Notes: generated from the letters alone by a model not told the origin. 64,000 nucleotides of DNA from an uncultured Clostridia bacterium (GCA_947627855.1 CANQXR010000008.1:1-64000), one strand, 5' to 3'. Shown: positions 1 to 64,000, counted from the first letter of the stretch. Numbers and translations: made by a program.

Positions 1-75
1 TTGTTTTTTTATTTTTGCTGTAAATTATTCGTTTCCTTGCTCATTTTCCTCTTGACATTTCACCACCGGACTTAT

Positions 76-118
76 ACAACATTAAAAATCAGCCGACACG
101 TTTTGAGGCGTGTCGGCA
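76..118 (-). terminator. Hairpin terminator of the sigma-factor gene
   Basis: A 9-bp perfect stem (92-100 pairing with 109-117, GCCGACACG type) is followed on the minus strand by a T-rich stretch. It overlaps the stop codon of the sigma-like gene, so the gene ends inside its own terminator. Bases 1-75 hold nothing recognisable. Confidence 0.6.
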
Positions 119-820
119 TTCTGCAAACAACGGAAAGAGTTTTATGCAGAAGAAAACAGAGGGAGATGAGGGAACCCTATAGGGTCCAACCTCATCGAAC
201 CCTATCACCAATTTTTTGGCAGCTTTTTTTATTGAATTTTTTGCTCTGTAAACCGATGCCTGGTGTTTGCCTATTTTTTTCGCAATTTCCTTGATTGTAA
301 GTCCGGCTGCAAGTAATCTTAAAACTGTTTTTTCTTCTCTTTTGAGATTTTCTTCAAGATCTTTAAGGATTTCCTTGTAATCATAGGCATATGCAGGATT
401 ATACTTTTCGGGAGCTTTTACAGAATCCATAATTACGACTCCGCATTCATCAGTATCATTTAAAGAGATGAGATAGCGGTCTTTAGAATTTTTTCTGTAC
501 ATATAAGCCTCTGTATTTCTCATCACCCTATAAAAATATGCTACAAAGTTATTGTTTTTTTTCGGATTGTAGTACTTTAAGCACTTTGATAAAGCAATAG
601 ATAATTCCTGATATAAATCCTCGTCACCTATATACACACAGCTCTTATAAGGGCTTAACTTCGAGCGTCCCCTGAGCCGCTCTCCTCTGAAACGATTGAC
701 CTCGTAAATTATAAGCGGCTGACAAACAGAGTAAAGCTCGTTAAATTTGTTGGGATTTGATTTTGCCTCTACTGCAAGGTTTGTTATATTCTTTAATTCT
801 TCACTGCTGTAGTTTTTCAT
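89..820 (-). CDS. RNA polymerase sigma factor, sigma-70 family-like
   Basis: This 243-residue protein looks like an alternative sigma factor of the kind found in Firmicutes accessory DNA. Residues ~65-110 resemble sigma region 2, with YQELSIALSKCLKYY followed by an aromatic/basic FVAYFYRVMRN segment. Residues ~155-205 form a region-4 helix-turn-helix (EEKTVLRLLAAGLTIKEIAK, then QASVYRAKNSI). The ATG is preceded by a strong GGAGG. The last ~35 residues are Pro/Cys/Phe-rich, unlike any sigma domain, and are read through a 10-bp palindrome (175-184) and into the terminator. The original stop may therefore have been lost. It is transcribed away from the CRISPR operon. Any target promoters are unknown. 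Confidence 0.7.
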   Translation of the reverse strand: MKNYSSEELKNITNLAVEAKSNPNKFNELYSVCQPLIIYEVNRFRGERLRGRSKLSPYKSCVYIGDEDLYQELSIALSKCLKYYNPKKNNNFVAYFYRVMRNTEAYMYRKNSKDRYLISLNDTDECGVVIMDSVKAPEKYNPAYAYDYKEILKDLEENLKREEKTVLRLLAAGLTIKEIAKKIGKHQASVYRAKNSIKKAAKKLVIGFDEVGPYRVPSSPSVFFCIKLFPLFAECRHASKRVG

Positions 821-852
821 GGTAAATACCTCCTTAAATATTTAAGTTTATC

Positions 853-915
853 AGTTTTGCATAGGTCTTGGCATATGCCTGATTTTGCATACAAAATCAA
901 TCTGTTTTGCATACA
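853..915. promoter_or_regulatory. Three direct copies of TTTTGCATA upstream of the sigma gene
   Basis: The 9-mer TTTTGCATA occurs at 855, 883 and 905, the last two followed by CA. They lie 35-95 bp upstream of the sigma start. The spacing is about 28 and 22 bp, not helical multiples. An operator role is an inference; the repetition is seen directly. Confidence 0.35.
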
Positions 916-1223
916 CAAATGTCATATTCGGATGTATCAATACCATAAAAATAGTCAGAAGAATCAAAATCAACTTCCGCTGTTTACAGTGCTATTATAA
1001 CACAACTCTGTCCGGCTTACAACAGATTTTATGTATAATAACCACAATAATGCTTTTTTGATGTTATTCTTTGCTCCTGTATATATATTTGCAGTGAATT
1101 AAAAATTTTTTCGTCTTTTTTAAAATTTCAGTATTTTTATATAAAAATATTTCAAAAATACAAATTGTATGGTACAATTTAACTATAAAATATATTTTGA
1201 AATTTAAAAAGGGGAGGTATAGT
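916..1223 (+). promoter_or_regulatory. Upstream region of the CRISPR-Cas operon
   Basis: This A/T-rich region between the divergent sigma and cas10 genes has no gene. A short dyad TTGTA-tgg-TACAA lies at 1165-1177 and a -10-like TATAAA at 1184-1189. AAAAGGGGAGG at 1206-1216 is the ribosome site that fixes the cas10 start at 1224. No convincing -35 is seen at the usual distance, so the promoter assignment is weak. Confidence 0.3.
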
Positions 1224-2726
1224 ATGTATTTGTTGATAGTTGAGGTATCCCAGAAGCAGGCGTATATATTCAGAAGTCTGAAGCTCAGGGATAATGTTGA
1301 AAATTCCGCAAGGATCGCAGAGGTTGTAAGTAAAGAATATTTTAATAAAATAACCGGCAGAGATAATATGGCGGAGCATATTGTGTACAGCGGAGGGGGT
1401 CATACCGTTCTGGAATTTGATGAAAAAAGCGAGGCTCTGGAGTTTGCAAAGAAGCTTACACTCAGGGCAAGGCTCGAATTTGACGGTATGGAGCTTTTTA
1501 CAAAAATAATGGAGTATGACGAAAGTCTTTCTCCGGCGAAAAATGCAGAGGAGCTTTCAAAACAGCTTGAAATAAAAAAATCAATGAGAAAAAGCGCATT
1601 CAGGAGAAAGAGCTTCGGAGGCACCAGGCAGAAAAAGGTCGGCGTCAGAGGAACAACAAAGTACGAAAGCCCCGACAGTGTCAAGGACAAGAATAAGGAC
1701 ATTTACAGAGGTTACAGTCAGTCAAAGGATTTCAGGGATCTTACAGGCGAAGATGAGGAGACCGGCTTTATAGCCGTTGTTCATATAGACGGAAATTCCA
1801 TGGGAGCAAGAGTGGCGGATATAAGAAAACGTAATTACGGCTCATGGGAGGAATTCAGAGAAACATCAAAAAAATTCAGCGAATGCGTTGACAGCGATTT
1901 TAAAAGAACATATGACGAAATGCTTGACGTTGTAGTTGATAATATGGATTCGGGAATGCTTAAGGATATTTCAAAAGAAGACTTTCTGCCTGTGAGAAAG
2001 CTGATACTTGAGGGAGATGATGTTTGCTTTGTATGCAACGGCAGAATAGGGCTTGAATGTGCAAATATTTTCCTTGAAAAGCTTAAAAACAAGATAAATT
2101 CAGTAGACAACAAAAATTATTATGCTGCGGCCGGGGTATGCATTGTCCATGGCAAATTTCCGTTTTACAGAGCCTACGAGATTGCCGAAAGACTGTGTTC
2201 AAACGCCAAGAAAATGGTTGCCAAAATGATCGCAGACGGAAAAATCACAGAGGGCAGTGCAATAGACTGGCACATAGAATACGGCGAAGCAGGGGACACC
2301 GTTGAAAAAATAAGAAAGGAATATATAGCCGACGATAACACGGATATGGTTTTAAGACCCTATATAACCGGTAAAGATAATGGCATTTGCTATAATACCT
2401 TCAGAAGAATTGTCACAGAGCTTATGAAGGATCCCGAAAAAATGGACATTTCAAGAGGAAAGCTGAAGGAGCTGAGAGAGGCTATAAAACAGGGAAGAAA
2501 GAATGCGGAATACTTTATAAAAATTAACAGAATGGAAGATATACTCACAGAGCCGATCTACAACTACTACAAGGACAAGAATGAAAATGTAAGTCGCATT
2601 GAAGATATAATGATAAAAAACAGCATATATGTCAGAGATAGTGAAAACCATGAAAGATGTGTTGTGTTTGACGCCATAGAGTGTGCAGATATGTTTGAAA
2701 AGCTGGAGGAGGTAAAAAAATCATGA
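1224..2726 (+). CDS. cas10: Cas10-like large subunit, type III CRISPR (no HD domain)
   Basis: This 500-residue protein is the signature large subunit of a type III effector. Palm 1 is seen at the N-terminus (LIVEVSQKQAYIF, residues 4-16; YSGGGH, 55-60). Palm 2 carries HIDGNSMG (~187-194), the usual DGDxMG position, and EGDD (263-266) where GGDD is canonical. Both acidic metal-binding positions survive, so cyclic oligoadenylate synthesis is possible but unproven. There is no N-terminal HD nuclease motif, and the protein is far shorter than Csm1/Cmr2 with HD. ATG 1224 is chosen over the upstream TTG because AAAAGGGGAGG lies just before it. The gene overlaps the next one by 4 bp in a six-gene operon. 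Confidence 0.85.
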   Translation: MYLLIVEVSQKQAYIFRSLKLRDNVENSARIAEVVSKEYFNKITGRDNMAEHIVYSGGGHTVLEFDEKSEALEFAKKLTLRARLEFDGMELFTKIMEYDESLSPAKNAEELSKQLEIKKSMRKSAFRRKSFGGTRQKKVGVRGTTKYESPDSVKDKNKDIYRGYSQSKDFRDLTGEDEETGFIAVVHIDGNSMGARVADIRKRNYGSWEEFRETSKKFSECVDSDFKRTYDEMLDVVVDNMDSGMLKDISKEDFLPVRKLILEGDDVCFVCNGRIGLECANIFLEKLKNKINSVDNKNYYAAAGVCIVHGKFPFYRAYEIAERLCSNAKKMVAKMIADGKITEGSAIDWHIEYGEAGDTVEKIRKEYIADDNTDMVLRPYITGKDNGICYNTFRRIVTELMKDPEKMDISRGKLKELREAIKQGRKNAEYFIKINRMEDILTEPIYNYYKDKNENVSRIEDIMIKNSIYVRDSENHERCVVFDAIECADMFEKLEEVKKS

Positions 2727-3271
2727 AAATCAAGGTCAGAATAACGCTTCTTGGCAATACTGTATTCGGCTCCGGCAAGAGCATACCCGGCGGAGAGGAT
2801 ATAGCGGTTCTTACGGACACTGAGGGATTTCCTTATCTTAAAGCCTCAACCTTCAAGGGCATACTCAGAGAAGCCATAAAAAATATAATCGACTGGACAG
2901 GTGACGAAACGGACATAAACGAGCTTTTCGGCGAAGGGGGAGAGTGTGCCACCTATGAAAACAGGCTTATATTCAGCGATTTTACTGTACACGAGGGAAT
3001 TAAAGAGGCTATGCGGGGCATAGGCAGAGCGAAAATAACAGACTGCTTTACGGGCATATATACCTTTACGGGTATCAAAGACGGAATTATTGACGATGGC
3101 TCTCTCAGAAGCTGCCGTTATATTGAAAAAGGAAACATATTCTACGGTGAAATTCTTTGCCCCGAAAAGCACAGGGAGCTTACGGAAAGAGGACTCAGGG
3201 CTGTAAAATACATAGGAACAATGAAAACAAGGGGCTTTGGCAGAGTAAAGGTTGAGGAGGTGCAGGTATGA
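2723..3271 (+). CDS. Csm3-like RAMP backbone subunit
   Basis: At 182 residues this is a single-RAMP protein of the Cas7/Csm3 group. Near the N-terminus it has FGSGKSIPGGED followed by FPYLKASTFKG, matching the family pattern of a glycine-rich strand and a KG-R helix. Asp26, in PGGED, sits where Csm3 carries its target-RNA-cleaving Asp, so RNA cleavage is probably retained. The C-terminus has the RAMP glycine loop TRGFGRVKV. Its start overlaps cas10 by 4 bp and its stop overlaps the next start, which indicates tight translational coupling. In related complexes this subunit repeats along the crRNA. Confidence 0.75.
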   Translation: MKIKVRITLLGNTVFGSGKSIPGGEDIAVLTDTEGFPYLKASTFKGILREAIKNIIDWTGDETDINELFGEGGECATYENRLIFSDFTVHEGIKEAMRGIGRAKITDCFTGIYTFTGIKDGIIDDGSLRSCRYIEKGNIFYGEILCPEKHRELTERGLRAVKYIGTMKTRGFGRVKVEEVQV

Positions 3272-4758
3272 TTGTAATTGAGTATAGATTCACAAACAAA
3301 CAGCCCCTTATTATAAAGGACGAAAATACAGGCAGCAGTAATCAGCTGGATACACTGAGATTTATACCCGGCTCATCTGTAAGGGGCTTTGTAATTGGCA
3401 GAATGGACAAAAAACTGTTTTCGGAGAACAAAAGGGAAATTCTGACAGACACAATTTTTATGAATGCCTATCCCATTATAAATCCTGAAATTTCAGTCCC
3501 CTCTCCGAAAAATTACTATGCCACAAAGGAGAAGCCCCACAGCTTAAGCTCTGTTGTTGATGATGATATGGATATATCTCAGGGTATGAAAAGGGCGTCT
3601 CTCGGAAATTTCTGCACGTTATATAAAAATGAAAAAAACGAAAGCAGCATAACCTACACAAGCATAAAGCTTGATGAAACAATGAACAACAATGTTGGCG
3701 ACAAGGAAATTTTCAGAAGCAGATATATATGTGCAGGGCAGGAGTTCGGCGGATATATCACGGCTGAAAACAGAGAGCTTGCTGATAAAATAGCTGATAT
3801 ATTAAGCGGAAATGACATATATCTCGGGGGATATATTTCCCACGGCTTCGGCAGATGTAAGGGCAGCGCCGAAATAATTGACGAAAAGCCCTATATGGGT
3901 CTCAGAATAAAAGAGCCTGCAAAAAGTATGAAAATGCTGCTTTTGTCCGATATGTGTATGGTTGACAAATACGGCGAGCCTTGCGGAATAGACACCGATT
4001 ATCTTGAAGAAAGGTTCGGAAAATTTAATATAATAAAGGCGGCAAGCTCCGTAAAAAATACAGGCGGAAGGAACAGAACCTGGGGCTGCGGCATACCCTC
4101 CTGCAATATGTATGAAAAGGGCAGCGTATTTCTTATTGAGTTTGACAAAACCCCCGACAAAAATATTCTTGAAAGCATTCAGGACAAGGGTTTGGGAATA
4201 AGGCGAAACGAGGGCTTCGGACAGGTTGTATTTACAGATCTGCTTACTGCAAACGCAGAAAGCTGCGAATCTAAGACTGTTGCGGTAAATGATGATGACA
4301 AAAAGGAAAGCCTTGGCAAGGAGGATAAAGATATGCTGAAAGCCCTTGCAGGCAAATACTATGGGAATATTATAAGAAAAAAGATCGTTGAATATATAGT
4401 GGGCACAGACATGGGCAAATTTTACGGAAAGCTCTCTCCCAGTCAGGTGGGAGTTATGAGAACCATGGCGGAGGAGCTTAAATTCACCCCCGAAAAGGGC
4501 AAGGCTGCCTTTGATGAGTTTTATGCCGGTAAAAACGAAAAGAAAGAGGGCATAAAACATAAATATAACGATGTGAAGGAACATACGGACAAAATATTTG
4601 AATGGCAGAAATTTCTTGTTTTAATAGAAGTGAAGGAAAAAACAATATTCGGACTTGGCACAGAGAAGCTTCTTTCGGAAAGAGAAAAGTCCCTTTTGCA
4701 GCTGGAGCTTATAGAAAAGGAAATGCAGTATTTCCACAGAGGAAAGGAGGAGCAATAA
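3268..4758 (+). CDS. csx10: Csx10-like RAMP protein (type III-D)
   Basis: 496 residues. The N-terminal RAMP part has PGSSVRGFVIGRM (~34-46), a typical RNA-binding KG/RG helix, and a glycine loop GGYISHGFGR (~185-194). A second half contains GGRNRTWG, then a conserved GSVFLIEF strand and the loop IRRNEGFGQV (~310-320). The W-x-x-G-I-P and GSVF pattern is what I associate with Csx10, the subtype III-D relative of Csm5/Csm4. The C-terminal ~170 residues are helical, charged and unassigned. It probably binds one end of the crRNA. The stop overlaps the next ATG (TAATG). Confidence 0.6.
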   Translation: MIVIEYRFTNKQPLIIKDENTGSSNQLDTLRFIPGSSVRGFVIGRMDKKLFSENKREILTDTIFMNAYPIINPEISVPSPKNYYATKEKPHSLSSVVDDDMDISQGMKRASLGNFCTLYKNEKNESSITYTSIKLDETMNNNVGDKEIFRSRYICAGQEFGGYITAENRELADKIADILSGNDIYLGGYISHGFGRCKGSAEIIDEKPYMGLRIKEPAKSMKMLLLSDMCMVDKYGEPCGIDTDYLEERFGKFNIIKAASSVKNTGGRNRTWGCGIPSCNMYEKGSVFLIEFDKTPDKNILESIQDKGLGIRRNEGFGQVVFTDLLTANAESCESKTVAVNDDDKKESLGKEDKDMLKALAGKYYGNIIRKKIVEYIVGTDMGKFYGKLSPSQVGVMRTMAEELKFTPEKGKAAFDEFYAGKNEKKEGIKHKYNDVKEHTDKIFEWQKFLVLIEVKEKTIFGLGTEKLLSEREKSLLQLELIEKEMQYFHRGKEEQ

Positions 4759-6026
4759 TGGCGGTGTATTATAAAATATTACTTTATAAAATAAAGGCGG
4801 AGGCTGTTCTTCCTTTCCATGTAGGCTCCTCAGAGGGCACGGACGTCCTTGTGGACAATGAAAACAAGCCCTACATACAGGCAAACAGTATTTCGGGAGC
4901 CTTCGGTGAAAGCTGCGAAAGGAATTTCCCCGAATTAAAAAGCGAGCTTTTCGGGAGCCGGAAAAGCAAGAGCAAAATCGTATTTTCGGACGGCAGACTG
5001 ACAGACTTTGAGGTCGAAAAAAGACCGAGAGTAAAGATTGACGGCGTTTCGGGAGCTGCTGAGGATAAAGCCTTTTTCAATATGCAGTTTATAGCCGCAG
5101 GCTGCTGTCTTGACTTTGAAATAAGCGTATTTGAAGAGCAGGAGGAGGATTATTCCGATGTTGTCATAAATATGCTCTCTGCCTTTTCTGAGGGCGAAAT
5201 ACTCTTGGGCGGTCAGAAAACAAACGGCTGCGGAAGATTCAGAATAATAAAAGCAGAGGAAAAGCTTCTGAATATGGAAGAGGAAACCGACAGAAAAATG
5301 TGGCTCAGCTGTGATGAAATCAAATATGATGATGTCACTTACAAAATAAGCCCAAGAGAGGCAAGCGAGAATTACAATATTTCAATGAGCTGCGATATTG
5401 TAAATTCCCTTATTGTGAAGAGCAGAATCAGCGGGGATATGGCTAATGACTGTGAATCCATACGCACAGGGGGCAATTATTATGTTCCGGGCAGTTCTAT
5501 AAAGGGAGTAATAAAAAATCAGGCCTACGCCATAGCCGCATACAAGAATATAAGCCCTGAACACTTGGACTTTATTTTCGGCAGGGAAAGTCTTAAAAAG
5601 CAGTCCGATGATGAGGGCGACAACGGCATAAGAGGCAAAATTATATTTGAGGACGCCCTTATAGAAAACCCCTCGACACAGAAAATGCACAGAGTACATA
5701 TTGATAAGTTTACGGGAGGAGTTCTTGGCAGCGGAAAGTTTGACGAAACAGTGGTGTCGGGTTCCTTTACCATAAATGTAAGGGTGAGCAAAAGCATATG
5801 TAAAGACGGACGGGATTATTCAATGGCTGCCGCCGCATTGGCACTTCTTGCTCTCAGGGATATAGGCTGCGGCGTAATAGGTTTGGGCGGTCTGTCCTCC
5901 GTTGGGCGTGGCTTTGTAAGTGCGGAGGAAATACTTATTGACGGCGTAAGGAACGAGGATTTTATAAGGGAATGTATTCTGCAGCTTAATTCACTGTCTG
6001 ACAAAGGAGGAGAAAGGAATGATTAA
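4758..6026 (+). CDS. Double-RAMP protein (two fused Csm3-like domains)
   Basis: 422 residues from the ATG embedded in the preceding stop. RAMP 1 runs from AVLPFHVGSSEGTDVLVD to the loop LLGGQKTNGCGRFRI (~155-169). RAMP 2 has YYVPGSSIKGVIKNQAYAIA (~235-255), a mid-region FTGGVLGSGKFDE and the final loop GLGGLSSVGRGFV. The fused architecture is typical of subtype III-D, where Csm3-like subunits are often joined. An Asp follows the glycine segment in the first domain (EGTDVLVD), the position of the target-cleaving residue in Csm3, so this domain may also cut target RNA. The stop overlaps the Csx19-like start by 8 bp. Confidence 0.7.
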   Translation: MAVYYKILLYKIKAEAVLPFHVGSSEGTDVLVDNENKPYIQANSISGAFGESCERNFPELKSELFGSRKSKSKIVFSDGRLTDFEVEKRPRVKIDGVSGAAEDKAFFNMQFIAAGCCLDFEISVFEEQEEDYSDVVINMLSAFSEGEILLGGQKTNGCGRFRIIKAEEKLLNMEEETDRKMWLSCDEIKYDDVTYKISPREASENYNISMSCDIVNSLIVKSRISGDMANDCESIRTGGNYYVPGSSIKGVIKNQAYAIAAYKNISPEHLDFIFGRESLKKQSDDEGDNGIRGKIIFEDALIENPSTQKMHRVHIDKFTGGVLGSGKFDETVVSGSFTINVRVSKSICKDGRDYSMAAAALALLALRDIGCGVIGLGGLSSVGRGFVSAEEILIDGVRNEDFIRECILQLNSLSDKGGERND

Positions 6027-6369
6027 AAGTATATTGTCTGCCGAAGAAGCACACAGAGAGCTTGAAAAAGGCTTTGATTATGCCCTTATTTATAAGCTGT
6101 CATCTGTCTCGCTTCTGAGCCGTTATGAAATTACAGAGACTGACGAAGAGGTGACGGAGGCAAGGTTTTTTGACGAAAAAAGAGAGTTGCGCTTTTTTGA
6201 CTATAACGGCGAAAAAAGATGGGCACTTATAGAGGACGAGGGAAATGAAATTACGGAGGAAAAAGAAGAAAGGTTTAAGGGAAACACCCTTAAAATAAAG
6301 GAATACATTTCCTTTGACGAGGACGGACAGGCATTTACAGAAGCTGTAAGGCTCTGGGGTGTAAAATAA
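6019..6369 (+). CDS. csx19: Csx19-like small protein (TIGR03984 type)
   Basis: A 116-residue acidic protein inside the operon. EARFFDEKRELRFF and the final RLWG resemble the Csx19 family, a marker of subtype III-D. The identification rests on this pattern and on position between RAMP genes, not on a catalytic motif. It contains no helix-rich Csm2/Cmr5 signature, so whether it takes the small-subunit role is unknown. Its start lies inside the previous gene, and a GGAGGAG ribosome site precedes it. Confidence 0.6.
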   Translation: MIKSILSAEEAHRELEKGFDYALIYKLSSVSLLSRYEITETDEEVTEARFFDEKRELRFFDYNGEKRWALIEDEGNEITEEKEERFKGNTLKIKEYISFDEDGQAFTEAVRLWGVK

Positions 6370-6381
6370 GGAGGGGATATT

Positions 6382-8475
6382 GTGGCATATAAGAATAAAA
6401 GCAAAGAAAAAAAATACTCAGGAGCGCCTTATAATTTTGTTCCCCTTTGTCGTGAGGTATATTCGAGATATAAGAAGCAGAGCGAGCTACCTGCTCATAA
6501 TGAAATAAATGACAGCCTTCTGTCGGGAGAAATAGAGTATACATTCCAAAATGAAACGGATATTTTTGTTTCAAACGGCAAGGAGGGAGAGGAGCTTGAT
6601 TTCTACAAAAATATGAAGGGGCAGTACGCCGTGCCGGGCAGCACAATGCGTGGACTTATAAGAAGTAATATGACCATACTTGGCTTTTGCTCTGCCGGAG
6701 AGGATATAGCAGACGACAGATTTATGTACAGAAATTTTGAAAGCAATAAAATAATTGCGGATATATATAAAAGCATTCTTGGCTTAAAAAGCAGTAGCAA
6801 GAATGTAAAATTTAAAAATGTACATGCAGGCTATATTTGTAAGGAGGAAAAAAACTACTGTATATATAGAACAAAGGAGATAAAGGGAAGGACAAATTCA
6901 GACTCAAATTTCTATACGGTAAATGAGATATATGTGAAGAACCATAAGGAGAATTTCGGCTACATTTACAATGAAGAAAAGGGAGATGAAAATTTTGCTC
7001 CGAACTTTCTTGAAGTTTCGTACTTGGTCAGCGGTTTAGATATAAAGGGTATTGCCGATCCGGATAAGGTCAACACTGACAATGCCGATAAAGTCGACAA
7101 TACTGACAACACTGACAATACCGACAGCATTGATAATGCCGATAATGCTGACAAAGCTGACAATAAATTTAAAAAAGGCTATGTTGTATTTTCAGGACAA
7201 ATAAAAGATAAGAAACAAAGCTTTTATGTTATTCCTGAGCCTGATATGGAAAATAAGATAGACAAAATAGATCCTGAGCTTATCACCATATTTAAAAATG
7301 ATGTGGATACAAAGAGAAATCAGCTTGGAGATTATGTCGAATATTTCAGTCTTCCCGAAGAAGACGGGGTTTTAAAGCCTGTATTCTATTTGGGGGATAC
7401 TGAAATTGAAAATTTTGGCTTTACACCTCTGATGAGAATTTTTTACAAAAAGTCCATAAAAGACGGCATAAATCAGGACATCAGTAATGAGGGCATAGAT
7501 TATAAGTCTGCTATATTCGGTTTTGCAAATGACAGAAAAGCCTATAAATCGAGAGTATATTTTGAGGACGCAGCCACAGACTGTATTGAAACGGGAAGTT
7601 TGCAGAAACGTATGCTTATGGGACCTAAACCTTCAAGCTATATGGACTATCTGAAGTATGATCCCGAAAAAAATGTGTCATGCACATATATGGACGATGA
7701 ATTTTCAATAAGGGGAATAAAGCAATATTGGCTTACAAACAGCACTGTAGAGGATAAGTCCAAAAACAAAGAAAGCGATATAGCCTCCGCCTTAAAGCCC
7801 ATAGAAGCAGGGGCAAGCTTTAAGGGAAAAATAAAGTTTAAGAATCTGCATGAAGATGAACTGGGACTTCTGCTTTGGTGTATAAGGCTTGAGGACAATT
7901 GCTGCCACAATATAGGTATGGGCAAGCCCTTTGGCTTTGGCAAAATAAAGGTTAAGGATATAAGGCTTAGACTTTACGACTATAAAAAAATGTACGGAAC
8001 CGACACCGTAAGCTTCGACGTACTTGAAAAAGAATACAGAAGTACAGATGACTATATACAAAAATACAAGGATCATATAGAAGCATTTCTCGGCGGCAAA
8101 CTGAAAAAAAGACGCCTTGAAAAAAACAGCAGCATAGTGGCATTTTTAAGAATGAAGTCCGAAATACCGAATATAAATGTGATAAGGTATATGGATATAG
8201 ACAGAAAAGAATATCAGAGCAGAACTATACCCTTGCCGGACATAGACTATGTGCTCAGAGCAAAAGACTATAAATCATATATTAAAGGTCTGACTGAAGA
8301 GGCCTCCTCCCAAAAAATCTGGGGAAATACGGTATATACCGCCGATATAACCCCAAAAAGCAAAATGGATAAAAACAGCGAAGACGCCATAATAATTAAG
8401 GACAATGGTGAGGCTGTGGGAAAAAGTCTTTCAGTCCTTAACGATTTGATGAAATTAAAATCAAACGACCAATAA
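6382..8475 (+). CDS. Large RAMP protein, TIGR03986-like CRISPR-associated
   Basis: 697 residues from a GTG start preceded by GGAGGGG. The N-terminus has APYNFVPLCREVY (~13-25) and YAVPGSTMRGLIRSNM (~75-90), features I associate with the TIGR03986 RAMP family seen in III-D loci. The C-terminal half has an EAGASFKGKIKFKNL strand and a glycine loop IGMGKPFGFGKIKV (~512-525). Residues ~230-260 are a low-complexity run of Asp-Asn-Ala/Thr triplets encoded by 9-nt-like DNA repeats (7072-7165), probably a flexible and length-variable linker. It is the last gene of the operon, ending at a hairpin terminator. Confidence 0.65.
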   Translation: MAYKNKSKEKKYSGAPYNFVPLCREVYSRYKKQSELPAHNEINDSLLSGEIEYTFQNETDIFVSNGKEGEELDFYKNMKGQYAVPGSTMRGLIRSNMTILGFCSAGEDIADDRFMYRNFESNKIIADIYKSILGLKSSSKNVKFKNVHAGYICKEEKNYCIYRTKEIKGRTNSDSNFYTVNEIYVKNHKENFGYIYNEEKGDENFAPNFLEVSYLVSGLDIKGIADPDKVNTDNADKVDNTDNTDNTDSIDNADNADKADNKFKKGYVVFSGQIKDKKQSFYVIPEPDMENKIDKIDPELITIFKNDVDTKRNQLGDYVEYFSLPEEDGVLKPVFYLGDTEIENFGFTPLMRIFYKKSIKDGINQDISNEGIDYKSAIFGFANDRKAYKSRVYFEDAATDCIETGSLQKRMLMGPKPSSYMDYLKYDPEKNVSCTYMDDEFSIRGIKQYWLTNSTVEDKSKNKESDIASALKPIEAGASFKGKIKFKNLHEDELGLLLWCIRLEDNCCHNIGMGKPFGFGKIKVKDIRLRLYDYKKMYGTDTVSFDVLEKEYRSTDDYIQKYKDHIEAFLGGKLKKRRLEKNSSIVAFLRMKSEIPNINVIRYMDIDRKEYQSRTIPLPDIDYVLRAKDYKSYIKGLTEEASSQKIWGNTVYTADITPKSKMDKNSEDAIIIKDNGEAVGKSLSVLNDLMKLKSNDQ

Positions 8476-8480
8476 AAACA

Positions 8481-8530
8481 GGGCAGCAGTGCGGAGCCTG
8501 TATGACATAGGGAACCGCCACTGCTGTCTT
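8481..8530. terminator. Bidirectional hairpin between the RAMP operon and cas6
   Basis: GGCAGCAGTG-CGG near 8482 pairs imperfectly with CCGCCACTGCTGTC (8515-8528). T5 follows on the plus strand and a T-rich tract on the minus strand, so it can end both convergent units. Confidence 0.6.
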
Positions 8531-8532
8531 TT

Positions 8533-9285
8533 TCATAGTAGACAGCGGTTGTTTTGCAGCACACAGCCGAAGCCTATTGAATTTTTGTCCCCTATGCCGG
8601 AAAGGAGAGCCATTTTTATCATTTCTGGGGAGCCGTCAATTTTAAATCTGCCCTGCCAGCCCTTTATAATCATACCGCCGTAGTGGGTGGTTATGCGTTT
8701 TGCTCCCTTTGAATTGTATAGGCGTATGCTGAAGCTGTCGTCATCGGGCTTTTGTCCGTAAAGAGCCTCTGTCTTGTGTATGAGATTGCTCCTTATAAGT
8801 TCGCCGAAATCCCTGTTGTCAGGCTCATAGAAATGTGTCAGCCTTTTTCCGTCAGGCTTTTCGAAAGTGGAATGAACCGTTATGGGAGAAACCGTGTCCA
8901 CAACGCAGGGCTTGTAATCCTCCTCCGCAGCAAAGCAGCCGGTAAGAGGAGCAAAGCTTCCGCCGAATCTAATGGCCCTGCCCTGCGCCGCATTTTCAAG
9001 AATGTACCCGTGACTGTCGTCATTGTAAAATGAAAGCACTATAAATATTTCGTCTCCAAAGGTAAGGGTCTTATTTTGGGCATTGTATATGTAATTTCCC
9101 TTTATGTTTGAAAATGTAAACAGCTTGTATTTTCTCTTTTCTCTGCTATATCCCACGTCATGAAGAAAGCCCGAAAATTCCCCTGAGCTGTCAATCCACC
9201 CAAGCAGGGCCGCCTGCAATATCTTATTGTAATTTACAGGCAATATTATAGGCTGTTCACACCTGAAGCTAAGCCCGTATTTCAT
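8533..9285 (-). CDS. cas6: Cas6 CRISPR RNA endoribonuclease
   Basis: 250 residues. The C-terminal glycine-rich loop GIGDKNSIGFGCVL (~231-244) is the Cas6 hallmark, and the N-terminal FRCEQPIILPVNYN fits the first ferredoxin-like fold. In the family the enzyme cuts pre-crRNA inside the repeat. Candidate catalytic residues such as N-terminal Tyr/His are not assigned. The ATG follows GGGGGAGATAGA, and a -10-like TATAAT (minus strand, 9315-9320) lies upstream. It is convergent with the effector operon and sits next to the arrays, which suggests separate expression of processing and effector modules. Confidence 0.8.
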   Translation of the reverse strand: MKYGLSFRCEQPIILPVNYNKILQAALLGWIDSSGEFSGFLHDVGYSREKRKYKLFTFSNIKGNYIYNAQNKTLTFGDEIFIVLSFYNDDSHGYILENAAQGRAIRFGGSFAPLTGCFAAEEDYKPCVVDTVSPITVHSTFEKPDGKRLTHFYEPDNRDFGELIRSNLIHKTEALYGQKPDDDSFSIRLYNSKGAKRITTHYGGMIIKGWQGRFKIDGSPEMIKMALLSGIGDKNSIGFGCVLQNNRCLL

Positions 9286-9473
9286 TCTATCTCCCCCTTT
9301 AAATATATACTCTAATTATATATGCCCAAATAAAATATGTAAATAAAAAATTTGTTTCCTTATTTTCTCAGCCCTTGCCCTGTGCATATAAAGGTCGGTG
9401 GCTGTTTTTGCCCCAAATAAGCCCCACACAGAACATTCCTGCCCCAAACCCCTTGTTTTACGTAATGCTTTTA
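9286..9473. other. Gap between cas6 and the first CRISPR leader
   Basis: Apart from the cas6 -10-like element, no gene or clear structure is seen. The C-rich strand here (repeated CCCC) leads into the leader. Confidence 0.3.
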
Positions 9474-9644
9474 CCCCAAAATCCGGTCGATCTCAAGCCG
9501 ATTTTTCCCTCTCACAAAAAATCCCGCAAATAACCGCCCTCCGCCACTCACCCCAAAAATCATCGAACGACTTTTTTTTAAATATATCTTGATTTTAAGC
9601 AGCTTTTGTGGTATCATAATTTTGAAAACAGCATAAACACTGTT
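9474..9644 (+). promoter_or_regulatory. CRISPR leader 1 with promoter
   Basis: A 171-bp leader directly before the first repeat. It contains TTGATT at 9589-9594, a 17-bp spacer and TATCAT at 9612-9617, a plausible vegetative promoter starting transcription ~20 bp before the first repeat. The whole segment recurs at 10224-10394 with about ten differences by eye. Confidence 0.7.
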
Positions 9645-9947
9645 GTTACTACATTACCTATGAGGTATTGAAACCAGCATGTGGGGAGCGAAAATCCTGC
9701 GAGGGATTAATTGTTACTACATTACCTATGAGGTATTGAAACCTGTAATCAACGAGCGCAGAGAGAAAGGCGTATTCAGCAGTTACTACATTACCTATGA
9801 GGTATTGAAACGCAAACGCAGTAGCCATAACAGCCTGACCTATAGATACGTTACTACATTACCTATGAGGTATTGAAACTAAGCCTCACTCTCAACAGGC
9901 AATACTCCTACAAGTATGTTACTACATTACCTATGAGGTATTGATAT
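9645..9947 (+). CRISPR. CRISPR array 1: five repeats, four spacers
   Basis: Repeats of 30 bp start GTTACTACATTACC and end GAGGTATTGAAAC. They lie at 9645-9674, 9713-9742, 9782-9811, 9850-9879 and 9918-9947. Spacers are 38, 39, 38 and 38 bp. Each repeat has an inner dyad TACCT-atg-AGGTA, and the ATTGAAAC 3' end gives the usual crRNA handle. The last repeat ends in GATAT instead of GAAAC, the expected degenerate distal repeat. This fixes the direction as plus, leader at left. Confidence 0.97.
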
Positions 9948-9962
9948 TACAAAAGAGTATTA

Positions 9963-10014
9963 AAGCACAGCACATTCTGAAGTATGGAAGGCTTCGGGTG
10001 CTGTGCTTTTTTTG
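9963..10014 (+). terminator. Terminator of CRISPR array 1
   Basis: A perfect 11-bp stem (AAGCACAGCAC at 9963-9973 with GTGCTGTGCTT at 9998-10008) is followed by a T run. It ends the pre-crRNA. A near copy follows array 2. Confidence 0.8.
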
Positions 10015-10223
10015 TTGGAAAATGAGGTATGGGGGAGGCTGTATTTAATTATGGTTTTATTATTGGGCTTTGAATTTTTTAGCGTGAAGTTGTGTAGAAT
10101 TAATAATAATATTTGCGATTTGTTAAAGCTTTAATATTGTGTTGTAAATGCTGTGCAAAATAAGAATTATATAACTGAAATTAAAAATCGGAAGCTTGCC
10201 GGCAGGGAGTTTTTAAGCCTTTG
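10015..10223. other. Spacer DNA between the two CRISPR modules
   Basis: No gene seen. Its right end (10179-10219, AAAAATCGGAAGCTTGCCGG type) recurs at 10582-10620 after the second module, so the duplication unit includes this flank. Confidence 0.5.
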
Positions 10224-10394
10224 CCCCAAAATCCGGTCGATCTCAGGCCGATTCCCCCTCTCACAAAAAATCCCGCAAATAACCGCCCTCCGCCCACTCA
10301 CCCCAAAAATCATCGACCGACTTTTTTTAAAATTTATCTTGATTTTAAGCAGCTTTTGTGATATCATAATTTTGAAAACAGCATAAACACTGTT
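10224..10394 (+). promoter_or_regulatory. CRISPR leader 2 with promoter
   Basis: Near copy of leader 1 with the same total length (171 bp). The promoter elements are kept: TTGATT at 10339-10344, 17-bp spacing, TATCAT at 10362-10367. It should therefore still be active. Confidence 0.7.
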
Positions 10395-10507
10395 GTTACT
10401 ACATTACCTATGAGGTATTGAAACGGAGTTGTCAGCGCTTTTTCTACTGACCACCCAATACGGATACGACTCTGATAGTTACTACATTTCCTATGAGGTA
10501 TTAAAAT
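10395..10507 (+). CRISPR. CRISPR array 2: two repeats, one long spacer
   Basis: A perfect repeat at 10395-10424, a 53-bp spacer, and a degenerate repeat at 10478-10507 (one internal A-to-T change and an AAAAT end). The spacer is ~15 bp longer than those of array 1. The degenerate repeat shares its GAT/AAT-type end and the downstream flank with the last repeat of array 1. This indicates a duplicated module that kept only its terminal repeat and one abnormal spacer. Confidence 0.85.
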
Positions 10508-10522
10508 TACAAAAGAGTGTTA

Positions 10523-10573
10523 AAGGCACAGCACATTCTGAAGTATGGAAGGCTTCGGGTGCCGTGCTTTTTT
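10523..10573 (+). terminator. Terminator of CRISPR array 2
   Basis: Near copy of the array 1 terminator. The stem has one mismatch, followed by T6. Confidence 0.7.
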
Positions 10574-10581
10574 GTTGGGAA

Positions 10582-10792
10582 ATTAAAAATCGGAAGCTTG
10601 CCGGCGGGGAGTTTTGAGCTTTTTCCGATTTCTCCTGTGCGTCCGGCTTCTTCCGATTCTGACGATTATATTAAGTTTTTTAAGTAAATATTGACAAATG
10701 TCTGTTATAAGCTTTCTTTTTTTGGTCTTAAATGATATTTTTTTGTTCCTCACCATGCTTAACCTCTTTTCTTTAATTTTCAATAATCATAT
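10582..10792. other. Flank repeat and gap downstream of array 2
   Basis: 10582-10620 repeats 10179-10219. The rest has only a short basic open frame on the minus strand with a weak ribosome site, which I do not support as a gene. Confidence 0.3.
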
Positions 10793-10996
10793 TTAACAAG
10801 CCTTTGCTTTTTTTATGAATGACCTTTTAAAATCTATTACCTTATCCAAGGCTTTTCCTTCTGCTTTTTCCAGTACATCTCCGATTATTACACAAAAAAT
10901 ATTTTCGCCGATGCTTTTTCCGTTTCCAAGCCGTAATACTGTTTTAAATGAAGTTGAAATGACCATATTGATTATTTTGTTATCTGTGTTAAGCAT
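10793..10996 (-). CDS. Small hypothetical protein, third gene of a short operon
   Basis: 67 residues, family not recognised. The start is supported by TTTTAAAAGGAGGAAACAAA before the ATG, nearly the same as upstream of the next two genes. The N-terminus MLNTDNKIIN resembles the neighbour's MFNTETIILN, which suggests related or co-evolved peptides. It is alpha-helical in character and basic at the C-terminus (FIKKAKAC). There is no signal peptide or membrane segment. Confidence 0.5.
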   Translation of the reverse strand: MLNTDNKIINMVISTSFKTVLRLGNGKSIGENIFCVIIGDVLEKAEGKALDKVIDFKRSFIKKAKAC

Positions 10997-11017
10997 TTTG
11001 TTTCCTCCTTTTAAAAA

Positions 11018-11231
11018 TTAAAATCCAAAGATAGTGTCAAAGAAGTCAGATGCGCCGTCAGCGATTGAGTTAATAGTATCTACGGTATTCCATTGTTTTT
11101 TTAATTATATCACGTCCTTCATAAATCGGTTCGGTTGCCACGTCAATATAGTTTTCTACGAAGTCCTGCCTGTTTCCGAATCTTGATAATGCTTCAAGTG
11201 AATTGAGTATAATTGTTTCTGTGTTAAACAT
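11018..11231 (-). pseudogene. Small gene with a frameshift in an A7 run
   Basis: The ATG at 11231 has an AAAAGGAGGAATTTAA ribosome site. The frame reads MFNTETIILNSLEALSRFG and continues to a run of seven A (plus-strand T at 11096-11102), then stops after 53 residues. With one base fewer the frame continues through QWNTVDTINSIADGASDFF to FGF and a stop at 11018, ~70 residues in total. The restored tail resembles the TDTINDVTSTIGG segment of the 211-residue neighbour. Slippage, a recent mutation or a sequencing error are all possible. Confidence 0.5.
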
Positions 11232-11340
11232 TTAAATTCCTCCTTTTAAAATTAATAGTCAAAAATTGTGTTAAAAATGTTGTCAGTTAAGTATAAAGTG
11301 TTTTTCCTGTCACCTCTCCATTAATGCTGCAGCTCCGTTT

Positions 11341-11976
11341 TTAATGTTTTATGCTGCTGAGCAATAAACCAAATATACTTCCCGAAGAACACATACTCTT
11401 TATAACACCTCCTATCGTTGACGTAACATCATTTATAGTATCTGTAGTACACTTATAACGACCTAACTTTGCTCCTTCTGCAATTTTTGTGACTTCAATT
11501 TCTTTAATTGCTGTTATTGCTTCTGTTGTGGCTTTTGCTGCGACTACTGTGCCTGATACTATTACTGCTCCTCCCATGATTACTTTTGCAATATCTTTTG
11601 TTGTTGATAAAACCCCTTTATGGGCGGTGTGTTTGTTGATCTGTGTCAGGATTCTTATTTTTTCTTCCGTTGAAGCATTCGGGTTTTCTAATAATACAGT
11701 TATGACTTCATTGTAGTTATCTGAGGGAACCTGGTCAGAGATTTTGAAGATCTCAGAAATCATATTAAAATAGCTGCCGGAAAATGATGTAAATGAAGGA
11801 ATAACCTGTTCTATTTTTGTTCTTATGTCATTCTGATTTGTGCTCAAATCGTTCTCCGACAATACTCTTTTAATTACTAGTGCATATTTTTCCCTGTCTT
11901 GTGCAGGTACATTGATAGCCTTTAAGATGTTGTTTGTATTGTTTCTGATGGAATCACATATTGCATTATTGTTCAT
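11341..11976 (-). CDS. Hypothetical protein with a glycine/alanine-rich hydrophobic segment
   Basis: 211 residues, family not recognised. The N-terminal half is soluble and helical (REKYALVIKRVLSENDLST). Residues ~125-150 are a hydrophobic VIMGGAVIVSGTVVAAKA stretch that could insert into a membrane. The C-terminus is Ser/Gly-rich (MCSSGSIFGLLLSS). AAGGAGGAATTAAA precedes the ATG, and three ~162-bp tandem repeats lie directly upstream, possibly as a long 5' leader. The small size, hydrophobic helix and repeat-rich surroundings could fit a toxin or membrane-acting peptide, but no motif proves this. Confidence 0.5.
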   Translation of the reverse strand: MNNNAICDSIRNNTNNILKAINVPAQDREKYALVIKRVLSENDLSTNQNDIRTKIEQVIPSFTSFSGSYFNMISEIFKISDQVPSDNYNEVITVLLENPNASTEEKIRILTQINKHTAHKGVLSTTKDIAKVIMGGAVIVSGTVVAAKATTEAITAIKEIEVTKIAEGAKLGRYKCTTDTINDVTSTIGGVIKSMCSSGSIFGLLLSSIKH

Positions 11977-12018
11977 TTTAATTCCTCCTTAAAAGTCTTA
12001 AAATTTTATTTGTGGTCA

Positions 12019-12480
12019 TAAACGAAGAACTTTGCCCGTAATCTGAGAAATCGTTTCTTCACCCTCCTTGCTTCTCTGTCTTGCTCATTGATTTTGCTTA
12101 CATATAAATATTAGACTTTTCGCTTAAAATTTTTCGGCTTTTTTAAGTTTTTTTAAAAATATTTTAGCCATCTGCGGTCTTAAACGAAAAGCTTTGCCCG
12201 CAATCTGAGAAATCGTTTCTTCACCCTCCTTGCTTCTCTGTCTTGCTCATTGATTTTGCTTACATATAAATATTAGACTTTTCGCTTAAAATTTTTCGGC
12301 TTTTTTAAGTTTTTTTTAAAAATATTTTAGCCATCTGCGGTCTTAAACGAAAAGCTTTGCCCGCAATCTGAGAAATCGTTTCATCGCCCTCCTTGATTCT
12401 CTGTCTTGCTCTTTGTTTTTGCTTACATATAAATATTAGTGTTTCCGTTTAAAATTTTTCGGCTTTTTAAAAAAATTTTC
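12019..12480. repeat. Three tandem copies of a ~162-bp repeat
   Basis: Units begin with TAAACGA at 12019, 12181 and 12344 (periods 162 and 163 bp). The third is partial and more diverged. On the minus strand each unit has AGGAGGG followed by a short basic frame (KRFLRLRAK), and units 2 and 3 also have a frame ending in MAKIFLKKLKKAEKF. Unit 3 has an ATG at the first frame; in units 1 and 2 it is a GTG. The array leads straight into the 211-residue gene. Confidence 0.8.
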
Positions 12481-12614
12481 TCTTTTTTCATTTTGTGCTT
12501 TTGTTTTCATAATAAAACAAGGAGCAGAAAATAACGCCGCCCCTTGTTTATGACTTTTTTCTTATATATTTACGTATTGCTTGACAACTCTATTACATCG
12601 CCCTGTCCACCAGG

Positions 12615-12771
12615 TCAAATGTTTGCATCTTCACCGCCGTACATATCCTTTGGTATGGAACCGGCGTTTACACCGAACTTTTCCGTCTTGTGGTTTTTGT
12701 CTATTACATTGCCTTCTTTAAGTCTGTTGTATATATCAATAATCCGGAATGTTTTTATCCATATACCCCGT
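12615..12771 (-). pseudogene. Remnant of a WYL-type regulator N-terminus
   Basis: A frame without a start codon reads FRIIDIYNRLKEGNVIDKN followed by TEKFGVNAGSIPKDM. This matches the helix-turn-helix start of WYL-domain regulators (pattern RI-IY-RL--G-VI-K---EKFGVS--SI-RD). It stops at 12615 with no WYL domain. It sits just downstream of the exonuclease gene in the same direction. Confidence 0.4.
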
Positions 12772-12772
12772 A

Positions 12773-14122
12773 TTAATCCCAGTCGTCTACATCGTCAAAC
12801 AGATTTTCAATATCTTCCTCATGTGGGAGCAGCTCTTTCAGCTTAAGGTAAATTTTTGCTGTCGTCAGGGCGTCTGCCAATGCTCTGTGGGCTTTGGGAT
12901 TTTCAACGCCGAGAAGCTCTCCAAGACTTCTGAGGGAGGTTTTGTTGTCAAACTCCGGCTTTTCTCTGAAATTTTTCATAGCAAATCGCCTTACGTCAAA
13001 AACCTGATTTTCGATTATTATATTGCTGTATCTTCCTGCACGTTTTAAAAATTTGCAGTCGAAAGCTATACAGTTAAAGCCTACAAGTATGTCATCGCCT
13101 GCAAACCTTAAAAAATCAGGTATAACCTCCCACATACGGCGGGCATCTTTGGTATCCTCATTTGTTATTCCTGTAAGCTTTGTTATATCATCAGATATAC
13201 GGCGCTTGAAGGGATGAACAAATTCCTGAAATATAAATTTCTTTTCTTCCGAAACAACGCCGTTTACCACCTTTACAGCTCCTACTTCTACTATTTCGTC
13301 ATAATCGCTGATGCCTGTTGTTTCAAAGTCAAAGGCGGTGAAGCTGTCAAAATCAGCCTCTGTTTTTTCTGTAAAATCAGGATATACATCCCGTGGAATG
13401 GGCTTGGGCGCTTTTGCTGTGGGCTTCGGAACATCCACGTCTATACCCAATGACTTCATAAATTCGGCATATCTGATTTTGCCGGATATGGGTCTTGGCA
13501 TATAGTGGGCGTTTCGCTCCCGTCGTTTATTGATTTTTTCTCTTAGCCAGTATATGTTTGCGGAGTGATTACTGCTTTTTGCATACAGCTTCTCCATACG
13601 GCTGAGTATTTCCTCCGCCCTGTCATATCTTCTTGTTTTGGAATAATATTCGCTGAGGGCAAGAAAAGCCTGCGGCGGCATATTTTCGTGTTCTCTTATT
13701 TCCTCCGCTATTTTTTCGGCACCGTCGTACTCGTACTCCCGAAGGTGTTCCATAAGCATAAGCCCCCTGAGCCTGTCAAGTTCATACTGCGAAAGACCCT
13801 CGTTTTCCGTGCAGACCCTATAAGCCTGACAGAACCATTCTTTGCTTAGGACTGATGCTTCTTTTGAATGTCCGACCATGGAGCATATTTTAATATATTC
13901 TTTTTTTGGTGAGGGAAGAAGGTCGGCGGCGGCAAAGGCAGCAAGCCTTAAATTATAGGGGTCGGAAAGCCTGTCGCTTATACCCTTCCACAGTTGATCG
14001 TTTACTGAATAAGGGCTGAAATCAAGCAGATCTTTGCAAAGCTTTTCAGGGCTTACCTCCGCTTCACAGCTTTTGCATATAAAATATTCGCTCTCTTTTC
14101 CGCATAACAAACAAATTGCCAT
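12773..14122 (-). CDS. DnaQ-like DEDDh 3'-5' exonuclease with N-terminal zinc ribbon
   Basis: 449 residues. The C-terminal ~190 residues are a DEDDh exonuclease: FDFETTG (Exo I), GFNCIAFDCKFL (Exo II) and HRALADA (Exo III with the catalytic His and Asp). This is the fold of DNA polymerase III epsilon and PolC exonucleases. The N-terminus carries CLLCG and CKSC pairs, likely a zinc ribbon. Between them lies a helical, TPR-like region (~100-200). The acidic tail is EDIENLFDDVDDWD. The start has GGGGAAATTAA before the ATG. It lies 15 bp after the DUF1351-like gene, so the two are probably cotranscribed. The role is presumably DNA end or repair processing. Confidence 0.8.
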   Translation of the reverse strand: MAICLLCGKESEYFICKSCEAEVSPEKLCKDLLDFSPYSVNDQLWKGISDRLSDPYNLRLAAFAAADLLPSPKKEYIKICSMVGHSKEASVLSKEWFCQAYRVCTENEGLSQYELDRLRGLMLMEHLREYEYDGAEKIAEEIREHENMPPQAFLALSEYYSKTRRYDRAEEILSRMEKLYAKSSNHSANIYWLREKINKRRERNAHYMPRPISGKIRYAEFMKSLGIDVDVPKPTAKAPKPIPRDVYPDFTEKTEADFDSFTAFDFETTGISDYDEIVEVGAVKVVNGVVSEEKKFIFQEFVHPFKRRISDDITKLTGITNEDTKDARRMWEVIPDFLRFAGDDILVGFNCIAFDCKFLKRAGRYSNIIIENQVFDVRRFAMKNFREKPEFDNKTSLRSLGELLGVENPKAHRALADALTTAKIYLKLKELLPHEEDIENLFDDVDDWD

Positions 14123-14137
14123 TTAATTTCCCCCTAA

Positions 14138-14929
14138 TTATAAAAAATCATATTTCACGCCTATTGCCTGCATAAAATCGCATATTTTGCCAAGCTGCTT
14201 CTGTGTGGCATATATGCGCAAGACCGTGCCTTCCTCTGAATCAGCCGACCTTTTATTATTGTCGGTCTTTTCCGGCAAAGGCGCGGTCATATCAAGCCCT
14301 GCCCTGTCTGTCACCTGTGTATATTCTTCTTTCTTTTTAAGAACCTCATCAAAAGACATACTCCGGCAGTATACGTCCAAAAGGGAGGTTTCATAAGGAG
14401 TATTCATATCCTTTATTGCCTTTATTTCACTATCGGCTTTGTTTATGGCGGAAAGAACATCCTCCTGCCACTGTTTTTGGCTTGTAGTTATGTTAAGCCA
14501 CTTGGGGTGCAAAGAAAAAACAGGCTCAAAAAGCTTTTCCGCAAGGTTTCCGAGATTGTATGACTTCTTGTCATAATATGCTTTTATTTCGGCTTTTTTG
14601 CTCTCTTTTCTCTTGTTGTCAAATTCCTTGACGGCTATGTCTATTACACCTTTGTAATTACTTATAATATTGGTAATTTCTTTTACTTCAATATTAATTC
14701 TGTTATATGGCTCCAGACATTTTTCCTTATAAGCCCTGGCGCAGACATTTATATCTTTTTCAAGTCTTGAAAGCTCTGCCTTGTCTTTTTTTGCTTCCTT
14801 CTGGTTTTCTTCAGTATATACAATATTTTCATAAAGCTTAAGCTTTTCCTCAAGCTCCGCCTTTATACTCTCAAAATCCCAGCTTGTAATATCATTATTC
14901 TTTATCCCCATAAGCTGTAAATACTCCAA
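14138..14929 (-). CDS. DUF1351-like phage-type protein
   Basis: 263 residues, rich in Lys/Glu coiled coil in the first half (~20-125, with KAELSRLEKDINVCARAYKE). The layout resembles DUF1351 proteins found in Firmicutes phages near recombination genes. The C-terminus reads LRIYATQKQLGKICDFMQAI, a motif I recall from that family. The listed start is TTG with GGAGGAGG 9 bp upstream; an ATG at 14911 is a weaker alternative. Its partner downstream is an exonuclease, which suits a DNA-metabolism context. The family call is tentative. Confidence 0.55.
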   Translation of the reverse strand: MEYLQLMGIKNNDITSWDFESIKAELEEKLKLYENIVYTEENQKEAKKDKAELSRLEKDINVCARAYKEKCLEPYNRINIEVKEITNIISNYKGVIDIAVKEFDNKRKESKKAEIKAYYDKKSYNLGNLAEKLFEPVFSLHPKWLNITTSQKQWQEDVLSAINKADSEIKAIKDMNTPYETSLLDVYCRSMSFDEVLKKKEEYTQVTDRAGLDMTAPLPEKTDNNKRSADSEEGTVLRIYATQKQLGKICDFMQAIGVKYDFL

Positions 14930-15071
14930 ATTATGTAACCTCCTCCTGTAACATGAAATTCAGAAAAAGTATTCCATGCTGCCGTATTTAAATTGATCCG
15001 GCTTACTTCTCCATCCTGGGCAATTCCTTCTTACAGACACTTTCTGCTCTTATAGCCCGTCCCATAAAAGC
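14930..15071. other. Short gap, no feature seen
   Basis: Holds the ribosome site of the DUF1351-like gene (GGAGGAGG, minus strand); nothing else is recognised. Confidence 0.3.
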
Positions 15072-15350
15072 TTATGACAACAATTTAAAAAGTGCCTGTA
15101 AATTGGAAAGTAAATCTATTGCTTGACCGAGGTAGTCATCCCCCTCTTCTGCCGTGTTTGCGCTGAAACAGATCTTTCCTTTTTCTAAGCTTTTATGTAC
15201 GGCTCTCGTAGACCTGAGCTGCATAAGAGCTTCTGCGATTTGTTTGTCGGAAATCTCACTGAACTGTTTTTGCCTTTTTATTTCTCCTATATTTTCAGGT
15301 TTTTCAATACCTCGAAGATATGTGAGAAGATCGTTTTCCAGTGATGTCAT
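15072..15350 (-). CDS. Small winged-helix-like hypothetical protein
   Basis: 92 residues. Residues ~20-65 (FSEISDKQIAEALMQL, then STRAVHKSLEKGKICFSAN) look like a winged helix: two helices followed by a beta-hairpin. The family is not recognised. GGAGAAATTATTT precedes the ATG, and a TATAAT -10 (minus strand, 15400-15405) lies upstream next to a palindromic site. A repressor acting on the paired operators at 15413 and 15585 would be a natural guess, but this is inference. Confidence 0.5.
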   Translation of the reverse strand: MTSLENDLLTYLRGIEKPENIGEIKRQKQFSEISDKQIAEALMQLRSTRAVHKSLEKGKICFSANTAEEGDDYLGQAIDLLSNLQALFKLLS

Positions 15351-15412
15351 AAATAATTTCTCCTTTCTTAATTTATAATGTTTTTATTTTACATTGAGTA
15401 TTATATCACGAT

Positions 15413-15434
15413 CACATAGACAGATTTTGTCACT
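15413..15434. promoter_or_regulatory. Operator copy A (inverted relative to copy B)
   Basis: 22 bp matching the reverse complement of 15585-15606 at 20 of 22 positions. The core is GACAGA-T-TTTGTC, one mismatch from a perfect dyad. It lies 7 bp upstream of the -10 TATAAT of the 92-residue gene. Confidence 0.65.
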
Positions 15435-15584
15435 CTGCAAAATTTTTTGTAATATTTTCAAAAGCGGATGCCGTATTTTATTTTTTTACAGCGTAATATG
15501 ATATATATTATAGCATATTGAAAAAAAATCTCCAATAATATTTTTACAAAACATATTTTTGTAAAAATATAAAAAAAATTGTTA

Positions 15585-15606
15585 AGTGACAGATTCTGTC
15601 TATGTG
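15585..15606. promoter_or_regulatory. Operator copy B
   Basis: Contains the perfect dyad GACAGA-T-TCTGTC with conserved AGT and TATGTG flanks. It ends 7 bp before TATAAT (15614-15619) of the 350-residue gene, the mirror image of copy A. Confidence 0.65.
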
Positions 15607-15662
15607 GTTATGATATAATAATATACATAATAATAAATAATATTTTTTAAGGAGGAATTTTA

Positions 15663-16715
15663 ATGAAAAATTGTCCGCTCGAAGTTAGGAAAATTATGGA
15701 AAAGCTTCTTGATTATATGAAAGAAAGAAGTCTGTTCAATAAGCATGAATATGGAAATTATGACTCCGAAAAGAAAGAGCTCGTTTTGTGTTTTAAGGTC
15801 GTTTCGACAAAGACTGTTGTCTCGGGCTTGTCTGATGGAGATTCTGTCATAATAAAAAATAAAGACGGCTATATTTCGGTATTTACCAAAGATGGACAAG
15901 CAGTCGGCAAATTTGCAGCACCGAAAGCTCTGAATAAGCTTGAGGATATGGAAGCTATAAATATAGAAAACAACGGAAAAATAACTTTTATAGATTCTCC
16001 TCCAAATAAGAGAGCCAGTGTTTATGTTGAATTAAAAATTCATATTACAGAACTAAATGAAGGTAATAGCGGAGATCCCTCGGAAAATAGCTGTTTGATC
16101 TGCTTTTTAAGCGGCGACCATACAAGATGGGTTCAGGAGCTTTATGTAATGAAGTGCAATATACCCATGAAAGAAGCAAAGGCTTTGTTTGAGCTTTACA
16201 ACAGGTATATTAATGAATATGCCGATGTTGATGAATTAAGTTACTCAGAGCTTAGCTACGCAGGACTTGACTTTCTTGCTGATGAAATCATAGATTCCAG
16301 AAAGAAACTCAAGAGCGAAATGAAGGAAGGGCTTGATTATTCGAAACCTAAAATGTCCGGCGGTTATTTTAGTTTCGGCAAGTATGTGTTAAAAATGGCT
16401 CAGAAAGAGCCTGAGCGTTACGGAGAGCTTGAATACCTTATACCTAAAAAAGGAGCCAGTGAATACCATTTCCTACAGGATGTTTTTTTTGCTTACGAAG
16501 CAGAAAGAGAAGAATACTATTGGTGTGATATGATAAGAGCCAGTAAGTCAGAGTGGGAAATGGCGGTAGGAGGCGGTCTTTACCACTGTTATGAAATAAT
16601 GGAGCTTTATCCCATCGACAAGCCTCTTCCTTTTGACCTGTCAGACAAATATATAAACTCAATTTTCGGTTTTAATGAATTTGAAGCATTTGCAGATTTA
16701 TCACAAGGCTGCTGA
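15663..16715 (+). CDS. Hypothetical protein, possibly DUF3878-like
   Basis: 350 residues, soluble, no signal peptide. AAGGAGGAATTTTA precedes the ATG. The N-terminal ~120 residues look like a beta-rich domain (IIKNKDGYISVFTKDG); the rest is helical and acidic with several Tyr/Trp (EREEYYWCDMIRASKSEW). The overall look and length fit the uncharacterised DUF3878 family of Firmicutes, which is a tentative call. It is divergent from the small winged-helix-like gene, and both promoters carry the same operator, so the pair is likely co-regulated. Confidence 0.55.
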   Translation: MKNCPLEVRKIMEKLLDYMKERSLFNKHEYGNYDSEKKELVLCFKVVSTKTVVSGLSDGDSVIIKNKDGYISVFTKDGQAVGKFAAPKALNKLEDMEAINIENNGKITFIDSPPNKRASVYVELKIHITELNEGNSGDPSENSCLICFLSGDHTRWVQELYVMKCNIPMKEAKALFELYNRYINEYADVDELSYSELSYAGLDFLADEIIDSRKKLKSEMKEGLDYSKPKMSGGYFSFGKYVLKMAQKEPERYGELEYLIPKKGASEYHFLQDVFFAYEAEREEYYWCDMIRASKSEWEMAVGGGLYHCYEIMELYPIDKPLPFDLSDKYINSIFGFNEFEAFADLSQGC

Positions 16716-16720
16716 TATAA

Positions 16721-16755
16721 AAAGGCGGAGCTGATTAACGGCTCCGCCTTTTTTC
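16721..16755. terminator. Strong convergent terminator
   Basis: AAAGGCGGAGC pairs with GCTCCGCCTTT around a 9-nt loop, followed by T6. It is flanked by A and T runs, so it can serve both the 350-residue gene and the helicase gene. Confidence 0.85.
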
Positions 16756-19570
16756 AGAAGGAGTTTTTGCATACATACTTCATAGCGCAGTATTCGCAGG
16801 CGAAGCTGTGTTTTGCTTTTTCTTCGAAATCCTTATTTTCTATTTTTTTAATTGTTTCTGTAATTTCCTCAAGCATACCTTCCACATCTTCCCGTTTCCG
16901 CTCCAGCTTTATATAGGGATTTTCACTGCTGCTTGTGTAACAGAGGTACATACTGCCTACTTTTATACCAAACTGTCTTTCCACAAGGTAAGAATATATT
17001 TCGAGCTGACGGCGGTAGTGGGATATTCTTTCGGGATTTCTGCTTAAGTCGGGCTTAGGACCTGTTTTGTAGTCTATTATTTTAAGGCTGTCTCCGTCCC
17101 TTTCTATCAGATCCACAATTCCCTGAAGTATAAAGTCCTTGTGGACAAGTCGGATTTCCTCCTCAGACTTCCACACCTTTCCAAATGTCGCCTTATTGCC
17201 TCTGTAATATCTTATAACCTGAGAAAGGGCGTTTTCATACTCCTCCTCTGAAAGAATGCAGCCTGTTTCCCGTCTGACAGTCTCATAATTCAGTCTGAAC
17301 TGCTCCTTTATTTCTGTTTCGTTTACGTCCCTGCCCTCTATTATACGTTTATTCATATTTTCAAATGAAGCGTGTATGAGAGAGCCTACAGAGGTGTGGT
17401 GTATTCTTCTGCGGGCAAAACCAAGCTCTTTGAAATATTTATACTGGGTGGGGCAGTCCTCGTATACGGCAATGTGGGAGGTGAAGGAATATACCCTTTT
17501 GAAGCTTTTGCTTTCTACATCGGCGAAAGGTTTTTTCACACTGTATTGTGATGTATGAGGCAGTCTCTCCCTGTATGTTTCAAAATACTTGCTTTTGCTG
17601 CTTCTGAATGAGAGAACAAGCAGATTTTTGGCTCTCGAAAATGCCGTGTAATAGAGTCTCCAGAAGTCAAAATATTTTATATCCGCAAGAGGCTCGTAAG
17701 GGGTGCGCCCCATATAGTTTTCCACTGACTGCATAAGCAAATTTGTCTGTTTTTTTGGTTTGCTGTTCATAGAGCCTACAATAACCACAGGGAATTCAAG
17801 TCCCTTTGACTGATGGATCGTCATAAACGAAATACAGCCGTTGGGGGCAAACTCCGCGGCGTCCTCATATTCGCCTATTCCATCGATGTAGAGATATTTT
17901 ATATATACATTGAAAAGCTCACATGCCATAGCCGTTTTATTTTTTCCGCTTATGTCATACATATTATGAAGTCTTGAAAAGTCTGAAAGTATAACGGAAA
18001 AGGTCGCCAGATTTCTTGCCGCCCTGAGCCTTACAGCGTTTTCTTTCATACTTATATCAATATATTTTCTGAATGGCATAAAGGCTATTAATCTGTAAAA
18101 TATGCCGGAAAGATCGGTTCCGCTTTCTTCCTTAAGCTCCTTTATCTCTGTTGCCGTATTCTGTATGTAAGCCGCCAGCTCAGGACTTGTTTTTATTATT
18201 TCTTCCGAAGCCTTTATACACACTTTATAATAATTACGAAGCTCTGAGGATATGGCATATTCATTTTTCTTAAGCCCTACGGCGTAGGACAGGAAACATC
18301 TTATCAGACAGCCTATGATCTGCTTTATTTCATCTCTTTCAAAAAACATCTCTGAGCGCGGCGAATATACGGGTATGCCTTTTTCTTCAAGAAAATTGGC
18401 AAGCCCCTTAGCTTCACTTCCCTTTACGGATTTAAAAAGCAAAACCACTTGATTATAGTCGGTTATGGCTCCGTTTTCCTTAAGATAGTTTATAAGCTCA
18501 AAAATATCCTTATGTTCGCTCTCCTCAGTTCCTCCGCAGGCAAAAACAGCCTTTTCGTTTGTTACATTATCACTTGCGGCCGTAATATTCTTGGAAAAAC
18601 GATATTTATCCCAATTAAAAAGATTTATTCCGTCTGCATTTTCCATCCACCTGCTGTAATGTCTTATAATGTCAGGCTCTGAGCGGTAATTTCTGTTGAG
18701 GTGAATTATACGGCATTTATCCTTTTCAAATTTTGAAGGAAATTCGAGTATATTTCTTATTGTTGCCCCTCTGAACCTGTACATACCCTGATCGTCATCG
18801 CCTACTACGCACAGATTTTTTCTTGCTCCTGCCAGTCTGTCCAAAAGCTGTTCCTGTATGTGGTTTGTATCCTGATATTCGTCTGCCATTATATATTTTA
18901 TGCGGTCGTTAAGCTCCCTTAATATTTCAGGATTATTATCAAGCATTTCAAGAGTCATTGTCTGGATCGCCGAAAAATCCATAAGTCCCGCCCTTTTAAA
19001 CATCTCTCTGTATTTTGAGACTATTTTCCCGAGAAACCTGACGTCCTCATCGGGGCATTCCTCCAGCGCCCTTATATCGGTTCGCTCCTCCATAACATTA
19101 TTTACATATTTGCAGATTTCCTGTGCCTGTTCCCAGTCGGAGGAGCCTGTAATAAGCCTTTTGTAATCTTTGAAGGTGCGGAAGGAGTCTATATTTCTGC
19201 ATACGAAATAGACCTGTCTGAAGGAGTCTGCAATTTCACAGTCCTCGGCGGCCTTGCTGTCAAACTCTTTCAGAATGCGCAGACAGACCGAATGAAAGGT
19301 GCCTATATACATATCATGTATGTTTATGTCTGCTTCCATATCAATAAATTCATTTGCTATTCTTGTGATAAGCTCTTTTGCCGCCTTTTCCGTAAAAGTA
19401 ACAACCATTATTTCCTCAGGCTTTACTCTCTTTTCCTTTACGAGATAAGCTATCCTTTTTACGATTGTAAAGGTTTTTCCTGTTCCCGGTCCTGCAATAA
19501 CAAGCACAGGACCTTCACAATTCAGAACAACCTGCTTTTGCTCCTCATTTATAATTCCAAAATCAAACAT
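16754..19570 (-). CDS. UvrD/PcrA-type helicase with C-terminal Fe-S PD-(D/E)XK nuclease
   Basis: 938 residues. Walker A GPGTGKT (27-33), MADEYQDTN (motif II) and SFMTIHQSKGLEFPVVIVG (motif V) identify a superfamily 1A helicase. The C-terminal ~230 residues carry a RecB-like nuclease with IVDLIERDGDSLKIIDYKTG (Asp and D-Y-K motif). A Cys in EDCPTQYKYF plus the final CEYCAMKYVC suggest a 4Fe-4S cluster, as in AddB and Cas4 nucleases. ATG 19570 with GGGGG upstream is preferred over the GTG at 19582. It probably processes DNA ends in repair or recombination. It stands alone. Confidence 0.85.
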   Translation of the reverse strand: MFDFGIINEEQKQVVLNCEGPVLVIAGPGTGKTFTIVKRIAYLVKEKRVKPEEIMVVTFTEKAAKELITRIANEFIDMEADINIHDMYIGTFHSVCLRILKEFDSKAAEDCEIADSFRQVYFVCRNIDSFRTFKDYKRLITGSSDWEQAQEICKYVNNVMEERTDIRALEECPDEDVRFLGKIVSKYREMFKRAGLMDFSAIQTMTLEMLDNNPEILRELNDRIKYIMADEYQDTNHIQEQLLDRLAGARKNLCVVGDDDQGMYRFRGATIRNILEFPSKFEKDKCRIIHLNRNYRSEPDIIRHYSRWMENADGINLFNWDKYRFSKNITAASDNVTNEKAVFACGGTEESEHKDIFELINYLKENGAITDYNQVVLLFKSVKGSEAKGLANFLEEKGIPVYSPRSEMFFERDEIKQIIGCLIRCFLSYAVGLKKNEYAISSELRNYYKVCIKASEEIIKTSPELAAYIQNTATEIKELKEESGTDLSGIFYRLIAFMPFRKYIDISMKENAVRLRAARNLATFSVILSDFSRLHNMYDISGKNKTAMACELFNVYIKYLYIDGIGEYEDAAEFAPNGCISFMTIHQSKGLEFPVVIVGSMNSKPKKQTNLLMQSVENYMGRTPYEPLADIKYFDFWRLYYTAFSRAKNLLVLSFRSSKSKYFETYRERLPHTSQYSVKKPFADVESKSFKRVYSFTSHIAVYEDCPTQYKYFKELGFARRRIHHTSVGSLIHASFENMNKRIIEGRDVNETEIKEQFRLNYETVRRETGCILSEEEYENALSQVIRYYRGNKATFGKVWKSEEEIRLVHKDFILQGIVDLIERDGDSLKIIDYKTGPKPDLSRNPERISHYRRQLEIYSYLVERQFGIKVGSMYLCYTSSSENPYIKLERKREDVEGMLEEITETIKKIENKDFEEKAKHSFACEYCAMKYVCKNSF

Positions 19571-19582
19571 ATTTTCCCCCAC

Positions 19583-19870
19583 AAATTCACACTAAACAAT
19601 TGAAGTTCACTTAATTATATCAGAATGAACCAATATCTTCAACATCAATTGACATAAAACAACACAGGAAATTGCAGCTTTAAAATATTGATCTGATTAA
19701 AAAATTTGCATATCCTTTGATGCTCCGGCAGGCTCCGCAGTTTCTTTAACCGACCCATTCCCGCATAAATTCTGAAAAAAATATTTCTCAGAACATAAAA
19801 TCGGGAAGCAAGTTACTGCTGCCTCAGAAATGATTTGAACTTACTTCCCGATCAATTAATAAATTTAGCT
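19583..19870. terminator. Gap with a hairpin that ends the signalling island transcript
   Basis: 19800-19852 forms a long stem (ATCGGGAAG-AAGTT with AACTT-CTTCCCGAT, one mismatch). On the minus strand it is followed by a modest T tract, so it could terminate the kinase operon. The rest of the gap holds no gene. Confidence 0.5.
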
Positions 19871-22732
19871 TTATTCAGCGTAGACCTCTGCTCCGTAATC
19901 GCCATTGTTGCTGCTGTCAACTTCACCGGAGACAGCGTCGCCTCCATCGGCAGGAACTTCAACTTCTTCAACATCTTCCTGCGGAGGTTCTTCCGGAGGC
20001 GGCTCAGGTTCTTCTATGTGCGATGGCGCATATATTATCGATATCCTACATGAATCGGATTCTCCTGTAGGCGATGTGGCTGTAATTACCGCCGTACCCT
20101 CATAGTCATAATTGGCCGTAATATATGCTTCATTGCCGTTTACCGATATCGAAACCAAAGGACCGTCTGTTTCCCAGCTTACGTTGGCATCACAGCTCGC
20201 CCTGACTACCGTAGATTCTCCGCCTGAAAGGCTCGATCTGTCAGATGAAACACTGACGGGATGCCTTATTTCCGGCTCTTCCCGTCCAACTTCGATCTCC
20301 ACATCAGGGTCATCAGGCATAACGGGAACATCCAAACTTTCAACTTCAATTATACACTCGTCTATAAGTCCGTTAATTGTGCTTGCAGTAACTACAAACC
20401 TGCCCTCTCTGTAGCAGTCAAGGGTTATTGTCCTTGTGTCGGAGGATATGCTCTTGCCTATAGAGCCATTTACACTCCACGATACTCTTGTATTGTCCGC
20501 AAACTCAGGATATACGTCAGCCGCTATGGTTACTTTGTCCCCCGGTTCTACATCTATTCTTGACTTGCTCAGAGTGATCCTTTCCGGCTCTATAACCTTT
20601 CTTTCCTCTTCTTCCTTTGGTTGAGTTATTCCTATCGGTGGTTGAGGTTCTGCCTCCTTTTTAGGCGGAAGAATATAGTCATGCTCAGATGGTGTGGGTG
20701 TGGGCGCAGGAGTAGGAGTGGGCTTAGGCTGCTCAGGCTTGCGTCCATTGCTTATTACGATGCTTACGCCTGAGTTTACAGAAACTGTTTTTCCTGCTGC
20801 CGGACTCTGAGATATTACCAATCCCTGCTTCACACTGTCGCTATACTCATAAGAAATTCCGCCCACGCTAAGACCTGCGGCCAGAATTTCTGATTTTGCA
20901 GCGCTTTCGCTGCTGTATTTTACATTGGGCACAGTTGCTTTTGTAGATTTTTTACCCTTACTTACTACAAAATTAATTCTTGTGCCTTCGTTTACCTCAG
21001 TGTTTATGGGATTCTGGCTTATAATAACACCCTTATCATATTTATCGCTGTATTCCTCCTTTACATAGCCTACAGCAAGCTTGCTCTTTGTTATACTTCC
21101 TGTAACAGAGGAGTATTTTTTGCCTACCCAGCTTGGAACCTTAACCTTATTTGTCTTGTCTATGACATAATTTTCTCCCGTAGAAACGTAGACAATAACG
21201 TTGGAGGACAGCTTGAATTCCTCATTTTCGCCGACCTCTTTGCCGTCAATTTCAATTTTTTCGATACTGCCCTTAATAAGCTTGTTTTCTGTTCCCTCAA
21301 CGCTGTTTACGTTGTAAAATCCCAGAACATCAAGCTCTGCTGCCACCTCGGTAAGGCTTCTTCCCTTGAATAAACCAAGGGAGGCGGTCTTTGCGCCCTT
21401 GCTCACTACAAGCATAATGTCCTTTTCGCCGGCTTTTTCTGCAGTGTTTACAGGCGTCTGTGCCACAACATAGTCTGCGTCTACCGTGTCACTGTAATAG
21501 GACTCTCCCATAGTCACCTCAAAACCATCTTTATCCAGAAGTTCTATGGCATATACATCCTTCTGACCGACTACATTTCTTACAATTGCATATCCATCGG
21601 GCAGCTTTGCCTGCTGCTTTATTACCTCTCCCCAATAATTAAGGTCTATAACCTTAAGCTTTATAAGGGCAAGAAAAACAACAACTATAAGTACGCTGAC
21701 TGAAACAAGGGGAGCCACGAATTTATACATCTTGCCCGTGTCGGTGTAAAGATTTCTCTCCTTTTTTCTTGTTACCTTTTTTCCTCCCAGAGCGTCAAGA
21801 AATTCCTGAGCATTGGCGGTTCTGTTTTCGGGGAGAATATTAAGAGCGTTAAGGAGGGCAATTTCATCATTCTTAGGCATCTGTACCCCTAATTTTGAAG
21901 GCGGCACAAGGTTGTCCCCTGTTCTTCTCTCCATAGCTTCGGGCGGTGTAATGCCCGTAATCAGCTTATAGAAAGTTGCGGCAAGGGCATATATGTCTGT
22001 CCACGGACCCTGATTGCCGTGGCTCCTGTACTGTTCTTCGGGGGCATATCCCGGCTTGAGAATTACGGAAAGGCTCTTTGAATGGGTCGTGGTTGCATAT
22101 CTTGCCGCACCAAAGTCCAGAAGCTTAAATTCTCCGCTGTCTGTAATAAATATGTTGTCAGGGGCTATGTCCCTGTGGATTATGCCGTCCTTATGTACTT
22201 CCTTAAGTATATAAAGCATTTCGACAATAATTTCCTTTGCTGTCGGATAGTCAAGAAATTTGTTTGCTTTGAGCATATCCTTAAGGGAAATACCCGAAAG
22301 AAATTCCATAACTATATATCCTGTGTTGTTTGTTATGAAGGTATCATAAATATCGACAATTCCCTTTATGCCATTGAATTTTGCCAGTCGCTGTGCTTCA
22401 TCTATAAAGCTTTTAAGACCGCTGGAAAACTGTTCTCCGGCTTCTCCTTTATAAATGGTAAGATTCTGGTCGCCATAGGCACGGGTTGCAAAATCACTGG
22501 GGAAATATTCCTTTACAGCCACCTTTCTTTCAAGCTGCAGGTCCCAGCCTATGTAGGTTATGCCAAAGCCGCCCTGACCTACACAGCAGCCTATCATATA
22601 TCTGCCTTCAAGTATGGAGCCGGGCACAATATGATAAAGCTCGGACGGCTTCTGATTATTGTCATAGCCGCAGTGAGGACACTTGCCCTGTTCCCCATCG
22701 TATTCCTTCATACATTTAAAACATCTTTCCAT
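19871..22732 (-). CDS. Transmembrane Ser/Thr kinase with PASTA and Ig-like domains
   Basis: 953 residues. Zinc ribbon (CFKCM...CPHCG, 4-18); kinase domain ~35-310 with GQGGFG, VAVKEYFPSD (catalytic Lys), HRDIAPDN and LLDFGAARY. One membrane helix (~335-358) is followed by about four PASTA-like repeats, a Pro-rich linker and two Ig-like domains, then an acidic tail. PASTA domains bind peptidoglycan or muropeptides in PknB/PrkC, so this is probably a wall-sensing kinase. The Ig additions are unusual. ATG 22732 with GAGGTG upstream is preferred over the in-frame ATG at 22756. It is the last gene of the island. The catalytic loop has Ala instead of Lys after HRDI. Confidence 0.9.
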   Translation of the reverse strand: MERCFKCMKEYDGEQGKCPHCGYDNNQKPSELYHIVPGSILEGRYMIGCCVGQGGFGITYIGWDLQLERKVAVKEYFPSDFATRAYGDQNLTIYKGEAGEQFSSGLKSFIDEAQRLAKFNGIKGIVDIYDTFITNNTGYIVMEFLSGISLKDMLKANKFLDYPTAKEIIVEMLYILKEVHKDGIIHRDIAPDNIFITDSGEFKLLDFGAARYATTTHSKSLSVILKPGYAPEEQYRSHGNQGPWTDIYALAATFYKLITGITPPEAMERRTGDNLVPPSKLGVQMPKNDEIALLNALNILPENRTANAQEFLDALGGKKVTRKKERNLYTDTGKMYKFVAPLVSVSVLIVVVFLALIKLKVIDLNYWGEVIKQQAKLPDGYAIVRNVVGQKDVYAIELLDKDGFEVTMGESYYSDTVDADYVVAQTPVNTAEKAGEKDIMLVVSKGAKTASLGLFKGRSLTEVAAELDVLGFYNVNSVEGTENKLIKGSIEKIEIDGKEVGENEEFKLSSNVIVYVSTGENYVIDKTNKVKVPSWVGKKYSSVTGSITKSKLAVGYVKEEYSDKYDKGVIISQNPINTEVNEGTRINFVVSKGKKSTKATVPNVKYSSESAAKSEILAAGLSVGGISYEYSDSVKQGLVISQSPAAGKTVSVNSGVSIVISNGRKPEQPKPTPTPAPTPTPSEHDYILPPKKEAEPQPPIGITQPKEEEERKVIEPERITLSKSRIDVEPGDKVTIAADVYPEFADNTRVSWSVNGSIGKSISSDTRTITLDCYREGRFVVTASTINGLIDECIIEVESLDVPVMPDDPDVEIEVGREEPEIRHPVSVSSDRSSLSGGESTVVRASCDANVSWETDGPLVSISVNGNEAYITANYDYEGTAVITATSPTGESDSCRISIIYAPSHIEEPEPPPEEPPQEDVEEVEVPADGGDAVSGEVDSSNNGDYGAEVYAE

Positions 22733-22780
22733 AGTTTCACCTCTTTGTGTACACAATTAAAACCAAAGCTCTTTACAATA

Positions 22781-24382
22781 TCAGTGAATAGGAGTGTCAT
22801 ACAACTCCGGAGGTGCCGGAGGCTCCCATTCAGGGGGCGGCGCAGGCTCACTCTCTTTTTCTTCTGACGGATCGGAATTTTGCGGCGCAGGCGTGTCTGC
22901 TGCAGTTTCTCCGGCATTGGCTGTCGCCTTGGGGGCAGCAGCCATAACTTCACCGGCAGGCTCTGTTTTTATATCTGATGAAGTCTTGTCTGAGCCGCTG
23001 TTGTTTGTGCTGCCTGCCGTGATATCCGTCTTGGGCTTGGCGCCGGTGTTGTTATTATTTGAATTTCCGGAATTATGATTTGTATTGGTTTTAGTCTTTT
23101 CCGCATTATTTGCATTTTCAGCAGATGCAGATTTCTGAGTAGCTTTCTCCGTTGAAGTCCGGCTTACTGTGGTTGTTTCAGTGGACGAAGTGCTTTCGGT
23201 GGAGGTTTCTTCATCAGCAGTGGTAGTCTGAGCTGCGGTAGTAGTCTCCTGTATTACGGTTGTCTGTGTTGTATTTTCCGTCACCACAGTGTCATTTTGC
23301 CCCTTGTTTATATAAAGAGCAGCCGCCGCAATAATCGACAATATACATATACCGAAGGTCGTCGCCAAAAGTACGGGAACAGCCTTTGTAAAGTCCGCCT
23401 TGTTTTCATTTCCCTTTCTCTTTGTGTTTTTGTTTTTAAGAGCGCCAAGAAACTCCCCCGCATCTTCATATCTGTCTTTGGGGCTTAGGTTCATAGCGTT
23501 CATAACGGCATTGTCAAAGCCTCTGTCGACCTTAATGCCCAGACCTCTTATGCTTATATTTTTCTTTCCGCTGCGGCGCTGGAGTACGGGGTAAGGATTT
23601 ACGCCTGTAATAAGCTTATAGCAAAGACAGCCCATGGAATACACATCGGAGCTTTTCGTGAGCACGCCGTTGCTGTCGATTGCTTCGGGAGGTGAATATA
23701 TGGGATTGTATATTTTAAGGTTTGCGGCATTTGTAAGGGCGCTGACTCCAAAATCTATAAACTTGAAGCCCCCATCCTCAGTAACAGCAATATGCTCAGG
23801 CGATATATTTCCGAGAACGATTCCGCTGCTGTGTATAGCTGCCAGTGTTTTTACAAGGTTTTTCGCAATAACACGGGAGAACTTTTCGTCATACTGACCG
23901 TTTTCGTTCAGTTCTTTTCCCAACGTGGAGTATTCTTCATACCGGCACACAGTATAGCAGGTGTTGTTGTCTACAAAGCAGTCTGTTATTCTTTCAATAC
24001 CTACTTTGCCCTCTTTGGTATCCGACAGTTTTTTCAGCGCCTCTATTTCGTTGATATACTCCCTTAGCCCGTTTCCGAAAAGGTTTGTTTTGAGATTCGT
24101 CTGAAACTGTATAAGATTGCTCTCTTTGCTTCTTAAAACGATCCCTTTTGGATAAAATTCATATATGAAAACCTTTTTGTCTTTCTTCAGGTCGAAGCCT
24201 ATATACTTTATATTTACATTGTCCTCATTTACAGCCTTGCCTACAATATATCTGTCAACAAGCTTTGTTTCCGTGCGGAGATGATATCTCTTTTCCGCCG
24301 GAGTTGAACTGAATGTGCCGCAATAAGGACATATTTTAAGATCATCTGCATATTCTCTCATACAGCCGGTACATCTTATCAT
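22781..24382 (-). CDS. Membrane-anchored pseudokinase
   Basis: 533 residues: zinc ribbon (CTGCM...CPYCG), kinase-like fold ~40-320, membrane helix ~340-365, then a Thr/Ser/Asn-rich low-complexity exterior. Key residues are missing. No glycine-rich loop is present, Tyr74 (VFIYEFYP) replaces the ATP-binding Lys, and LGNISPEH replaces HRD-x-x-P-x-N, so the catalytic Asp is Asn192. The DFG motif (210-212) and the SPPEA activation-segment end remain. The frame is intact and in operon with active kinases, so a scaffold or allosteric role is likely. The starting ATG has GAGGTTATTT upstream. Confidence 0.85.
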   Translation of the reverse strand: MIRCTGCMREYADDLKICPYCGTFSSTPAEKRYHLRTETKLVDRYIVGKAVNEDNVNIKYIGFDLKKDKKVFIYEFYPKGIVLRSKESNLIQFQTNLKTNLFGNGLREYINEIEALKKLSDTKEGKVGIERITDCFVDNNTCYTVCRYEEYSTLGKELNENGQYDEKFSRVIAKNLVKTLAAIHSSGIVLGNISPEHIAVTEDGGFKFIDFGVSALTNAANLKIYNPIYSPPEAIDSNGVLTKSSDVYSMGCLCYKLITGVNPYPVLQRRSGKKNISIRGLGIKVDRGFDNAVMNAMNLSPKDRYEDAGEFLGALKNKNTKRKGNENKADFTKAVPVLLATTFGICILSIIAAAALYINKGQNDTVVTENTTQTTVIQETTTAAQTTTADEETSTESTSSTETTTVSRTSTEKATQKSASAENANNAEKTKTNTNHNSGNSNNNNTGAKPKTDITAGSTNNSGSDKTSSDIKTEPAGEVMAAAPKATANAGETAADTPAPQNSDPSEEKESEPAPPPEWEPPAPPELYDTPIH

Positions 24383-24399
24383 AAATAACCTCCAGTCAT

Positions 24400-26733
24400 T
24401 TAGCTGCCTGTGACATCTGTCACGGGTACGGGTATAGGCACATCTTCGCCGCAGTAGTCATTATAGGCCTCTTCACTCAGCTTGTCGCCATCAAACTTGC
24501 TCTGACCTATAGCCACAATATCATTTCCTATGCTGCTTATAAATGAAAGATTGGGATTTACACTATCGGCATATTCCTTAATTATATCTTTGTTTATAGG
24601 AAGTGAGGCTCCCACTACGGAGTTTATATATTGCTGTCCATCGTCACTGAGAAGATATTCGGCGAATGCCCTTGCCAGAAGCTCGGAATTTTCGTCAAGC
24701 TCTGAATTAAAGGCTATCTCCGTGCAGAACCTTATGGCATAGCGTCCGTTGTCTGTGACGGGTATTGCGTCATAATTTCCGCCCAGGTAGTTGTTTACAT
24801 ATTCAAAAACAGAGGTGTCGCCTGCCATACACGCAAGCTGTCCCAGATAGAAATATTTGGAAACAGTAACGGCAGGATTAAACTCATTTTCCTCATATGT
24901 ATTTTTGAAACGGGAAATAAGCTTGACATTTTCACCACTTAACTGTGTTTTGTTTTCTCCCTCTCCCAAGGGCGAACCATACAGAGCCACAAGCTCTCCG
25001 AAAGCGCTTTCATCTATTCCGAAAGCTCTTGAAATGGTTTCAACACCCTTACTTGTGCTTGTGATTTTGCTTTCTCCCGCATATTTGTCCAGAGCCTCAA
25101 ACTGCTCAACAGAAGAAAACTCATCTGAAATCATATCGGGGGAAATGTTGTAGTCTGAGATAAGAGACTTATTCACATATACGACAGGGGAGTTAAAGCC
25201 CAAGGGAACAAGCTTTTTGTCGGGGTAATATTTTGCGTAGCTTTCCTCATCTATAAAATTAAGGGAGTCCCCCGAAAAGATATTTTCAATTTCATCAACA
25301 GCCTTGCACTTGTCGGAAATATCATTATAAACCCCCGCCACATAGAACATATCGGGAAGCTCATTCTTTTCGGCAGCCTCAAGAAGTGACTCTTCATAGC
25401 CTTCCTTTGAGTCAAATACAAGAATATTTGTATTTATATCGGCGTACTGCTTCATATAGTCCTTAAAGGCAGCCATAAGATTTTCATAAGCTTCCTTCTG
25501 TTTTTCGTACTGATCCGCCTTGTTTTCCATTACCTTACTTTTAAAGTCGTCAGGCAAATAAGACATTCCGGGGTTATAGTCTTTATTGTCCACATAAACC
25601 CACACTAAAAGGTCAGATTTGTCTTTTATATTTTCGTAAGGGTCAACCCTAAGATAATTATATATAAACACAACAAAAGCAATTGCGGCTATAAAGCAGG
25701 CTGCCGAAATACTTGCAAGAATGATCCTTTTTTTCTTTCTCTTTTTTATTTCTACATCAGGATATTCTATTTCATAATCACCCTGTATAGCGGCTATAAA
25801 TTCGTCCACCGACTTGAATCTGAATTCTGTTTCTATAGCCATAGCCTTCATTATGGATTTGTCAATTTCTACAGGCAGATCTATGCCAAGCTCACTTGGG
25901 CGCTTAAGCTTATCATCGGTCCGTCTGTCGGTTGATTCTTCGGGCTTAACGCCTGTTACAGCATAATACAGTGTTGCGCCCAATCCGTAGATATCTGTCC
26001 ACACGCCCTGTTTGCCGTTTGAGGCATACTGCTCGGGAGCGGCATAGCCGGGCTTTATAAACGCGGAAAGTGTTTTTTCACTGTGGACCGCCGAAAATCT
26101 TGCGCTGCCGAAGTCAAGAATTTTTACAACTCCGTCATTTGTTATTATAATGTTGTCAGGAGCTATGTCTCTGTGGAGTATTCCCTTTTCATGAACCTCT
26201 CCTATACCGTTTAAGAGGTCAAGAATTACAGCCGCAGCAACGTCTACAGTCATTTTTCCATTCTTCTCTATATAGTCCTTAAGGGAAATTCCGTCAAGAA
26301 ATTCCATAACATAATAAGCCGTATTGTTTTCTTCAAAATATCCGAAAACATTTACAATATTTGCACGCCCGTTAAATTGGGCAAGATTTTTTGCTTCGTC
26401 CAAAAATCTTTCAAGAGCTTCTCTGAAGTTTGTTTTTTCTTTTCCGTCAAAAACCAGAACCTCACTTGTGCCCGGCACTCTGTTTACAAGACCGGCAGGA
26501 TAAAATTCCTTCACCGCAACCACAGAGCCAAGCTTCATATCCCACGCCTTGTAGGTTATGCCAAAGCCGCCGAAGCCAAGCACAGTACCTATAAGATATC
26601 TTTCATTGAGAATTGTGCCCGGATAAAGATAATATTCCTGCTCAGGCAGGGTTCCCTTTACAAATCCGCAATGAGGGCATACGTCATATCCCCCATTGTC
26701 TTTAAAACAATTCAGGCAAATATTTTCAAACAT
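24400..26733 (-). CDS. Ser/Thr kinase fused to an extracellular solute-binding-like domain
   Basis: 777 residues. Zinc ribbon (7-23), kinase ~45-310 with GFGGFG, Lys75 in VAVKEFYP, HRDIAPDN, ILDFGSARF, and membrane helix ~341-363. The exterior (~375-745) resembles a family-1 ABC solute-binding protein: DLLVWVYVDN start, MFYVAGVYNDI, PLGFNSPVVYVNKSL and a late LARAFAEYLLSDDGQQYIN helix. A ligand-sensing kinase, for example for a sugar, is inferred. Binding proteins are normally separate lipoproteins, so the fusion is uncommon. GGAGGGG precedes ATG 26733; the GTG at 26739 is less likely. Confidence 0.85.
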   Translation of the reverse strand: MFENICLNCFKDNGGYDVCPHCGFVKGTLPEQEYYLYPGTILNERYLIGTVLGFGGFGITYKAWDMKLGSVVAVKEFYPAGLVNRVPGTSEVLVFDGKEKTNFREALERFLDEAKNLAQFNGRANIVNVFGYFEENNTAYYVMEFLDGISLKDYIEKNGKMTVDVAAAVILDLLNGIGEVHEKGILHRDIAPDNIIITNDGVVKILDFGSARFSAVHSEKTLSAFIKPGYAAPEQYASNGKQGVWTDIYGLGATLYYAVTGVKPEESTDRRTDDKLKRPSELGIDLPVEIDKSIMKAMAIETEFRFKSVDEFIAAIQGDYEIEYPDVEIKKRKKKRIILASISAACFIAAIAFVVFIYNYLRVDPYENIKDKSDLLVWVYVDNKDYNPGMSYLPDDFKSKVMENKADQYEKQKEAYENLMAAFKDYMKQYADINTNILVFDSKEGYEESLLEAAEKNELPDMFYVAGVYNDISDKCKAVDEIENIFSGDSLNFIDEESYAKYYPDKKLVPLGFNSPVVYVNKSLISDYNISPDMISDEFSSVEQFEALDKYAGESKITSTSKGVETISRAFGIDESAFGELVALYGSPLGEGENKTQLSGENVKLISRFKNTYEENEFNPAVTVSKYFYLGQLACMAGDTSVFEYVNNYLGGNYDAIPVTDNGRYAIRFCTEIAFNSELDENSELLARAFAEYLLSDDGQQYINSVVGASLPINKDIIKEYADSVNPNLSFISSIGNDIVAIGQSKFDGDKLSEEAYNDYCGEDVPIPVPVTDVTGS

Positions 26734-26794
26734 TTGCACCCCTCCTTAACAAAAACGGGTGCATAAGCAAGCCTATGCACCCATTTAAATATAA

Positions 26795-27817
26795 TCACAG
26801 CAGCTTGAACCTGTTGTTCATATTACCCAAATAAATGCTTGTACCCTTTGGAAGAGTTTTTGGAGTATTGGGCTTAAGTCTTTCCTTAGTGTCTGCAATA
26901 TAAGTGCCGTTTGAAGAATAGTCGGTTATGGTATAGTCTTTTGTAGATTTGTTATACCTTATGCCGCAGTGCTTTCTGCTTATATTGTCTGCTCCTTCGT
27001 TGATTACAATACTTGAAAAATAGGAATCTCTTCCTATAATCATTTCAAAATCAGACTCAACATCAAATACAGCGTCCTTATACATACCTGCTGTACACAC
27101 CATTTTTCCGGCATTTGTCTTAGGAACAATTTTTTTACCTGATCCGTTGGGGTCAATTACATTTCTAGGCACACATCTGTTGTCAAAAGCAGTTATAAAA
27201 TCGAATACGCCTGTGTAAATCTTGCTTAAGGAGATTATTCCCAGAGGAAGCCACCAGCCGAATAATATAAGAGGAATAAAGCCGCCTGTCAAGCATATTA
27301 TGCTAAGGAGTGCTGCAAGCCCTGCAGTAAGGTCCACAAGGGCAAAATGCTCGTTAAAATTAAAGCGTGCATAAAATTTACGGTTAAATCCGTAATTTAT
27401 AAAAAGGCATACTCCAAAGAAAGCAAGTACGATTATGTCAAATAAAATCGTCATTATCGTACTGCCTGACTCAAGAAAGCAGAAAAGTATAAAAAACAGA
27501 ACAAGCTTTATTATAGAAGCAACGCCTCCTATGAAAATCATTTTCCAGCGTGCTTCTCCTATCATATCAATTCTGTAAATCGTCCTTACAATAGGTATGT
27601 AGGCAAACCAGTCGTTGTTAAGACCTACTTTGCGCCCCTGAAACATATAAATATAGCTATAAACTATATAACATAATATTGCCACACCTATGCCTAAAAT
27701 AAAGCCTATAATATTATGAAAGGTAGCAAGCCCCCCTACAGTATTCATTATACCCGTGAGAGTGTCCATAAAGCCATTTAATTCATCAATTGCATTTCCG
27801 CCATAACCATAATACAT
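26795..27817 (-). CDS. Polytopic membrane protein with C-terminal FHA domain
   Basis: 340 residues. About five or six hydrophobic segments lie between residues ~35 and 205 (e.g. IGFILGIGVAILCYIVYSYI). A cytosolic FHA domain follows at ~250-340, with FEMIIGRD, ISRKHCGIRY and a YSSNGTYI strand, the phosphothreonine-binding residues of the family. It probably docks phosphorylated kinases or partners at the membrane. It lies 6 bp after the next FHA gene upstream in the operon, and ~60 bp before the solute-binding kinase. Confidence 0.8.
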   Translation of the reverse strand: MYYGYGGNAIDELNGFMDTLTGIMNTVGGLATFHNIIGFILGIGVAILCYIVYSYIYMFQGRKVGLNNDWFAYIPIVRTIYRIDMIGEARWKMIFIGGVASIIKLVLFFILFCFLESGSTIMTILFDIIVLAFFGVCLFINYGFNRKFYARFNFNEHFALVDLTAGLAALLSIICLTGGFIPLILFGWWLPLGIISLSKIYTGVFDFITAFDNRCVPRNVIDPNGSGKKIVPKTNAGKMVCTAGMYKDAVFDVESDFEMIIGRDSYFSSIVINEGADNISRKHCGIRYNKSTKDYTITDYSSNGTYIADTKERLKPNTPKTLPKGTSIYLGNMNNRFKLL

Positions 27818-27823
27818 TTTTAC

Positions 27824-28444
27824 TCACTCCTTTTTATTATTTCTTTTGTCCCACATAAAGCCGTCTTTTGAGCAGAAGGGAACAAACATAAGATCAGTTT
27901 CGCCTACAGATATAACATCGTTCAGCTTTAACTTCTGGGGTACAAGGACAACTTCATTATTTAAATAGCAAAGCTCCTTGGACTCTCCCGGCTGCACAAT
28001 AAAGGTACAGCTTTTATGGTCATAAACCACAACTCCGTGCTTTTCTCTTGAAACAGTGTTGTCGTGCTGGAGACAGATATCCATGGTCTTTGACCTGCCA
28101 ATAAAGTTTCTTCCCATTTTCAGTCTGAAGTCACAGCCAAGGTCAGGTCCTTCGGTGATTACAAGCCAGCCTACAACAGGCTCCGTTCCTATAGCCTGAC
28201 TTGAATATGAAATAGTTTTCTGGTCATCTCCGCTGCTGCCGCTTGTTTTTCCCGCATTTGAAACAGGAACCGTCACTGTCTCCGATGAAGCGGAAATTGA
28301 GAGCGGTGTCGTTACAACATCGTCAGGCTTTAACGGAACGGTAACGCTCTCCTTTGAAAAGCCGCTGGCCGACTGGCAATGAGGACAGACTTCATATCTG
28401 TCGCTGTCATAAAAATGACCGTTGCCGCATCTTTTTAAGTTCAT
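27824..28444 (-). CDS. FHA-domain adaptor with zinc-ribbon N-terminus
   Basis: 206 residues: CGNGH...CPHC zinc-ribbon-like start, a Ser/Thr-rich linker (~30-80) likely to be a phosphorylation target, and an FHA domain (~95-195) with GRNFIGRS and VSREKHGVVVY. The linker carries TVPLKPDDVVTTPLS and similar Thr clusters suitable for kinase action. It has no membrane segment. It is closely related in layout to the 171-residue FHA protein at 32609-33124, indicating duplication within the island. Confidence 0.85.
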   Translation of the reverse strand: MNLKRCGNGHFYDSDRYEVCPHCQSASGFSKESVTVPLKPDDVVTTPLSISASSETVTVPVSNAGKTSGSSGDDQKTISYSSQAIGTEPVVGWLVITEGPDLGCDFRLKMGRNFIGRSKTMDICLQHDNTVSREKHGVVVYDHKSCTFIVQPGESKELCYLNNEVVLVPQKLKLNDVISVGETDLMFVPFCSKDGFMWDKRNNKKE

Positions 28445-28503
28445 GAAATTATCATCCTTTCTTTTAAATTTATATATGCGAATGCTTTACATTAAAAGCA
28501 TAC

Positions 28504-29466
28504 TCATCTGTATGAAATAACAACAACGGTAGTATTGTCCTGACTTCCGTCATTTTTGTCAAAGGCAACTATCGGAAGATTTTCAGCAAGCTCCTTTGGA
28601 TTGCCGCTCATGCCCCTTACATACTCACAGATCTCTGTGTCTGTCATAACCTTTGTAAGACCGTCACTGCAAATAAGCACAATATCTCCCGGAAGAAGCG
28701 TAAAGGGAGTCTGGCTGAGGTCAATTATATCAAGCTCATTCATACCTATAAAGCTTATAAGCGCCTCTTTATTTGGCTCGTTCATAGCTTCTTCTCTTGT
28801 CATAGTTCCCTCCTTTATTTTCTGATTGAGAATATACATATAATTATGGTCGTTTGTAATCTGAATGATCTGATCATCCCTTATAATGTAAATTCTGCTG
28901 TCGCCTACGGAGGTCCAGTACATATAGTTGTTTACAAGAAAAACAAGAGACATTGTTGTGCCACACATTTCATTGCCGCAGTTTTCCTTGCCATACTTGT
29001 TTACGGCGTTGTTTGCATTTAATACAATTTCCCTCAGAAAAGCGGGCACGTCTGATTTGTCATCTTTTCTTATAAAGCTTTCATAGCCGTTTTTAATGCA
29101 GTTTACGGCAATTTTTCCCGCTGCCTCACCGGAGCTTAAGCCGCCCATACCATCACAGACTGCCGCTGCAACATACGACTTTTTTATGAGGTCAAACTCT
29201 CCGCTGCCGGACATATAATAAGAATCCTGCTGGTCGCTGCGGGTGCCTAAAATCTGAGAGCCGAAAACCTCTATTTTGTCGCTTTTGTCAGCTATATTTC
29301 CGTGGACAAGGGTTTTCAGGTCCTCAACCTGCGTTTCTATGAGCTTTTTTCTGCGCTGCCTTCTTCTTTCCCATACAGCCTCTCTTATTCTGCCGCAGAG
29401 CAGAACCACAAATATAATTGCCATTATAACAGCCAGAATTACAAGCATTTTTATGATTATATTCAT
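28504..29466 (-). CDS. Membrane-anchored PP2C-type phosphatase
   Basis: 320 residues. The N-terminal hydrophobic helix (~5-27, ILAVIMAIIFVVLLC) anchors a cytosolic PP2C domain. The metal and catalytic motifs are all present: RSDQQDSYY, VCDGMGGLSSGEAAG, SVGDSRIYII, LICSDGLTKV and final SQDNTTVVVI. It would reverse the kinases of this island. Its start lies just after the kinase-FHA stop. Confidence 0.9.
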   Translation of the reverse strand: MNIIIKMLVILAVIMAIIFVVLLCGRIREAVWERRRQRRKKLIETQVEDLKTLVHGNIADKSDKIEVFGSQILGTRSDQQDSYYMSGSGEFDLIKKSYVAAAVCDGMGGLSSGEAAGKIAVNCIKNGYESFIRKDDKSDVPAFLREIVLNANNAVNKYGKENCGNEMCGTTMSLVFLVNNYMYWTSVGDSRIYIIRDDQIIQITNDHNYMYILNQKIKEGTMTREEAMNEPNKEALISFIGMNELDIIDLSQTPFTLLPGDIVLICSDGLTKVMTDTEICEYVRGMSGNPKELAENLPIVAFDKNDGSQDNTTVVVISYR

Positions 29467-29467
29467 T

Positions 29468-30910
29468 TTATATTACCACCTTGAATTTGTATTTTGAAGA
29501 ATATACGTAAAACACATCCATTGACATAAGCTTGTATTTTACTCCGGAGGGTATTCTCAAACCGTTTGACAGGTAAGTTCCGTTTTCAGACCAGTCAGTA
29601 ATATAAAATTCCCTCTTCGCCGAATTTACCTCAACCACACAGTGCCGCCTGCTTATTTTTTCATCATTTATTACAATATGGGAGGTGCCGGGGTTTCTTC
29701 CGATAACAATTTCCCTTATATCGCTTATTATATAGCGACTTCCGTCATATGACTCTACATAAGAGTACCTTTTCTTTTTAACCGTATTGAAACCCTTGCC
29801 TTTGTTTGTAGGATTTCTTCTTTTGCGGTTTATCCTTTCCGCCGCTTTATTGTAATTTCTGTAATCACCGGTGTTGGCATATACGTTTGTACTGTCGGCA
29901 AAAACCTTATTTTCCACATTGTAATATTCGGTAGGAACATCTATAAATCTCTTGATGTTTCTTATATCGTCCAGAAATTCATCTAAGCTTTTCTGTCTTT
30001 TCGCATAGTCAAGATTAAGCGCTCTGTTTATTGCCACTTCAAGACCATAGTCTATTTCAGGCACAAAATTTCTTATAGGTATTATAGGTGTTCCGTTTAT
30101 TCTTTTATTAGCCTTGGGCAGCTTTGCCTTTGTAACAAGAGTATAGAATGTAGCCGCCAAAGAATATATGTCTGTCCAGGGACCTGCTACATTTGTTTTC
30201 ATATAAAGCTCCGGCGGAGAAAAACCCGGCTTAAGAACAAGCTTATCATCATTTCTGTTTGCCTTGCCGAAAAACCTTGCATTTCCGAAGTCTATGATTT
30301 TAATAAAACCATCGTTTCTCACAATTATATTGTTAGGGCTTATGTCCCTGTGTACTATGTTCCGGCTGTGAGCAGACTTAAGAGCCAAAGATGTTTCAAT
30401 AAGCATATCATAAGCCTTTTTGAGATTGCCGAAGGCATAATCTCCCAAAACCGGTCCGTTTACAAATTCCATTGTAAAATACAGAGTATTGTTTTCACTG
30501 AAGCAGTCATACATTTCCACAATATGAGGGGCTCTTCTGAGACTGACAAGAAAATTTGCTTCGTCCATAAAGCAGTCAAGCCCTTCGTCAAAAAGGATTT
30601 TATACTCAGCTGTCTTTGCTACAAGCTCATCACCCTCTATATCTCTGTAAACCATATTGCAGGGCACACATTCCTTTATGGCAATAATAAGGTTTTTTTC
30701 TATATCTATTGCCTTATAGATTATTCCGAAGCCTCCAATGCCCAGTACTCTGCCCAGAATATATCTGTTGTCAAGTATTTTGCCCGGAGCAAGAGAAAGC
30801 TCCGTCTCAATGTCTTTTTTATTGTCATATCCGCATTTTTCACAGACGTCATCTATGCTCAGTGCTTCAAAACAATTATGACAAAATCTTTCAGTATAAA
30901 TATTGCTCAT
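29468..30910 (-). CDS. Soluble Ser/Thr kinase with C-terminal FHA domain
   Basis: 480 residues: zinc ribbon (CHNCF...CEKCG, 10-27), kinase ~48-325 with GIGGFG, Lys79 in IAIKECVP, HRDISPNN, IIDFGNARF and SPPELY. There is a basic linker and an FHA domain (~395-475, IVIGRNPGTSHIVI, ISRRHCVVEV, WSENGTYLSNG). No membrane helix is seen. The FHA could bind its own phosphorylated linker or recruit phosphoproteins. The catalytic loop has Ser in place of the usual Lys. It lies 22 bp downstream of the VWA-FHA gene. Confidence 0.9.
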   Translation of the reverse strand: MSNIYTERFCHNCFEALSIDDVCEKCGYDNKKDIETELSLAPGKILDNRYILGRVLGIGGFGIIYKAIDIEKNLIIAIKECVPCNMVYRDIEGDELVAKTAEYKILFDEGLDCFMDEANFLVSLRRAPHIVEMYDCFSENNTLYFTMEFVNGPVLGDYAFGNLKKAYDMLIETSLALKSAHSRNIVHRDISPNNIIVRNDGFIKIIDFGNARFFGKANRNDDKLVLKPGFSPPELYMKTNVAGPWTDIYSLAATFYTLVTKAKLPKANKRINGTPIIPIRNFVPEIDYGLEVAINRALNLDYAKRQKSLDEFLDDIRNIKRFIDVPTEYYNVENKVFADSTNVYANTGDYRNYNKAAERINRKRRNPTNKGKGFNTVKKKRYSYVESYDGSRYIISDIREIVIGRNPGTSHIVINDEKISRRHCVVEVNSAKREFYITDWSENGTYLSNGLRIPSGVKYKLMSMDVFYVYSSKYKFKVVI

Positions 30911-30932
30911 ATAAATCTTTCCGTTCCTGCAT

Positions 30933-32615
30933 TTATTTGTTCATAAAAATAAATCTTTCATTTCCCGCTTCTATTACGTCTCCCTCCCTGAGCCTGTATT
31001 TGCCCGTCACCTTTACACCGTTTAAAAGAGTCCCGTTTGTAGAGCTTAAATTCATAACAGTAAATACATTGTCGTTTTCCTCTATTGCGAAATGCTGACG
31101 CGAAAGAAGAGGATCGTCAAAGGACAAATCACAGACACTGCTTCGTCCTACGATTATGCTCTTGTGCATTTTCATCTCTATTCTTTTGTTAAGACCTGAA
31201 GCGTTTGTAACAATAAGGCATATATTTGTTATTTCAGGAGTAATTATTCTTTCCTTATCTACCATATTGTCACGGAATACCATTTTCTTTTCGTGTATAA
31301 CTATTCCCTTTCGGCGGTTTATTACTATATAAGCTATAATTCCTGCCCCTGCAAGCATAATCAGCACAATAAACAGCCAATAAGACGCCACTGCCTCTCT
31401 CAGCATATAGGCTTCATAGGATATTCCATGAAATCTTTCGGAAATTTCTCCCCCGACTGCATTATGCTCCATACTGTTGTCTGTAATGTTTGGGCAGCTT
31501 ATGGAATACTCACCTGTAAAAATGCCGCTGCCAAAAACAAGATCAGCTGTGTTTGTATCTGCATTATAAGCCACGCCGTCGGGAGCCAGTTCGTGTATTT
31601 TATTGAGGGTTACTTTGAAATTGGCAGGATTATCTGCGCCTACCACGCTTTCACTGAATGTGACAGAAAGAGAATTTGCGCTTGAAAGCTTTAAGGAAAC
31701 CATCTGCGGAGCCAGCTCATCCTTTACCCAACCCTTTGAATAGAGCCTTTTTTCGAGGGAAAGCTGCTTGCCGTCTGATGAAAAATTAATAATAAGCTTT
31801 TCCCCATCTTCGGGAGTAAGATTATTTTTGCTTGACATAACAATAGCATAACCGGCTCTCGTTTTTTGTGTGATTTTTGCAAGGGCTGAGTCTGCTGTTT
31901 CGGACTGACACACCTCAATAAGTCCGGAGCTTTCTCTTACAAGCTGCCCGAATTTGTCTATGTATTCGCTTTCCATAGTTCCGAAAGCTGCGGCAAAAAG
32001 TGTAAGACCGGAGGTTCTGACATATTTTTCAACCTCCTCATAGGTATATCCGCCTACATTAAAATCGATTCCATCTGATATTATAATTACAATATTTCTT
32101 TCATTCGTCTTTACACGGCATATTTCGGAGGCTTTCTTTATTGCGTCAAAAAATACAGTGCCCTCTTTGTTGTTTATAAGGGTGTCAACGCTGCCTTTAA
32201 GCTCGTTTTTATCGCTGCTGTGTTCTGTCTTTATATCTATGTTTTCGCCAAATGCAATAAGAGACATTGTTTCATTTGCCTCCAGCTCGTCGATGCGGTT
32301 GTAAAGAGATGCCTTTATGGCGCTCATTTCAGCACCTGACATAGATGTGGATTCATCTACAAGATAAATATAATTTGTTGTGATTCCCGTTTCCTTTGCA
32401 CTGCATATTTTTTCAATACTCAGCTGTTCCTTTTCGAGGAGAGCCTCGGCGGTTAAGTTGTCGGTGTTGTCCGCAAAAAAATACTGAACAATTTCCGGCT
32501 TGCTGTAAATTGTGTCACACAAAGAAAAGCTGCTAAGTTCAGCCCCAAAAACCGGCATATTAATTAAAAAGGCAAAATTTAAAACAAGAAGAAAAAAGCC
32601 TAATTTCTTTACCAT
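30933..32615 (-). CDS. Exported VWA domain, membrane helix and cytosolic FHA domain
   Basis: 560 residues. Signal peptide (~1-25, LGFFLLVLNFAFLINM), a von Willebrand A domain (~80-255) with a complete MIDAS start D87-x-S89-x-S91, and a beta-rich region resembling a bacterial Ig fold. A membrane helix (~407-430) is followed by a C-terminal FHA domain (~480-556) with IIVGRSSVCDLSF, LLSRQHFAIE and SSTNGTLLNG. A ligand outside would be linked to phosphothreonine recognition inside. It overlaps the upstream FHA gene by 7 bp. Confidence 0.85.
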   Translation of the reverse strand: MVKKLGFFLLVLNFAFLINMPVFGAELSSFSLCDTIYSKPEIVQYFFADNTDNLTAEALLEKEQLSIEKICSAKETGITTNYIYLVDESTSMSGAEMSAIKASLYNRIDELEANETMSLIAFGENIDIKTEHSSDKNELKGSVDTLINNKEGTVFFDAIKKASEICRVKTNERNIVIIISDGIDFNVGGYTYEEVEKYVRTSGLTLFAAAFGTMESEYIDKFGQLVRESSGLIEVCQSETADSALAKITQKTRAGYAIVMSSKNNLTPEDGEKLIINFSSDGKQLSLEKRLYSKGWVKDELAPQMVSLKLSSANSLSVTFSESVVGADNPANFKVTLNKIHELAPDGVAYNADTNTADLVFGSGIFTGEYSISCPNITDNSMEHNAVGGEISERFHGISYEAYMLREAVASYWLFIVLIMLAGAGIIAYIVINRRKGIVIHEKKMVFRDNMVDKERIITPEITNICLIVTNASGLNKRIEMKMHKSIIVGRSSVCDLSFDDPLLSRQHFAIEENDNVFTVMNLSSTNGTLLNGVKVTGKYRLREGDVIEAGNERFIFMNK

Positions 32616-33124
32616 TTTTTATCCTCCCTGCAATAAGCCACAAAGTCAAATTTATAAGAGCCTATACTTATTTCATCATAATCCTTAAGTATATAAGGCT
32701 TGTCAATAGGACTGCCGTTTACATATATAGCTGCGCCCTCACCATTCATAATAATGAAAGAATTCTTTTTTGGCTCGTATATTATGCAGCCCTCATGCTT
32801 TCTGCTTATAGAGATGTCAGAGGGCAGATAAATATCATTTGTCATAGCTCTGCCTATAAAATTTCTTCCCGAATGTATTCTGAAATCTCTGCCCTTTTCA
32901 GATCCCTCCGTGCAGACAAGCCAGCCCACAACAGGGTCGCAGCCCGTCCTCTTGTATGCGAGGGCAACTGTTTTGCTGTCGTCAGATGGGGATTTAGCCT
33001 GAGAAAAAAGGGCTATAGTCCTTTCGTCAGAAGCATTGCTTTTTTCCGTTCTCATACACATGGGGCATTCGTCATATTTGGAATCATCATAATAATGTCC
33101 TTTGCTGCACTTTATAATTGCCAT
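32609..33124 (-). CDS. FHA-domain adaptor with zinc-ribbon N-terminus
   Basis: 171 residues: CSKGHYY...CPMC ribbon-like start, a Thr/Ser linker (DERTIALFS, DDSKTVALAY) and an FHA domain (~75-165) with RNFIGRAMTNDIYL, ISRKHEGCII and YVNGSPI. The (D/E)xxT(V/I)A repeats in the linker look like kinase target sites. It is encoded 10 bp after the first phosphatase gene and overlaps the VWA-FHA start. Confidence 0.85.
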   Translation of the reverse strand: MAIIKCSKGHYYDDSKYDECPMCMRTEKSNASDERTIALFSQAKSPSDDSKTVALAYKRTGCDPVVGWLVCTEGSEKGRDFRIHSGRNFIGRAMTNDIYLPSDISISRKHEGCIIYEPKKNSFIIMNGEGAAIYVNGSPIDKPYILKDYDEISIGSYKFDFVAYCREDKKW

Positions 33125-33134
33125 ATCTATCTCC

Positions 33135-33869
33135 CTATCTGCAAAAAACAGCTATTGCCGTATAATTATCACAATCGCCTGAGCCTACATTTTTAAGGAT
33201 CTCCTGCTCCATCATTCTGAGCCAATCATCGGGCGTTGCAGATTTCTTAAGAAGAGCAAGCATTCTCTTTTCGGTTATCATTTCCCAGAAGCCATCGGTG
33301 CAAAGAAGGAAGCTGTCATTTTTATTAAGCTGTATGCTTTTGTGGAGGGTATATTTGGGTGTATCCCATTCTGAACCCATAACCTTAAGAAGAATGTTTC
33401 TGTCCTCGTGAAAACGTATGTCCTTTTCCTTTATCTGCCTTGCAAGAACCATATTCTGCACAACACTGTGGTCAAGGGTTCTTTCTGCCATTTTGGGAAA
33501 AATGCCTGTACTGAACCTGTACAGCCTTGAATCTCCCACATGCGCCCATCTCGCCGTGTTATTGTTTATATAAAGCAAAACCTGAGTTGTTTTCATATCG
33601 TTTATAAGATTATTAAGTCTCTGTTCCGCCTCAAGATTTTTCTGTCCCTCCATAAAGCACCTGTCAAGGAGGGTTTCATCATCATTATGGATCTCTGCAA
33701 TATATGCACTTGTTTCAACAACAAGCCGTGAAGCCATATCGCCCATTTTGTGACCTCCCAGCCCGTCAGCAAGAGCAAACATATAGCGTTCCCCACTTTT
33801 CCAGATTTTAAAGCTGTCTTCGTTTCTTGCTCTTGTGCCAAGCCGTGACATTGCACCGTAGCTTATCAT
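33135..33869 (-). CDS. PP2C-type Ser/Thr protein phosphatase
   Basis: 244 residues, soluble. PP2C motifs: ARNEDSFKIW, ALADGLGGHKMGDMAS, HVGDSRLYRF, LLCTDGFWE and DCDNYTAIAVF. ATG 33869 is preferred because GAGAGGTG lies 6 nt upstream; the in-frame GTG at 33878 is the longer alternative. It is the first gene of the ten-gene operon. Stp/PrpC-type enzymes reverse Hanks-type kinases. Confidence 0.9.
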   Translation of the reverse strand: MISYGAMSRLGTRARNEDSFKIWKSGERYMFALADGLGGHKMGDMASRLVVETSAYIAEIHNDDETLLDRCFMEGQKNLEAEQRLNNLINDMKTTQVLLYINNNTARWAHVGDSRLYRFSTGIFPKMAERTLDHSVVQNMVLARQIKEKDIRFHEDRNILLKVMGSEWDTPKYTLHKSIQLNKNDSFLLCTDGFWEMITEKRMLALLKKSATPDDWLRMMEQEILKNVGSGDCDNYTAIAVFCR

Positions 33870-34876
33870 GCCCTTCACCTCTCAGATGGATTGCAATTGA
33901 ATTTACCTCTTTAGTATATAAACATAATATACGTATTTTTTTCCCTTATAAATGAGTATACTATTAAAGCAAACAAAAGTCAACAATAATTGACAAAAAG
34001 TCAATCAGTTTTTATAGCATAATTACATATAATATAGAAAAATATAATATTAAACTAAAAATTCCATTATATGAATTAATTATATATTTAAAAAGATATA
34101 TATAAGAATGTCGTCAAAGGTAATGTTTGCAAATTGACTTGGCATTGTGTGATTATTCTTTGGATTAACATTCTGTGACAATTTGCAAAAAATCTCACAC
34201 TGCCTGTTAAAGCCTATAACTATATAACAACCATACTTTCAGATCAGAAAAGCTTGGCTTTGCCTTAGCTCACAACGGAATTTTCTGATTTGAGTATCAC
34301 AACAACGCCCCTTTGCACATTCCATCTGAGGGCTGTCCGTGCGGCGATTTTGTCGTATTTTGTTCCTATTTCAGAAGAATGCAGGCATTGGAAGAATATA
34401 ATTACAACTGTAAATATCTCTAAAAAAACGGATATAGAGGCAAGCCACTGCTGCGGCGGTTGGATTTGCCTCCGGTTCAAATTCCATGAACATAACGGTC
34501 ACCGGATTTTAATTAAAACGTGGCAATTAAAGTTACAATTTTCAGAATATTGCAGATTTAAATAAGTTTCTTGACAAATTATAAAGAATATTTTATAATT
34601 AATACAGCAAAGAATATATTAATAAGAATTCTTATATTTTTCGGTTACTCCGGCATCCCTGAAATTTAATTGTTTTGGGTCATTTTATCGGACTGCCATA
34701 TAACATATTGCTCCGAGAAGCAATTTTTATTAATATGGTTCAAAATAAAAATCAGAATGTCTGTGGCACTGCAAACCTTTATATTTTATAAAAATGGAGT
34801 TAAATTTAATAAATAAATGAAAGGAGGAAAAATTTACTTTGTCGTTAGTTTCAGTTGATGCAAAGTAAAAAAAATT
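33870..34876. other. A/T-rich intergenic region upstream of the signalling island
   Basis: The region holds the island promoter zone (no clear -35/-10 pair chosen), an 11-bp inverted repeat TTTGCAAATTG / CAATTTGCAAA (34126-34136 and 34179-34189) and an aldo/keto reductase remnant. No intact gene is seen. Confidence 0.5.
34265..34390 (-). pseudogene. C-terminal remnant of an aldo/keto reductase
   Basis: The minus strand reads SSEIGTKYDKIAARTALRWN followed by VQRGVVVILKS. This matches the aldo/keto reductase segment with ALRW-(N/L)-QRGVVVIPKS. The rest of the enzyme is absent. Confidence 0.5.
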
Positions 34877-35089
34877 ATGAGGAAATCAAAGAATGAAAAG
34901 AGGAAAAAGTCAATATTCAAAATTATATTTTTGTTTGCCGGAGCAATAGCTTCGTTATATGTTTTTGCTATACTTCCGGGCAAACTGGCGGAAAAGAGCT
35001 TAAAAAATATAATTAATGACAAACCGGATGAATCAGATGAGGAAATTATATTTGAAGATGCTGATTATATTGATGAAGATGTAATTTAA
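34877..35089 (+). CDS. Small single-pass membrane protein
   Basis: 70 residues: basic N-terminus, one hydrophobic segment (~13-31, IFKIIFLFAGAIASLYVFAI), then an acidic tail (DESDEEIIFEDADYIDEDVI). The ribosome site is weak, mostly an A run. It ends 37 bp before the GTPase start, so the two probably form a unit. The acidic cytosolic tail could contact the GTPase. The family is not recognised. Confidence 0.5.
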   Translation: MRKSKNEKRKKSIFKIIFLFAGAIASLYVFAILPGKLAEKSLKNIINDKPDESDEEIIFEDADYIDEDVI

Positions 35090-35126
35090 CCTGCCAATGA
35101 TGGTGAAGAAAAAAAGGAGGCAGATA

Positions 35127-36293
35127 ATGAGTAATTTAACCTTAAATAATGCTGACTATGGAACGGACAATAACGATGAGATTGCACTAAGGGTTTTTGA
35201 AGAACTAAATAATATTGCCAAAAAAACAGTACACGCCAACATTATGCTTGTAGGTAAAACAGGTGTGGGAAAAAGCACGCTTGTAAACAGTGTATTCAGA
35301 GCTGAGCTGGCAGAAACCGGCTCCGGTCATCCTGTAACGCAGCATCTCTGTAAGCTGACACATCCTGACGTTCCTGTTACCTTATATGATACCAAAGGAC
35401 TTGAACTTAAGGCTTCTATTCAGAAACAGATAGAAGACGAAATAATAGAGGTCATTAACAAATCCAGAATGGGTAATAATCCCGATGAGTATATTCACTG
35501 CATCTGGTATTGTGTAAATGCAAACGGTGACAGATTTGAGGAATCTGAAGAAGAGCTTATCAGAAAGCTTACTAATTCTATTGAAGTACCTGTTATTATC
35601 GTTGTCACACAATGTTTTTATAATGAAAAATCAAAGGAATTTGTTAATGCTTTGAAATCATATAATTTAGGCGCTCATGCTATAATTCCGGTTATGGCAA
35701 AAGAATATGAAGTAATAAAAGGTGTAACTATACCATCTTATAACCTTCCTAAATTAGTAAAGCAGACATGCATTTTATTGCCTGAAGCGGTGAAAAAGGG
35801 GTTTATTAATGCCCAAAAAGTAGATATAAATATGAAAACACAAGCAGCTAAAAATTATGCTAGGTTTTATATGACAGCAGCATTCGGAACAGGTTTCAGC
35901 CCTCTGCCTTTTTCGGATGCACCTGCTTTAATAGCAAATGAAGTAGTTATGCTTGCTCATATTACACATATATTTGGCTTAACTGCAGATAAAGCTTTCT
36001 TAAGCATGATTATATCTTCTTTGTTTGGAAGCGGTTCAGCTACAGTGGCAGGAAAGTTTATCGTTTCAAACTTAATCAAGTTTATTCCTTTGGTGGGAAC
36101 GGCAGCAGGAGGCGTAATCAGTGGCACAACAGCCGCATTATTGACATCAGCATTAGCAAGAACATATATAGCTTACTGTGCTAAGGTTATTGAAAGCATA
36201 AATAAAAATAAAGTTATTGACAAAAATGAAGCCCTTGATGAAATTAAAAAGATTTTTGAAAAAGAGCTTAAATCGGGTAACAAGGACATTTAA
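35127..36293 (+). CDS. GTPase with C-terminal DUF697-like helical domain
   Basis: 388 residues. G1 is VGKTGVGKSTLVNSVF (~43-58) and G3 is LYDTKGLEL. The G4 position reads VVTQCF, so the specificity Asp of TKxD is not obvious. The C-terminal ~170 residues are hydrophobic and glycine/alanine-rich (VSNLIKFIPLVGTAAGGVIS), like the DUF697/YcjF membrane-associated domain. AAAAAGGAGGCAGATA fixes the ATG at 35127. The nearest match is the dynamin/TrmE-Era superfamily of membrane GTPases. It lies upstream and divergent from the kinase island, and a functional link is not shown. Confidence 0.75.
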   Translation: MSNLTLNNADYGTDNNDEIALRVFEELNNIAKKTVHANIMLVGKTGVGKSTLVNSVFRAELAETGSGHPVTQHLCKLTHPDVPVTLYDTKGLELKASIQKQIEDEIIEVINKSRMGNNPDEYIHCIWYCVNANGDRFEESEEELIRKLTNSIEVPVIIVVTQCFYNEKSKEFVNALKSYNLGAHAIIPVMAKEYEVIKGVTIPSYNLPKLVKQTCILLPEAVKKGFINAQKVDINMKTQAAKNYARFYMTAAFGTGFSPLPFSDAPALIANEVVMLAHITHIFGLTADKAFLSMIISSLFGSGSATVAGKFIVSNLIKFIPLVGTAAGGVISGTTAALLTSALARTYIAYCAKVIESINKNKVIDKNEALDEIKKIFEKELKSGNKDI

Positions 36294-36629
36294 TAAGTAT
36301 AGAAAAGTTATATTATAGTATGTTTAAGTGAGCGTACAGTAAAAGACTTCTGAAAAAGGCGAAAAATGGTACTTATAAGAAGCAAAGGTTCTGCAAAAAA
36401 CAAGTATTATTATATAATATAACTACGCCCATAGACAGCACGGCAAAGACCTATGATCGATGAAGCACTAAATAATGATAAATAAGCTTTTAACAGGGTC
36501 ATCAGCAGATATATCCGGAGCGGTTTTTAATTTATACTCATAAAAGGTGTATGCAGTCGAGCCATCTGTAGCCTGATGATACCGATAGAAGTGCGTGTCT
36601 GCTCATATTCCAGTCAGCTCGGCTTCGGC
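36294..36629. other. Gap with no supported gene
   Basis: A/T-rich at first, then higher GC toward the RhuM remnant. No clean frame. Confidence 0.3.
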
Positions 36630-36829
36630 TGCAAAAGCGGCATATTCCGATTAGCATGGGGGATTGGGCAAAGCGGTTTGGCGGCTTTATTGTATTTAAA
36701 GGCAGGGAGATTTTGACGGGTGCGGACAAAATCAGCGCGGAACAGTCCAAGCTCCACGCCGAAACAGGCTTTGACAAGTATTTGTAGGAGCTTGAAGAAC
36801 ACACAAAGAATATTACCGAAAATAAATAA
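36630..36829 (+). pseudogene. C-terminal remnant of a RhuM-family protein
   Basis: The plus strand reads RHIPISMGDWAKRFGGFIVF, then KGREILTGADKISAEQSKLH and AETGFDKYL. This matches the RhuM pattern (M-DW---LD-FL---ILT-AGKIS-E-AK-KAE-E-EKY). A TAG stop at 36785 interrupts the frame, which resumes as ELEEHTKNITENK. The N-terminal part is gone. Confidence 0.5.
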
Positions 36830-36837
36830 TAAAAACT

Positions 36838-36877
36838 TAAAGGCGTTATCCCATAGAGCAGGGATAACGCCTTTTAA
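36838..36877. terminator. Strong bidirectional terminator
   Basis: AAAGGCGTTATCCC (36839-36852) pairs perfectly with GGGATAACGCCTTT around an 8-nt loop, with T and A flanks. It ends the SLH surface gene on the minus strand. Confidence 0.85.
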
Positions 36878-36904
36878 TATATGCATATATGACCGAATTT
36901 AATC

Positions 36905-39900
36905 TTACTTAGCCATATTCAAATACCGCTCAAACACGGCTGCGCCCTCGGCACGGGTTATGTCGGACTGCGGGTCAAATGCTCCGCTGTCGCGTCCAAC
37001 CATGATATCCTTCATGGTGCAGAACATAACGCCCTCGACCGCCCAATCGGAAATATCCGAAAGGTCAGTATAGTCGAGCTGAATCGCCCACTCTCCCGTC
37101 GGGCTTTCACCTTTATATGCCGCATATCTTAACAATATCGCCGCAGCCTGTTCACGCGTTATGGCATCGTTTGGCGCATACTCAGTATCGGAATATCCTT
37201 TAACAATTCCCTTTGCATTCGCCCATGCCACTGCATCGGCATAGTAAGCGCCACTCGGCACATCGGTAAATGTATATCCGCTGTCGGTTTCCGGCTCATT
37301 TTCCATACGATACAATACAGCTGCAAACATTCCCCGTGTAATATCCGTAAGAGGTTCAAATGCTGTGTCGGTCGCACCCTGCATAATACCGTCCTTATAT
37401 GCCTGCAGAACAGGCTCATAGAACCATGAACCGCTTGCAACGTCCGTGAAAGGATTATCGTCGCCTGACTGATCCTGTTCTGGTGCTTCTGTCCGGTCGT
37501 CCGACTTCACATCATTCCACTTCGCATACAGGGTAAAGCCCTTTGTAACCTTTGCCGTAAAATCATATTCGTCTGTCAGATCCTTATCCGTGTACCAGCC
37601 CGCAAACTCATAACCATCCTTTGTGGGAGCAGTCGGCTCTTTTACGCTGTTGTTTCGCGTAATTCTTTGAGATGTCACCTCGCTGCCGCCATTCGTATCA
37701 AACCGAACCGTATACGTTGAGGAGCTGCTGCCGCCTGTCTTACGTCCCTTATTGGGTGTCGTGGTCGGAGTTGTTGATTGGTCGTTATATCCTATGGCGT
37801 ATGTCGAGAATTTCTGTGTATAAATCGTGACAACTCCATCGCCGATCTCATAACGCTCGCCCGCGCCGCCTTTTGCCATAGCTTCAGCCACGCCGTCATG
37901 ACAGCGGTAAACCGTTATGTCCGTCTTGCCGTCCGTTACGAACGGAATAATAATTGTGATGAGGTTCGTCGTTTCGGTTACGTTTTCCCTTGCCATACCG
38001 ACTGTTTTAACTATGTTTATATCAATGTAATCCAGCTTTTCGGTCTTGTTCAGGCTCTGCTGTCTTATTGCCTGCTGCTCTGCATCGCCCTCGCTTACGG
38101 ACTTACTTTCTACAGTCATTCTGACCTCAATATCCTTTGTCTTGTCCGCCTCGGGAAGTGCCTCAACAATCGATTCGGCAAGCTTGTCAAGACCGCCCAC
38201 AACAATGTCCTCAACCTTTATATCGGAGTTATTATCCCTGTCGGCTGTTTCAACCGCACTGCCCACATTAGCCGCAGGAAGGGTTATGTCTGCTCTTACA
38301 TTGTCCCCCGTTACGTTAACAAGGGTTATAACCGTTTTTCCGTCGCCGGTTTCCACAACTATATCATAGCTGCCCGCCGCAACTCCGTCAAAGGCATAAT
38401 TGCCGTTCTCGTCCGTAACAGTTTCCAATCCCAGAGGCTTCAGCGTAAGCCTGTGATTTGCCGCCGCTGTGCCGTCACTGTTTTTAACCGTTCCCGTTAT
38501 TGTCGGTGTCGGTGTCGGAGTTACTTCTGCTGTTGCTGTGACGGTTATTTTACCTGCTGCGGTCTTGTAATTAATCGTATCGTTCGGTGTAAATACTGCG
38601 TCATACTGTGCTGTACCCTCCTTAACCGCCGTTATCTCGTCCGCCCACGAAAGCTCACCGTTTTCCACCTTCGGAAGGCTGATGTCTGCAAGTGTCATAC
38701 CCGCCGCATAGGTCACGTTTATACCCTCAACAGTCGGGAATGCCGAATCCGCCTGCTCAATGCTCACCTGTACCATAGTTGTGTACGGGTGATAGCCTGT
38801 ACGCTCAACGGTAACTGTCACACTGTATGTACCTGCATCGGTAATCTGCGGCACACTCAATGTCGTTTCGCCATCGCCAAGCTGATACATGATCGTATCG
38901 GTATTCTCTGCGCCGTCAACCGTCACCGCATCATGCTCCTCACCGTCATATATACCGCTGTAAGGTATAATGGTTATACCGCTTACCGTCGGTTCGTCGG
39001 TTATTGTTATGGTCACTGTTACATAATAGTCGTTGTAATTTTCCTTGCTTACCTTTATCGTGATAGTCTTTGTTTCGCCAACCTCGGTTACTGTTGGGCA
39101 ATCATCGAGCCAATTAAGCCCGATATCACTATCGGCATTATATTCCCCTTCGATATACTTAACCGTTCCGCCCTCTGCGCTGCCGCCAAGGGTTACATCC
39201 AAGCCGTGAGGCTCGCCGTCATACATAATAATGCCGCTGCCCGAAACTACCACATCAGCAACGGTAATTGCCGCATTTCCAACATTTACCGTAACCGTTC
39301 CCGTTGCCGTACCCTCATAATTTGCCGTATCTGACGGTGTGAATACCGCGTCAACATTGTTTTCGCCAAATGTAAGAACAGTATCACCGTCGCTCCATGC
39401 AAGTGTACCGCCTGTTACTGTCGGCACTTCCACACTGCTGAGCTTCTTGCCGGGCTCATATGCTCCGCCGTCAACTGCCCCAACCGTTGGGAATTCCGGC
39501 GTTGCCTTTGCAATTGTAACCTCGACCGTCTTTTCAAAGGTGTGGGTTCCTTCTCTCGTAACAGTCACCTTAACCGAATAGCTGCCCGCATTCGTACCCG
39601 TTGCCTTTTCCGTGTTGCCAACTGTGTCATCGTTTACATAGTATGTAACAATATCAGTTCCAAGCGCTCCCGTTACGGTCACAAGCTCCTGCGCGCTGCC
39701 GTTGTAAACAAGACCTTCATTTGCCGTTACGTCAACGCCATCAATTATAGGCTCGTTTGTAATTCTTATGGTTGCTTTAAGATAGAGTGTAATATAGTTT
39801 TCTCTCTCTATTCTGACCGTAATTATCTGATCAGTACCTTCCTCGCTGAAGCCGGGGCAAGTGTCCTGCCAATCCGCACTTCCGTCAGTCTCCGCATTAT

Positions 39901-42900
39901 AGTCGCCTACAGCATATTTTACGATATCTCCCTCAATCGTTCCCGTAGGCGGAGCAAGCGTATACTGCTTTGTCGGCTCTGTTTCGTCAAACTGCACCGT
40001 TACACTCTGAACCGTTACCCCTGTTATAGTCGCACTTCCTACGTTTACAGTAACCGTTCCTGTAATGCTCTCAGGCTCGTAATTTTCGCTGTTTGCAGGT
40101 GTGAATACCGCGTCAACATTGTTTTCGCCATACGCAAGAACAATATCGCCGTCACTCCATGCAAGTGTACCGCCGTCTACTGTGGGTACTGCCACACTGC
40201 TGAGCTTCTTTCCCGGCTCATAAGCTCCGCCGTCAACTGCCCCAACCGTTGGGAATACAGGTGTTGCCTTTGCGATAGTAACCTCTACCGCCTTTTCAAA
40301 GGTATGAGAGCCTTCTCTTTCAACAGTCACCCTAACCGAATAGCTGCCCGCATTCGTACCCGTTGCCTTTTCCGTGCTGCCAACTGTATCGCCGTTTACA
40401 TAGTATGTAACAATATCTGTTTCACGCGCTCCCGTTACGGTCACAAGCTCCTGCGCGCTGCCGCTATAAACAAGACCTTCATTTGCCGTTACGTCAACGC
40501 CGTCGATTATAGGCTCGTTTGTAATCCTTATGGTTGCTTTAATATAGAGTGTATCATAGTTTTCTCTCTCTATCTTAACCGTAATTATCTGATCGGTACC
40601 TTCATCGCTGAAGCCGGGGCAAGTGTCCTGCCAATCCGCACTTCCGTCAGTTTCCGCATTATAGTCGCCCACAGCATACTTTACGATATCGCCCTCAATC
40701 GTTCCCGTAGGCGGAGCAATCGCATACTGCTTTGTCGGCTCTGTTTCGTCAAACTGTACCGTTACATTCTGAACCGTTACCCCTGTTATAGCCGCCTTTG
40801 CGACATTTACCGTAACCATATCGGTAACGCTCTCAGGATCGTAATTCTCACTGTTCTCGGGTGTGAATACCGCTTCAACACTGTTTGCACCCGCATTAAG
40901 AGCCGTTTCGCCGTCACTCCATGCAAGTGTACCACCTGTTACTGTGGGCACTGTTACACTGCTGAGCTTCTTTCCGGGCTCATAAGTGCCGCCGTCAACC
41001 TCACCAACAGTCGGGAATGTGGGCGTTGCCTTTGCGATATTGACTGTTATACTTTGTTCTGCAATACCGTTATAGTTGTCATTTTCAACTACTTTATAAT
41101 ATACGGTATGCTCTCCGGCAGTTATAGCTGTTGGCATAGCTGTGGAATACTCGCCCTCGTCAACCTTGTACTGCAATTCGCCGCCGGTCGCTGAGCCTAA
41201 GGTTGCAAGAAGCTCCTGTGCCGTGCCGTCATACTTAAGATCTGTCTTTGCCGTAGGAGCAACAACCGTGGAATTAGCCTTTGCAACATTTACCGTAACC
41301 GTTCCCGTTGCCGTACCTTCGTAATTTGTCGTATCGGTGGAAGTGAATACCGCTTCGACACTGTTTGCACCTGCCGTAAGAACGGTGTCGCCGTCGCTCC
41401 ATGCAAGTGTACCGCCGTCTACTGTCGGCACTTCTACGCTGCTGAGCTTCTTGTCGGGCTCATAAACTCCGCCGTCAACCTCATCAACAGTCGGGAATGT
41501 GGGCGTTGCCCTTGCGATCGTAACCTTTATACTTTGTTCGTCAATACCGTTATAGTTGTCATTTCCAACTACTTTATAATATACGGTATACTCTCCTGCA
41601 GTTATCGCTGTGGGTGCGGCTGTGGAATACTCGCCCTCGTCAACCTTGTACTGTAATTCGCCGCCGCTCGCTGAGCCTAAGGTTGCAAGAAGCTCCTGTG
41701 CCGTACCGTTATACTTAAGATCCGTCTTTGCCGTAGGAACCGTAAAGGCAGGATCAGCCTTTGCGATCGTAACCTCGATTTCGGACGACGTATAATCATT
41801 ATGTCCCTCGCGCCTGACGGTTACGGTTACCTTATATGTACCCGCATCGGTCGCTTTGTTATCTGTGCCGAAATCCTCATAGGCGTCGCCGCTGCCTTTC
41901 TTTTCGACCTTGTATGTTACTTCATCTAAATCCTCTGTGCCTGTCACTGTCACAAGCGTCTGTTCTGCGCCTGTGTACGGCTTAATATCCGAATTTGCCG
42001 TTACCGTAACGTCGCTGATTGTCGCCTTTATAACTGTATCTGTCGCCAAGGACGTAAGAGAACCGCTGTAATCCTCATCGCCCGCCGTTACGACAAGCTG
42101 AATTGTTTTGTCTATATCCTCTGTTGTTATTGTATATGTGCTTTCGGTCGCGCCGGGAATATCGGTGTAGCCACCTTCACCCGACCTCTGCCACTGATAT
42201 TTAAGAGTATTTTTCGCACCTTCGGGTGTAACATTCGTCACATCAGCCGTAAGCTGTTGACCGAATACCGCATTTCCGTTGATTGTAACAGAACCGCCGA
42301 GGGGCGTTGCCGTGAATGCCGGTACTGTGACCTCCTGCGCCTCTGACGCGAAGGCATTTTCACCATCGGTTACCGCTTTTATGCGTACTTCGTATGTTTT
42401 ACCCGGCTCAACATCGGTAGAGTCCGCTGTGCAGATTGTCCATTCTCCGCTGTCGCCGTCTTTCTTTTCGCGATACTCCATTGTTGTGTCTGTGCCTGTG
42501 ATTTTGCCCTTGCCGCTGTGGGTCATCGGAGCCGCACCCTCCACGCCGGGTGTAGCCGGACGCGCCGGAACCGTCAATGTCTGTGCTGCACTGTCGTTAT
42601 AGTTATCATCACGCGCCTTACGCACAATGCTAAGCTCGCCTTTACCCATATAGTCTGCCGCCGAAGCTGTTGTCGCGCCTGTAACGGTATTCGGTATGCC
42701 GCTTCCGGTTATCTGATATGTCGCATCGCTTTCAAAGCCCGTAAGCTGCTCTTTGTCATAATCGATTGCAATCGTTGGTGTTGCTTCTGTCGCCTTTTCG
42801 ATTGTAACCTCGATTTCAGGCGACGTATAATCATTATGTCCCTCGCGCTTAACGGTTACGGTTACCTTATATGTACCCGCATCGGTAGCTTTGTTATCTG

Positions 42901-43924
42901 TGCCAAAATCCTCATAGGCGTCGCCGCTGCCTTTCTTTTCGACCTTATATGTCACTTCATCGGAATCCTCTGTGCCTGTTACTGTCACAAGCGTCTGTTC
43001 TGCGCCTGTGTATGCCTTAATTTCCGGATTTGCCGTTACCGTCACGTCGCTGATTGTCGCCTTTATGACTTCGCTTGTCGGCGAGGACGTAAGCGAGCCG
43101 GTGTAATCAGGGTCATCTGCCGTTACTACAAGCTGAATTGTTTTTCCTATATCCTCTGTTGTTATCTTATATGTACTTTCGGTCGCTCCTGCAATATCGG
43201 TGTAACCGCCGTCGTCACCCGACCTCTGCCACTTATATGTAAAGTTAATACTGCTCGGCACAACCTCCGTTGTAACCGCCGTGAGCTGCTGACCGAATAC
43301 TGCACTGCCGTCAATTGTAACCGTGCCGTCAATCGCTGTAGGTTCGAATGCCGGTACATTTACCTCTTTTATCTCCGACGCGAACGCCTCATCGGGTACC
43401 GCTTTCGTGCGTACCTCGTATGTTTTATTCGGCTCAACCTCGATTTCTCCCTCTGTGCAGTTCTGCCATTCTTCTGTATCGCCGTCCGTCTTTTCGCGGT
43501 ATACCATTGTTGTATCTGTGCCGGTGATTTCACCATAAGCATCGTCATGGGTCTTGGGAGCTACGCCCTCCACGTTCGGTGCAGCCGGACGTCCGGGTAC
43601 ATAAATAGTTGTTGTACCGCTCTCATTGTAGTTATCATTACCTCTGGAACGAATCATTAATGATTGACCCATGTAGCTGACCGCGCTAACTTTGCCGCCT
43701 TCCGGGTAAACATCTCCGTGGAAGACAAAATTATAGACAAAGTCATCTCTAAAACCTGTCAGCATTTCGTTTACATAATCTATCTTGATATCCGGATTAC
43801 CCGGCCACACTTTATTGATAGTAAGATTAATTGTGAGCGTAAATTCAATATCACTGTCAAGTTTCATAAGCGAATACTGCGGTTCTATTTCTGTCGCCTT
43901 AACAGTAATCGTATATCCGCCCAC
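36905..43924 (-). CDS. Giant repeat-rich SLH surface protein (main part of a broken gene)
   Basis: 2339 residues read from the first in-frame start; the original protein began at 45231. It consists of many Ig-like/MBG-type repeats (motif YEPGKKLSSV-VPTV, ending TVTVNVAKA), a carboxypeptidase-regulatory-like domain and an InlB-type repeat (VRFDTNGGSEVTS then FAGWYTDKDL). Three SLH domains form the last ~190 residues (ITRGMFAAVLYRM, ITREQAAAILLRYA, ITRAEGAAVFERYL), which attach to cell-wall polymers. No signal peptide exists in this segment, so by itself it would not be exported. Higher GC and long antisense open frames mark it off from its neighbours. Confidence 0.85.
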   Translation of the reverse strand: MGGYTITVKATEIEPQYSLMKLDSDIEFTLTINLTINKVWPGNPDIKIDYVNEMLTGFRDDFVYNFVFHGDVYPEGGKVSAVSYMGQSLMIRSRGNDNYNESGTTTIYVPGRPAAPNVEGVAPKTHDDAYGEITGTDTTMVYREKTDGDTEEWQNCTEGEIEVEPNKTYEVRTKAVPDEAFASEIKEVNVPAFEPTAIDGTVTIDGSAVFGQQLTAVTTEVVPSSINFTYKWQRSGDDGGYTDIAGATESTYKITTEDIGKTIQLVVTADDPDYTGSLTSSPTSEVIKATISDVTVTANPEIKAYTGAEQTLVTVTGTEDSDEVTYKVEKKGSGDAYEDFGTDNKATDAGTYKVTVTVKREGHNDYTSPEIEVTIEKATEATPTIAIDYDKEQLTGFESDATYQITGSGIPNTVTGATTASAADYMGKGELSIVRKARDDNYNDSAAQTLTVPARPATPGVEGAAPMTHSGKGKITGTDTTMEYREKKDGDSGEWTICTADSTDVEPGKTYEVRIKAVTDGENAFASEAQEVTVPAFTATPLGGSVTINGNAVFGQQLTADVTNVTPEGAKNTLKYQWQRSGEGGYTDIPGATESTYTITTEDIDKTIQLVVTAGDEDYSGSLTSLATDTVIKATISDVTVTANSDIKPYTGAEQTLVTVTGTEDLDEVTYKVEKKGSGDAYEDFGTDNKATDAGTYKVTVTVRREGHNDYTSSEIEVTIAKADPAFTVPTAKTDLKYNGTAQELLATLGSASGGELQYKVDEGEYSTAAPTAITAGEYTVYYKVVGNDNYNGIDEQSIKVTIARATPTFPTVDEVDGGVYEPDKKLSSVEVPTVDGGTLAWSDGDTVLTAGANSVEAVFTSTDTTNYEGTATGTVTVNVAKANSTVVAPTAKTDLKYDGTAQELLATLGSATGGELQYKVDEGEYSTAMPTAITAGEHTVYYKVVENDNYNGIAEQSITVNIAKATPTFPTVGEVDGGTYEPGKKLSSVTVPTVTGGTLAWSDGETALNAGANSVEAVFTPENSENYDPESVTDMVTVNVAKAAITGVTVQNVTVQFDETEPTKQYAIAPPTGTIEGDIVKYAVGDYNAETDGSADWQDTCPGFSDEGTDQIITVKIERENYDTLYIKATIRITNEPIIDGVDVTANEGLVYSGSAQELVTVTGARETDIVTYYVNGDTVGSTEKATGTNAGSYSVRVTVEREGSHTFEKAVEVTIAKATPVFPTVGAVDGGAYEPGKKLSSVAVPTVDGGTLAWSDGDIVLAYGENNVDAVFTPANSENYEPESITGTVTVNVGSATITGVTVQSVTVQFDETEPTKQYTLAPPTGTIEGDIVKYAVGDYNAETDGSADWQDTCPGFSEEGTDQIITVRIERENYITLYLKATIRITNEPIIDGVDVTANEGLVYNGSAQELVTVTGALGTDIVTYYVNDDTVGNTEKATGTNAGSYSVKVTVTREGTHTFEKTVEVTIAKATPEFPTVGAVDGGAYEPGKKLSSVEVPTVTGGTLAWSDGDTVLTFGENNVDAVFTPSDTANYEGTATGTVTVNVGNAAITVADVVVSGSGIIMYDGEPHGLDVTLGGSAEGGTVKYIEGEYNADSDIGLNWLDDCPTVTEVGETKTITIKVSKENYNDYYVTVTITITDEPTVSGITIIPYSGIYDGEEHDAVTVDGAENTDTIMYQLGDGETTLSVPQITDAGTYSVTVTVERTGYHPYTTMVQVSIEQADSAFPTVEGINVTYAAGMTLADISLPKVENGELSWADEITAVKEGTAQYDAVFTPNDTINYKTAAGKITVTATAEVTPTPTPTITGTVKNSDGTAAANHRLTLKPLGLETVTDENGNYAFDGVAAGSYDIVVETGDGKTVITLVNVTGDNVRADITLPAANVGSAVETADRDNNSDIKVEDIVVGGLDKLAESIVEALPEADKTKDIEVRMTVESKSVSEGDAEQQAIRQQSLNKTEKLDYIDINIVKTVGMARENVTETTNLITIIIPFVTDGKTDITVYRCHDGVAEAMAKGGAGERYEIGDGVVTIYTQKFSTYAIGYNDQSTTPTTTPNKGRKTGGSSSSTYTVRFDTNGGSEVTSQRITRNNSVKEPTAPTKDGYEFAGWYTDKDLTDEYDFTAKVTKGFTLYAKWNDVKSDDRTEAPEQDQSGDDNPFTDVASGSWFYEPVLQAYKDGIMQGATDTAFEPLTDITRGMFAAVLYRMENEPETDSGYTFTDVPSGAYYADAVAWANAKGIVKGYSDTEYAPNDAITREQAAAILLRYAAYKGESPTGEWAIQLDYTDLSDISDWAVEGVMFCTMKDIMVGRDSGAFDPQSDITRAEGAAVFERYLNMAK

Positions 43925-43944
43925 GTTAAGTCCAATGGGTATCG

Positions 43945-44205
43945 TCAGCGTATTCCGCTTTCTATGGTCGCTTTCGTGTCGCCTAAGCTGCTTTGGTCGG
44001 TTATTTCATACGTAAAATTCCCCTCGGGCGAAACACTTTTGTATGCTTCCTTCATACAATCGTCCAAATTCGCCGTAATTGGCGAGCCGTAATCATAATT
44101 AAGCCCGGCTTCTCCGGCGACGCCGGATTCAATGTGTCCCACGGCGTACACCGTTATATCTTCGGTAACTTGGGTTTCCCCGTCAAAATCTTTGTCGTTC
44201 GCCAT
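43945..44205 (-). pseudogene. Middle fragment of the broken SLH surface gene
   Basis: 86 residues in the same frame as the upstream segment, separated from it only by TGA (44206-44208). The context YEFAK-stop-MANDKDFDGETQVTEDITVYA is an InlB-type repeat in which the expected Trp (TGG) has become TGA. The fragment ends in KATIESG. A one-base shift near 43950-43958 restores NTLTIPIGLNVGGYTITVKA, joining it to the main part. Confidence 0.7.
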
Positions 44206-45231
44206 TCACTTTGCAAACTCATAATTATCTTTTGTAGGATTATCACTTGGCAGTGTCACCGTACCGTTAAAGTTTGTGTACTTAACGTCGTAACTTTCGT
44301 TTTCCTGTGTGGCAAAAGTAACCTTCAGCACCTTATTATTTTCCTCACCGGTAAGCACAGGATATGTGTCAGCTTCTTCGCCGAGTTTCTGTCCCCATAC
44401 CTGCTCGTCCTGACCGTTTTGCAAAAGCCACGCCACTTCGCCGGACTTAAATTCCTCTTCTGTTTTTGACGTGCCGTCACCTTCCGCACCGCAGGTGTTG
44501 AGGTAGTAGCAGTTTGAAACGCTGCCGCTGTTGTTAAATCCCACAATGCCGCCTAAATGACTGCTACCGCTGCTTACCGTACCCTTGTTATAGCATTTTT
44601 CAACGACGCCACCTCCGTAAATGTTCAATCCCACAATGCCGCCAACATAACCGCTATTGCTTGATACCGAGCCCGTGTTATAACAGTTTTGAATTTTTCC
44701 TTGGTTTTCTCCCGCAATGCCGCCTACATAAAGACTTTGATCATCACTATTACCGATAGTGCAATCACTGCTGCAGCCTGAGACAACGCCAAAATTATAT
44801 CCCACGATGCCACCCGTACAACCCGCATTGCTAGCGGCAACGCTGCCCTTGACATTTAGATTTTTAATCGTACCGTTGTTCTGTCCAAACAGACCTGCAT
44901 ATTTTGCAGAATTTACAGAAAGTCCGCTTATCGTGCGCCCGCCGCCGTCAAACGTGCCTTTAAATGAATGGGAATTATCCGTTCCAATCGGCGTCCATGT
45001 ACTGCCGCCGAGATTTATATCCGTCGTCAGCTTAAAATACTCGCCGCTGCCGCTGCCTCCGTTAATATATTGGCTCAGCGCTTTAAGGTCGGTAGAGTTT
45101 TCGATCAAGTAAGGATCACCCTCATTACCCGAACCTGTAAAACTCGCCGCCGCCACATTCACCGAAAACGTCGGAATCATAGCAGATATCATTGTCAATA
45201 TGACCATAAAGCTTAAAATCCGCTTTCTCAT
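44206..45231 (-). CDS. N-terminal part of the SLH surface gene: signal peptide and GLUG repeats
   Basis: 341 residues. A signal peptide (MRKRILSFMVILTMISAMIP, cleavage after VNVAAA) is followed by GLUG-like repeats (YAGLFGQNNGTIKN, GGIVGYNFGVVSGC, YVGGIAGENQGKIQNC), typical of secreted adhesins. The start at 45231 is fixed by GGAGG 8 nt upstream. The frame stops at TGA 44206 inside an InlB-type repeat. Without that stop and the frameshift at ~43955 the whole gene would encode about 2,780 residues. As it stands, only this truncated piece can be exported, without its wall anchor. Confidence 0.75.
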   Translation of the reverse strand: MRKRILSFMVILTMISAMIPTFSVNVAAASFTGSGNEGDPYLIENSTDLKALSQYINGGSGSGEYFKLTTDINLGGSTWTPIGTDNSHSFKGTFDGGGRTISGLSVNSAKYAGLFGQNNGTIKNLNVKGSVAASNAGCTGGIVGYNFGVVSGCSSDCTIGNSDDQSLYVGGIAGENQGKIQNCYNTGSVSSNSGYVGGIVGLNIYGGGVVEKCYNKGTVSSGSSHLGGIVGFNNSGSVSNCYYLNTCGAEGDGTSKTEEEFKSGEVAWLLQNGQDEQVWGQKLGEEADTYPVLTGEENNKVLKVTFATQENESYDVKYTNFNGTVTLPSDNPTKDNYEFAK

Positions 45232-45248
45232 ATCACATTCCTCCATTC

Positions 45249-45391
45249 ATAATTATAATTACAATTACTATAATTATAATTATACCCCCCCCCACTCCCC
45301 CTTTCAATCCCCGTTTACGCCGCAAACTCCCCCATTTACGCCATAACTCCCTCCGTCTGAACCTCACCCCATCACCCCTCCCCCAATCCCC
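45249..45391 (-). promoter_or_regulatory. Upstream region of the SLH gene: inverted repeat, G9 run and G-quadruplex-type motif
   Basis: A perfect 13-bp A/T inverted repeat (45249-45261 and 45271-45283) lies just before the ribosome site. It is followed upstream by a run of nine G on the sense (minus) strand (45285-45293) and a ~100-bp G-rich stretch. Bases 45367-45391 read G4-N3-G5-N1-G4-N4-G4 on that strand. The GTTTACGCC-type 8-mer TTTACGCC also occurs twice. A regulatory or phase-variable role is inferred. Confidence 0.4.
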
Positions 45392-45496
45392 TTTTTTCAT
45401 AATTATTCCTCCTCAAAGATATTTTATAAATAACAAACTGAAACCATAAATATCTGTACAATGGGCTTCGCTTAGAAAAAAGTATAATGCCAATAC

Positions 45497-45817
45497 ATGC
45501 AAAGGAATTTGCGGACATGTATATATTATTTGCCCCGAATAATGAAAAAATTTGAGGAAGATATGCCGGACATAGCTTTGAATATTTCATTTATATACGA
45601 CAACAGCAGAGTTGACGGATTTTTAAGACAGGACCATGATATTCTGTTCGCGAGAGATTCCGAGCTTATGCGCTTTTCAAACATAAAGATTAATTTTCTT
45701 TATAAAAGCAGATTTTATATAATAGCAAACAAAAACGATCCTTTGGCAAAGCTTGAAAAAATTACCGAAAAAATTTCACACTGCCATAAAAACCTCTTTG
45801 AGCCCAAAAAGCAATAA
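45497..45817 (+). pseudogene. LysR-type regulator remnant (substrate-binding domain)
   Basis: 106 residues reading YLPRIMKKFEEDMPDIALNI and, later, YKSRFYIIANKNDPLAKLEK, the typical effector-domain patterns of LysR regulators. No helix-turn-helix precedes it, and the frame closes soon after. The only gene-like start is internal. A truncated gene is the best reading. Confidence 0.5.
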
Positions 45818-46020
45818 GTGGTATATTGAAGCGCAATTTTTTCGATTTAAATAATTTAGCGAAATTCATTCGCTGTTTTATTGAACTTATTGATGTTTCA
45901 GCTTTGTTGCAAAATTGGATTCACGTGTCGAATTGTAACATATCGCTTGAAATATAAGGTGTATTATGGTATAATACAAATAAAGCACGGGCAAATCTGT
46001 TAGACATTTCTCAAGAGAAT

Positions 46021-46128
46021 AGTCACAAAAAATCGGATAATTGATATGTTGTTAATAATACTGACAGCCTGTGATAAGTCCTCCATAATAAAATTCTTTA
46101 AGATTGGTTTATTGGGAGTGTTGTAATA
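46021..46128. repeat. Left imperfect direct repeat flanking the 46206 gene
   Basis: Shares a ~90-bp imperfect match with 47241-47340, best in AGCCTGTGATAA(G/A)TC and TTGG(T/A)TT(A/T)-type blocks. The rest of 45818-46205 is A/T-rich with no gene. Confidence 0.45.
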
Positions 46129-46205
46129 CTTGTGGTTTTATAATGTATAACAATTATTCAGACATATTGTTTTTAAATTCTGGTACTTAAGGGGTGAGAG
46201 CTTAT

Positions 46206-47204
46206 ATGCAAATAAAAGTTAAATGTTATAAAGAAAATACACGAAAGAATCAAATTATAAGGGCAGTTAGTATTATTAATGGTGTTCAAAATTATTTCTT
46301 CTTCGAATTAGAATCAGATATAGATGTAGATGTGTGTGAAGACAAAGTTATCGAATGGAACAATTTTTGCCGCAGACATCAGCCGAAAGATGACGAGTAT
46401 ATTATATATATTACTGAAAAGCCGTTTTCAGATAATTGGTTTTCGCATGAGGAGTCTCAATATGCAATTATTACTGCAAATGCCTGGGAAGAATATTTTG
46501 CTCCGCCATCACTGAAATCATATTTAATCTATCAAATGGCACAGGCAGCTCTTAACTTTGAATGCGACTTAAATGAAAAAATGGAGATGAGAATGGTTCA
46601 CGATTCATCAAAAGGATGTATGTTTGATTTCTGTAAAAATAAATTAGATATAAAATTGGGTTTGATAGCCGGAAATATCTGTCCACGATGCAAAGCGATT
46701 TTAATGTCATATGGGATAGACAAAAAGGCATTGTATGCCGTTGAAAGGATGTTAACAGTTGTCAGGGCTGAAGCCATAGGAAACCCAATGATTTTTGATG
46801 AAAATGCTGCTTTTGTTGTTATGGAATTTTCAGCCAACGATGAAAATGCTAATGCGTATGAATATGGGGTGAAATTAGCATTAAAAGAACTAAATATCAA
46901 ATGTGTACGTGCCGATAATGAGCTTTTATCGGGTCAATTGCTGGAAAAAATTGCAAGGAATATAGATGAATCAAGATTTATAATTGCAAAAGTAGATTCA
47001 TGCAATTTGAATGTATACTTTGAATTAGGACTTGCTATGGGAAAACAAAAAGATGTTCTGTTAATCTCGGAAAAGAATCTTCAATTACCAACTGATTTGA
47101 AAAATTGGGAATGTCTTACATATGAGAGAGGAAATTACGAAGAATTAAAAAATAAGATTATTGACTATTATAAGCAAAATTATCACTATAAATCAAATAA
47201 TTAA
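46206..47204 (+). CDS. Hypothetical protein with C-terminal TIR/deoxyribosyltransferase-like domain
   Basis: 332 residues. Residues ~200-310 have FVVMEFSANDENANAYEYGV, IKCVRADNELLSGQLLEKIA and LNVYFELGLAMGKQKDVLLI. This is the pattern (AD-x-N-x-NVYELG-A) of small Rossmann domains related to TIR and nucleoside 2-deoxyribosyltransferases, often found in bacterial defence proteins. The middle carries a CMFDFC...CPRC cysteine set, likely metal-binding. The N-terminal ~110 residues are unassigned. A GGGGTGAGAGCTTAT segment precedes ATG 46206. It is a single gene between imperfect direct repeats in a remnant-rich zone, which fits a recently acquired cargo gene. An NAD- or nucleotide-directed activity is an inference. 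Confidence 0.6.
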   Translation: MQIKVKCYKENTRKNQIIRAVSIINGVQNYFFFELESDIDVDVCEDKVIEWNNFCRRHQPKDDEYIIYITEKPFSDNWFSHEESQYAIITANAWEEYFAPPSLKSYLIYQMAQAALNFECDLNEKMEMRMVHDSSKGCMFDFCKNKLDIKLGLIAGNICPRCKAILMSYGIDKKALYAVERMLTVVRAEAIGNPMIFDENAAFVVMEFSANDENANAYEYGVKLALKELNIKCVRADNELLSGQLLEKIARNIDESRFIIAKVDSCNLNVYFELGLAMGKQKDVLLISEKNLQLPTDLKNWECLTYERGNYEELKNKIIDYYKQNYHYKSNN

Positions 47205-47240
47205 CTGAATTATTATATATGGCAGCAAATTGGCAGCAAA

Positions 47241-47340
47241 AGTCAGATAGACGATATATTGTGAATAATATCAATAGCCTGTGATAAATCATATATAAAA
47301 AATTGTTTAGGAATGGTTTGTCGGGAGCAAGTGGGAATAA
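47241..47340. repeat. Right imperfect direct repeat flanking the 46206 gene
   Basis: Partner of 46021-46128. It is preceded by a short local duplication GGCAGCAAA-TT-GGCAGCAAA (47221-47240), the sort of sequence often seen at integrase-linked attachment sites. No integrase is present. Confidence 0.4.
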
Positions 47341-47812
47341 TGCCGAACGTTGACTAACGACAGTGGTAATATGAACTGCCATATGTATGAACGAAAGAAA
47401 CGCTCCTTGCAGACAACCTGGACAGCAAGGAGTATTAGGGTTTTTTGAAGCAATTTGAAACTTCCTGCGCCGAAGCCGAATAGGAGATGAAACGCATGAC
47501 AATCATCTATAAATACACACGGTCTTAATATAAAGAAATTAGAGGAATTGTTCTTATATACGGAATGCTTGTCAAATCATTTCTCAGACAAATTGGTTGT
47601 TGTCATGAAAAACTGATCGGATTGATTTGTACCATTGACGATGGAATTATGATGTTCTATATTCATTATCCTTTGGGGGACACTGCCCGGACGTGACCAT
47701 AAAATTGTCTGTTACGGATCAATATTATATAGACCGGCAATAGCTGTTGCATAATAGATCACATCCCATAATACCTCATACGTTGTTTTTTGATATTTTC
47801 GCAGCTCTGTGC
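47341..47812. other. Gap with no supported gene
   Basis: Contains only short broken frames. A small imperfect hairpin (CTCCTTGC / GCAAGGAG, 47401-47430) is present. Confidence 0.3.
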
Positions 47813-48580
47813 TTATAGTCCTTTTGCATATATGTCATAGCGGCATTGTTCTGCAACCGTATCTCCCAACAAAGTAATTGCTTTTTGGGGACAATGGCTG
47901 ATGCAGCGATAACACATCGTACATTTATCCCCCGCCACGGCTTTACCGCTTCTGACAAAAATATTTTTCATAGGACAAAGAGAAGCGCATAAGCCGCAGC
48001 CTATACAAGCATTACTTATTTTTAACTTATCAGTATAGTCTGCTGTCTTTTTGCAAAACCACAGCCTTTGTCCGAAAAGACCGATTAAATGGGAAATCGG
48101 CGTTATTCCGTCTTTTGGATATTTACCCTGCCTTATTTTCGCTGCTATTACTTCAATCTTTTTATCGGTCTGCCTGATAATCCTTCTGTTTTTCTCTGTG
48201 CTCCTTTTAAGAAGCTTGCTGTCGCATACGGAATCCGGCATTTTGATATGAACACCGCCCATAACTATTGCACCATATTTTCTGAAAAGTCTTGCTGTAC
48301 AGCCTGCACCGTCGCCGCTGAAAGCTCCCATTGTGGCAACACACAGTATTTTCTTGTCTTTCCAGAGAACATTATTTTTATTAATAAAGTCTCTTACCAT
48401 ATATGGAGCATTTGAGAATTGTGTCGGATACCCAAATATTATGGTGTCGTTATTCTCTATAAGTTCAATAATGTTTGGAGCTTCCAAGGGTATTGCAATT
48501 GCAGACTCATTTAAAGAAGCAGTCAATTTCTCAATGCAATGTTTTGTGTTTCCTGTTCCGCTGAAATATATTCCAATCAT
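47813..48580 (-). CDS. EFR1-family flavodoxin-ferredoxin
   Basis: 255 residues. The N-terminal flavodoxin-like domain has YFSGTGNTKHC (FMN phosphate loop) and IIFGYPTQFSNAP. The C-terminus has two 4Fe-4S motifs, CIGCGLCASLCPMKN and CTMCYRCISHCPQKA. It would carry electrons between flavin and Fe-S partners in anaerobic metabolism. The ribosome site is weak (AGGT). It is downstream of the ASCH gene on the same strand. Confidence 0.85.
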   Translation of the reverse strand: MIGIYFSGTGNTKHCIEKLTASLNESAIAIPLEAPNIIELIENNDTIIFGYPTQFSNAPYMVRDFINKNNVLWKDKKILCVATMGAFSGDGAGCTARLFRKYGAIVMGGVHIKMPDSVCDSKLLKRSTEKNRRIIRQTDKKIEVIAAKIRQGKYPKDGITPISHLIGLFGQRLWFCKKTADYTDKLKISNACIGCGLCASLCPMKNIFVRSGKAVAGDKCTMCYRCISHCPQKAITLLGDTVAEQCRYDIYAKGL

Positions 48581-48605
48581 TTTCTTTGATACCTCATAAG
48601 CTGAT

Positions 48606-48953
48606 TTATTGCTGCAAACTTACCCTGATTCCTATAACACCATATTTCTCCTGCTCCTCTTTGGTATAATATTTATCCATATCATCGGGAGATGCTGTGT
48701 TGATATCTTTTTTTGTATATCCACATTCTGAAAGAGGAAGCTCCTCATACAAAGCTTTAAAGGAATCAAAAATATACAAACCGACTACTTTTACCTCGAT
48801 CGTTTCAAGAGGATTACCTATATTTGTAAACAGTATCTTGTCTCCCACCTGAATTTTTTGTCTTTTATTATCGTATAAACGTAATTCGATTGTCTTGGTT
48901 CCCTTGCATATCATATTGAACGGTGACGGCATAAGCTTCATTGTGTGTGTCAT
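48606..48953 (-). CDS. ASCH-domain protein
   Basis: 115 residues with MKLMPSPFNMICKGTKTIEL, KIQVGDKILFTN and VVGLYIFDSFKALYEELP, the start, K-x-G-D strand and tail of ASCH/PUA-like RNA-binding domains. A GGAAG site precedes the ATG. Substrate unknown; ASCH proteins are linked to RNA binding or modified-nucleoside hydrolysis. Confidence 0.8.
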   Translation of the reverse strand: MTHTMKLMPSPFNMICKGTKTIELRLYDNKRQKIQVGDKILFTNIGNPLETIEVKVVGLYIFDSFKALYEELPLSECGYTKKDINTASPDDMDKYYTKEEQEKYGVIGIRVSLQQ

Positions 48954-49022
48954 TTCTGGGGCTTCCTTTCTGACTTCTGCTCTCCTTTGTTGTTGCTTAT
49001 AAACAAACAGAAACTTGCAGTG

Positions 49023-49700
49023 TTAGCTGTGTATGATAAGCAATTTGTTTTCTCCCTTTTGAAATTCATATTTTGTATTCCTGATTTCCACGTCGTGGGA
49101 TCCTCTGAAATGACCGATTACCTTCGATATCAATTCAGTTTTGTTTGCATCAAGATCAACCAATGGGAATATCCTGATTTCCTTGCAGACCCTCAGCATT
49201 TCTGTGATTGCTTTTATATGAAAATCATATCCGAGCATTGTGTACATCAGTAAAAAATGGGAGCTTAATCCAATGTCGAAATAGTTGTTTTCATAAGGAA
49301 GTCTGTCGGGCAGCTCGTGGCAAATGTATCTTTGCCCGGCTTTGCCTTTTTCATAGTCCTCAAGAAACAGCCGCATCGCAGACATACGTTTATTCTCTAA
49401 ATCGACCAGATTTTTTATATTTGTCCACACATAGTTTTCCATATTCTCGCTCATTTGCTGCATAACAACATTACGCACCTCATCAATGCGTTTGCGCAGC
49501 TCATCTGTCGAAAAGCTATATATCGGGTCGATGGATGTGACATTATATCCGAGCTTTGTTGCTTCACAGTTGAAGCTGGCAGGTCCATCCCCAAAGCCTG
49601 CAATATTCTTTTTCATATCTTCATCACTAAGCTCAAACATAAGCCTGTACTCCGCAAAATTCCTTCCCCACGGAACGACTTTGTTTAACTTAAACGCCAT
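49023..49700 (-). CDS. SAM-dependent methyltransferase-like protein
   Basis: 225 residues. IAGFGDGPASFNCEATKLGY (~33-52) followed by VTSIDP is a Rossmann SAM-binding start, and YFDIGLSSHFLLMYT (~140-154) is the motif-IV/post region. The substrate is not evident. GGAGGAATAAAT precedes the ATG. The glycine loop is GFGDGP rather than the usual GxGxG, as in several small-molecule methyltransferases. Confidence 0.7.
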   Translation of the reverse strand: MAFKLNKVVPWGRNFAEYRLMFELSDEDMKKNIAGFGDGPASFNCEATKLGYNVTSIDPIYSFSTDELRKRIDEVRNVVMQQMSENMENYVWTNIKNLVDLENKRMSAMRLFLEDYEKGKAGQRYICHELPDRLPYENNYFDIGLSSHFLLMYTMLGYDFHIKAITEMLRVCKEIRIFPLVDLDANKTELISKVIGHFRGSHDVEIRNTKYEFQKGENKLLIIHS

Positions 49701-49800
49701 ATTTATTCCTCCTTTTTATTTAGGTTTATTATATCAAGCTATCCCGAGCATTTCAACTTAAAATTCGCGTTTCAACCCGTTAAAAAGGCAGAGTGCATAA

Positions 49801-50040
49801 TTAAATAAATTTCATTCTGTTATCCTCCCGAAATCTTTTGCGTGATGGATTTCCCTCTGCTCTGAAAATTCTTTTGTTTTTAATATCATAAACAACCGAC
49901 CATACTGTATCTGCTCCTTTTTTTCTTTCATACTGACACATAAATCCATATTTGCCTGATAAAATATCCATCGCCAATTCGGCAGAATAATTTCCGGAAT
50001 TTTTTGCAAGAGCGCTGCAGGCAGTCAGATATCTAACATC
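49801..50040 (-). pseudogene. C-terminal remnant of a C45-type peptidase/acyltransferase
   Basis: A start-less minus-strand frame reads ADTVWSVVYDIKNKRIFRAE followed by GNPSRKRFRED, the characteristic end of the acyl-CoA:6-APA acyltransferase (C45) family. The rest of the gene is replaced at ~50030-50040 by an IS remnant. Confidence 0.5.
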
Positions 50041-50436
50041 TGAATGTCAATGCATTATTTCTACTGACCAATGCTGTTGTGCTGCTTTTGAAAATAATTC
50101 TATATCGGGCGCCAAACTACTTAAATAATGTCTTTTTTCAACTACCGTATAATCATTCTTTTTTATGTTTTTTACTATCATTCCGATAGTTTTCAAACTC
50201 TTCTGTTTATCCTTGTCTGCAAGCCACTTTATATCATTTGTCTGGTAATATTCCCTTTATTTGTGAATGAGCCTTTTCAACCGTCTTTTTGTAGTTCTTT
50301 TTATTCTTTATTTTTTTACAGAAAACCTCGTGATGCTCTGCAAAATCCGCTGTCTCCTCCCAATCATCAGCATTTGTTAATTTTGCAAACAACACTACTA
50401 CTATGTCCAATAATTTGTGCTTAAGCGGCGTTATAT
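50041..50436 (-). pseudogene. ISAs1-family transposase remnant
   Basis: Broken minus-strand frames read PLKHKLLDIVVVLFAKLTNA then DDWEETADFAEHHEVF (N-terminus), and later RHYLSSLAPDIELFSKAAQQ then HWSVEIMH (C-terminus, before TGA in place of Trp). The catalytic middle is deleted and a frameshift lies between the pieces. Confidence 0.6.
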
Positions 50437-50531
50437 TTCTGTTTCTTTACAGTTTTGTTTTATGCTGTTATTTTCATACGTTTGTCCTGAATCAGTCATA
50501 CCTATAATCATATTTTTTATCGGCAATAGAA

Positions 50532-50569
50532 AAAACAGCCCTGAAAAAACGGATTTCGGGGCTGTTTTA
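50532..50569 (-). terminator. Terminator of the PTS operon
   Basis: AAAACAGCCC(C)GAAA pairs with TTTC-AGGGCTGTTTT and is followed on the minus strand by T6, 8 bp after the EI stop. Confidence 0.8.
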
Positions 50570-50576
50570 AGGATTT

Positions 50577-52199
50577 TTATGAATAGGCTTTTGACTGCCT
50601 TATTTTTTGTCTTACGGGAAGAATGCGGGAGGAAGAAACGGAAAGTTCGTCTACTCCCATTTTCATAAAGCGTTCGGTAAGCTCTAAGTCTGAGCCAAGC
50701 TCGCCGCAGATGCCTGCCCATATTCCTGCTTCGTGGGCGTTTTTGCATACAAGCTCTATCAGACGGAGGACCGCCTCGTGGTGAGGGTCGGCTATGGCTT
50801 CAAGCTTGGCGTTCTGTCTGTCTGCCGCAAGTGTATATTGTGTAAGGTCGTTTGTTCCTATTGAGAAGAAGTCCACAAGCTTTGCAAGCTTATCGCTTAT
50901 GACTGCCGCTGCAGGGGTTTCAATCATAATTCCTTCTTCTGTATTTTCGTCAAAGGATATTCCCTCGGCTTTTAACTCTTCCTTTACGGAGGAGGAGATT
51001 TCCTTTATCTTAAGCACTTCGTCCTCAGAAATTATCATAGGGTACATTATGGCTATGTTTCCGAATGCGCTGGCTCTTAATAAGGCTCTTAGCTGGGTTC
51101 TGAATATCTCAGGCTGCTGAAGGCAGATTCTTATTGCTCTGTAGCCTAAAGCGGGATTGTCCTCTTTATCAAGGTTGAAGTAGTCAACCTGCTTGTCTGC
51201 GCCTATGTCGAGGGTTCTTATAATAACCTTTTTGCCTGCCATAAGTTGAGCTACTTTTTTGTAGGCTTCAAACTGCTGCTCCTCTGTGGGGAAGTCGTCT
51301 GATTCAAGATAAAGAAATTCGCTTCTGAAAAGTCCTATTCCCTTTGCGTCGTTTTTAAGTACGTCCGCAACATCTCCCACGCCGCCTATATTGGCGTAGA
51401 GCTTTATGTGTTTTCCGTCAAGGGTTACGTCCTCCTGACCTTTTAATGTATTAAGGAGATTTTTCCTTTCCGTCTGCTTGGCTATTTTTTTATTGTATTC
51501 CATTACTGTGGCTTCGTCAGGGTCAACTATGATCACGCCCCTTACGCCGTCGATAATTGCCTGCTTACCGTTCCAGTCCTTTGAAATTTCTACCCCTATA
51601 AGGGCGGGAATGTCCATATTTCTTGCCAGAATTGCCGTGTGGGAATTTGAAGAACCAAGCCTTGTTACAAAGGCAAGAAGATTGTTTTTGTCCATCTGTA
51701 CGGTTTCGCTGGGAGCCAAGTCCTCAGCTATGAGAATGACAGGCTCAGATGGGACATTTGTGCTTTCGCTGCCCTTTAGTACATTTAAAACCCTTTCGGT
51801 TATGTCCTTCATATCCGCTGCTCTTGCCTTGAAATATTCGTCCTCCATAGCTGCAAAAACCTCGGCAAGGTTATCGCCTGTTCTTGCAACGGCATATTCC
51901 GCATTTACCCCTTCCGTGTCGATTACATTAATAACGGAGTCGTTAAAGTCATCGTCCGAAAGAAGCATCTGATGGACTTCAAATATGGCTGCATTTTCCT
52001 CTCCCACTTCTTCAAGAGCCTTTTTATATATTTCGTCCAGCTGAAAAAGAGCCTTTTCCTTTGCGGCGGCGTATCTTTCCTTTTCAGCCTCGGTATCACT
52101 TACTTTAATTCTCCTTACTGCTTCGGTATCCTTTGAGTAAAAGAAAACCTTTCCTGTGGCTATGCCTTTTACAATGGCTTTTCCCTTATATTCAGTCAT
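50577..52199 (-). CDS. ptsI: PTS enzyme I (phosphoenolpyruvate-protein phosphotransferase)
   Basis: 540 residues, slightly shorter than the usual ~570. The active-site His lies in GSSNSHTAILARNMDIPALIG (~185-205). The PEP-binding part has GIGLFRSEFLYL, ADKQVDYFNLDKEDNPALGY and FFSIGTNDLTQYTLAADRQN. It transfers phosphate from PEP to HPr. The C-terminus ends shortly after DELSVSSSRILPVRQKI. It is the last gene of the operon, 29 bp after HPr. Confidence 0.95.
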   Translation of the reverse strand: MTEYKGKAIVKGIATGKVFFYSKDTEAVRRIKVSDTEAEKERYAAAKEKALFQLDEIYKKALEEVGEENAAIFEVHQMLLSDDDFNDSVINVIDTEGVNAEYAVARTGDNLAEVFAAMEDEYFKARAADMKDITERVLNVLKGSESTNVPSEPVILIAEDLAPSETVQMDKNNLLAFVTRLGSSNSHTAILARNMDIPALIGVEISKDWNGKQAIIDGVRGVIIVDPDEATVMEYNKKIAKQTERKNLLNTLKGQEDVTLDGKHIKLYANIGGVGDVADVLKNDAKGIGLFRSEFLYLESDDFPTEEQQFEAYKKVAQLMAGKKVIIRTLDIGADKQVDYFNLDKEDNPALGYRAIRICLQQPEIFRTQLRALLRASAFGNIAIMYPMIISEDEVLKIKEISSSVKEELKAEGISFDENTEEGIMIETPAAAVISDKLAKLVDFFSIGTNDLTQYTLAADRQNAKLEAIADPHHEAVLRLIELVCKNAHEAGIWAGICGELGSDLELTERFMKMGVDELSVSSSRILPVRQKIRQSKAYS

Positions 52200-52228
52200 A
52201 AAATACCCCCTCTTTCCTGTTTTTCAAG

Positions 52229-52492
52229 TCACTCTCCAAGACCGCTTTCAATGAGGGCGGAAAGCTTTTCAAGGGCTTCTGCTTCGTCCTCTCCGTCACA
52301 GCAAAGCTCTATTTCTGTTCCGTTTCTGATAGCGGCTGTCATAAGTGTAAGAACACTTTTTGCCGAAACTGTCTTAGCCGGAGTTTTGACGGTGACTGCA
52401 CACTTGAAATTCTTTGCTTCCTTTACAAGTAAGCCTGCGGGTCTTGCGTGTATGCCCGAGGGATTTGTTATAACTATTTTTTTGCTTATCAT
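52229..52492 (-). CDS. ptsH: HPr phosphocarrier protein
   Basis: 87 residues with PSGIHARPAGLLVKEA (His15, EI phosphorylation) and AKSVLTLMTAA (Ser46-type site). GGAGGTAATTTTT precedes the ATG. A Ser46 site indicates possible HPr kinase control. Its place in a sugar operon next to EI suggests a dedicated general-PTS pair. Confidence 0.93.
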   Translation of the reverse strand: MISKKIVITNPSGIHARPAGLLVKEAKNFKCAVTVKTPAKTVSAKSVLTLMTAAIRNGTEIELCCDGEDEAEALEKLSALIESGLGE

Positions 52493-52511
52493 AAAAATTA
52501 CCTCCTGTTTT

Positions 52512-53783
52512 TTATACTGTCAGATCTACGTTAAAGTGGTCGAGAAGTATGTCTTCCGCTTCTTTGTTCCAAAGTCCTCTGTTTCTCTTGCAGGCTTCGT
52601 CCAGCTTTTTGAAAAGAGGATCTGTTTTGCCAAGCTCCTCAAAATCCTCTATGGCTGTAAGAGGCATATTGAATTGTGTATATGTGAGCTTCTTTCCTCC
52701 CGGAATTTTGGGAAGATTGAGGGTTGCTTCGGCTATACAGTCTATGCCGCCTACGTGAGTTACCATAACGGCAGGCTCTATTGCGCCCTTTGCGGCAAGG
52801 CGGTTTGCTTCGATAAGGTCGTCATTGTTTCCCCCTGTTGTACCCAAAATATGTGCGCTTGTATAGTGTACGTTGTACATATTTACCTCAGCCCTGAACT
52901 GATTGTCCGTAGGTCCTGCGAAGAAATTCATACAGCCGTCAAAGGCCAGAAGCTTATCCGCCATTTCAACTACCTGACGATTTGGAATATATACAAACAC
53001 ATCGTCAAAGCCGTGACCCTCTGTTATATCCATAAGCTCCTTTACGGGGTCAGCCATTTTTGCTGTGTTTACATATAAAAGCTCTACTCCCTTTTCGGCA
53101 GCGGAGGCTTCGGGAATTACCTCCCTTGCTCTTTCAATTTTTTCATCGCTTATTTCTGTAACAACAATTCTCTTAGGCTTGTTTTCAAACTGTATGCCAT
53201 AGCTTACAGCCCCAAGTCCCATAGGACCGCAGCCGCCTAAAATTATAATGTTTCCGCCCTCCTTGGTGCCGGGGGCAAGGTCGTGGTTTATCTTGTTTGT
53301 GTGGTAATTTCCGTGATAACCGCCAATGATACAGCTCATAGGCTCCCCAAGGGACGCCTCGAAAAAGCTGTCGCCCTCGTAGGGCATAAGGCAGCCAAGC
53401 TCCATTACCTCATGGGGTATAATGCAGTAGGTACAGGCTCCGCCGAAATATTCGTAGGAATATCCCGGAGAAGCAAGACTTCCCTTATAGTTAAGGGCGG
53501 GCTGCTGAGCAAATTTCATGCCGGGCTTAAACTGATTTTTCCACTTTTCTCCTACCTTTACTATAATTCCCGCAAATTCATGCCCGATTATAACCGGGTT
53601 TGTGTCTATATTCTGAGGGGCTCTTTTATGCTTTTTGCCCTGCTCCACAAGCTTATATGTAGACATACATATGCTGTCGCTTATTACCTTTACAAGAATT
53701 TCGTCCTCCTTTATTTCAGGAAGCTCAAATTCTTCAAGTCTTAAATCTCTTGTTCCGTACAGTCTTACGGCTTTTGTTTTCAT
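52512..53783 (-). CDS. Zinc-dependent alcohol/polyol-phosphate dehydrogenase
   Basis: 423 residues, medium-chain dehydrogenase family. NPVIIGHEFAGIIVKVG is the zinc-ligand GHE motif, IIILGGCGPMGLGAVSYG is the NAD(P)-binding loop and LGEPMSC is the second zinc region. The usual structural-zinc Cys cluster is not obvious. It resembles L-sorbose-1-phosphate reductase and related sugar-phosphate dehydrogenases. In this operon it takes the place of mannitol-1-phosphate 5-dehydrogenase. GGAGAGGATAAT precedes the ATG. The real substrate is unknown. Confidence 0.75.
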   Translation of the reverse strand: MKTKAVRLYGTRDLRLEEFELPEIKEDEILVKVISDSICMSTYKLVEQGKKHKRAPQNIDTNPVIIGHEFAGIIVKVGEKWKNQFKPGMKFAQQPALNYKGSLASPGYSYEYFGGACTYCIIPHEVMELGCLMPYEGDSFFEASLGEPMSCIIGGYHGNYHTNKINHDLAPGTKEGGNIIILGGCGPMGLGAVSYGIQFENKPKRIVVTEISDEKIERAREVIPEASAAEKGVELLYVNTAKMADPVKELMDITEGHGFDDVFVYIPNRQVVEMADKLLAFDGCMNFFAGPTDNQFRAEVNMYNVHYTSAHILGTTGGNNDDLIEANRLAAKGAIEPAVMVTHVGGIDCIAEATLNLPKIPGGKKLTYTQFNMPLTAIEDFEELGKTDPLFKKLDEACKRNRGLWNKEAEDILLDHFNVDLTV

Positions 53784-53795
53784 ATTATCCTCTCC

Positions 53796-54725
53796 TTATA
53801 ATTCCTTGATCGTTACCTGAGTTATGAGACTGTCCACAAGCTCTCTTGACGGGGGCTTTGTGCCTATGGTGGTTACTGCCCCTGCGGAAACAGCCATACA
53901 CATTTTAACCGTATTCTCAAATGACATATTATTTTCCTCCGCATATGCAAGAGCGGCTACCATAGCGTCTCCCGCTCCCACTGTAGAATGGGTTTTTACG
54001 CTTAAAGCAGGGCATTTTACCCTTCTTCCGTCCTTTAATATAATTGCTCCGCTGCCTCCCATAGATACGGCTACGGTCTTAATTCCCTTTTTTACAAAGC
54101 TGTCGGCAATTTCCAGAAGCTCATCCTCGGAGGCTCTGTAATCAAGACCGGCGTATTCTTCAAGCTCTGCTCTGTTTGGCTTTATAATGTCGGGGATCTC
54201 CGAAAGGGATCTTCTGAAAAGCTCTCCGTCGGCGTCCGAAAGTACCCTTGCTCCTTTGTTGTGAGCAAGCCTTGTTATTCTTTCGTATATATCCGGCTTA
54301 ACTCCCTTGGGAATGCTCCCCGAAAGTACAAAAAGTACATTTTCTTCTGCAAGACCCTCAAGCTTTTTTATAAGCTCCTCTGTTTTTTCTTCGGGTATTT
54401 CAGGTCCCGGCTCGTTAAGCTCCGTAAGCATACCGTTTTCTTCAAAAACCTTTGTATTTGTTCTTGTTTCGCCCCCGACCCACACAAAATCATTTTCTAT
54501 GCCAAGTCCGTCAAGTACGTTTGATATGGTTCTGCCGTTGTTTCCGCCTAAAAAGCCTGTGGCAAGGGTTTTTCCTCCCAAGGCGGCTATGGTTTTTGAC
54601 ACGTTTATGCCCTTGCCCCCTGCGTCATATACGGCTCTTTTGATCCTGTTAAGTCCTCCGCGCAGGAAACTGTCTATTTCAACGGTTTTGTCTATTGCCG
54701 GGTTCATAGTTACTGTAACTATCAT
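53796..54725 (-). CDS. fruK: 1-phosphofructokinase/tagatose-6-phosphate kinase (PfkB family)
   Basis: 309 residues. N-terminal MNPAIDKTVEID and GLNRIKRAVYDAGGKGINVS are the PfkB ribokinase start. STVGAGDAMVAALAYAEEN carries the catalytic Asp and glycine-rich GAGD loop. It phosphorylates a hexose phosphate to a bisphosphate. The substrate (fructose-1-P, tagatose-6-P or a sorbose-type sugar) cannot be told from sequence alone. GGAGTGATAGGCT precedes the ATG. Confidence 0.85.
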   Translation of the reverse strand: MIVTVTMNPAIDKTVEIDSFLRGGLNRIKRAVYDAGGKGINVSKTIAALGGKTLATGFLGGNNGRTISNVLDGLGIENDFVWVGGETRTNTKVFEENGMLTELNEPGPEIPEEKTEELIKKLEGLAEENVLFVLSGSIPKGVKPDIYERITRLAHNKGARVLSDADGELFRRSLSEIPDIIKPNRAELEEYAGLDYRASEDELLEIADSFVKKGIKTVAVSMGGSGAIILKDGRRVKCPALSVKTHSTVGAGDAMVAALAYAEENNMSFENTVKMCMAVSAGAVTTIGTKPPSRELVDSLITQVTIKEL

Positions 54726-54731
54726 AGCCTA

Positions 54732-55190
54732 TCACTCCTCGGAGAGAATTTCATATATTTTCTGTGCATCGGCTTTAAGAAGCTCGCTTATTGTGTCGGG
54801 GTCAAGCATTTTTTCGGCAATTATGCCAAGAATGCGCAAATGCTCATCGCCTACGCCTGCAATGCCTATTACAATGTTTGCTGTTTCATCTCCCCATTTT
54901 GTGCCCTCGGGAAATACCATAACGGCAATGCCCGAAGCCTTTATTTCTTTCTTTGCCGCTTCAACGCCGTGGGGAAGTGCAAGACCGTTTCCCATATAGG
55001 TGGAAAAAGACTTTTCTCTTTCTATCATTGCGTCAACATAAGGCTCGTCAACATAGCCGCTTTCCACAAGCATTCCGCCTACCTGACGTATAACATTTTC
55101 CTGAGTGTCGGCCTTACAACCCGTTCTGATATTTTTGAGATAAAGAAGCTCTTTCTTTTCTTCCTTTTGCTTTTTTGGTTTGAAAAACAT
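54732..55190 (-). CDS. mtlF: PTS mannitol/fructose-type IIA component
   Basis: 152 residues. YMGNGLALPHGVEAAKKEIK has the phosphoryl-accepting His (~75) and IAVMVFPEGTKW the following strand; both match IIA of the mannitol/fructose family. It passes phosphate from HPr to the IIB domain of the transporter. GGAGGTATTTTT precedes the ATG. Confidence 0.88.
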   Translation of the reverse strand: MFFKPKKQKEEKKELLYLKNIRTGCKADTQENVIRQVGGMLVESGYVDEPYVDAMIEREKSFSTYMGNGLALPHGVEAAKKEIKASGIAVMVFPEGTKWGDETANIVIGIAGVGDEHLRILGIIAEKMLDPDTISELLKADAQKIYEILSEE

Positions 55191-55343
55191 AAAAATACCT
55201 CCTTTAAAGATTAAATATTTATTTTGTCAATACAATTATAACCTTTTAAGACTTCATATTTCAATTCAAAGAAGAATGGATTTGGCGTTATCCGTTAGTG
55301 CCAAAATTTCTTTGAACAGTGACAAATCCGGAAAAGATATAAA
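55191..55343. other. Gap between IIA and the activator gene
   Basis: A small hairpin TTTGGC / GCCAAA at about 55280-55305 is the only structure seen. Confidence 0.3.
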
Positions 55344-57437
55344 TCAGAATCTCGTAAGAAATCTGTTAAAATACCTTTTGAGATGAGCTGAGAGCATTTC
55401 CCTTATTTCCTGCTTGTTTCCCCTCATAACGGTTTTAAGGAAATTTTCGTCGTCTATTATCATAGAGCTTATATATCCAAGCATATCCGTATTTATTGTT
55501 ATATTGTCGTCTATGGGCAGAAGCATTATAAAAACGATTTTTATGCCCTTGAAATAAGGGTCTGTAAAGCTGCCCAAGTCCTTCGTCATACAGACTGAAA
55601 AGGAGGGTTTTATTACTCCCTTTGTTTTTGCATGGAAAAGAGCGAAACCAAATTCGGCAAAAACCTGAGTGGCTATTTTCTCCCTTTTTCTTATGTCAGC
55701 CTGTATAATCTCTCCTCTTCCTCTGTAAGGCGAGAGCTTTTCACCTATGGCTATAAGAAGCTCATCAAAGGTTATGCTGTTGTTTACCCTGAAAAACTCC
55801 ATAGACTTAATCACCGTGTTTATTTGCTGAGCCAGAATATTTATTTTGTCAAGCTGATAGGAAAAGGTCGTGTTTTCCTCCTGCTTTTCGGGTGTTCTTT
55901 CATAGGTATATACAAGCTTTCTTATTTCGGAAATGTCCCTGTCCGTAAGCAGAGGGCTTACATATATTACGGGAATTTCCTGCGGCTCTATGGCGATACT
56001 GGTTATATAAAAATCGGTTTTGGGATTCTTTGCCTTTTCAATGTCTTTTTTCCCGTAAGCGGTTATGGCGGCTCTGTCCTTGAATATCTTTTTAAGCTTG
56101 GTACACATAAGCCTTGACACGCCTATTCCCGAGGAGCAAATTACTCCTATGTTTACCTGTCTTAAGCTTTCCGCCTTTTCTTCAAGCCTTACAACAGCAG
56201 CCCCGAAATGGACTGTCAGAAAGCCCGTTTCCTCCTCGGGCACAGGTTTGCCTAAAAATCCTTCCAGAACCTCCGACACCTTTATACATTTTTCAAATAT
56301 ATCGGGGTAGTCACTTTTTATACTTTCAAGCATGGGGTTTGCTATGCTCATATTGTGCATTATTCTTATAAAGGTAGGCTGAAGGTGAGCAAGAAGCCCT
56401 TGTATAAATTCATCGTCCTGCTTAAGGAGAAGGGCGTTTTTTCTGTCAAAGACATTTATCATTTCATTTATAAGCTGCTGCATAACAGGACTTTCCGTTT
56501 CAACGGTTTTCAGAGCGCCCATAGAGATTTTTTCATGCTTTGCTCCCTTAAGGTGCAGACAGATATAGGTCGTTTCAACAGGTGGAATGTCTATGGCAAA
56601 TTCCTTTTCAAGCTCCCGTGATATTTTTTCCGCTGTCTCATAGTCCTTGTCATTTGCCATATTTTCCGCCCAGCTTGTGTCATTTTCGATAATTTCGCCC
56701 TTTATGATCCTGTTTACGGCAATTGTTACGTGAATGACAAGTCCTACGAAGGAGCTTTCCGTAAGACCTGCTATTCTTTCATCATTCAGCTCCGCTAAAA
56801 GGTCAATTACCCTTTTAAGTATGCTTTCGTCAAGGATTTTTCCCATTCTGCTGTCAAAAAGACCCTTAAGACGCACATCAAAGCCGCTTTTTCCCTCATA
56901 TTCTTCCTTTATGACCCTTGTGTCTATGTTTTCCCTTATAAAGGCTCTTATGGCTCTGCGGAAGCTTTCCTCACTTCCCCGTACAATTACACCGCTGCCG
57001 GGTTTTCTTACAATGTGGAGATTGTTTTTTTCAAGCCACTTTTCCACAGCGTCTAAGTCTCCGCTTATTGTGGCTTCGCTTACCTTGAATTTGCTGCTGT
57101 AATAATAGAGCTTCTGAAGCCCCTTGTTTTTCAGAATTTCAAGTATAAGCCTTTTCCGCCTGTCCTCTCTGTTTGATACATCATAGCTGTCGCCGTTTTT
57201 AAGATATGAAAGAAGCCGCTCTTTTTCTTCGCTGCTGCCCTCAAGCCATACTCCCGAGCCTGTTTTGGAGCGGAATTTTACATCAAAGCCCTTAAGGGAA
57301 CTGTCAATATATTCCAACTCCCTCTGGACTGTCCTCTTGCTTATACCCATTTTGTCGGCCAGCTTCTGTACAGATACAGTACCCTTTTCCTTAAGCATAA
57401 TATTTAAAAGCTGTTTTGTTCTGGCGCTCAGGTTCAT
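55344..57437 (-). CDS. mtlR: MtlR-type PTS-controlled transcriptional activator
   Basis: 697 residues. The DNA-binding N-terminus has VQKLADKMGISKRTVQRELE and a second HTH with FKVSEATISGDLDAVEKWL. PRD domains follow (~195-410; VGLVIHVTIAVNR, TYICLHLKGAKHE, FLTVHFGAAVVRLE), then a IIB-like domain (VGVICSSGIGVSRLMCTKL), and a C-terminal IIA-like domain (ALFHAKTKGVIKPSFSV). Phosphorylation of PRD and IIA/IIB sites by PTS proteins sets its activity in this family. ATG 57437 is preferred over the in-frame ATG at 57473; the ribosome site is weak. Confidence 0.88.
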   Translation of the reverse strand: MNLSARTKQLLNIMLKEKGTVSVQKLADKMGISKRTVQRELEYIDSSLKGFDVKFRSKTGSGVWLEGSSEEKERLLSYLKNGDSYDVSNREDRRKRLILEILKNKGLQKLYYYSSKFKVSEATISGDLDAVEKWLEKNNLHIVRKPGSGVIVRGSEESFRRAIRAFIRENIDTRVIKEEYEGKSGFDVRLKGLFDSRMGKILDESILKRVIDLLAELNDERIAGLTESSFVGLVIHVTIAVNRIIKGEIIENDTSWAENMANDKDYETAEKISRELEKEFAIDIPPVETTYICLHLKGAKHEKISMGALKTVETESPVMQQLINEMINVFDRKNALLLKQDDEFIQGLLAHLQPTFIRIMHNMSIANPMLESIKSDYPDIFEKCIKVSEVLEGFLGKPVPEEETGFLTVHFGAAVVRLEEKAESLRQVNIGVICSSGIGVSRLMCTKLKKIFKDRAAITAYGKKDIEKAKNPKTDFYITSIAIEPQEIPVIYVSPLLTDRDISEIRKLVYTYERTPEKQEENTTFSYQLDKINILAQQINTVIKSMEFFRVNNSITFDELLIAIGEKLSPYRGRGEIIQADIRKREKIATQVFAEFGFALFHAKTKGVIKPSFSVCMTKDLGSFTDPYFKGIKIVFIMLLPIDDNITINTDMLGYISSMIIDDENFLKTVMRGNKQEIREMLSAHLKRYFNRFLTRF

Positions 57438-57514
57438 ATAATCACCTACTTTTTTAAGGCAATGCAAGCACACGACAGAGGCGCCGTGTGCTGTACTTTA
57501 TAAAACCGATTTTA

Positions 57515-58888
57515 TTAACTGTTTTTAAGCTCCTCCACAAGCTCGTCATACTGTGGGGCTGCAAGGAAGTTTGTAATTGTTATTATTCTTGCGTCGGGAT
57601 TGCTGTGGGCGGCTCTTTCTCCAAGCTCCTCATGTGTAACAACTATCTGTACGTCCTTGGGTATTGAGGAAACAGGAGTATGTATGACTTCTATTCCGCT
57701 TATTCCTGCCGCTGCAATTTTCTTTTTAAGAACCGTTGCTCCCATTGCACTGGAGCCCATACCTGCGTCACAGGCAAAAGCGATCTTGCTTACCTTGCCG
57801 ACTGCCGCTTTTGGCGTCTGCTGTCCCTTTGACTGAGCCTTCATACTGTCCTTCTTCTGCTGAGCCTCCTCAAGACTTGCGTCCTTGCCCATAAATTTAA
57901 GTATGGGAAGTGAGATCACAAAGGAAACAACAGCCGCCACCAGAACGCCCAGAATTACGCCGAAATAGCTGTGTCTTTCCGTCATCATAAGTATGGCGAG
58001 AATACTTCCGGGAGAAGCCGCCGACGTAAGACCTGCCCCTGTAAGTGTGAATGTAAGTATGCCGCTTGCGCCACCTGCAATTACAGAAATAAGCAGCAGA
58101 GGATTCATAAGTATGTAGGGGAAATAAATTTCATGTATACCGCCAAAGAAATGAATGATTACTGCGCCGGGAGCTGAGCTTTTTGCGCTGCCCTTGCCGA
58201 AAAGACAGTAAGCAAGAAGTACGCCTAAGCCCGGACCGGGGTTTGCTTCAAGAAGGAAGAAAACTGATTTTCCCACCTGCTCAACCTGCTCGATACCCAT
58301 AGGGGAAAGTATGCCGTGATTGATGGCATTGTTTAAGAAAAGAACCTTGGCAGGCTCTATAAATACGCTTGCAAGGGGAAGAAGTCCGTGGTCTACAAAG
58401 AAGCCAACCCCTGCTGACATAACCGCATTCAGAACATTTACAAGGGGAGTTATAATAACCATAGCTATAAGAGCTAAAATTGCTCCTATTATGCCCAGTG
58501 AAAAATTATTCACAAGCATTTCAAAGCCTGCTTTTATTTTTCCTTCAACTGCCTTGTCAAACATCTTTATAACCCATGCGGACAGAGGACCCATTATCAT
58601 AGCCCCTATAAACATAGGATTTTCCGAACCCACAATTACGCCCATAGTGCCTATGGCACCTATAACGCCGCCGCGCTGACCTGCTACAACCGTACCGCCC
58701 GTATAGGCAATAAGCAGGGGCAAAAGCATATGTGACATAGGGTCTACCAACATAGCAAATTTTTCATTGGGTATCCAGCCTGTGGCAATAAACAGAGCCG
58801 CAATAAGTCCCCATGCAATAAATGCGCCTATATTGGGCATTACCATACCGCTTAAAAATCTTCCGAAAAGCTGAACCTTTTCTTTCAT
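57515..58888 (-). CDS. mtlA: PTS mannitol-type transporter, fused IIC and IIB
   Basis: 457 residues. The membrane IIC domain (~10-335) opens with [20 protein letters not shown] and holds [15 protein letters not shown], the conserved substrate-site motif of mannitol permeases. The IIB domain has [20 protein letters not shown] with the phosphorylated Cys. It imports and phosphorylates a hexitol. No IIA is fused; IIA is the separate gene downstream. GAGAGGTGTTTTTAA precedes the ATG. It is the first gene of the operon. Confidence 0.9.
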
Positions 58889-59225
58889 TTAAAAACACCT
58901 CTCTCATAAAATTTCATTTTAGCATTGTAAAGAGCTGTGGACGTCCCTTTCCTCTCTTTCTGTATTTTTATTATATCAATCCCCCCGCAACATTTTCAAC
59001 AAATACAAAATTAAATTTGTCACTAAAACTTAACGCCAAAATTCTTCATCAGGCAAATCCACTCACCAAGCATAAATATACAATTACTTTTCAGTACAGT
59101 GCCTGTCCGGTATATGTTTTAAATCCAAAAAAACCTGCCTTACAGACTGTCAAAAACCCCTGTTCTTAAATCTGGAACAGGGGTTTTGAGGAAAAACATT
59201 ACTGCAAGGACTGCTGTTGCGGAAA
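58889..59225. other. Upstream region of the PTS operon
   Basis: A/T-rich promoter zone, no gene. It also contains the terminator of the exported esterase fusion (59153-59186). Confidence 0.4.
59153..59186 (-). terminator. Terminator of the exported fusion gene
   Basis: AAAACCCCTGTTC pairs with GAACAGGGGTTTT; a T5 tract follows on the minus strand. Confidence 0.8.
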
Positions 59226-62200
59226 TTAATAAGCGTAATCCGGTTCGAGAAGGGATATTAGCTTTTTGTCGTGGTTCCGGGCAAGATAGGAGGTATCGTC
59301 AAGTATCATTGTTGACATTTCTTCTCTTGTATACGGTTTCCATTCGGGCAGATTTTTTGCGGAGGGTTCGCCTGTTTTTGCAAAGTTTGCCCAAGCCTCG
59401 CTCATTGTGTCTGCAAGGGGATCGGCGGTATTGTCAAATACAAAGGGAATTTCCGCACCGTGATATGAGCCCATATCCTCTATCTGCTTTGTGAAAATAT
59501 AGGCGTATACCTCTGCTCCGCCTTGGTCTGCCTTGTGTGACATTATTTTGAGCATTGGTTTTCTTATAAGAGTATCTACGTATATAGCCGTTTCGGGGTC
59601 TTCATTGGGATAAGCCTTTGTATATTCCTCCCTTTCCTCCTCTGTCATATCGTTGTGGGTTTCCGTAGGTATCCACATGGACCATTCGTTTAAGTTGCTG
59701 CCTATAAGCAGGGGAATGTCCTTTCCTGCAGCGGCAAAGCCCTCCTCGGTTACAGGGTCGGTGGGAAGAAAATCTCCGTCTACAACAGGCTCCCACTCAT
59801 AGGCATAGCCCTCTCCTATGGAAACGGGGACCTTGTATTTTTCGGCAATTTCCGCCTTTGCTTCGTCAGAGGCTTTCTGAATGTCAGCTATACTCATTTT
59901 CTGTATGTCCTCAACGGTTTCGGGCGTAAGACCAAGCTTTTCAAGGGTAAGGGCGCCAAGGTCGGCGCTTATTTCCTTTCTGGTGAAGTAAACTCCCATG
60001 CCCTCGGTGGCTCCGCTTTCGACTATTCCCTTGTCAAACAGCCCTTTGGCGTAAGGACTTGTCATAAGGGCAAGAACCTTTGCGCCGCCGCCGGACTCGC
60101 CGAAGATGGTTACGTTTTCGGGGTCGCCGCCAAAGCTTTCTATATTTTCATTTATCCATTCAAGGGCGTCCACAATATCGACGATACCTATATTTTCGGA
60201 GAATTTATATTTGTCGCCGTAGGCTGAGAGGTCAAGATGTCCCAGTACGTTAAGCCTGTGATTCACTCCCACTACAACCACGTCCTGATTTTTGCTTAAA
60301 TTTTCTCCTACGAAATTATCCTCGTTGGCGCTGCCTGTGGAAAAACCGCCGCCGTGAAGCCATACCATTACGGCGCGCTTTTTGTTGTCGGCGCTTGGTG
60401 TCCAAATGTTCAGATTCTGACAGTTGTTGCTTGTGCCTTCTCCTGAGTCTACGGCTGTTCCTCCCATTATTGCTCCCTGTGGGGAGGTATCTCCGTAGCT
60501 TGTGGCGTCAAGGACACCCTCCCAAGGGGTAAGCTCCTTTGCTCTCACAAACATTTCATCGGCTCTAGCATAGGGTACGCCGAGAAAGTTTAATATGCCG
60601 TTGTTTTCATTTCCCTTTATAAGACCGTATTTTGTCTTTACAACTGTGTTGTCGGCTGTATTTCCTGTGGCGGCATTGTACTCGCTGTCGCTTACTTCAT
60701 CGCCCCACACTATTTCTCCTGAATTTGCGTTTACAGATATATAGGAAAAGCTTTCGTCCGCTGCTCCGTGCCAATGGTTTACGCCGGGGGTAGATTCTAT
60801 AACATCTCCCGCTTTTATTATTTTAGCAGAGCTGCCCTCCTCTTGGTATACGCCTGTTCCGTCTGTAACTATTATAAGCTGACCGTATTCATGGCTGTGC
60901 CATGCTGTTCTTGCAGAGGGTGAAAGTGTGAAATAATCCACTTCCGGACAGTTGTAGGTGCTTTCGTTTTCAACAAGTACATTTTTAAATATTTCTCCCG
61001 AATATCCCTCGCCCGAAAAGCTTTCGCCCTTTGGGAACATTGTGTCTGCCTTTTCTCTTATGACACCCTTTTCACGGGCTTCTGCCACAGCGGCGGCATA
61101 TTCTTCGTCAGTTACCTTGCCAAGCCAGTTTGTAGTGCCAACTCCCGGATTTACTCCTATGGCAATATGTGCAAACCAACTGTCGTCAATGGCTGAGTGC
61201 ATATGCTTTTTTCCCGGAGGTATAAGTATAACATCTCCTGCCTGCATAAGCCTCGGAGCCTCTCCCTCCATCTGGAAAACTCCAACCCCCTCGGTAACAA
61301 GAAGTATCTGACCGCCGTCGTGATAGTGCCAGTCCGTTCTTGTGCAAGGCTCAAATGTTACCTGACCGAAAGCGGGTATTTTCATACCGTCCTCATCATA
61401 GGAGGATAGCCAGTTCATATATGATACTCCCGTAAACATAGGAGCCGCAGGATTTAACTCTCCTTTGGGGAATACATTTTCTATTCGCTCTGCATTTATT
61501 ACAGTAGCCGTCTGCGTGGGCTGTGACCATATTACGGTATAGCCCAGTGCCTCTGCTGTTTCTCTTACAGAAACCATATTGCTGCCTGTCTTTCCCGTTA
61601 TTTCGGAAAGGGCTGATTCGGGAGCATAGGTTTTTCCGTCTGTAAGAACGGGAGCGGCTTCAAGAGCTATGTCGCTGCCGTTTACTGAGACTGTGGTATT
61701 TCCTATCTGAAGCTTTATTACAATATTTTCCTTGTTTTCATTGCTTTCATCGGATAAGCTGTCGGTATCCACAGCAGCCAGAGCCCCTCTGAAATTAAGG
61801 GTTCTGGGAAAGCCGTTATAGGCAGCGGTAAGCAGAGGAACAGCAAGCATATTTTCCGGCTTAAGTCCTGCCCTTATACCCTCGGCAGCCTTTTCTTCAA
61901 GCTCGTCCTCTCTGCCCCCTTGGGCGTCCATAACTGCAAGGTCTATAAGCACCTGTACAGCCTCGTCATCTGATGTGGGTATGGCAGTCCCTTCTATTAC
62001 AGCTTCAGTGGCACTAATAAGCAGTTTTTGGGTGTCACTGTCAATATTTTTATCAACATACCCCTCCTTGTCGTCTGTCCTGAAATGCTCTGCAAGGCTT
62101 AAAAGCTCCTCACTGTCACTTGCGTATGGGGTCTGTATTGTTTCTGTGGGCTGTGGTCTTTCGGGTGTGGGGTTGTCATTAAGCTCTGTTTCGGAGCTGT

Positions 62201-62942
62201 CTATAACGTCAAGGACAAGCTCTGTCTTTTCCTCTCCGTTTATGTCCTCATTATAGAGCATAGCCGCCCTTAACATATCCTTTGAGTGACCTACATTCAG
62301 GTTTCCCGTAACGTGTCCGCCAAGCTGACCTGCGCAGTTTCCGTTGCCTGCTATGGTACATAATGTAATAAATTCCCTGTCATAAAGGGGAAGTCCTGCA
62401 CGGTTGTAAAAATCCCCGAAGCAGATTCCCGAAAGGAAAAGGGTCTGCAGCTTAAGAGACTCCTCCATATCCTCCGTAACCGTGCCTATCTGAGGACCAA
62501 ATAAAAATCTCTGAACAGAAAGCCCCTCATCATAGCGGTTTTCTTCCTCTTGGGTTATGCGGCTGTTATAGCTTACATCTTCGCCCAGTGCCGTCAGAAT
62601 TTCATCTGCCTTTTCAAGAGCCTTTGCCGCCCTTGTAAAACCGCAGTAGGCTCCGCTGTGATAGATGGTCTCCTTTATTTCAACTGCCGTAAGTCCATCG
62701 GAAAGAGCCGCCTTTATTTCCTCCTCCAGACTGTCATAGGCCATATCGGAGCTTATTGTGGCAAGCCTTGAAAGGTGCTTATATCTGTCTGCCAGATTTT
62801 CCTTTATAAACTCATTTTTTTCATTTTCGCTCATTTCGCTGTAGGTGTTTCCGCTTTCGTCTTTTTCAAGAGCAGGAACGGCTGTAATGCTTACTGCCGC
62901 CAGAACCAAAGCCAAAACAAACGATATTAAGCTTTTCTTCAT
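59226..62942 (-). CDS. Exported fusion: CMD-like modules, stalk domain, two cupins, carboxylesterase
   Basis: 1238 residues. Signal peptide (1-25). Three carboxymuconolactone-decarboxylase-like helical modules (~50-120, ~150-235, ~300-395; GAYCGFTRAAKALE, IAGNGNCAGQLGGHV). A copper-amine-oxidase-N-like stalk (~400-485). Cupin 1 (~495-600; DWHYHDGGQILLV, GKKHMHSA) and cupin 2 (~640-735; AWHSHEYGQLIIV, NHWHGAADE). A type-B carboxylesterase (~745-1230) has WLHGGGFSTGSANED, the GES-GG catalytic Ser in FGESGGGAK and SYHGAEIPFVF (catalytic His). GGAGG precedes the ATG. It looks like a fusion of usually separate genes; the substrate is unknown. It lies divergent from a LysR gene, its probable regulator. 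Confidence 0.85.
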   Translation of the reverse strand: MKKSLISFVLALVLAAVSITAVPALEKDESGNTYSEMSENEKNEFIKENLADRYKHLSRLATISSDMAYDSLEEEIKAALSDGLTAVEIKETIYHSGAYCGFTRAAKALEKADEILTALGEDVSYNSRITQEEENRYDEGLSVQRFLFGPQIGTVTEDMEESLKLQTLFLSGICFGDFYNRAGLPLYDREFITLCTIAGNGNCAGQLGGHVTGNLNVGHSKDMLRAAMLYNEDINGEEKTELVLDVIDSSETELNDNPTPERPQPTETIQTPYASDSEELLSLAEHFRTDDKEGYVDKNIDSDTQKLLISATEAVIEGTAIPTSDDEAVQVLIDLAVMDAQGGREDELEEKAAEGIRAGLKPENMLAVPLLTAAYNGFPRTLNFRGALAAVDTDSLSDESNENKENIVIKLQIGNTTVSVNGSDIALEAAPVLTDGKTYAPESALSEITGKTGSNMVSVRETAEALGYTVIWSQPTQTATVINAERIENVFPKGELNPAAPMFTGVSYMNWLSSYDEDGMKIPAFGQVTFEPCTRTDWHYHDGGQILLVTEGVGVFQMEGEAPRLMQAGDVILIPPGKKHMHSAIDDSWFAHIAIGVNPGVGTTNWLGKVTDEEYAAAVAEAREKGVIREKADTMFPKGESFSGEGYSGEIFKNVLVENESTYNCPEVDYFTLSPSARTAWHSHEYGQLIIVTDGTGVYQEEGSSAKIIKAGDVIESTPGVNHWHGAADESFSYISVNANSGEIVWGDEVSDSEYNAATGNTADNTVVKTKYGLIKGNENNGILNFLGVPYARADEMFVRAKELTPWEGVLDATSYGDTSPQGAIMGGTAVDSGEGTSNNCQNLNIWTPSADNKKRAVMVWLHGGGFSTGSANEDNFVGENLSKNQDVVVVGVNHRLNVLGHLDLSAYGDKYKFSENIGIVDIVDALEWINENIESFGGDPENVTIFGESGGGAKVLALMTSPYAKGLFDKGIVESGATEGMGVYFTRKEISADLGALTLEKLGLTPETVEDIQKMSIADIQKASDEAKAEIAEKYKVPVSIGEGYAYEWEPVVDGDFLPTDPVTEEGFAAAGKDIPLLIGSNLNEWSMWIPTETHNDMTEEEREEYTKAYPNEDPETAIYVDTLIRKPMLKIMSHKADQGGAEVYAYIFTKQIEDMGSYHGAEIPFVFDNTADPLADTMSEAWANFAKTGEPSAKNLPEWKPYTREEMSTMILDDTSYLARNHDKKLISLLEPDYAY

Positions 62943-63010
62943 TGTAAAAACCTCCTCATATAATAATTTTATTGTTCGGTTTTATTTTAACACCCAAAAA
63001 CCCCTTTAAG

Positions 63011-63071
63011 AAGTACCCTTTGGTTTATCAGTTCCAACCATTGGTTATAACTTGCAAACCAAAAGGTACTT
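63011..63071. promoter_or_regulatory. 16-bp inverted repeat between divergent esterase fusion and LysR genes
   Basis: AAGTACC-C-TTTGGTTT (63011-63026) and AAACCAAAAGGTACTT (63056-63071) match in inverted orientation at 15 of 16 positions, 29 bp apart. A third dyad, AACCA-T-TGGTT, lies between (63037-63047). Position and symmetry fit a LysR operator; the start sites are not known. Confidence 0.5.
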
Positions 63072-63170
63072 CCATACTTAAAATTTTCCTGCTATAATTA
63101 TTTAATAAAAATAAAAGTATCAATGAAGAAATAACCTTGATAAGTGCAACAGTAAGGGGTGAGCTTATAT

Positions 63171-64000
63171 ATGAACATAACACATCTTGAAGCATTTATA
63201 TGTATCGCCGAGGTGGGCAGCTTCAACAAGGCGGCGGAGTCCCTTTTTATATCCTCAACCGCTGTTATAAAGCAGATAAATATGCTTGAAAATGAAGTAG
63301 GTGTGCCCTTGTTTTTGCGTACTCACAGAGGCTTAAGACTTACGGCAGCGGGAAAGTCCCTCTACAAGGACGCCAAGTATATGGTGGAATATTCAAAGGA
63401 GGCACTAAGGCGTGCAAAAAAAGCCGGTGTCTCAGAGTCAAGCGTTATACGCATAGGCACCTCACCCATGACCCCCGCCCAGCTTCTTACGGATCTCTGG
63501 CCCAAAATACATGAGCATTGCCGTGATATGAGCTTTCAGCTTGTTCCCTTTGAAAACACAAGAGAAAACGCAAGGGAGATACTTAAAAATTTGGGGCAGA
63601 ATATAGATGTTGTTTCGGGAATATTTGACGATACACTTTTAAAGCTCAGGGAGTGTGACGGTCTTGAAATAACAAGGGCACGCATAGCCTGCGCCGTATC
63701 CATATATCACCCCTTGGCAAAAAAGGACAGGCTCACCATAAATGACCTTTACGGCGAAAAGCTTATGATTATAAAGAGAAACTGGAGCAGATATATGGAC
63801 ATTCTCCGTGATGAGCTTGAAAAAAATCACAGACAGATAAATATTTCGGACTTTGATTTTTATGACATAAGTATTTTTAACCGCTGTGAGCAGGAAAACA
63901 ATATTCTGATTGTAATAGACAAGTGGAAAAATCTTCACCCACTGTTAAAGACTATCCCCGTGGAGTGGGATTATACAATTCCCTTCGGCATACTCTGTCC
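63171..64000 (+). CDS. LysR-family transcriptional regulator (cut by window end)
   Basis: Partial, ~277 residues visible. The N-terminus MNITHLEAFICIAEVGSFNK and SSTAVIKQINMLENEVGVPL form the LysR winged HTH, and RTHRGLRLTAAGK is the family-typical end of that domain. The effector domain includes VIRIGTSPMTPAQLL and IYHPLAKKDRLTINDLYGEK. The last residues lie beyond 64000. AAGGGGTGAGCTTATAT precedes ATG 63171. It is divergent from the esterase fusion, the usual arrangement of a LysR regulator and its target. Confidence 0.85.
   Translation, partial: MNITHLEAFICIAEVGSFNKAAESLFISSTAVIKQINMLENEVGVPLFLRTHRGLRLTAAGKSLYKDAKYMVEYSKEALRRAKKAGVSESSVIRIGTSPMTPAQLLTDLWPKIHEHCRDMSFQLVPFENTRENAREILKNLGQNIDVVSGIFDDTLLKLRECDGLEITRARIACAVSIYHPLAKKDRLTINDLYGEKLMIIKRNWSRYMDILRDELEKNHRQINISDFDFYDISIFNRCEQENNILIVIDKWKNLHPLLKTIPVEWDYTIPFGILC

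Follow-up and report, generated by a model that had tools for sequence, protein, structure and literature searches.

The ten genes described here are best explained as one branch, expanded and standing alone, of a portable cassette for phosphothreonine control, carrying an inferred GarA-like switch and having its output in trans, a reading to which we give a probability of roughly 55%. The window, i.e. the whole stretch of DNA analysed, is 64 000 nucleotides long and comes from an uncultured Clostridia bacterium. Within it, ten adjacent minus-strand ORFs occupy 19871-33878, separated by -7 to +59 bp and preceded by one long upstream region. They encode two PP2C phosphatases, five proteins with an FHA domain, a conserved pseudokinase and three kinases that keep their catalytic motifs, as follows.

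33135..33878, minus strand: g1, soluble PP2C phosphatase, 247 aa (Pfam PP2C_2, 1e-15; PP2C motifs present)
32609..33124, minus strand: g2, ribbon-FHA adaptor, 171 aa (FHA, 7e-11; C-x2-GH...CPxC ribbon; T-phi-x-phi)
30933..32615, minus strand: g3, signal/TM, VWA ectodomain, TM and cytosolic FHA, 560 aa (Pfam VWA and FHA; MIDAS and FHA motifs; aligned orthologs)
29468..30910, minus strand: g4, ribbon, active kinase and FHA, no TM, 480 aa (Pkinase, 4e-32; FHA, 7e-14; catalytic motifs intact)
28504..29466, minus strand: g5, membrane-anchored PP2C, 320 aa (PP2C, 1e-15; one N-terminal TM)
27824..28444, minus strand: g6, ribbon-FHA adaptor, 206 aa (FHA, 6e-8; model closest to the OdhI/GarA FHA; linker motif)
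26795..27817, minus strand: g7, polytopic membrane protein (5 predicted TM) with a C-terminal FHA, 340 aa (FHA, 3e-11; aligned orthologs)
24400..26739, minus strand: g8, ribbon, active kinase, TM and family-1 solute-binding-protein-like ectodomain (predicted), 779 aa (Pkinase, 1e-35; ectodomain model)
22781..24382, minus strand: g9, ribbon, pseudokinase, TM and Ser/Thr-rich tail, 533 aa (Gly loop and catalytic Lys and Asp lost)
19871..22756, minus strand: g10, ribbon, active kinase, TM, three PASTA repeats and C-terminal extracellular region, 961 aa (Pkinase, 2e-30; PASTA, 3e-29)

Pfam placed PP2C domains in g1 and g5, FHA domains in g2, g3, g4, g6 and g7 and the kinase fold in g4, g8, g9 and g10, together with a VWA domain in g3 and the three PASTA repeats of g10. 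All five FHA proteins have the signature motifs of that domain (GR, SRxH or SREK, and the Asn that follows), and g3 retains an intact MIDAS (DESTS) in its VWA domain. Judged from ortholog starts, translation of g1, g8 and g10 likely begins at ATG codons at 33869, 26733 and 22732, respectively. An Rfam scan of 14000-46000 gave no matches at gathering thresholds; promoter-like and terminator-like patterns exceeded those in shuffled sequence, yet were not specific.

The VAIK Lys, HRD Asp and DFG motifs are all kept in g4, g8 and g10, of which g4 is cytosolic and g8 and g10 are the membrane kinases. In g9 the Gly loop is gone, the VAIK Lys is replaced by Tyr (VFIY) and the HRD Asp by Asn (LGN). 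The G001 copy of g9 has likewise lost the catalytic Lys, the Asp and the Gly loop, so that the initial annotation was right in calling this protein a pseudokinase. In the kinase tree g9 falls inside the g10 lineage (98/92).

The initial annotation had left it to be seen whether this gene order recurs in other genomes, and it does: two congeners, G001 and G006, have all ten genes in an identical order, the G006 set being divided between two contigs, and gene by gene the identities range from 33 to 66% (64% for the G001 ortholog of g1). This retention of order indicates that the island is more than a chance arrangement. Two genomes of another family, G281 and G297, carry seven of the ten genes in order (g1, a ribbon-FHA gene, g3, g5, g6, g7 and g8), the g5 PP2C having been located by tblastn in both, and in G297 the run is followed by g10-like kinases. 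Most of the set is also present, rearranged, in G106. Within the genus itself, only three of nine genomes (our own, G001 and G006) carry the island, which is thus an accessory island; G003 has parts of another set, and in G008 a ribbon-FHA, a trypsin-FHA and a PP2C gene stand at the end of a contig. A scan of the genome contigs with a VWA-FHA alignment recovered the two congeners and G106 (CALWBZ010000032); beyond these it gave only two weak VWA matches, both in Bacteroidia/Bacteroidales MAGs. Within the samples searched, the stand-alone branch comprises six genomes.

Neither the flanking ORFs nor the flank proteins scanned included a recognised secretion machine, and the earlier statement that no output module lies in the flanks therefore holds at this locus. 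The only non-island protein common to stand-alone flanks was a GLUG-containing protein, which resembles one in G297; it was considered as an output and rejected, the resemblance being too slight. The window does contain type III CRISPR genes (Cas10/RAMP/Cas6) at 1.2-9.3 kb, a UvrD-PDDEXK helicase-nuclease at 16.8-19.6 kb and a TIR-like protein at 46.2 kb, and the island kinases match PADLOC kinase models, all of which would suit a phage-defence signalling cluster. However, the PADLOC matches reflect generic kinase folds, the NCBIfam MADS6 model scored far below its cut-off, and the flanks of the G001 island, which include a polysaccharide flippase, share no non-island protein with this window (E 1e-6), making a defence role highly improbable.

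A different picture emerged from other relatives, in which a shorter set adjoins recognisable machines. This five-gene core has the fixed order PP2C, PP2C, ribbon-FHA, ribbon-kinase-SBP and ribbon-kinase-PASTA, equivalent to g1-g5-g6-g8-g10; the additions to it in the present island are a second ribbon-FHA protein, the VWA-TM-FHA protein, the polytopic FHA protein, the kinase-FHA protein and the pseudokinase. The core directly adjoins EssC/WXG100 genes of a type VII secretion system (T7SS) in G289, G313, G324 and G329, and also in G091, where no g1 was detected. In G366 and G528 its neighbours are Tad-type genes, in G685 the neighbour is an FHA-ABC exporter, and in G202 and G710 no machine was recognised beside the core in the stretch seen. 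Searches of 392 genomes from the order detected EssC in 79 of them and a ribbon-FHA profile match in 45. In the kinase tree the T7SS-linked sequences form a group within both the g8-type (97/93) and the g10-type (100/97) kinases, and a concatenated tree of g1, g5, g6, g8 and g10 splits the stand-alone from the machine-linked sets (99/98), G366 and G202 grouping with the latter. The island had been described as self-contained, with ESX/T6SS or division genes consistently beside such a set named as evidence to the contrary. Its flanks, in which no secretion machine was recognised, agree with that description, but the adjacency of the shorter set to T7SS genes in five relatives, to Tad-type genes in two and to an FHA-ABC exporter in one tells in part against it. 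Taken with the T7SS of its own genome, these associations identify the island, as far as sequence can tell, as a branch of a machine-regulating module family and not as something unrelated to secretion.

The T7SS-like locus of this genome lies on contig C1 and comprises an EssC-like ATPase, a LytTR regulator and three WXG100 genes. Its presence, the position of the core beside T7SS genes in the five relatives and the published T7SS variants that include a kinase, a PPM phosphatase, a vWA and an FHA component (PMC11217815) could all be accounted for if the island were a detached regulator of this system, acting in trans on EssC/WXG100 secretion. We regard this as quite unlikely, given that G001 and G006 carry the ten-gene island in genomes that are 98% complete and have neither EssC nor WXG100. 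Genome-wide searches for EssC (E 1e-40) and for WXG100 were in fact negative in G001, G006, G106 and G281; the stand-alone genome G297 has WXG100 genes on other contigs. Moreover, the C1 locus is already equipped with a separate phospho-set of its own (an FHA protein, two PP2Cs and an RCC1-fused kinase), and the kinases and phosphatases of the stand-alone sets make up their own lineage, apart from those linked to T7SS. Regulation of a Tad or type IV pilus finds no better footing in the genomes examined for it, as the search for a T2SSE-type ATPase (Tad/T2SS) returned only fragments of 18-26 bits from G000, G001 and G006, none of them genuine, as compared with three G366 matches of 166-198 bits.

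The PASTA repeats of g10 raise another alternative, in which the island would be a PrkC/IreK-like wall-stress module for envelope homeostasis, duplicating a housekeeping PASTA kinase and PP2C. A wall-homeostasis role of PASTA kinases has been stated for IreK (PMC10765036), Stk1/PknB is the best NCBIfam match of g10, and g10 shares with PrkC, Stk1 and IreK the arrangement of kinase, TM and PASTA repeats with PP2C genes nearby. Its score with the Stk1/PknB model (NF033483) is, however, 278.9 bits, below the cut-off of 450 bits, and it differs from these kinases in its N-terminal zinc ribbon, its C-terminal extracellular extension and its gene neighbourhood. Furthermore, contig C13 encodes a separate 706-aa kinase beside a 245-aa PP2C, which, from gene lengths only, looks like the usual rlmN-prpC-prkC-rsgA order, and the island occurs patchily among congeners. 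We regard such a wall-stress module as unlikely.

The putative switch of the preferred reading, the stand-alone control cassette, lies in the ribbon-FHA proteins. The ribbon-to-FHA linker of g6 is predicted to be disordered (low pLDDT), and proteins of the g2/g6 type carry in this linker the motif T-[VILM]-x-[hydrophobic] (T-phi-x-phi), mostly after acidic residues. Of 27 distinct linkers, 22 have the motif, where shuffles gave 4.7 +/- 1.9 (maximum 11 among 2000). Because the linkers are related by descent, this comparison overstates their independence and does not amount to a probability; several linkers also have more than one such site. With Thr replaced by Ser, Ala, Lys, Gly or Gln, the same pattern occurred in 6, 8, 8, 4 and 2 linkers, respectively. 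By eye, it was also seen shortly before the FHA domain in all five further ribbon-FHA sequences outside the 27. The candidate threonines are T36 and T52 in g2 and T35, T56/58 and T77 in g6, and by position g2 and g6 are the only two of the ten proteins in which the motif lies in an interdomain linker.

In this the linkers resemble GarA, OdhI and DgcB, whose N-terminal phosphothreonine tails bind the FHA domain of the same protein; in DgcB a hydrophobic residue at pT+3 occupies a pocket (PMC6733907). OdhI and GarA were also the nearest PDB folds to the FHA model of g6 by Foldseek. From the sequences we infer that the linker threonines are phosphorylated by g8 and g10 and then captured by FHA domains; T-phi-x-phi could also be a docking site instead of a substrate. 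The motif thereby lends indirect support to the pairing of FHA domains with linkers that had been put forward earlier.

The g8 ectodomain had no Pfam domain and only marginal phmmer matches against the PDB, and its fold became visible by structure comparison only. An AlphaFold model (mean pLDDT 74, pTM 0.78) was compared with known structures by VIA and matched M. tuberculosis UgpB with Z 24.5 over 347 residues and a cyclic maltosyl-maltose binding protein with Z 24.5 over 341 residues. The ectodomain is thus predicted to be a complete family-1 solute-binding protein, similar to sugar-binding proteins, and from this predicted fold its ligand is likely a sugar or glycan, which strengthens the earlier suggestion of a solute input.

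Put together, the proposed mechanism would run as follows. Outside the cell, g8 would bind a solute, probably the sugar or glycan, and g10 would bind the cell wall through its PASTA repeats. The activated kinases would phosphorylate threonines in the flexible linkers of g2 and g6, and the phosphothreonine would be captured either by the protein's own FHA domain, which would close it up in the manner of GarA, OdhI and DgcB, or by the FHA domain of g3, g4 or g7. Capture would assemble or release a membrane complex, with g9 serving as a catalytically dead scaffold or brake and the soluble and membrane PP2Cs resetting the system. The output would most likely be protein-protein control at the envelope, exerted in trans through the membrane readers g3 and g7 and not through an adjacent machine. 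An envelope-sensing relay reading several outside signals had been proposed for the island, and a recurring multi-input set with no machine in its flanks supports that proposal in part.

Parts of this arrangement have known counterparts. In kind, the island belongs with the phospho-control sets of T7SS and Tad loci, of which it is a stand-alone variant; its new parts are the predicted solute-binding ectodomain of g8 and the linker T-phi-x-phi sites. The Gram-positive loci T7SSc-T7SSj include a membrane Ser/Thr kinase, a PPM phosphatase, FHA and vWA among their components (PMC11217815), and Pfam finds the combination of kinase, PPM phosphatase and FHA in the island. The EssC/TsxC and WXG100 genes, however, are missing from the locus, the genome's own copies being on C1, and the island is thereby excluded from T7SSc-j. 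The words zinc, PASTA and 'substrate-binding' do not occur in the main text of that paper (text search). Nor did the open-licence literature combining FHA, PP2C, kinase and T7SS yield a description of this set.

In its inferred mechanism the island would work like the actinobacterial PknG-GlnX-GlnH-GarA/OdhI system, in which an extracellular solute-binding protein controls the Ser/Thr kinase PknG, and PknG, which often has a rubredoxin-like domain, phosphorylates Thr sites N-terminal to an FHA domain (PMC6069109, PMC8546545). It is not a member of that system. The solute-binding protein, TM and kinase are fused in one chain in g8, and in contrast to GarA/OdhI the FHA protein carries a ribbon together with linker sites of the T-phi-x-phi type, lacks an ETTS motif and is not known to target an enzyme; g2 scores 28.7 bits with the NCBIfam OdhI model, against a cut-off of 200. 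A further parallel is ArnA-ArnB of Sulfolobus, a zinc-finger-FHA protein and a vWA protein that regulate a surface machine through Ser/Thr phosphorylation (PMC6509490), a pairing matched in architecture by g2/g6 with g3, if zinc is assumed from the Cys/His pattern. However, the finger of ArnA is a four-Cys RanBP2-type finger whereas the g2/g6 ribbon has three Cys and a His, the vWA protein of the island is membrane-anchored with an FHA domain of its own, and the kinases and phosphatases lie in the operon.

One cassette thus combines a predicted, complete sugar-binding-protein-like domain fused to a kinase, a PASTA kinase and adaptors with predicted linker phospho-sites, so that a stimulus, a substrate site and a reader can each be named and put to the test. 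That the conserved core stands next to T7SS genes as well as Tad-type and FHA-ABC genes suggests that several Clostridia surface machines share a nutrient and wall input. More tentatively, and at somewhat less than even odds, we propose a swappable phosphothreonine controller of Clostridia, in which a fixed core (sugar-SBP kinase, PASTA kinase, GarA-like ribbon-FHA switch and two PP2Cs) would integrate nutrient and wall status and plug into surface machines such as the T7SS, the Tad-type pilus or the ABC exporter; the membrane FHA/VWA readers gained by the stand-alone branch would then be its own output.

It had further been suggested that four kinase-fold proteins and two FHA adaptors share a zinc ribbon serving as a docking module. 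Ribbons are present in all six, but they are not of one common type. Those of the kinases read C-x2-C...C-x2-C-G (CEKC in g4) and are invariant across 19 aligned relatives (C8, C11, C21 and C24 in g8), whereas those of g2 and g6 read C-x2-GH...CP-x-C, with three Cys and a near-invariant His, a pattern from which we infer zinc binding. In G106, the position between g10 and g8 that belongs to g9 in the present island is taken by a 113-aa ribbon-TM protein lacking a kinase domain, and this suggests a function for the ribbon in its own right.

On contig C1 of the source genome (131,780 bases; L028 and L029), which holds the separate T7SS-like locus, the sequence formed an apparent perfect palindrome around its centre, and a mirror comparison returned 0 mismatches over 19,218 mirrored bases. 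This palindrome is probably an assembly artefact, and therefore the two T7SS copies on C1 are likely to represent a single locus.

Related FHA/PP2C sets of the stretches L036, L073, L075, L083, L100 and L101 contained a trypsin-FHA membrane protein, which is possibly another output type of such sets, and the ribbon-FHA adaptor was present in most of them. In G297, a relative from another family, the following ORF was located upstream of the phospho-cluster and on the same strand.

L119:221-18946, ORF of 6241 aa with a C-terminal TM

The surroundings of the island in the window were as follows.

1197-9965, genes of a type III CRISPR-Cas system (Cas10 palm, RAMPs, Cas6), array included
9645-9965, the CRISPR repeat array, beside these genes
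11964-12451, tandem repeat, three copies of a 163-nt unit, 78-90% alike
16754-19582, fusion of a UvrD-type helicase with a PD-(D/E)XK/Cas4-like nuclease
35097-36293, GTPase (MMR_HSR1/AIG1/DUF697)
36905-45246, 2339-aa protein and neighbouring GLUG protein
46194-47204, CAP12-like TIR protein (weak match, slightly under the Pfam cut-off)

The helicase-nuclease fusion gene lies directly downstream of the island. The GTPase gene is divergent from the island across a 1.2-kb gap. Judged by eye, the C-terminal sequence of the 2339-aa protein looks like S-layer homology repeats, and the adjacent GLUG protein has a similar counterpart at L118:13281-15083, in the kinase cluster of G297. The CRISPR array is accompanied by duplicated flanking blocks, and a diverged repeat occurs at 10478.
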